Of a stretch of DNA of 21,670 bases, positions 1-21,670 are shown one piece after another (position 1 is the stretch's first letter; every line of letters begins with the position of its first letter). The DNA comes from a virus. The translations under genes were made by a program, and so were the position numbers. The stretch spans positions 1 through 21,670 of the IMG/VR virus record IMGVR_UViG_3300036790_000655; one strand, given 5' to 3'. The notes beneath the pieces are model-generated. The model was not told the origin of the DNA and did no database searches. It saw only the letters and a list, made by a program, of their open reading frames with translations.

Positions 1-909
1 TTGTTGCGGCGAGCACACGATGATCGTTGGCGGGACGATCGCCGGCGTAGGCTGGCCTTGCACGACCTCGGCGCTCGACGGCGTTCCCAGGGCGATCTCG
101 GTGCTGACGGTCACCTGCGTCCCGGCGGCGATCGCCTGATCGCCATAGGGAATGAACTTGAGCTGGCCGCCGCTCCATACGGCGGCGCAATTGCAGATTT
201 GCAGCCAGCGGGAAAGGACGCTGGACGCCTGCTCCTGGTCGGTGAGCGCTGGACTGAAGGCGATTCCGACCGCCTTGCAATAGGTCTGCAACGACGCGTC
301 GCCGCCCGAGCCGAACAATGTCGTCGCGTCGATCGCCGCGCCGTCGAAACCGGCGCCGTACTGCGCGTTGGTCAGGAAATCGGAGACGACCAGGGCCGGG
401 TCGGCATCGATTTGATTGGCGCCAGTGGAGGAGAAGATGCCTGCGACTTCGAAATTGTGATTCGAGATTTCCGCGTTGGAGCCGAGCTGGTAGCTCGCCG
501 CGCAGGCATAGGCGGTGCCCTGGTAGGCGAGCGCCTCGTAGGGCTCCGAGGATTCAAGGTACGACCACACCGCTTGGGGCGTCGCGCCCTCGAACAAGGT
601 GAGGTCGAGATCGGCGAGGCTGTAGACCGACTGGTCCTTCCAGATCTGGTTGACGGCGCCGATCGGCCCTTCGCATAGGGCCATGATCAGATCGGCCGAA
701 TAAGTGGTGGTGGCATCCGAGTTGAAGTAGCCGCCCTTGCCGACGGAGCTTCCTTCCTGCGTCTGAAAATTGTTGTACCAGATGACGTTTGGCGCGATCT
801 TCGATTCGCCCCAGACGATGGCGATCGGCAGCGTGTTCACGGAAGTGTTGAGCTGCAGGCCGGTATAGGTCGGCGCCTGGTTGCTGTTCTTGGCGCGAAG
901 AAAGCCCAT
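1..909 (-). CDS. Phage tail tip / host-specificity protein (partial, C-terminal part outside window)
   Basis: An open frame starts at ATG 909-907 and runs off the left edge without a stop, giving 303 visible residues. It begins MGFLRAKNSNQAPTYTGLQ and continues with the beta-rich, Gly/Ser/Thr-rich style of the lambda gpJ-like / Phage-tail_3 baseplate proteins, including stretches such as TLPIAIVWGESKIAPN and ADLIMALCEGPIG that are typical of the start of these proteins. Its ATG shares the A of the upstream peptidase stop (TGATG), so it is probably translationally coupled. Last place after the hub protein and NlpC peptidase is where tail-tip receptor-binding or baseplate proteins sit. Family assignment is from sequence style and position; the receptor-binding part would lie beyond the window. 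Opposite-strand frames here are Arg-rich shadows. Confidence 0.75.
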   Translation of the reverse strand, partial: MGFLRAKNSNQAPTYTGLQLNTSVNTLPIAIVWGESKIAPNVIWYNNFQTQEGSSVGKGGYFNSDATTTYSADLIMALCEGPIGAVNQIWKDQSVYSLADLDLTLFEGATPQAVWSYLESSEPYEALAYQGTAYACAASYQLGSNAEISNHNFEVAGIFSSTGANQIDADPALVVSDFLTNAQYGAGFDGAAIDATTLFGSGGDASLQTYCKAVGIAFSPALTDQEQASSVLSRWLQICNCAAVWSGGQLKFIPYGDQAIAAGTQVTVSTEIALGTPSSAEVVQGQPTPAIVPPTIIVCSPQQ

Positions 910-1394
910 CAGCCCCCCGTCAACGCATCGCGTTCGTCTGACCTTGCCCAATAGGAGGCGAACCGCGCCTGTGGCAGCCGCCGCGCGATCGCCGCATTGC
1001 GACTGACCTGCTCCTCAAGAACGACGCGGGTCGAGGCGAAGGCGTGAACCATTGTGAAAGGCTCCGCCCGCGTCACGATGCCGCCGTGCGAGAAGCAGCG
1101 GCCATATCGAAACAGCACCACATCGCCGGGGCCGATCTCGCCGAGCGCGACCTCGCGGGCGCGCGCCAGCAGCAGCCGGAGATAGACCTCCTCGCTGCGA
1201 TGCAGATGCCAGTCGCTGGAATAGGGCCTGGGATCGAACGGCGAGACGAGGCCGAGGTCGCAGAACACGCGCACCAGAATCATCGCGCAATCGACGCCGG
1301 CGCCCTTCACGTCCGCACCAAGGTGATACGGCGTCCCGATCCACGAGCGCGCTTCCGCGACGACGGCGGCGCGCGCGGCGGCGGAAGAGCCCAT
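909..1394 (-). CDS. NlpC/P60-family tail-tip cysteine peptidase
   Basis: This 161-residue protein matches the NlpC/P60 peptidoglycan endopeptidases placed in the tail tip of siphophages and GTAs (gp14-like in RcGTA), where they open the cell wall during DNA delivery. The family's catalytic pattern is visible: Cys in GVDCAMI (residue 36), His in FSHGGIV (103) and a third polar residue in MVHAF (His117). An N-terminal ARSWIGTPYHLGA stretch is typical of the family. The ATG at 1394 shares its A with the stop of the DUF2163 gene (TGATG); a TTG three bases upstream is an alternative start. No clear ribosome binding site is seen, so coupling to the upstream gene is likely. Length is normal for a phage version without extra domains. 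Confidence 0.88.
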   Translation of the reverse strand: MGSSAAARAAVVAEARSWIGTPYHLGADVKGAGVDCAMILVRVFCDLGLVSPFDPRPYSSDWHLHRSEEVYLRLLLARAREVALGEIGPGDVVLFRYGRCFSHGGIVTRAEPFTMVHAFASTRVVLEEQVSRNAAIARRLPQARFASYWARSDERDALTGG

Positions 1395-2266
1395 CAATAG
1401 GCGATCTGCGGCGGCGGGACGAACGGGAAGCCGCGGAAGTTGGCGAGGTTGTTGAACTGCGACTGGCAGGTTCCCGGCGTGTGGTCGCAGCCCTGATAGA
1501 CGGTGAAGGAATCGCCGGTCGCCGGCGGCGCGGGCATCGGATAGGCGAGCGCCAGGCTGACCCCCGCCGTGGCGATCTTGACGGTCCCGGTGATGTCCTG
1601 ATTGGCGCCGGAGGTAAAGGTGATCGAGCCCTGCTGATGGACCGCGGCGGCGCCGGTGAAGTTGATCAGCGAGGCGGTCGAGCCGGCGCCGACGGCGCCG
1701 TTGGTCCCGAAGGCGTTCTTGATCAGCGTGCAGCCGGCATCATAAAGCGTGTGCAGGCAAGTCGCCGAATAGAGGTTCCTGGGCATGTCATAATCGAGAA
1801 TGATGAGATCGGAGGCGACCGTGACCTTGGCGCTGGTGCGCCCGACCTGGTCGACGGTCGAAATGCGCCCCTGAAAGAGGATGACGCCGCCGACCGGGGG
1901 CTGCCCGAGCGCCGACATGAAGACGCGCTGGCGCTGGAACGAAGCGCCGTCGAAGGCGCCGCCGACGAGCGCGGCGAGAAATTGCGCGCCGGCGACGAGG
2001 TCGGTCGGCCGGGCGGCGATGGTGATTTGCTGCTTGTCGACGTCGAGACCGGCGGCGCAGCGGTATTTGAGCCCTTGCACCAGCGGCCCGCTCGCCGAAA
2101 AGGTCGTCCCGTCATAGACGACGTCCCGGTCGACGTTGGTATAGGTGAGGACGAGGCCGGTCTGCGCCAGCGTGAAGGTGAAGCAGTCGGCGAAGGCGAT
2201 CGGCGAGTCGGGAGCCTTGCGCGCTGCGTTGAGAAAGTTGATGAGCGCCGTCGTCGCGGTCTTCAT
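1394..2266 (-). CDS. DUF2163 / phage BR0599-family baseplate hub protein
   Basis: The protein has 290 residues starting MKTATTALINFLN. A longer frame upstream exists, but this ATG overlaps the reconstructed stop of the preceding DUF2460 gene by ATGA and fits the family start. The C-terminal part (DHTPGTCQSQFNNLANFRGF then PFVPPP) is the signature of DUF2163/BR0599 proteins, which form the baseplate hub in GTA-like tails (gp13-like in RcGTA). Four cysteines, at about 170, 179, 260 and 267, are spaced as in lambda gpL-like hub proteins reported to bind an iron-sulfur cluster, so a cluster is plausible here. Two further cysteines (28, 70) lie outside that set. It sits between DUF2460 and NlpC/P60, the standard order. 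Confidence 0.88.
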   Translation of the reverse strand: MKTATTALINFLNAARKAPDSPIAFADCFTFTLAQTGLVLTYTNVDRDVVYDGTTFSASGPLVQGLKYRCAAGLDVDKQQITIAARPTDLVAGAQFLAALVGGAFDGASFQRQRVFMSALGQPPVGGVILFQGRISTVDQVGRTSAKVTVASDLIILDYDMPRNLYSATCLHTLYDAGCTLIKNAFGTNGAVGAGSTASLINFTGAAAVHQQGSITFTSGANQDITGTVKIATAGVSLALAYPMPAPPATGDSFTVYQGCDHTPGTCQSQFNNLANFRGFPFVPPPQIAY

Positions 2267-2881
2267 GTGCTGCGCACGCTGCGGAATTTCAGGCTGTCGA
2301 CCTTCCACAGGTTCTGCATGAACTGCTCGAAGTCAGAGGAATCGTCGAGAAAGCGGCACTGGAAGGCGTAGTCGAAGGTCGCAGTGATGACGGCGCCGGA
2401 ATCCCGGCGCCGAATTGAACACCAGCGAATTGGGCGTCATCAGCGACCAGCCGGAAGCCTGGTTGACGCCGTTGAAATAGACGTTGGCGATCGATGTCAC
2501 CCAGCCGACCGGCTCGGTGAAGCCGCCGAGCGAGCGCCCCATGGTGAAGGTCGTTGTCGAGCCGTCGCCGGTGGCGATGCCCTGGTTGGTCGCCGCATTG
2601 TCGGTCGGGTCGGCATAGAGGAATGTTCCTAGCTGCCCGGCGCTTTGCAGGAACAGACCCATCAGGCTTTGCAATGATTGCGCGCCGAGGCCGGGATAGT
2701 TCGACGAGCTCGAATCAAGGCCGTCGAACACCAGTTCGAACTCCCACAAAGGATATTGCCACAACGAATCGCGGACCTCGCGGCCCGACGCGGAGTTCGC
2801 GACGATGGTGTTGAAGCTCGGCTTTTTGTGAACGCTCCAGCCCTGGCCGGCCAGCGTCGGGAAGGATGGCGGCGTGGTCAA
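2263..2881 (-). CDS. DUF2460 distal tail protein, frameshifted near the C-terminus
   Basis: DUF2460 proteins form the distal tail ring joining tail tube to baseplate (RcGTA gp12-like). The start is probably TTG at 2881, overlapping the TGA of the upstream gene, which puts the SFPTLAGQGWSVHKKP motif near the N-terminus as in the family. As sequenced, the frame ends at 2333 after a non-family tail (PGFRRRHHCDLRLRLP). Skipping one base at about 2400-2401 restores the family C-terminus: GAVITATFDYAFQCRFLDD, then SSDFEQFMQNLWKVDSLKF, ending at a TGA that overlaps the next ATG by ATGA. That perfect junction argues the restored frame is ancestral. The simplest event is one extra T in GGATTCC. The corrected product would be 205 residues. 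A real mutation, a sequencing error or programmed frameshifting are all possible. Confidence 0.82.
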
Positions 2882-5472
2882 AAGCGCACCGTCTGCAGTT
2901 TCACCGTTTTGAACGTCCACAGCATCGCCATGAATTCCTCGAGATCGACGAAATCGTCTGAAAAGCGGCACAGCATCAGCAAGCCGAAATCCGCGGTGAC
3001 CGAAACGCCCGCGGCGGGCGGGGGCGCGATCGTCACCATGGGCGCGGCGCCGGCGCTGATCGCGTAGCGCGAAGCTCCGAGCGGGGCGCCGTCGAGATAG
3101 ACCGCCGACACGCCCGACGTTCCCTGCGCCGCCGCGCTATAGCCGCCGGCCGTCGCCAACAGCGGAAAGACGCTCGTCGAGCCGTCGCCGGTTCCGATCG
3201 CTTGCGCGGCAAGGCTGGCGAGGCCCGGCGGGGCCACCCAGAACGGCGTCGCCTTTCCCAGCATCGCCGCGAAAAACCCCGCGACCTCCTGCAATTCGGC
3301 GTAAGCGGCGGCGCTGCGCAGCAGCTCGTAGGTCAGTTCGATGTCGTAGAGAGGCGCGGCGTAGCGCGATCGCCTCACCGAGCGGCCGGAGACGAGGTCA
3401 GCGACATCGGTCGCGAACCGCGGCGAGATATGCGTCGACCAGCCGAGCGTCGTCAGCGTCGGGAAGGATGGGTAGCTTGCAGGCGCCGGCGGCGGCGATG
3501 ACTGGGCCGGCGGCGTCGCCGGGCCGCGGCCGCCGAGCCAATCGCCATAGGCCCAGTTGCCGGCGTCGCCCCACTCGCCTGTCAGCAGGGGGAAAGTCGG
3601 AAACGGCCGCGCGTCCCAGTTCCACACGCAGCAGAACGCAAATTGCAGCAGGGCGACGCCGGTCGCCGACACATTGTTGGCGCCGCCGTTCCAGTATGCG
3701 TAGATCGCCCGCAGCGCGGTCAGCGCCAGCGTGTCGTCGCGGAGCGGCAGACGGCCGCCGCCAGGGGTCGCCGTCCACGTCGACCAGAACGGGGTGAAGC
3801 TCTCGACCGAGGCCGGATTATAGAAAACGTTGGGCTGGTTGGTTCCCTTGTCGACCGCCGGAAAGCCGTATTCGACGAAGGCGATCGATTTCGATTGTGG
3901 AATCCATGCGGTTTGCGGCCCGTGCGGCGACCAGCCGGAGCCATCGCCATTGTCGTAGATCGCCTGGTGCGGATTGCTCCACCACCAGCGCAACTGCTTG
4001 TTGGCGAGCAATTGCTGGTTGGGATAATAGGGATTGCGCTTCTGGGCGAGCCGATCGCCCTCGCAAAGCGAAACCTGCTGGTCGGAGCCGAGCGGGTCGA
4101 GGCCCGGCCCATCGTTGTTCGAGTCGTTATAGAACCAGTCGAAATACTGGCCGCCCTCGATATTGGCCTGAAGATAGGGGACCGACGGAAGCGTCGGCGC
4201 CCCGGAAAGCCCGAGCCCACTGGCCGCGCCAATCGCCGGCGGCCAGGCGACGGCGATCGCCGCGCCGCAGTCCGTGGTCGAGGCGACCGCCCCCATGGTG
4301 TGACCGCAATCGACGCTCTGGCGGGCGGTAATCGTCACCAGGCCGGCGTCGCAATAGCTTTGACCGGGCGCCGGCGCGTTCCAGTTGGCGACGTCCAAGC
4401 CGCCTTGCGTCGTCCAGTCGGACAGCGGCAGGTAATTGTCGAAACCGACGAGGTCGATGTTGGCGTCGGCGAATAGCGAATCCAGGTGCGGCCATTGGCC
4501 GTTCTCGCCGGGGTGCTGGAACCCCATCCAGTCCGACCAGTCGGCGGAATAGGCGATGAGGTTGTTCAGCGTCGAAAGATTCCTGGTCAGCCCCTGGCTG
4601 TCGAAGATCGTCCGGACATCGTTGGCGAGCGCCTGCAGGCCAGCGACAAACGGATAGTCCCAGATCGCATGGCCGGAGCCGTCGGTCGCTCCCGCCCTGG
4701 TCCAGGCCGGCCCGCGAATGGTTTCGAGGCCGCGCAGCTCCGAGCCCAGCAGGAAGAGATCGACGCCGCCGGCGATCGTCATCAGCCAGGCGTAATGCAG
4801 GATCATCCGGCGATAGGTGTAATCGGTCGGCGCGCCGGAATAGGCGACCGTCAGGTTGAGCGGGTCCGGCGTGAAGTCGGCAATCGTCGCCGCGCCGAGG
4901 AAGGCGTCGACCGCTGCGATGGCGGCGCTAGAGACATCGCCTGAGAAATAGCTGATGCGGCCGCGCCACGGCAGGCCCGGCGCGGTCATCAGGATGAAAG
5001 GGTAGAAGACCACGCGAAAGCCGCGCGCCTTCAGATCCCGGACGCAGCGCACGATGCTCTGGTCGGACGGCGTGCCGCCATAGATGAAGCTGTCACCGCT
5101 TTGCGGAATCGGGATCAAGCCTGGCGAGGCCTGCGTCAGGCCCGACACGCGCCATTCGTCGGCGATCCAGGCCCCGCCGGAAAGTTGCCCGAAGGAACCG
5201 CCGACATAGGTGGTCGCGGGATAAATCTGGCAATAATCGACGGTCTCGTTGTTCCCGAACCAGGCGCAGACCACCGAGACCGTCGTGCATTCGGGATGGG
5301 CGGCCTGGAGCTGGTCGATGGCCACCGAATAATCGGTGTAGGCGCCCCCCTGGCCGTAGAACGTATTGAGGCCGAGCATCGCGCCGCCGAGGCGCTGACC
5401 CTGATGAGCGATCGTGTCGTAAGTAAACTCGCCGGTCGAGGGCAGCAGGTGCACGCCGCCGATGTAGCCCAT
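2878..5472 (-). CDS. Baseplate TIM-barrel (GTA_TIM-like) protein fused to a DUF2460 domain
   Basis: This 864-residue protein starts at ATG 5472 behind a strong GAGGAG ribosome binding site. Residues 1 to about 650 resemble the glycoside-hydrolase-like TIM-barrel domain of GTA 'megatron' baseplate proteins. Strand-end motifs include LLGSELRGLE (Glu245) and FVEYGFPAVDKG (Glu534), the kind of acid pair a retaining glycosidase would use, though activity is unproven. A Pro/Ala linker (about 651-668, PATPPAQSSPPPAPASYP) leads to a complete DUF2460 domain (669-864) with SFPTLTTLGWSTH at its start and CRFSDDFVDLEEFMAMLW near the end. In RcGTA the TIM barrel belongs to the gp15 protein and DUF2460 is a separate gp12. 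Here they are joined and placed upstream of a second, stand-alone DUF2460 gene. It probably builds the distal tail/baseplate and may degrade surface polysaccharide. Confidence 0.85.
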   Translation of the reverse strand: MGYIGGVHLLPSTGEFTYDTIAHQGQRLGGAMLGLNTFYGQGGAYTDYSVAIDQLQAAHPECTTVSVVCAWFGNNETVDYCQIYPATTYVGGSFGQLSGGAWIADEWRVSGLTQASPGLIPIPQSGDSFIYGGTPSDQSIVRCVRDLKARGFRVVFYPFILMTAPGLPWRGRISYFSGDVSSAAIAAVDAFLGAATIADFTPDPLNLTVAYSGAPTDYTYRRMILHYAWLMTIAGGVDLFLLGSELRGLETIRGPAWTRAGATDGSGHAIWDYPFVAGLQALANDVRTIFDSQGLTRNLSTLNNLIAYSADWSDWMGFQHPGENGQWPHLDSLFADANIDLVGFDNYLPLSDWTTQGGLDVANWNAPAPGQSYCDAGLVTITARQSVDCGHTMGAVASTTDCGAAIAVAWPPAIGAASGLGLSGAPTLPSVPYLQANIEGGQYFDWFYNDSNNDGPGLDPLGSDQQVSLCEGDRLAQKRNPYYPNQQLLANKQLRWWWSNPHQAIYDNGDGSGWSPHGPQTAWIPQSKSIAFVEYGFPAVDKGTNQPNVFYNPASVESFTPFWSTWTATPGGGRLPLRDDTLALTALRAIYAYWNGGANNVSATGVALLQFAFCCVWNWDARPFPTFPLLTGEWGDAGNWAYGDWLGGRGPATPPAQSSPPPAPASYPSFPTLTTLGWSTHISPRFATDVADLVSGRSVRRSRYAAPLYDIELTYELLRSAAAYAELQEVAGFFAAMLGKATPFWVAPPGLASLAAQAIGTGDGSTSVFPLLATAGGYSAAAQGTSGVSAVYLDGAPLGASRYAISAGAAPMVTIAPPPAAGVSVTADFGLLMLCRFSDDFVDLEEFMAMLWTFKTVKLQTVRF

Positions 5473-5482
5473 GGCGCGCTCC

Positions 5483-6817
5483 TCAGGCGCCGGCCAGACG
5501 CCGCAGCCCGAGCAGCGCGCCGTGCCGCGCCGCCTCGTTCATCGCCTTGGCGATATCGGCGCTGTTGTTGCGGAACCATTGCGCTGTGCTTGCCGAGTCA
5601 ACGGCCGAGACGTTGAAATTGGCGGTCGGGTGGATGTGCACGGGCGCGCCGCCGCCGGCGCCGGTCCCTGAGAAACCGCCGCCGCTCATGAAATTGCGGA
5701 ACTCGTCGGCGATTCCGCCGCGCTGCGGAATGACCATTTCGCCGGCGTGGACGCCGGCCAGCATGTCATGCGGGATTTCCCATGCGCCCGTATCATAGAG
5801 GCCGCCAGCCACCGCCAGCACCGTCGCCTCGGCGGCCGCGCCGGCGGCCGGCGCGGCCGGCCCGAGGATCGGCGCCATGAAACCGGTGACGCCCGCGAAG
5901 GTCTGCGCCGCCGATGCGTAGATCGAGTGCAGGATGTTGCCGAGGTTGGCCAGCGCGCCCGTCGCGCCGGCGCTCGCCTGCGCCGCCGACTGCTGCGCCG
6001 AGCCGGCGACTTGCGCCGCCGTTACGGTGTTGATGCCGACGATGTTCATCGCGACCTGTTCGGCCTGCTTCAGCCCCCAGTTGAGAAAGAACGTGATGAG
6101 ATCGGCGGTCAGCGTGGTCAGCACGTTTTTCACGGCGTTCGACCAGGTCGTCGTTCCGGTCAGCAGACCGCGCACCTGCGAATCAAAGGCGCCGTTGATC
6201 GCGTTGAACGCGTTCTGCCATTGCTGGGCGGTCTGCTCGGCGGCCTCAAGCTGCGCGCGCTGGACCTGCGCCGCATAGTTCTGCTCGAGCGTAAGCATTG
6301 CATCGAGAATTCTCTGACGCTGCTGGGGGCGCAAATTGTCGAGTTGCAGCTCCTGATTGAGGATGTCGGCCTCGTCCTGTAATTCGTCCTGCAGCGCGTC
6401 GAGCGTCACCTGCAGCTTTTGGCTCTCGGTGAGCTCTTTTTGGCGATACTCGGAATCGTACAGCGCGATCTTCTGTTTGGCTGCGTCCTCGGTGAGGACG
6501 ACCTCCTCCTGCGAGGCGGCCATGGCGGCGGCGCGCAGATCGGCCGCCATGCGGTCGGCCCCCTGCCTTGCCGCCTCGCTCGCCGCCGCCTGCGCGGCGG
6601 CGGCGCTTGCCGCAGAAGCCTGCAAGGCGACCCCGAACGTCTGCGCTTTCTGAGGCGACAAGCTCTGCGAGATCGCGGCGCCGAGCGCGGCGTATTGGGC
6701 GTTGATTTCACCGGCCGGCGCTGAAAGGCCGGACAGGGCGTCCTTGGCCGCCGCGACGCCGGCGACCAGGCCGTCGATCGAAGCGGCGAAAGTGACGATG
6801 AGGTTGGCGTCCGCCAT
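5483..6817 (-). CDS. Tail tape measure protein (short)
   Basis: The start is ATG 6817 with GGAG eight bases upstream; the product has 444 residues. The N-terminus (MADANLIVTFAASIDGLVAG) and Ala-rich helix are followed by a long charged coiled coil (about 105-205, many Glu/Gln/Leu heptads such as LQDELQDEADILNQELQLDN). Next come an amphipathic/hydrophobic helix near 230-265 and a Gly/Ala-rich section, then a C-terminal piece with HIHPTANFNVSAVDSAS. That architecture and its place after the tail chaperones identify a tape measure protein, which sets tail length and is released at DNA ejection. At roughly 0.15 nm per residue it would specify a tail of about 65 nm, short for a siphovirus and closer to GTA-like particles. 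No lytic domain is seen. Confidence 0.87.
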   Translation of the reverse strand: MADANLIVTFAASIDGLVAGVAAAKDALSGLSAPAGEINAQYAALGAAISQSLSPQKAQTFGVALQASAASAAAAQAAASEAARQGADRMAADLRAAAMAASQEEVVLTEDAAKQKIALYDSEYRQKELTESQKLQVTLDALQDELQDEADILNQELQLDNLRPQQRQRILDAMLTLEQNYAAQVQRAQLEAAEQTAQQWQNAFNAINGAFDSQVRGLLTGTTTWSNAVKNVLTTLTADLITFFLNWGLKQAEQVAMNIVGINTVTAAQVAGSAQQSAAQASAGATGALANLGNILHSIYASAAQTFAGVTGFMAPILGPAAPAAGAAAEATVLAVAGGLYDTGAWEIPHDMLAGVHAGEMVIPQRGGIADEFRNFMSGGGFSGTGAGGGAPVHIHPTANFNVSAVDSASTAQWFRNNSADIAKAMNEAARHGALLGLRRLAGA

Positions 6818-6844
6818 GTCGGGCTCCAGCGGCAGGCGGGCGCG

Positions 6845-7090
6845 TCACAAGCGCCCGCCGGGAAGGGCGGCTTTCAGTTGTGCGATCGAGGCATGCCGAT
6901 TTGGCCCGCCGCCCGATTGTGCGGGCGGCCGGTAATTCAGCGCCGCCGCGAGCAGCCAATGCGCGGGCGGATGGACGCGCCATTCCGATTGCAGCGCCGC
7001 CAGCCGCGGCAACGTGAGATTGTCGAGCGCTTGATCCCAGGTCCAGCCAAGATTGGCGACGACCTGGGCGATCAGGCGGTCGAAATCAAC
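6845..7090 (-). CDS. Second tail assembly chaperone (lambda gpT-like position), no normal start codon
   Basis: An 81-residue frame beginning at GTT 7090 reads VDFDRLIAQVVANLGWTWDQ, then ALDNLTLPRLAALQSEWRVH, and ends PGGRL. The LGWTWD...LTLPRLAAL pattern and its place between the first chaperone and the tape measure fit a small tail assembly chaperone. The frame is open back to a TAG about 70 bases upstream but contains no ATG, GTG or TTG before the conserved-looking start, and none at the right place after it. It overlaps the upstream chaperone by 19 bases in the -1 frame, beside a GGGGG run. As with lambda gpG/gpGT, it may be made only as a -1 frameshift fusion (about 202 residues). Alternatives are a rare GTT start, helped by GGGAGG ten bases upstream, or a mutated GTG. 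Being shorter than 90 codons and start-less, it is easily missed by gene callers. Confidence 0.7.
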   Translation of the reverse strand, partial: VDFDRLIAQVVANLGWTWDQALDNLTLPRLAALQSEWRVHPPAHWLLAAALNYRPPAQSGGGPNRHASIAQLKAALPGGRL

Positions 7091-7452
7091 TCCCCCGGCG
7101 CCTCCCGGTCTGCTTCGCGCCCGGACTGCGCGGCGACGGGACGCAAGCCGACCGCGCTAGCCACGGCCGGGAACGAGTGCATCAGCTCGTTCACCGAGAA
7201 GGGCAGATCAACAAACGCCTCGCGGGTGAGCGCGGGGTCGACGCAGGCGATCGCCAGATAGACCGCCTCGGCCAGACGGTCGAGCTGCGCTTCGCTGAGC
7301 TGCGCCACGCTCGCGGCCGATATCGCCGCGCCGCCCAGTTCGGAATAGACCTGGAACAGAGCCGGCTGAATTCTCTTGATCGCGCGGAAGGGAAGATGCG
7401 GCAAAACCCAATGGCGTCCGCCCAGCGATACCGGAAAGCTCTCCTCGTTCAT
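7072..7452 (-). CDS. Tail assembly chaperone (GTA gp10 / lambda gpG-like)
   Basis: The start is ATG 7452, which overlaps the tail tube stop by ATGA; a slightly longer frame upstream is less likely. The 126-residue product starts MNEESFPVSLGGRHWVLPHL and is helical (FRAIKRIQPALFQVYSEL, EAQLDRLAEAVYLAIACVDP). That is the usual content of the 'G' chaperone placed just after the tail tube in siphophage and GTA operons, which coats the tape measure during tail assembly. Its last codons read through a G5 run (7096-7092) where ribosomes could slip -1 into the following frame. Exact Pfam membership cannot be checked by eye; position and size carry most of the call. Confidence 0.78.
   Translation of the reverse strand: MNEESFPVSLGGRHWVLPHLPFRAIKRIQPALFQVYSELGGAAISAASVAQLSEAQLDRLAEAVYLAIACVDPALTREAFVDLPFSVNELMHSFPAVASAVGLRPVAAQSGREADREAPGELISTA
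7092..7096 (-). other. Candidate -1 ribosomal slippage site (G5 run)
   Basis: On the minus strand the reading frame of the first chaperone goes CCG GGG GAG TTG. A Gly-tRNA on GGG can slip back one base and still pair with GGG, after which the ribosome reads GGA GTT GAT, entering the second chaperone frame. A purine-rich GGGAGG lies four bases upstream of the G run and could act as an internal Shine-Dalgarno stimulator. The heptamer is not a perfect X XXY YYZ, because GAG would re-pair poorly as GGA, so this is a candidate only. Confidence 0.4.
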
Positions 7453-8183
7453 GCCGTGTCCCCGAAATTGAGCTGGCACACCTGGCCGGCGCTATTGGCG
7501 AAGCATTGGAAATCGAGCTCCGGCAGCGTGAAGTCTTCGAGCTTGGTGCCGAGCGCCAGCTTGTCGGCGACGCAATTGTAGAGGAGCACCGAGAATTGCT
7601 TGCCCGTCGTCGGGTCGGCGGCGAACAGATTGGCGGAAAACGCCACCGTTGGCCCGATCAGTTGCGAGCCGACGGCGACGTTCTCGCCGCTGCTGGCATT
7701 CGTGTAGGTGTACGAAACCAGCACGGCGGCGCCGGCGTCGCCGGCGGCGAACGTATAGACGCCGCCCGACACCGAATATTGCCCCGTCGTCGGCGACGAG
7801 GCGACCTGTCGCAGAGGCAGCGCGCTCGCCGCATAGACGACGCCCTGATCGGCGACGAAAGTCGTGTGGAAGCTCGTCGTGTAGGTATAGGGCGATGAAC
7901 CCGGCACGCTTGCCGCCTCGCCGAATTGGGTCTGCGTCACGCCGCTCGTCGGCGCCGCGCCGAAAAACAGCGCGCCGAGCGCCTGGCCGGAAATGCGGGC
8001 CATCTTGGCCTTGCCGGTCATCTTGCGCGTGCCCGAGCCGATCGCCACGGGGAAATTATTTTGCCCGTAGAGTGACTTTGTGGTCGCGCTGATGTTGAGC
8101 GTGACCTCCTGGGCGAGGCCGAAATTGATCGGCGCGCCGCCCTGAGGCGTGCCGATCAGCACGCCCGATCCGAAGACGAACAT
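7449..8183 (-). CDS. Major tail (tube) protein
   Basis: The start is ATG 8183 with GGAGA just upstream; the product has 244 residues. The N-terminus (MFVFGSGVLIGTPQGGAPIN) followed by FGLAQEVTLNISATTKSLYG is typical of siphophage/GTA tail tube subunits, which stack as hexameric rings. The C-terminus (KLEDFTLPELDFQCFANSAG) closes the same fold. Residues 114-160 form a beta-rich insert, GVVYAASALPL...GQYSVSGGVYTF...SYTY, that recurs with 27 of 47 identities and no gaps in the head-tail connector protein of this cluster. It lies between the DUF3168 tail terminator and the tail chaperones, with a 158-bp gap before it in which I see nothing certain. The gene ends in an ATGA overlap with the chaperone. 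Confidence 0.86.
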   Translation of the reverse strand: MFVFGSGVLIGTPQGGAPINFGLAQEVTLNISATTKSLYGQNNFPVAIGSGTRKMTGKAKMARISGQALGALFFGAAPTSGVTQTQFGEAASVPGSSPYTYTTSFHTTFVADQGVVYAASALPLRQVASSPTTGQYSVSGGVYTFAAGDAGAAVLVSYTYTNASSGENVAVGSQLIGPTVAFSANLFAADPTTGKQFSVLLYNCVADKLALGTKLEDFTLPELDFQCFANSAGQVCQLNFGDTA

Positions 8184-8341
8184 GAGGTTCTCCGTTGCGA
8201 TGTGGAAATGGACTTGCGAGAGGTACGACGCCGGCCATCAGGAATGGGGAGCGCGCGCCACCCAACGGCGCGGAGCCATTTCGCCAATGCCGGAGGAACT
8301 GGAGAACGCGGCGTCAGGTCCGTTGAGCGCTTTCGCTCACC

Positions 8342-8776
8342 TCACGGCAGCACAAGCTTGACGCTGGCCACCGCCAGCCCGTCGCCGTCGATGTCGCCGG
8401 TGTCGCGAATGGGCACGCCGGCGATCTTGCAGTCGTAGACGGCGCCGCCGAGCGTCTGCCGCCCGAGCGCGAGGTCGACGCCTTGCGGCGCCAAAGCCGC
8501 ATCGATCGCATCGAGCGCGGCGTTGATCGCCGAAGCGCCAGGCGTCAATGGATCACGCGAGTCGAAATAGAGGAACAATTTAGCTTCAATGGTGCGCCGC
8601 GGCATCGTTGGCGAAGTCCATTGATAGGCCTCCGGCCCCGCTTCGAGCTGGAACAGCGCCGGCCGCATGGCCGCCGGGACTTCGCTCCACAGTTTCAACC
8701 GGCGCGAGGCGATGCCCCACGCATAGGCGTTCGCCAGCGTTTCAAACAGGGCGGAAAAGGCGGCTTCGCGACTCAT
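8342..8776 (-). CDS. DUF3168 tail terminator / tail completion protein
   Basis: The start is ATG 8776, overlapping the preceding stop by ATGA; the product has 144 residues. MSREAAFSALFETLANAYAW, then VPAAMRPALFQLEAGPEAYQ, then a strand-rich middle (RRTIEAKLFLYFDSRDP) and a C-terminal LGGAVYDCKIAGVPIRDTGD match the DUF3168 (GTA gp8-like) style. Such proteins cap the tail tube and join it to the head. The order gp10-type, DUF3168, tail tube supports the call. A 158-bp space separates it from the tail tube gene; the minus strand there has only the GGAGA binding site near the tail tube start. Confidence 0.8.
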   Translation of the reverse strand: MSREAAFSALFETLANAYAWGIASRRLKLWSEVPAAMRPALFQLEAGPEAYQWTSPTMPRRTIEAKLFLYFDSRDPLTPGASAINAALDAIDAALAPQGVDLALGRQTLGGAVYDCKIAGVPIRDTGDIDGDGLAVASVKLVLP

Positions 8777-9261
8777 GTGCGCTCCCATGCGTCGTCCGGC
8801 GACTGGCTGAAGGCGTCGATGATTTCACCGGACATTTCATCGAGCGACGAACGCAGATAGGAGCGTTCGGGAATGTCGGAGCCAGGATGCTCGACGCGCT
8901 TTGCAAAATGCAGCGCGCCGCCCGTCACGAACGCCAGCGCCTTCCCCTTGGTCGGCAGGATTTCATGGGCGGAAGTTTTGCCGCCATATTCCTGGATCGC
9001 CGCGTATTTGATATCCCCGCGCGAGCCGACGCTGCCCCGCGCCGTGTCTCCGTCGAGGCCGGCGTCGCTGACGATGGAGGCGCGCAACGCCCCGCTCGCC
9101 ACATTGAGAACCTGGCCGGAGAGCTTGTCGTTGCGCACCTTGTCGGCGAGGGCCGCGGCGAGCGTCGCCGCTTTTGCCGCGAGGTCGGCGAGCAGCGCCG
9201 CAGGAAAGGCTCCGAGGCTTGCATCGAGCGCATCGGCGCCGGCGAGGCCGACCGTCAACAT
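8773..9261 (-). CDS. HK97 gp10-family head-tail joining protein
   Basis: This is a 162-residue protein starting at ATG 9261, directly behind the TAG of the connector gene (TAGATG). An alanine-rich N-terminal helix (LGAFPAALLADLAAKAATLA) is followed by VASGALRASIVSDAG, KYAAIQEYGGKTSAHEILPT and a C-terminal ERSYLRSSLDEMSGEIIDAF. The YAAIQEYGGKT and RSYLRSSLDEM motifs are hallmarks of HK97 gp10/Gp10-like proteins, which seal the junction between the portal adaptor and the tail. It lies in the usual order after the gp6-type connector and before DUF3168. Overlap with the next gene is ATGA. Confidence 0.85.
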   Translation of the reverse strand: MLTVGLAGADALDASLGAFPAALLADLAAKAATLAAALADKVRNDKLSGQVLNVASGALRASIVSDAGLDGDTARGSVGSRGDIKYAAIQEYGGKTSAHEILPTKGKALAFVTGGALHFAKRVEHPGSDIPERSYLRSSLDEMSGEIIDAFSQSPDDAWERT

Positions 9262-10074
9262 CTAGGTCACCACCCGGCGATAAGGTTGCAGCAGCGCCAG
9301 AACCGATGCCGAGATTGCCGAAACGTCATAGGCGATCGTCTCCTGGCCGCCGACCGATTTGGAACGCAAGCCGATGCGCTCGGCCGCCCGAAATCGCTCA
9401 GCGGCAAGCTCCAGCGCCGCCTGCGCGATGTCCTGCGGAATGTATCCATAGGACAGCGACACCGGCGCGCCGGCGTCTGCCGCCGAAAAGGTATAAAGGC
9501 CGGCCGCGACGGCGTATTGACCGATCGATGGCGACGCGCCGACCGCGACCAGAGGCGCGCCGGTCTGCGCATAGACGACGCCCAGATCCGAGCCCCACGG
9601 CCCGAACGGTTGGCTGGCTGCGACCTGCCAGGGCGCCGCGTTCGGCGCCGTCTGCGCTTCGCTCTCCACGCTGTAGCCGGCGCTGTAGGCGACGACGACA
9701 TTCTGGCGCCCGCGCCGCATGGCGAGGCCGAACACATCGAGGTACTGTTGCCGTCCGGGCGGCGCCGCATCGCCGTTTTGCAGGAGATAGCCGAGTCGAT
9801 CCGCGGCGGTCGCCGGCGGGACGGGCTGGCCGTCGATCGTCACCGAGGCGATGCCGGTCGCCGGCCAATGGCGAAGCATGATGCGCGCGCCTTCGCCGTC
9901 CAGCGTCTCGCCATAGGTTTGCGGCAGCAGCGCCGGACGATTGAGCAATGCGTAAATCGCACGGCTCGCCGCCGTGATCAGCGCGGCGAGCGTGACATCG
10001 TTGGGCGACGTCGCAGAAGGCAAGCCGAGCCACGCTTTGAGAGCGGGCAACGTTGTCAGGTCCTGGGAAGACAT
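9262..10074 (-). CDS. Head-tail connector (gp6-type adaptor) with inserted beta module
   Basis: The ATG at 10074 has GAGG seven bases upstream and starts MSSQDLTTLPALKAWLGLPS; a longer upstream frame lacks support. The product has 270 residues. The N-terminal helices (DVTLAALITAASRAIYALLN) and the C-terminal part (IPQDIAQAALELAAERFRAA...ERIGLRSKSVGGQETI) are the gp6-like connector that binds under the portal. Between them a long beta-rich segment is inserted. Its last part, residues 165-211 (GVVYAQTGAPL...GQYAVAAGLYTF...SYGY), is the module also present in the tail tube protein. Family members without insertion are much shorter (about 100-200 residues). It follows the capsid gene after 76 bases and precedes gp10 directly. 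Confidence 0.8.
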   Translation of the reverse strand: MSSQDLTTLPALKAWLGLPSATSPNDVTLAALITAASRAIYALLNRPALLPQTYGETLDGEGARIMLRHWPATGIASVTIDGQPVPPATAADRLGYLLQNGDAAPPGRQQYLDVFGLAMRRGRQNVVVAYSAGYSVESEAQTAPNAAPWQVAASQPFGPWGSDLGVVYAQTGAPLVAVGASPSIGQYAVAAGLYTFSAADAGAPVSLSYGYIPQDIAQAALELAAERFRAAERIGLRSKSVGGQETIAYDVSAISASVLALLQPYRRVVT

Positions 10075-10150
10075 GGCTTGCCTCGCTGCTTCTTCGCGCG
10101 AACAGCCCGCCGGCGGTCGCCCTGGCGGGGCGAGCGGCCGGGCAGGGGGT

Positions 10151-11659
10151 TCAGCCGTTGCCGATATTGGTGAGAATGCCGACGCCGAACGGCGCATAGA
10201 CCGCCAGAACCTCTTCGGCGTAGACGCCGAACTCGCGGCGGCGCGTGCGCACCGGCCAGTCGATGCGATAATAATCGCGCCGGGTCAGAACTTCCGCGAC
10301 GTTGGGCGTCTCGTTGGACTGGTACCAGACGGGCAAGCGCTCGCAATAGGCGAGCATCGTTCCCGGCGGCAAGCCAGGATGGACCATGATCGGAATGTCG
10401 AAACCGCCATCGACGCTGAACGGGTTGTAATACCAGCGCACGACGCCGGAAGCCGACACGCCGTAGGGCCCGCCGCGATCAGCGTCCGCCGTGACGTTGT
10501 AACGGATCAGCGGGCCGGAGGAATTGGTCAGGCACTTATTGGTGATGTTCTTCTGTTCCTGCGCGTTCACATAGAGGACCGTCGGCGACAGCCGGTAGGC
10601 GCTCCACATCTCGAGCAGCATGTTGTCGATCTCGACGACCGAACCCCGCCCCGACGCCGTCAGGAAGGAGCCGGTTCCCGCGGTTCCGGCGCTCATCGCC
10701 TCGACATAAGCGCTATTGGCGGGATTGAAGCCAATGGTCAGCAGGCCGTCGAAGGCGAGCGTCGAGTTGCGCGAGCAATCGTCGGTAATCGCCGACACCG
10801 CCTGTTGGCCGCTCGCCAGCGGCGCCGCGATGGCGAGGCTGTTGATCGTCGTGATCGCCTGCAGCGTTTCGGAGCCCGAGGGGCCGACATACCAGGCATA
10901 GGCGACGGCGCCGACGACGTTTCCGACCGTCGCGAACAGCGTCTCGCCCAAGGTGACCGCCTGCGTTGCGTTGGCGCTCTTGTTCGATGAGCCGCCGTTC
11001 AGCGCATAGGTGTTGCCGTCGTTGCCGGTGATCGTCTTGGCCGTTGCGACGCCGGCCGCCAGCGACGAGTTGGAATAGCCCTCGAGCGTAAGCGCGGCGA
11101 CGATGACCGAATAGGTTGCGGCGGGCAGCGTCGCCCCCGATCCCGACGCGGCGAGCGTCGGCGTCGCCGGCGTGCCGAGGGCGAGCGACGCGTTTCCGCC
11201 GAGCAGGCCGGTCTCTTCCTTGCGCATGGTCTTTTGCAGCAGGCGCAGGGTCGCCGTGGCGTTGATGTCTTCGTAGCCTTGCGCGGCGGCCTCGGCCTCG
11301 AAGGTTACCGTGTCCTCCTCGCCGAGCGTCATGTAAGGCGCGACCTGCAGGTTGGCGACGTAGGACATGCTGGCGGAACGCTGGCCTTCCGGCACCCAGC
11401 CGATGGCGTCGAAGCCCGAGCCGGCGATCGAGGAGATCGTCCGCCAGCGCGCTGCGTCGCCCGGATTGACACGCTGAACGCGAGGGATCGAATTGCGCAG
11501 CGGCGTGATCGTCGGATAGAGATTTTTTGCCGGCGCCTGCAGATCGTATGCCGAGAGGCCCGTTGCGATCGTGACGTTCTTGGCGAGCGCCTCGTCGGGA
11601 TGGGCGAGCGATTCCTTGGTCAGACGCAAGGTTTCCTCGGTCGTTTGCGCAATGCTCAT
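10151..11659 (-). CDS. Major capsid protein with an inserted Ig/FnIII-like domain
   Basis: This is a 502-residue protein from ATG 11659 (AGGAA upstream). The N-terminal part (SISSIAGSGFDAIGWVPEGQ-like region, APYMTLGEEDTVTFEAEAAA, LLQKTMRKEETGLLGGNASL) and the C-terminal part (IDNMLLEMWSAYRLSPTVLY, PGTMLAYCERLPVWYQSNET, RRDYYRIDWPVRTRRREFGV) are those of an HK97-fold capsid protein. Residues about 162-283 are a Thr/Ser/Gly-rich insertion (PATYSVIVAALTLEGYS-like start, GAVAYAWYVGPSGSE near the end) with the look of an Ig/FnIII-type surface domain, as seen on several phage capsids. The N-terminal LRLTKESLAHP shares sequence at DNA level with the 3' end of the protease gene. Unusually, the capsid is separated from the protease by a cargo cassette and an intergenic space. 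Confidence 0.86.
   Translation of the reverse strand: MSIAQTTEETLRLTKESLAHPDEALAKNVTIATGLSAYDLQAPAKNLYPTITPLRNSIPRVQRVNPGDAARWRTISSIAGSGFDAIGWVPEGQRSASMSYVANLQVAPYMTLGEEDTVTFEAEAAAQGYEDINATATLRLLQKTMRKEETGLLGGNASLALGTPATPTLAASGSGATLPAATYSVIVAALTLEGYSNSSLAAGVATAKTITGNDGNTYALNGGSSNKSANATQAVTLGETLFATVGNVVGAVAYAWYVGPSGSETLQAITTINSLAIAAPLASGQQAVSAITDDCSRNSTLAFDGLLTIGFNPANSAYVEAMSAGTAGTGSFLTASGRGSVVEIDNMLLEMWSAYRLSPTVLYVNAQEQKNITNKCLTNSSGPLIRYNVTADADRGGPYGVSASGVVRWYYNPFSVDGGFDIPIMVHPGLPPGTMLAYCERLPVWYQSNETPNVAEVLTRRDYYRIDWPVRTRRREFGVYAEEVLAVYAPFGVGILTNIGNG
11597..11623 (-). repeat. Short direct repeat, capsid-side copy
   Basis: On the plus strand, GGGATGGGCGAG, six unmatched bases and CTTGGTCAG occur here and again at 14002-14028 in the same orientation and spacing (21 of 27 identical). 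Here the copy encodes LTKESLAHP in the capsid N-terminus. The two copies flank the cargo cassette. Confidence 0.55.
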
Positions 11660-11998
11660 GGGTTTCCGTTCCTGTTGGTTGCGACGGGGGTTATGAATGA
11701 GGGGCGAGCCGCGGTTTTGCGGACAGTCGAATTCTGGCCCCGTGCTTCACAGGGCGGTGGGCGGTGAGTCGACCGATCTATGAGTGAGCTGTCGGCGAAG
11801 CGCGTCCGGGGCGGAAAGCCGGCACGGGGCATGCAAGCTATTCGGCGTGATGACGGGGCGGTCATCGACTCTTGGCGGACGCTCCCACGGCCACCGTCGT
11901 TCTCCGGTTGGAGCGGGAAAGAAACGCGCCCATTATCGGCACGCGCAATGGCGCAGAGCAATTGCAGATAGGGAGTCTAGTAGTTCGCGCGCCGCTCG
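11660..11998. other. 339-bp gene-free stretch before the capsid gene
   Basis: This gap lies between the partner gene and the capsid start. A 101-codon minus-strand frame crosses it but is Arg/Pro-rich and overlaps nothing conserved, so I do not call it. It holds the AGGAA ribosome binding site of the capsid gene and a sigma70-like site at 11932-11961. I see no convincing terminator. Confidence 0.6.
11932..11961 (-). promoter_or_regulatory. Candidate promoter for the capsid operon
   Basis: Minus-strand TTGCTC, an 18-bp spacer and GATAAT form a sigma70-like promoter 270 bp upstream of the capsid ATG. It would let the capsid be expressed independently of the upstream cargo genes. It lacks the TTACGCC...GGCATAA dyad of the two stronger sites in this window. 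Confidence 0.35.
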
Positions 11999-12952
11999 CT
12001 ATTTCAAAGCTGCGCCGACGGCCGCGCCAGCGTCCTGAATGATGCGCGCGATATACTCTTCCGGCGTGAACATTGTCGCGTCGATGTTGTTCTTCATAGC
12101 TCGCTGGTGCGGCGACAATAGCTCTTCGAGCTTGCCCGGCGCGACCCCGACCTTGCGGCCGAGAAAAGCGACCTCCGCCGCCCTGAAGTGCGGGCCCGTG
12201 CGAAACCAGCGGATCGGTTCGGTGTCCTGCGCGAGGAAGTGATAGAGGCGCTCGATCGTGGTGACGCCGCCGACATAGGGTGTGAGATAATCCCGCACGG
12301 CCGCGGCGACTGTTTCGAGAAGCTCGTCTTGTGTATAGTCTGGCGTGTTCAGATTGGAGCCCTTCCAGTTCGCCAACATGCCCAACGAGCCATGCATCCA
12401 GCACCACCACGGCGGCGGGACAAAATCGCTTCTGCGGATGACCGGGTCGGCGTACCGACGCTGGCATTCCTCTGCGAATGCGTCGGCCGCGCGGTTACGT
12501 AGCCCGATATCGCCGATCAGGAATTGCTTCGGTCGCCCATAGGTATCGAAGGTCAGGATATGTTCGACCTCTGGCGTGCTCCAATCGGCGCGATAGGTGA
12601 GCTTCGCCACACGCTTGTAGCCGGCTTGCCGCAGCGCCTGGGCGAGCAGGTCGTCGAGTTTGGGGCGCGTTTTGCCTCGCGCGCCGATCGTGATGTTCGA
12701 ATCTTCCCTAGGCGCAGGCTCGTCCTCCGCCGCCCGCGGCCATGACTCCGGGTTGCCGAGCACGCTCGATATAAGGGCAAGCGTCTGCGCTCGCGCTTCG
12801 TCGGACATCGGGGCGGAGCTGATGCCGATGGGACCATTGATTCTCGGAAGCTTTACCGCGTCGCCCGAGGTCTTCGCCGGTCCGTCGAATTTTCCTTCGG
12901 CGGCGCCGGCCCGACCATCCGGTGCGCGATCGCCTGTCGGGGGCTCCTTCAT
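11999..12952 (-). CDS. Unrecognised protein coupled to the cargo gene (candidate immunity protein)
   Basis: The start is ATG 12952, overlapping the stop of the putative toxin gene by ATGA; a frame extending further upstream lies inside the toxin gene. The product has 317 residues. The first 95 or so are Pro/Gly/Asp-rich and probably disordered (MKEPPTGDRAPDGRAGAAEG...). The rest looks globular: KRVAKLTYRADWSTPEVEHI, LTFDTYGRPKQFLIGDIGLR, a Trp cluster (PPPWWCWMHGSLGML), YTQDELLETVAAAVRDYL and a C-terminal helix ending VGAALK. I do not recognise the family, no signal peptide or membrane helix is seen, and it is not a known virion gene in this position. Tight coupling downstream of a nuclease-like gene is the classic place for an immunity protein, but at 317 residues it is larger than most, so an adaptor or chaperone role is possible. 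Confidence 0.65.
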   Translation of the reverse strand: MKEPPTGDRAPDGRAGAAEGKFDGPAKTSGDAVKLPRINGPIGISSAPMSDEARAQTLALISSVLGNPESWPRAAEDEPAPREDSNITIGARGKTRPKLDDLLAQALRQAGYKRVAKLTYRADWSTPEVEHILTFDTYGRPKQFLIGDIGLRNRAADAFAEECQRRYADPVIRRSDFVPPPWWCWMHGSLGMLANWKGSNLNTPDYTQDELLETVAAAVRDYLTPYVGGVTTIERLYHFLAQDTEPIRWFRTGPHFRAAEVAFLGRKVGVAPGKLEELLSPHQRAMKNNIDATMFTPEEYIARIIQDAGAAVGAALK

Positions 12953-13947
12953 ATCGGCGGACCTCCGCCAGCAAATGGGTGATATTTTATCGTGACGCCT
13001 GCACTCAAAAGCTTGGCCACCAGATACGCTGTGCGCAAGTTGATATACCAACAGCCGCCGCAATAGGTTTCATATGCGATCAGGGTAATCTTTGCCCCCA
13101 AAGACGGGACGAGCACTCCTTGAGCTTCGAGGAGAGCCGCATCCTTGTCAACCTGCGAAGCATTGAGATAGATCGCATCATATTGCGTCGTCTTGACCTC
13201 GACTCCTATGAGTTCATTGGTGATCGGGTTCTGCGCCACGAAGTCGTAGATGCGAGGCGTTGGAAAGCCGGGAATGTTCACGGAAACCGGGCTAGCGGAT
13301 GCGATCTTGAACCCACGCGCAACGTAGTCGGTCTGTGCTTCGACAACCCTGCGCTGATGCTGATCGTTGGGTCCACGACCGTTGAACGCGGGCTTTTTGG
13401 CTTCGCCAGCCGTTGAGGCGCTGGGAGCATTGCCGCTCGTCCATTGTCCGCTCTCGCGCCCGTTGCCGGCGGGCACGCGCGGCTGATCGGGATTGTAGCC
13501 GCGCTCCAGATCATCGAGCGGCGCCCTACCGAGCCCCAACGCCTCCACAATGACGGCCGGGGCCACGCCCGCCTTCATCAGCCCGTCCGCCATGAACAGT
13601 CGGCGAGCGTCCTCCTTAGGATTCGCTAGCCCTGGCAGTCCGGTTAGCGCGAGATGGGTCAACGCGAGCGCCATTTCGCCTTGTTGGCGACGGACGAGCG
13701 CGCAGCGAATATGCGCGAGGGCCGACAGCTCGATCGGACGCCGGTAAGCGGCGCTCAGCAACGCGACGATGCGTGCGTCGCCTGTCGGCGGCTCATCCGC
13801 CTTCGCGCGCCATGATTCATCGCCGGCGGCCGCGAGTTTCGTTCCAGCGCCGAGGACGAGTTCGTCTCCGTCAAAAGCCATCTGGCGATGCAGCGGGGCG
13901 CCGCTGCTGCGCGCGTCCCATCGCTTGCTCAAGGCGTCGGCCAGCAT
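12949..13947 (-). CDS. Putative head-associated polymorphic toxin: unknown N-domain, linker, PD-(D/E)XK-like nuclease
   Basis: I choose ATG 13947, with GAGG eight bases upstream, over a TTG 21 bases earlier; the product is then 332 residues. Residues 1-145 are an unrecognised, partly helical domain (HIRCALVRRQQGEMALALTH). Residues 150-171 are a linker, GYNPDQPRVPAGN...ESGQWTSG, of a kind I associate with the joint between phage head proteins and C-terminal payloads. The C-terminal 155 residues resemble a restriction-endonuclease-fold toxin: IYDFVAQNP (Asp235), IGVEVKTTQYD (Glu250, Lys252) and NASQVDKDAALLEAQG (conserved Gln/Lys helix). The DNA of the C-terminal part is visibly less GC-rich than its neighbours, suggesting exchange. 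The gene sits between protease and capsid and is coupled to a possible immunity gene. Active-site assignment is by pattern only. Confidence 0.65.
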   Translation of the reverse strand: MLADALSKRWDARSSGAPLHRQMAFDGDELVLGAGTKLAAAGDESWRAKADEPPTGDARIVALLSAAYRRPIELSALAHIRCALVRRQQGEMALALTHLALTGLPGLANPKEDARRLFMADGLMKAGVAPAVIVEALGLGRAPLDDLERGYNPDQPRVPAGNGRESGQWTSGNAPSASTAGEAKKPAFNGRGPNDQHQRRVVEAQTDYVARGFKIASASPVSVNIPGFPTPRIYDFVAQNPITNELIGVEVKTTQYDAIYLNASQVDKDAALLEAQGVLVPSLGAKITLIAYETYCGGCWYINLRTAYLVAKLLSAGVTIKYHPFAGGGPPI

Positions 13948-13983
13948 GGACGGCCTCGTTTCTTGCAACGACGGGCTTTGGCG

Positions 13984-15087
13984 TCACAGCCGCGGCGCGA
14001 TGGGATGGGCGAGGCTGAGCTTGGTCAGCGCCAGGGCGCGCTCCGTCGGCGCGAGCGCCGAAAGACGCCGCACGGCTTCGTCGATCGACGAGACGCGTTC
14101 GGCTTCGATGCCGTCGGCCGACTTGGAAACGGCGCGCAGCGCCGCCCTGGCGGGCAGCGGTTGCGCCTCCAGCGTTGCGATGCGCAGCGACAGCGCGTCG
14201 AGTTCCGGCGCGAGCTCGTTGAGGCGGGTTCGCAGCGCCGCCGTCTCGCCGAGCGCCTTGACGAGCGCGGGGGAGGGGGGCGCCTCGACGGGGCTCGGCT
14301 GGGCGGCCGGCGGCGCTGCGATCTTGGCAGTCGTTGAATCTTGCGAATCGGCGGCGGCCTCGGACCCAAATTCGTCCGCATCCGCCCCCGCAGAAATCCG
14401 GGCGGCGAGCGCCTCGGCTTCGCGTTTCAGGCTCTCGCTCAGCGCGCGCGCCATTGCGATGAGGCGGACGATTTCGGCGAGCCGCTGCGCGTCGTCGCGC
14501 TCGTCACCGTCGGCGGTCGCATCGGCCGCGTCGTTCTCGTCATCGTCGCCTGCCAAGTCTGCGGCGGCATCGTCCTTGCCCGCCGCCTTGGCGGCGAAAG
14601 CGCGGCTGACGGCCACGCCGTCCTTGACGATTTCGAACGTCGCCGCCGCGACGGCGGGCAGATCGACCAGCGAAATCTCGCTGGGTTCGGCGGTGTAGCG
14701 GGTGAACTGGCCGCCGGCGTCCGGCCAGCGCCTGACATAGCGGCCGCCCTGGCTGAAGCCGGTGTAGACGCCTTCCTCGACTTTCCGCCACTCGTCGTCG
14801 TCAACGATCTTGGCGGCGACCATGATGCGCTTGCCCGCATCATCGAAGGCGATGTCGGTGATCTTGCCGGCGGCGACGCGGCCGTGCATGGCGCGCAAGG
14901 CGCCCAGCGACTTGCCGCCGCTCGCCTCGTTCATCTGCGCCGACCAGGCCTTGTAGTACGGCTTGGTCGATTCGTAGTCGCAGATTTCGCCGGCGCGGTC
15001 GGGCGCCTCGGCGGTGGCCACGCCGTAGACCACGCGCTGGTCGGCATCGACCTTGGTGATCGGCAAAAAGAGCAGCAGTTCGGACAT
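13984..15087 (-). CDS. HK97-type prohead protease with C-terminal scaffold-like extension
   Basis: ATG 15087 (MSELLLFLPITKVDADQRVV) has GGAG five bases upstream and is preferred to ATG 15102. The product has 367 residues. Residues 1-160 resemble phage prohead serine proteases: RAMHGRVAAGKI (His68), VYTGFSQGGRYV (Ser112) and the typical SEISLVDLPA (137-146). A very acidic stretch follows (about 172-202, LAGDDDENDAADATADGDER), then Ala/Glu/Leu-rich segments likely to form coiled coils. The C-terminal 200 residues therefore look like an internal scaffold, a common fusion in this phage type. The protease cuts scaffold and capsid during head maturation. The last residues, LTKLSLAHP, are repeated near the capsid N-terminus. 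A promoter-like element lies 157 bp upstream. Confidence 0.82.
   Translation of the reverse strand: MSELLLFLPITKVDADQRVVYGVATAEAPDRAGEICDYESTKPYYKAWSAQMNEASGGKSLGALRAMHGRVAAGKITDIAFDDAGKRIMVAAKIVDDDEWRKVEEGVYTGFSQGGRYVRRWPDAGGQFTRYTAEPSEISLVDLPAVAAATFEIVKDGVAVSRAFAAKAAGKDDAAADLAGDDDENDAADATADGDERDDAQRLAEIVRLIAMARALSESLKREAEALAARISAGADADEFGSEAAADSQDSTTAKIAAPPAAQPSPVEAPPSPALVKALGETAALRTRLNELAPELDALSLRIATLEAQPLPARAALRAVSKSADGIEAERVSSIDEAVRRLSALAPTERALALTKLSLAHPIAPRL
14002..14028 (-). repeat. Short direct repeat, protease-side copy
   Basis: This is the partner of 11597-11623: 12 identical bases, 6 fully different, then 9 identical. Here it encodes LTKLSLAHP at the very end of the protease gene. 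The cargo cassette lies between the copies. Confidence 0.55.
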
Positions 15088-15475
15088 GAGGGCTCCGGAC
15101 ATGAAGACGCGAAGGGGCGGTGGCTCCGCTGCGAGAGGGCGCGCGGGCGAAGGACGATCAGCTTGTGCGGAAAGGTTCGGGAGAGGACGGCGCCGCTTCA
15201 GCGGCGGGCAGCCGCTGCGGCGGCCACGTTTCCCAATCTATGCATTATGCCGCTTGCGGCGTAACGAAGCAAGAAATTGTTCTATGTTTGTTCGAACCGA
15301 CCGCATTTCCTACAAGCGACGCCAATCCGCACGTAGTTGAGTCTGCAACATAATTCCTGAGGTAAATCAGATGCCGCCGGCGCGACGCCATACGCTGTGG
15401 TCTTCGCTCTGATTGGAGGGGGATGTTCATATCAGCGGGATCCCTGTCACCCGACGGCGAAGCCTCATCTGGACG
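15088..15475. other. 388-bp intergenic stretch upstream of the protease gene
   Basis: The part from about 15240 to 15390 is clearly richer in A/T than the cluster. It contains the 29-bp promoter/operator-like element (15244-15272). A 61-codon minus-strand frame (15430-15245, starting MNIPLQSERRPQRMASRRRH) is open but has no recognisable family or good ribosome binding site, so I do not call it. It could be a remnant of an accessory gene. No terminator is obvious after the zinc-finger gene. Confidence 0.6.
15244..15272 (-). promoter_or_regulatory. 29-bp promoter/operator-like element, copy A (protease/capsid)
   Basis: On the minus strand it reads TTGC-TT-CGTTACGCC-GCAAG-CGGCATAAT, i.e. TTGCTT, 17 bp, CATAAT. 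The spacer and -10 contain the dyad TTACGCC-N6-GGCATAA (6 of 7 arm positions symmetric), and in this copy also a perfect GCCGC-AA-GCGGC palindrome. The same element with 22 of 29 identical bases lies upstream of the terminase genes. It probably drives the protease gene 157 bp downstream and may bind a dimeric regulator. Confidence 0.6.
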
Positions 15476-15844
15476 TTAGATCAGCGAGTCCTCGCGATCT
15501 GAGCATAGGATGGAATGAAACGTCGCCACGCACTCGTTGCAGATGAAAACCTCAGGACCGGCGCCCAGTCGAACCTCAGGGGCGGCTTTTCCGCAGAAGG
15601 AGCAGGCGAGGCTCCGCGGGTCTTTCGCTTGGCCGTCTTTGCCTTTTTGCAGGCCGGCCGAACTTTGGCGGATGAATTCGATTGCGATCTTGTTTAGGGG
15701 CGATGCCTGGTTCCCCTTTTCGCCCAAAAGCAGGGAGCAGGCGTTGATAAGACAATCGTAATGGCGATTGCTCACCCAATCGTCCGCCATCTTCGACAAT
15801 CTGCGTTTTGTCTCCTCGTCGAAGCCTACGGGTTCGTTCGGCAA
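15476..15844 (-). CDS. Small protein with ClpX-type C4 zinc finger
   Basis: The start is TTG 15844, supported by an excellent GAGGAAG binding site five bases upstream. The 122-residue product has a helical N-terminal part (DEETKRRLSKMADDWVSNRH, IEFIRQSSAGLQKG). Near the C-terminus is a four-cysteine finger, CSFCGKAAPEVRLGAG...FICNECV, with cysteines 81, 84, 102 and 105. This is the ClpX zinc-binding domain pattern, but there is no AAA+ ATPase. Such stand-alone domains may bind partner proteins or dimerise. It is the second of two small genes behind the portal, in DNA of lower GC than the virion genes, so it is probably part of an exchangeable accessory pocket. Whether it is an immunity protein, regulator or proteolysis adaptor cannot be told from sequence. 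Confidence 0.75.
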   Translation of the reverse strand: MPNEPVGFDEETKRRLSKMADDWVSNRHYDCLINACSLLLGEKGNQASPLNKIAIEFIRQSSAGLQKGKDGQAKDPRSLACSFCGKAAPEVRLGAGPEVFICNECVATFHSILCSDREDSLI

Positions 15845-15954
15845 TTACTTCCTCGCTCTTTGACCTCGCGGCTCCGACCGGCGCGGAGGGTTTGCAGCCG
15901 CTTGAAAACGAATTCGAGCCAGCGGCCCGAAAGAGGGCGCTCTTTCAACACTTC

Positions 15955-16371
15955 TCAGCTCTTTCGCGCCTGGCAGGAAAGGCTTTCGACTACGCCGTCA
16001 GTTCCGGAAGCCGTCAAGGTCCCGCGAAGGTCTCCCAGTTCGAAGCGAACGGCGAGGTCTCCGCCGAATTTGGAATGAATGATCTGCTGATGATCGCCGA
16101 ACGTCACGCCGGCGACATCTCGGTAGGAAATCTGAGAATTCACGAACAGAAGAAAGAGGGTGCGCCGCGGCTTAAGCCCCGCGGCGACGTCGACCTCGGC
16201 GCCGTTGCTAAGCCGGGCGCCGTGAATCCCCAGACTTGCTGGTTTGGCTACGGTTACGTTCGCTGCCGACATATCGAGACGCAAGGTCGCGGCGGTCGAC
16301 TCCGCGCTTGGAAAGTCGGGAGTCTCCAGCGCATGAACCATATCGGAAAGAATATCGCGAAGGTCAATCAT
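15955..16371 (-). CDS. Small unrecognised protein behind the portal (candidate immunity protein)
   Basis: A 138-residue protein starts at ATG 16371, nine bases after the end of the portal's in-frame extension, and begins MIDLRDILSDMVHALETPDF. The rest alternates strands (ESTAATLRLDMSAANVTVA, PRRTLFLLFVNSQISYRDVA, GGDLAVRFELGDLRGTLTAS) and ends in SLSCQARKS. No signal peptide, membrane segment or known motif is visible. The size, the position immediately behind a protein with a payload-like tail and the lower GC fit an immunity gene, but that is inference. The frame ends 110 bp before the zinc-finger gene start, with nothing clear in between. Confidence 0.6.
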   Translation of the reverse strand: MIDLRDILSDMVHALETPDFPSAESTAATLRLDMSAANVTVAKPASLGIHGARLSNGAEVDVAAGLKPRRTLFLLFVNSQISYRDVAGVTFGDHQQIIHSKFGGDLAVRFELGDLRGTLTASGTDGVVESLSCQARKS

Positions 16372-16380
16372 TGGATTCTT

Positions 16381-16533
16381 TCAATACGGTAGCAAAGGCG
16401 AGATTGTCATTCCCGCTAGGCACTCTTTGTTTCTGCGGAGCACGCCCTCCATGCAAAGTTTGTAATGATGGAAGTCGCCGTCGAAGATCGCAGAGTGGCA
16501 TATCGCCCAGTCCGACTCCCATAGCTCGTCGCA
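16381..16533 (-). pseudogene. In-frame continuation of the portal beyond UGA: cysteine-rich payload tail or its remnant
   Basis: Directly after the portal's TGA (16536-16534) the same frame stays open for 50 codons: CDELWESDWAICHSAIFDGD, then FHHYKLCMEGVLRRNKECLA, then GMTISPLLPY, ending at TGA 16383-16381. Its spacing C-x10-C-x14-C-x10-C followed by G-x2-I-x-P-L resembles, from memory, the cysteine-rich C-termini of some polymorphic-toxin-type proteins. No start codon lies at its beginning. The next gene starts nine bases after it, as if this were the true end of the portal gene. A nonsense mutation, readthrough of UGA, or a decayed toxin tip are all possible. Confidence 0.5.
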
Positions 16534-17943
16534 TCAGATATTGGCTCGCTGCACTTGGCCTGTCGACGAGGATGCGTTGGCGCCCTCGTCGGTCCATCGC
16601 CCATTCTCGTCGCGCGGCTGATCAAGATTGAACCCGCCCTTGATGACGCTTCCGGCTTGCGGCCCTCCCGCCGCCGCCCCTCCCGCCGCCGCCAGCCCGA
16701 GGTCGGCGCGCGCCTCGTCGGTCGTCTTGATGCCGGCGCCGACGAGGATCTGCAGGGTCTGCGCCTGCTGCAGCGGATCGATGGCGTCGTCGCCGACCCA
16801 GACGAATTCGAGGTCAGGCGCGCCGAGCCAGCGCGCGATCACCCGGTCGAGCGCGTCCTTGATCCACGCCTTCAGGGGAATGACCCCTTCCTGCGCCGCC
16901 TGCAGGCGCAATGTCTCGCTGGTGGCGCGGTTGACCTGCGAGACGAAGGCCGAGGCCGGCACCGAAAAGGCGTAACAGATGACGCGCGCCAGCCATTCGT
17001 CGTACTGGTCCTTCAGCGGCGGCTGGCGCGTCTCGACCAGGCGGAAATCCGACGGCATGAATTTCAGCATGCGCCGGCGGCCGAGATTGCCGGCCATCAG
17101 CGCGTCGAAATAATCCTGAAACTGCCGGATCTGATCGACGGTCCATTCCTTCGGCAATGTCGCGAAGGCGTCGGGCGCCGAACCCGAGCGATAATATTCG
17201 AGAGTCGCGACGTCGCGCCTCAGCGCGATATTCACTGTCATGGCGATCTGCTCAACCGGGCTCATGCCGTAGAGCCGGTTTGCCCGCGGGTTGCGCGGCA
17301 ACACCATCAGCTCGTCGCTTGAGAAATCGGCGGCCGGCACGCCATGCAGCACCTGCTGCCAGGCGGGATCGGGCGGCTCGGGCGAGCGCCCGTCCTCGCC
17401 GATCAGCGGCTTGATGGTCGCCCCGTCGATGATGTCGAGGCTGTAGAGCGCGCCGGACCGCGTCAGGCGGGGATAGATGGTCGCCGCGTCGATCACCAGC
17501 ATGTCCTCGAGCAGCATGCGCAGCCACGCCGCGAACGAATGGCGACGGTCCGGCCGGTCGAAGAAGGCGAGCGCCGCTTTGGCGCGCGGCGCGGCCGCAG
17601 CGGCGGCGGAGGGATCGCGCGGGCGAATCGAATGGTCGAGGGCGGCGATCTGGTCCTTGCGCGTCTCGATGACCGTGCGCAGCAGCGGCAGGGCGTCGGC
17701 GAGCGCCCTGAGCTCGGCGAAGCCGATGCCATTGTCGGCGCGCGGGATGTAATTGAGGTTGACGCCGAAAGGATAGTCGAACTGCCGCCCCTTGACCTCG
17801 GGCGGCGCCATCGGCGCGAGCGGCTGTTGCGGTCCGAACCAGGTGTCAGGCGCAACGCCCGTGACGACGAAGCGCGTCGCGCTGGCGAGGCGGGCGAACA
17901 GGCTTGGCGGCAGCGGCGTCATGGTTCCGTCGAGTTGCGGCAT
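16534..17943 (-). CDS. HK97-family phage portal protein with payload-type linker at its C-terminus
   Basis: ATG 17943 (MPQLDGTMTPLPPSLFARLA, GGGAAAG upstream) gives 469 residues; ATG 17922 is an alternative. The portal ring forms the DNA entry/exit pore of the head and binds the terminase. Family features include FGVNLNYIPRADNGIGFAEL, VIETRKDQIAALDHSIRPRD, NRLYGMSPVEQIAMTVNIAL, GRRRMLKFMPSDFRLVETRQ and VICYAFSVPASAFVSQVNRA. The last 32 residues depart from a normal portal: FNLDQPRDENGRWTDEG, then a Ser-rich tail. The same NxDQPR...WT linker precedes the nuclease domain of the protein encoded at 12949-13947. The frame continues in phase beyond the stop. Its 5' end faces a divergent plus-strand gene, so it probably needs its own promoter or transcription from the terminase side. 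Confidence 0.87.
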   Translation of the reverse strand: MPQLDGTMTPLPPSLFARLASATRFVVTGVAPDTWFGPQQPLAPMAPPEVKGRQFDYPFGVNLNYIPRADNGIGFAELRALADALPLLRTVIETRKDQIAALDHSIRPRDPSAAAAAAPRAKAALAFFDRPDRRHSFAAWLRMLLEDMLVIDAATIYPRLTRSGALYSLDIIDGATIKPLIGEDGRSPEPPDPAWQQVLHGVPAADFSSDELMVLPRNPRANRLYGMSPVEQIAMTVNIALRRDVATLEYYRSGSAPDAFATLPKEWTVDQIRQFQDYFDALMAGNLGRRRMLKFMPSDFRLVETRQPPLKDQYDEWLARVICYAFSVPASAFVSQVNRATSETLRLQAAQEGVIPLKAWIKDALDRVIARWLGAPDLEFVWVGDDAIDPLQQAQTLQILVGAGIKTTDEARADLGLAAAGGAAAGGPQAGSVIKGGFNLDQPRDENGRWTDEGANASSSTGQVQRANI

Positions 17944-18014
17944 CGCGATCTTTCCCGTGAAGGCCTTCGCCCGTTGCTGTTCGCGGCGGCGAGGCGCGCC
18001 GCCGCGGCACAGCG

Positions 18015-18043
18015 TTGTCCGCTGCAAACGCCGCGTCTATAAG
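18015..18043 (+). promoter_or_regulatory. Candidate promoter of the exported-protein gene
   Basis: TTGTCC, a 17-bp spacer and TATAAG form a good sigma70-like promoter about 25 bp upstream of the plus-strand ATG at 18068, giving a short leader. The -10 box sits exactly in the loop of a 10-bp perfect palindrome. Confidence 0.55.
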
Positions 18044-18053
18044 CGCGGCGTTT
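18026..18053 (+). repeat. Perfect 10-bp inverted repeat around the -10 box
   Basis: AAACGCCGCG (18026-18035) and CGCGGCGTTT (18044-18053) are perfect inverted repeats separated by TCTATAAG, with a run of five T ending at 18055. It can be read as an operator over the promoter, as a leader hairpin, or as an intrinsic terminator for rightward transcription entering from the portal side. Confidence 0.65.
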
Positions 18054-18067
18054 TTGGGGAGACGGGC

Positions 18068-18406
18068 ATGATTCGGCGCCTGGCGTTTGCGCTGGCTTCG
18101 CTGATTCTGGCGGCTGCGCCGGCGGCGGCCGCCGAACGCTGGACGTTCTGCGTCGCCTCGACGCTCGGCGCCAAGGACGTCTGGATTACCGAAGTCTTCC
18201 CCGCCGCCGACCGCGAGCGGCTCGAGGCGCAATTCAAGGAAGTGCTTGAGCGCCAAGGCGTGGCGCGCGTCGTTGCGCAATGCCCGGCGCCGAGCGACGA
18301 CAAGACGAGCGTCGTCAACGCCCAGACCGCCGCCGAGGAATTCAATCGCAAGCTCGGCGCCGCTCTGCATTCGGTGTCGATGCAGGAGTTTCCGCCGCGC
18401 CGCTAG
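18068..18406 (+). CDS. Small exported protein of unknown function (moron-like)
   Basis: ATG 18068 has GGGGAG seven bases upstream; the product has 112 residues. Residues 1-22 (MIRRLAFALASLILAAAPAA then AA) are a classic Sec signal peptide with cleavage before ERWTF. The mature part is about 90 residues, with two cysteines (28, 72) that could form a disulfide, an amphipathic helix (ADRERLEAQFKEVLERQGV) and a C-terminal helix. No family is recognised. It is the only plus-strand gene in the particle cluster, placed between large terminase and portal, where RcGTA-type clusters have none. It has its own promoter-like site, which is how phage 'moron' genes look. An exported, possibly periplasmic role for the host cell is an inference; a residual host gene is also possible. 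Confidence 0.7.
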   Translation: MIRRLAFALASLILAAAPAAAAERWTFCVASTLGAKDVWITEVFPAADRERLEAQFKEVLERQGVARVVAQCPAPSDDKTSVVNAQTAAEEFNRKLGAALHSVSMQEFPPRR

Positions 18407-18407
18407 A

Positions 18408-18436
18408 CTGGAGCGAGATGCGAAAAGTGGCTCCAG
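18408..18436. terminator. Weak hairpin between convergent genes
   Basis: CTGGAGC and GCTCCAG form a 7-bp perfect stem with a 15-base loop in the 31-bp gap between the ends of the exported-protein gene and the large terminase gene. There is no T tract, so termination is only possible by position. Confidence 0.3.
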
Positions 18437-18437
18437 C

Positions 18438-19841
18438 TCATCGCTTGCGCGCCGCGTCGCGATAGAACTCCACCATGCCGGAGCGTCCGGCCCCGTCGAG
18501 ATTGATGAGATCGGCGATCGCCCAGACCAGCGCGTCGGCCCGGTCGGGCGAAAAGCCGGCCGAGCGCCCGTTGAAGTCGGGCGTCAGCGCGCAGAGCTGA
18601 TCCTCCAGCTTGGCGAAAATTCCGACATGATGCACCAGGCCGCGTTCATAGGCGGCGGCGACCGGTTCGGCGCGCAGATATTTGCCGCGCGTGGCGGTCA
18701 CCGGCCGCACCGGCAGATTGGCGTCGCACTGGCGGAGCACGTCAGCGACCATGTCGCCGCCATTGTTGACCTCCGCCACCACGCGATTGGCGGAAAAGCG
18801 CCGGTAGGCGGCGACGATGCGGGCGGCCCAGGCCGCCGGCGTCTCGCCCTGGCTCGAAAGGTCGGCGAGCACATAAATCGCCCCGTTGGCGGCTTTTGCC
18901 GCGACGATGATTCCGCATTCGTCGGCGCGCGCGCCGGAAACCGCCGGCGGATCGACCGCGATGACGATTTCGGCATAGTCGCCCGGCGCCGTCGCGCCGG
19001 AAACCCGGCCGCGCTCGATCAGTTCGCGCGTCCACAGGGCGCCCGGCGTTTCCTCGACGATCTCGGCGAACAGCTCCTGGCGGCCCAGCCGACTGCCCTC
19101 ATAGCGGGCGGCGATCCTCGCCAGAAAGGCCTCGGCGAGGTGCTCGGAATTGTCGAACGTCGCGCCATGCGTGACGATGGCGTCCTTGTCGGCGATGAGC
19201 CGCTTGATGAGCTTGGTCGGCCGCGGCGTCGTGGTGATGATCGCCTGCGGCGAGGGGCCGAGGCGCAGCCCGAGCAGCGCCTGATCGAAGGCGTCGGGAT
19301 AGCGCCAGGCGGCCAGTTCGTCGCACCACAGCTTCATGTGCTGCTTGCCGCGCAGCCGGTCCGGCTCCTCGGCCGAGAACAATTGCGAGACCGCGCCGCT
19401 CGGCCAGTTCAGCCGCGCGGCGGAGCGCGCGTAATGCGGCCGTTCGTCGGTGCGGCAGCAGGCCAGCACGCCGGACTGGCCGAGCACCATCACGTCGCGC
19501 GCATCGTCGGCCGTGGCGCCGATAAGATTGACGATCGGATGGGTCTTCACCCATTCGCGCACCGCTTCGGCGCCGGCCCGCGTCTTGCCGGCCCCGCGTC
19601 CGGCCAGGATCAGCCAGTAGATCCAGTCGCCTTCCGGCGGCAACTGGTCGGTGCGCGCCCAGAAGCGCCAGTCGCGCAGCAGCCGCTCGCCGAGCAAAGG
19701 ATCAAGGTCGGCGAGCCATCGCAGCCGCTCGCTTTCGCTCATCGAAAACAAATCGCGGATGGTCGGCCGCCAGGCGCCGTGAGCGCCTGGCCCTTCGGCG
19801 CTTCCGGCGGCTTTCGCGGCGCGGCGCCGCTTGGCCGTCAT
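18438..19841 (-). CDS. Terminase large subunit (packaging ATPase/nuclease)
   Basis: This 467-residue protein starts at ATG 19841, overlapping the small terminase stop by ATGA. The ATPase half has Walker A GRGAGKT (81-87), Walker B LWCDEL (171-176) and the coupling motif TTTPRP (203-208). The nuclease half has the RNase H-like acidic residues AVDPP (Asp297), VVAEVNNGGD (Glu357) and SPDRADALVWA (Asp436). Length and motifs match GTA gp2-like large terminases, which translocate DNA into the head and cut it. All catalytic motifs are intact, so the packaging enzyme looks functional. The gene is separated from the portal by a convergent plus-strand gene, an interruption of the usual terL-portal adjacency. 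Confidence 0.94.
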   Translation of the reverse strand: MTAKRRRAAKAAGSAEGPGAHGAWRPTIRDLFSMSESERLRWLADLDPLLGERLLRDWRFWARTDQLPPEGDWIYWLILAGRGAGKTRAGAEAVREWVKTHPIVNLIGATADDARDVMVLGQSGVLACCRTDERPHYARSAARLNWPSGAVSQLFSAEEPDRLRGKQHMKLWCDELAAWRYPDAFDQALLGLRLGPSPQAIITTTPRPTKLIKRLIADKDAIVTHGATFDNSEHLAEAFLARIAARYEGSRLGRQELFAEIVEETPGALWTRELIERGRVSGATAPGDYAEIVIAVDPPAVSGARADECGIIVAAKAANGAIYVLADLSSQGETPAAWAARIVAAYRRFSANRVVAEVNNGGDMVADVLRQCDANLPVRPVTATRGKYLRAEPVAAAYERGLVHHVGIFAKLEDQLCALTPDFNGRSAGFSPDRADALVWAIADLINLDGAGRSGMVEFYRDAARKR

Positions 19842-20272
19842 GTCGGACTGGCGGCGCGCTGGCGGCGAGCGGTCATGTCGGCGAGCTTCCTCATCAGCTC
19901 CTCATAAGCCTGATCGACCAATTGCGGCTCCGTTGGCGCCGCCTTCGAGAAGCCGTGATAGCGATCAAGGCGATCGAACACCTTGAGGATGCGATCGACG
20001 GCGCCGAGGTCGCCGCCGGCGGCCTGCTCGATCAGCTTGCCGACCATCGCCTCCAGTCGCCGGATTTGCAGCTTGGCGTAGTCCCTGGTGGGCCGGATCG
20101 AGATGGCGTTGAGCTCGGCGCGCACAATCTTCTCAACGCGCGCCCGCGTATGGTTGCGGGCGTCGGCGATGGCCTCGATGCTTCGGCCGGCCGCCAGCAA
20201 ATCCAGAACTGGCGAGGCCGGCGGCGCCAGCGCAATTTCGCCGGCGCCCGGCGATTTCGGCGCTGGCCGCAT
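19838..20272 (-). CDS. Terminase small subunit-like DNA-binding protein
   Basis: This is a 144-residue protein from ATG 20272. An N-terminal helix-turn-helix-like stretch (VLDLLAAGRSIEAIADARNH, TRARVEKIVRAELNAI) is followed by a helical region (DYAKLQIRRLEAMVGKLIEQ, GAVDRILKVFDRLDRYHGFS) of the type that oligomerises small terminases. Direct coupling (ATGA) to the large subunit supports the role of recognising DNA for packaging. Its length and style resemble GTA gp1-like proteins. A 19-bp tandem repeat sits just upstream of the ATG, a place where a packaging or autoregulatory binding site could be. No strong Shine-Dalgarno is seen (GGGAAGACTC precedes the ATG). Confidence 0.8.
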   Translation of the reverse strand: MRPAPKSPGAGEIALAPPASPVLDLLAAGRSIEAIADARNHTRARVEKIVRAELNAISIRPTRDYAKLQIRRLEAMVGKLIEQAAGGDLGAVDRILKVFDRLDRYHGFSKAAPTEPQLVDQAYEELMRKLADMTARRQRAASPT

Positions 20273-20280
20273 GAGTCTTC

Positions 20281-20318
20281 CCGATGTTGTGGAGGTTTGC
20301 CGATGTTGTGGAGGTCTG
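20281..20318 (-). repeat. 19-bp tandem repeat upstream of the terminase genes
   Basis: Two adjacent copies of the 19-bp unit CCGATGTTGTGGAGGTTTG / CCGATGTTGTGGAGGTCTG (plus strand) differ at one base. On the minus strand they read CCTCCACAACATCGG twice in phase, about two helical turns apart. They end eight bases before the small terminase ATG, downstream of the promoter-like element, so they would lie in the leader mRNA or form a protein-binding site (packaging start or operator). Confidence 0.8.
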
Positions 20319-20386
20319 CCGCGCGGCGCGGGCGGCGCGCTAGGCTGCGCTGACGCGGTTCCGACGCGCCATCTTCAATGTGCCAG

Positions 20387-20415
20387 ATTATGCCGAGGAT
20401 GGCGTAACGCGGCAA
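20387..20415 (-). promoter_or_regulatory. 29-bp promoter/operator-like element, copy B (terminase)
   Basis: On the minus strand it reads TTGC-CG-CGTTACGCC-ATCCT-CGGCATAAT: TTGCCG, a 17-bp spacer and CATAAT, with the dyad TTACGCC-N6-GGCATAA between the hexamers. It lies about 115 bp upstream of the small terminase ATG and just past the end of the DUF805 gene. It matches copy A upstream of the protease gene at 22 of 29 positions with identical spacing. It probably starts the packaging-gene transcript. Confidence 0.6.
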
Positions 20416-20491
20416 TGTTTTGTTTCGCGACGGGGCGCGTCGATCTTGATTTGCTCTTGTAGATCAAATGTTTGTCGAAGAAGAATTTCTC

Positions 20492-20971
20492 CTAGCGCCG
20501 GGCGCTTTCGGCGAACCCCAGGTCGGCGATCGTCCACATCACCGCGGCAAGCGCCGCGGCGTCGAACACAAAAGCCAGCCAGGCGGGCATGAGGCCTTCC
20601 GAACGCGGCTGATACCAATGGGCGGCGGCGGCCAGAAACAGCGCGAACGGCGCGAGGCCGGCAAGCGCCGGCGGCTGGCCGCGATCGGCGAAGCGCTTGG
20701 CGCTGACGAAATATTCGGCGACCGCGCACAGCAGCAGAACGAAGGCGTAGACGATCAGATAGACGTAGGCGGCGGCGACGCGCAGGTCGATCAGCCCCTC
20801 GCGCGCAAGATCGCGCATCTGGCGCGGCGCCACCAACAGCCAGACAAGCGTTGCGACGAGCGCGATGGCGACCGGCGGCCACACGGCGCGGCGCCACGCG
20901 CGCCGATCGATGACGCCCTCGCCCTGCCGGTAGAGAAACCGAAAGCGCTCGCCGCCAAAGGCCGGCTTCAT
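20492..20971 (-). CDS. DUF805-family inner-membrane protein
   Basis: ATG 20971 shares its A with the dapD stop (TGATG); the product has 159 residues. Four membrane helices are visible, at about 30-49, 66-90, 101-119 and 128-149. The N-terminal FRFLYRQGEGVIDRRAWRRA and the SAKRFADRG motif after helix 2 match DUF805, where a KRxxDRG-like motif follows the second helix. Function is unknown for the family. Coupling to dapD, an arrangement I recall from Hyphomicrobiales chromosomes (often followed by dapE), marks this as host DNA. The particle cluster begins about 75 bp downstream with its promoter-like element. Confidence 0.8.
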   Translation of the reverse strand: MKPAFGGERFRFLYRQGEGVIDRRAWRRAVWPPVAIALVATLVWLLVAPRQMRDLAREGLIDLRVAAAYVYLIVYAFVLLLCAVAEYFVSAKRFADRGQPPALAGLAPFALFLAAAAHWYQPRSEGLMPAWLAFVFDAAALAAVMWTIADLGFAESARR

Positions 20972-21670
20972 CAATCCCTCAACAATTCGTTGATGCCCGT
21001 CTTGGCGCGCGTTTGCGCATCGACCGTCTTGACGATGACCGCGCAATAAAGCGCGGGGCCGGGCGAGCCATCGGGCAGCGGCCGGCCAGGCAGCGATCCC
21101 GGGACCACCACCGAGAAGGGCGGCACATAACCGAACTGGATCTTCCCGGAAGCGCGGTCGATGATCTTCGTCGAGGCGGACAGGAACACCCCCATCGACA
21201 GAACCGAGCCCTCGCCGACGATGACCCCCTCGACGACTTCCGAGCGGGCGCCGATGAAGCAATTGTCCTCGATGATCGTCGGATTGGCTTGCAGCGGCTC
21301 CAGCACGCCGCCGATGCCGACGCCGCCGGAAAGATGCACGTTCTTGCCGATCTGCGCGCAGGAGCCGACGGTGACCCAGGTGTCGACCATCGTGTTGGAA
21401 TCGACATAGGCGCCGAGATTGACGAACGAGGGCATCAGCACGACGCCGGGCGCAATGAAGGCCGATTGCCGCACCACGCAATTGGGCACGGCGCGAAAGC
21501 CGGCTTTTGCGAACGCGGCGGCGTCCCAGCCGGCAAATTTCGAAGGCGCCTTGTCGTACCATGCGCCGCCGCCGGGGCCGCCGGAAATCACCTGGTTTTC
21601 ATTGAGGCGGAACGACAGCAGCACCGCCTTCTTCAGCCATTGATGAACCCGCCATGCGCCGGCGCCGGCG
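20971..21670 (-). CDS. dapD: 2,3,4,5-tetrahydropyridine-2,6-dicarboxylate N-succinyltransferase (5' end outside window)
   Basis: The visible 232 residues (of roughly 280) begin before [20 protein letters not shown] and end GINELLRD. DapD transfers succinyl from succinyl-CoA to tetrahydrodipicolinate in the succinylase branch of lysine and meso-diaminopimelate synthesis, in the cytoplasm as a trimer. The left-handed beta-helix repeats are plain ([20 protein letters not shown], then [20 protein letters not shown], then [20 protein letters not shown]). So are the family-specific [20 protein letters not shown] and the C-terminal [20 protein letters not shown]. It is intact as far as seen and is the clearest chromosomal anchor here. 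Confidence 0.95.

Follow-up and report, generated by a model that had tools for sequence, protein, structure and literature searches.

The window analysed here, a 21.7-kb IMG/VR contig (21,670 nucleotides; all of its features described below lie on the minus strand), carries the genes of a phage-like head and tail together with two copies of a short promoter-like element, which raises the question of what these elements are and what switches the genes behind them. The gene set comprises terS, terL, portal, protease, capsid, tail and GTA-type baseplate genes. The small terminase subunit gene terS (19838..20272) was assigned by position and conservation, and is followed by the genes of the large terminase subunit (18438..19841) and portal protein (16534..18027). 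The head maturation protease gene (XkdF-like, 13984..15102) is the first gene of the capsid module, and its real start is likely the second ATG, at about 15087. No library match was obtained for the candidate major capsid protein (10151..11659), which was named from position and conservation (75-88% identity in close relatives). The baseplate genes (909..5472) encode a megatron-like TIM barrel with a DUF2460-like part, a TIGR02218 hub and NlpC/P60. The order of the genes fits an RcGTA-type cluster; among the GTA profiles, TIGR02218 scored above its cut-off, and NF048004 (megatron), TIGR02217 and TIGR02219 scored below theirs.

The host genes dapD (partial) and a DUF805-like gene (20492..21670) mark a conserved chromosomal address. 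The dapD neighbour is common to the window, L003, Roseiarcus, Methylocapsa and G031, mostly along with DUF805; in L008 the cluster is located elsewhere, not on the dapD side. No integrase or replication genes were noticed in the inspected ORFs, with part of the ORFs annotated, and isolated phages included no close relative, the best protease match being 51% over 42% of the query. These features fit a domesticated GTA-like cluster beside dapD in Beijerinckiaceae-type Alphaproteobacteria.

The initial annotation reported a 29-bp element in two copies, one upstream of the small terminase gene and the other upstream of the protease and capsid genes, and we recovered both, promoter-like and in register, with 22 of 29 bases identical (20415-20387, reading TTGCCGCGTTACGCCATCCTCGGCATAAT, and 15272-15244, reading TTGCTTCGTTACGCCGCAAGCGGCATAAT). 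The TTGCNN and CATAAT hexamers at 17 bp spacing were borne out in both copies. Copy 1, at the small terminase gene (20387..20415), has the -35 TTGCCG, the spacer CGTTACGCCATCCTCGG and the -10 CATAAT; copy 2, at the protease and capsid genes (15244..15272), which is supported by its homologues, has the -35 TTGCTT, the -10 CATAAT and the 17-bp spacer CGTTACGCCGCAAGCGG containing the half-sites TTACGCC and GGCATAA. The dyad TTACGCC-N6-GGCATAA described previously is thus present in the window, though imperfect (6/7 pairs). From the end of the element, it is about 115 nt to the terS ATG (20272) and 141 nt to the listed protease ATG (15102). Transcription from the protease promoter is predicted, according to the position of the -10, to start close to 15237, and a conserved initial transcribed sequence was found at 15227..15239 (AGATTGGGAAACG here, consensus YACANTGGAGAT), as well as at the terS promoter (20369..20381, ACATTGAAGATGG).

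Identity of 22/29 is by itself not rare: across the whole window, 245 such pairs occur in the real sequence and 39-49 (about 45) in shuffled ones, and the case for a promoter pair therefore rests on conservation. When the comparison was confined to the paired 250-nt upstream regions, 22/29 was reached in none of 200 shuffles (maximum 20). The idea that two unrelated stretches resemble each other by chance, which the window-wide shuffles might encourage, is refuted because the element is conserved in dozens of relatives, and its probability is practically nil. Judged by their sequences, both elements are sigma70-type promoters, homologous to each other.

In about 40 relatives, the element was found again upstream of the homologous gene for protease or terminase. 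The initial annotation had named copies scattered over the host genome as a refutation. Methylocapsa sp. S129, Roseiarcus and Rhodoblastus served as the closest genomes, and the element is not scattered: a search of Methylocapsa sp. S129 (6.9 Mb) with three mismatches allowed returned two sites (C42:79,537 and C42:90,781), the terS and protease promoters of its cluster, and the reversed control pattern gave no match there. In 298 genomes of Methylocapsa's family, searched with a longer pattern and again three mismatches, five sites were found, every one within a cluster and before terS or the protease gene. Among 2.9 million viral contigs, the core pattern TTGCN4TTAYGCCN6GGCATAAT occurred in three, each time before a homologous protease gene, and a composite pattern (the core with an upstream GAAC-N7-GAAC) matched 22, of which the cross-checked ones are protease loci and agree with the loci reached independently via the protease protein.

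Conservation is confined to the promoter module, as shown by the mean pairwise identity of 28 non-redundant protease-upstream copies. It amounts to 0.84 in the -35, 0.87 in the left spacer, 0.53 in the right spacer, 0.69 in the -10 and 0.56 in the initial transcribed region; the GAAC-N7-GAAC segment upstream of the -35 reaches 0.81. Identity is at chance level outside the module: the upstream flanks give 0.28-0.38, and the sequence 75 nt or more downstream gives 0.31-0.33.

The initial annotation stated that the element matches no LexA box. This is true of the 29-mer, and a LexA box as part of it was rejected, as the box lies upstream; it is false for the unit that is conserved, since 6 nt 5' of the -35 there is a perfect GAAC-N7-GAAC direct repeat (GAACAAACATAGAAC, 15279..15293). 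Previous studies give the LexA box of Alphaproteobacteria as GTTC-N7-GTTC (PMC3323433; PMC12700426), and the repeat is this box on the opposite strand. It is the sole exact GAAC-N7-GAAC within the window, and the exact box is found at a fixed offset in 26 of the 28 non-redundant protease-upstream copies, against a background density of 0.049 per kb. Resemblance to alphaproteobacterial LexA/SOS promoters extends to the exact direct repeat, the 7-nt gap and the adjoining sigma70 promoter, and the lexA genes of Methylocapsa and Roseiarcus also have such a box upstream. Unlike at those lexA genes, where the box is just downstream of the -35, it is just upstream here, and unlike at typical SOS promoters, the genes under predicted LexA control are phage head genes. 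Centred near -50, the box could act weakly or could be an activator site. In Roseiarcus, a lone match to LexA-plus-TTG with two mismatches (G002:C290) had no recognised cluster gene in the 1.7 kb inspected there.

LexA control is not universal, because the box is absent at most terS copies and in one clade of protease copies (L005, G069, G141). Among the terS copies, only L008, L051 and L067 possess it; the 5' sequence of promoter copy 1 in the window (GCGAAACAAAACA) contains no exact box, so LexA would not directly control the packaging genes there or in most of the group. The absence of the box from some copies, together with the A/T-rich sequence 5' of the -35 in a window of 66% GC, could be explained by plain strong sigma70 promoters that are similar by descent or gene conversion, with an UP element upstream and an incidental LexA match. 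However, an UP element does not require GAAC words, and these words are kept with their exact 7-nt spacing in 26 of 28 copies between flanks at chance identity, which makes this explanation quite improbable.

We consider it probable, from the arrangement of genes and sites, that the locus is a GTA-like cluster at dapD with two homologous sigma70 promoters, of which the capsid one is repressed by LexA and hence SOS-inducible. The cluster would be a vertically kept GTA-like head-tail unit, in which promoter copy 1 would drive terS-terL-portal, and promoter copy 2 would drive protease-capsid-tail, restarting transcription 3' of the point where a cargo hotspot breaks up the operon. Host LexA would bind at 15293-15279, abutting the -35, and repress the capsid module, and DNA damage would release it.

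The spacer is a further conserved part of the promoter. Its left half-site, TTACGCCG, is near-invariant at the protease promoters and is the most strongly constrained part, which supports selection on the spacer, and a further factor may bind there. The initial annotation proposed a dedicated regulator acting on the spacer and switching both transcripts together. The first half of this proposal was partly upheld, since selection does act on the spacer; however, no regulator was identified, and the dyad is not generally kept. Seven protease copies (L207, L210, L211, L213, L214, L218 and L009) have lost the right half and kept TTACGCCG, with one base differing further to the left in L210. Five terS copies (L279, L280, L283, L284 and L286) have an altered left half and keep GGCATAGT, and these sit on contigs matching protease copies without the right half. 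A palindrome serving as the shared operator of both promoters is therefore not general, and the dyad as one operator common to both promoters in all clusters was ruled out by these half-site losses. Joint switching by one regulator is likewise unproven, because the protease promoter carries a LexA box and the terS copy in the window is without it, so that the two promoters are not equipped with the same regulatory sites.

A stronger version would have a dedicated repressor or activator on TTACGCC-N6-GGCATAA switch both promoters jointly, with LexA in a secondary role. The high conservation of the left spacer half agrees with it, as does the retention of both halves, or nearly both, in the window and Methylocapsa copies, and in sister clusters an S24 repressor gene is accompanied by a motif, TGGG..CCCATTGAC, at both promoters. 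It is contradicted by the loss of one half in several protease copies and of the other half in terS copies of the same contigs, and no regulator gene was recognised beside the window-type cluster of Methylocapsa. We regard joint control through the dyad as rather unlikely; a dedicated regulator acting at the spacer half-site itself may exist. LexA repression of the capsid promoter remains our preferred reading, to which we add, with less certainty and by analogy, that TTACGCCG and the conserved initial transcribed sequence may be read by RNA polymerase with another factor, much as, in Caulobacter, GafZ recognises the palindrome in the spacer of the GTA promoter.

Four sister clusters (L088, L089, L011 and L012), whose terL is about 60% identical to that of the window, bear on this second factor. 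L088 and L089 adjoin ppdK-yjbQ-meaB, and both encode GafZ (recognised by DUF6456), as their loci reach that far. All four have a GafY gene (named by position) beside an S24 repressor gene retaining the Ser/Lys residues. The key catalytic residues of RogA of Caulobacter have been described as absent. The gafYZ promoter, TTGAC(A/G)-18-TATGTT, has a LexA box over its -10 in all four clusters (L088 8438-8452, L089 8274-8288, L011/L012 558-572), with the S24 repressor gene divergent. In the intergenic regions of the four clusters, the -35 of the gafYZ promoter and that of the terS promoter are both overlapped by the TGGG..CCCATTGAC motif, likely the operator of the S24 repressor. In L088 (14230-15354) and L089 (12757-13815), the portal-protease gap is occupied by a hisC-type aminotransferase gene on the opposite strand.

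The terS promoters of the sister clusters contain the spacer palindrome GGTCGACC and are followed by a terminator-like hairpin and U-run before terS. Their initial transcribed sequence, CACGTTGAAGAT or close variants, resembles CACATTGAAGAT of the window and is close to the ACATTGAAGATGG of the window's terS promoter. In Caulobacter, a palindrome between the -35 and -10 of PgtaT is required for GafZ loading (PMC11150451), and by analogy the sister layout matches that of GafZ antitermination. One could accordingly propose that the spacer element and initial transcribed sequence of the window recruit a Q/GafZ-like antiterminator for read-through of late-operon terminators, as the palindrome, the near-identical initial transcribed sequence, the terminator before terS and the GafZ gene of the sister clusters would suggest. 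However, neither GafZ nor GafY was detected by profile searches in Methylocapsa and Roseiarcus (G001 and G002), the GafZ profile having a same-run positive control with E < 1e-145 and the GafY profile being run without one, and no clear terminator was found in the leaders behind the two promoters of the window. We consider this explanation unlikely, and below joint control through the dyad. A Gaf activator, which characterises RcGTA-type clusters, is present in the sister clusters and was not found in G001/G002. It is conceivable, though speculative, that a Beijerinckiaceae GTA-like family has lost GafYZ, has wired its capsid operon straight to the host's SOS repressor and has TTACGCCG read by a spacer factor. 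In that case, DNA damage would trigger particle production, and it would do so in the sister clusters as well, with LexA acting one step higher, at gafYZ.

The need for two promoters is illustrated by clusters with a different gene order. In G069, terL lies about 21 kb from the protease module and host genes are located directly 5' of the protease gene; therefore, each module needs its own promoter. In L009, the portal gene is downstream of the capsid gene, and on the L083 contig the protease module is ahead of terS. The packaging and capsid modules are separable, each with its own promoter. In the window, they are parted by the cargo hotspot at the 3' flank of the portal gene, where two cargo genes of 138 aa and 122 aa (ClpX C4 zinc finger; 15476..16371) lie between the portal gene and promoter copy 2. 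Cargo and truncated copies of the portal gene accumulate between portal and protease, and the internal promoter would restart transcription beyond this gap.

Truncated portal copies with variable start points were observed between the full portal gene and the protease gene in many clusters (L003 5830-6660; L005 4602-5317; L007 4713-5081; L008 8958-9178; L067 7071-7601; L084 5374-5976; L085 2990-3367; four copies in L014), as though recombination within the portal gene had brought in cargo time after time. Near the portal and capsid genes (window 11999-16371; L168 3470-6646; L299 16429-19405 in reverse strand numbering), the cargo resembles polymorphic toxin-immunity cassettes by its sequence: it shows 'DQPR(V/D)...G.W' linkers with C-termini that vary, an EVKTT stretch weakly resembling a nuclease, and a weak match to an immunity protein. 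In the cluster or close to it, cargo genes for a helicase, for a Fic-like protein and for a RES-Xre-like pair were also seen (L083 158-2155; L086 18382-19488; L051 2781-3912); they are possibly defence or toxin-antitoxin genes.

The promoter pair suggests how a head-tail operon withstands repeated insertion of cargo genes. With LexA boxes at the structural promoter of one lineage and at the gafYZ promoter of its sister, the idea of gene transfer switched on by DNA damage becomes directly testable in cultured Methylocapsa sp. S129. Recipients of Caulobacter GTAs have been reported to survive DNA damage with the help of repair templates that the GTAs supply (PMC9632790). In the literature covered, neither the structural genes of a GTA nor gafYZ were described as being under direct control of the SOS response.

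Compared with known systems, the locus resembles the Caulobacter CcGTA, whose PgtaT is controlled by GafY, GafZ, IHF and RogA, in having a head-tail cluster and a conserved element between the -35 and -10, and the sister clusters further share GafZ and GafY homologues and a gene for a LexA-like S24 repressor. Unlike CcGTA, window-type clusters have no detectable GafZ or GafY (two genomes), two promoters and a LexA box, and the spacer sequence of the window differs from the GCGCCCG-CTGGCGC of CcGTA. The Rhodobacter RcGTA (GafA, CtrA) has a related cluster architecture, and LexA also influences its GTA output; that effect is indirect, via cckA/CckA, and the common promoter of the structural genes is bound by GafA (PMC6363796), whereas here a LexA box is located directly on the structural-gene promoter. 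Another comparison is the late promoter P3 of Bacillus phage GIL01, where host LexA acts directly at the capsid-gene promoter together with a phage-encoded factor (PMC6182141), just as LexA is predicted at the capsid promoter here, with a candidate further factor. The phage and its LexA box are unrelated to ours; at P3 there are two boxes, and the activator site for gp6 lies at -43.5.
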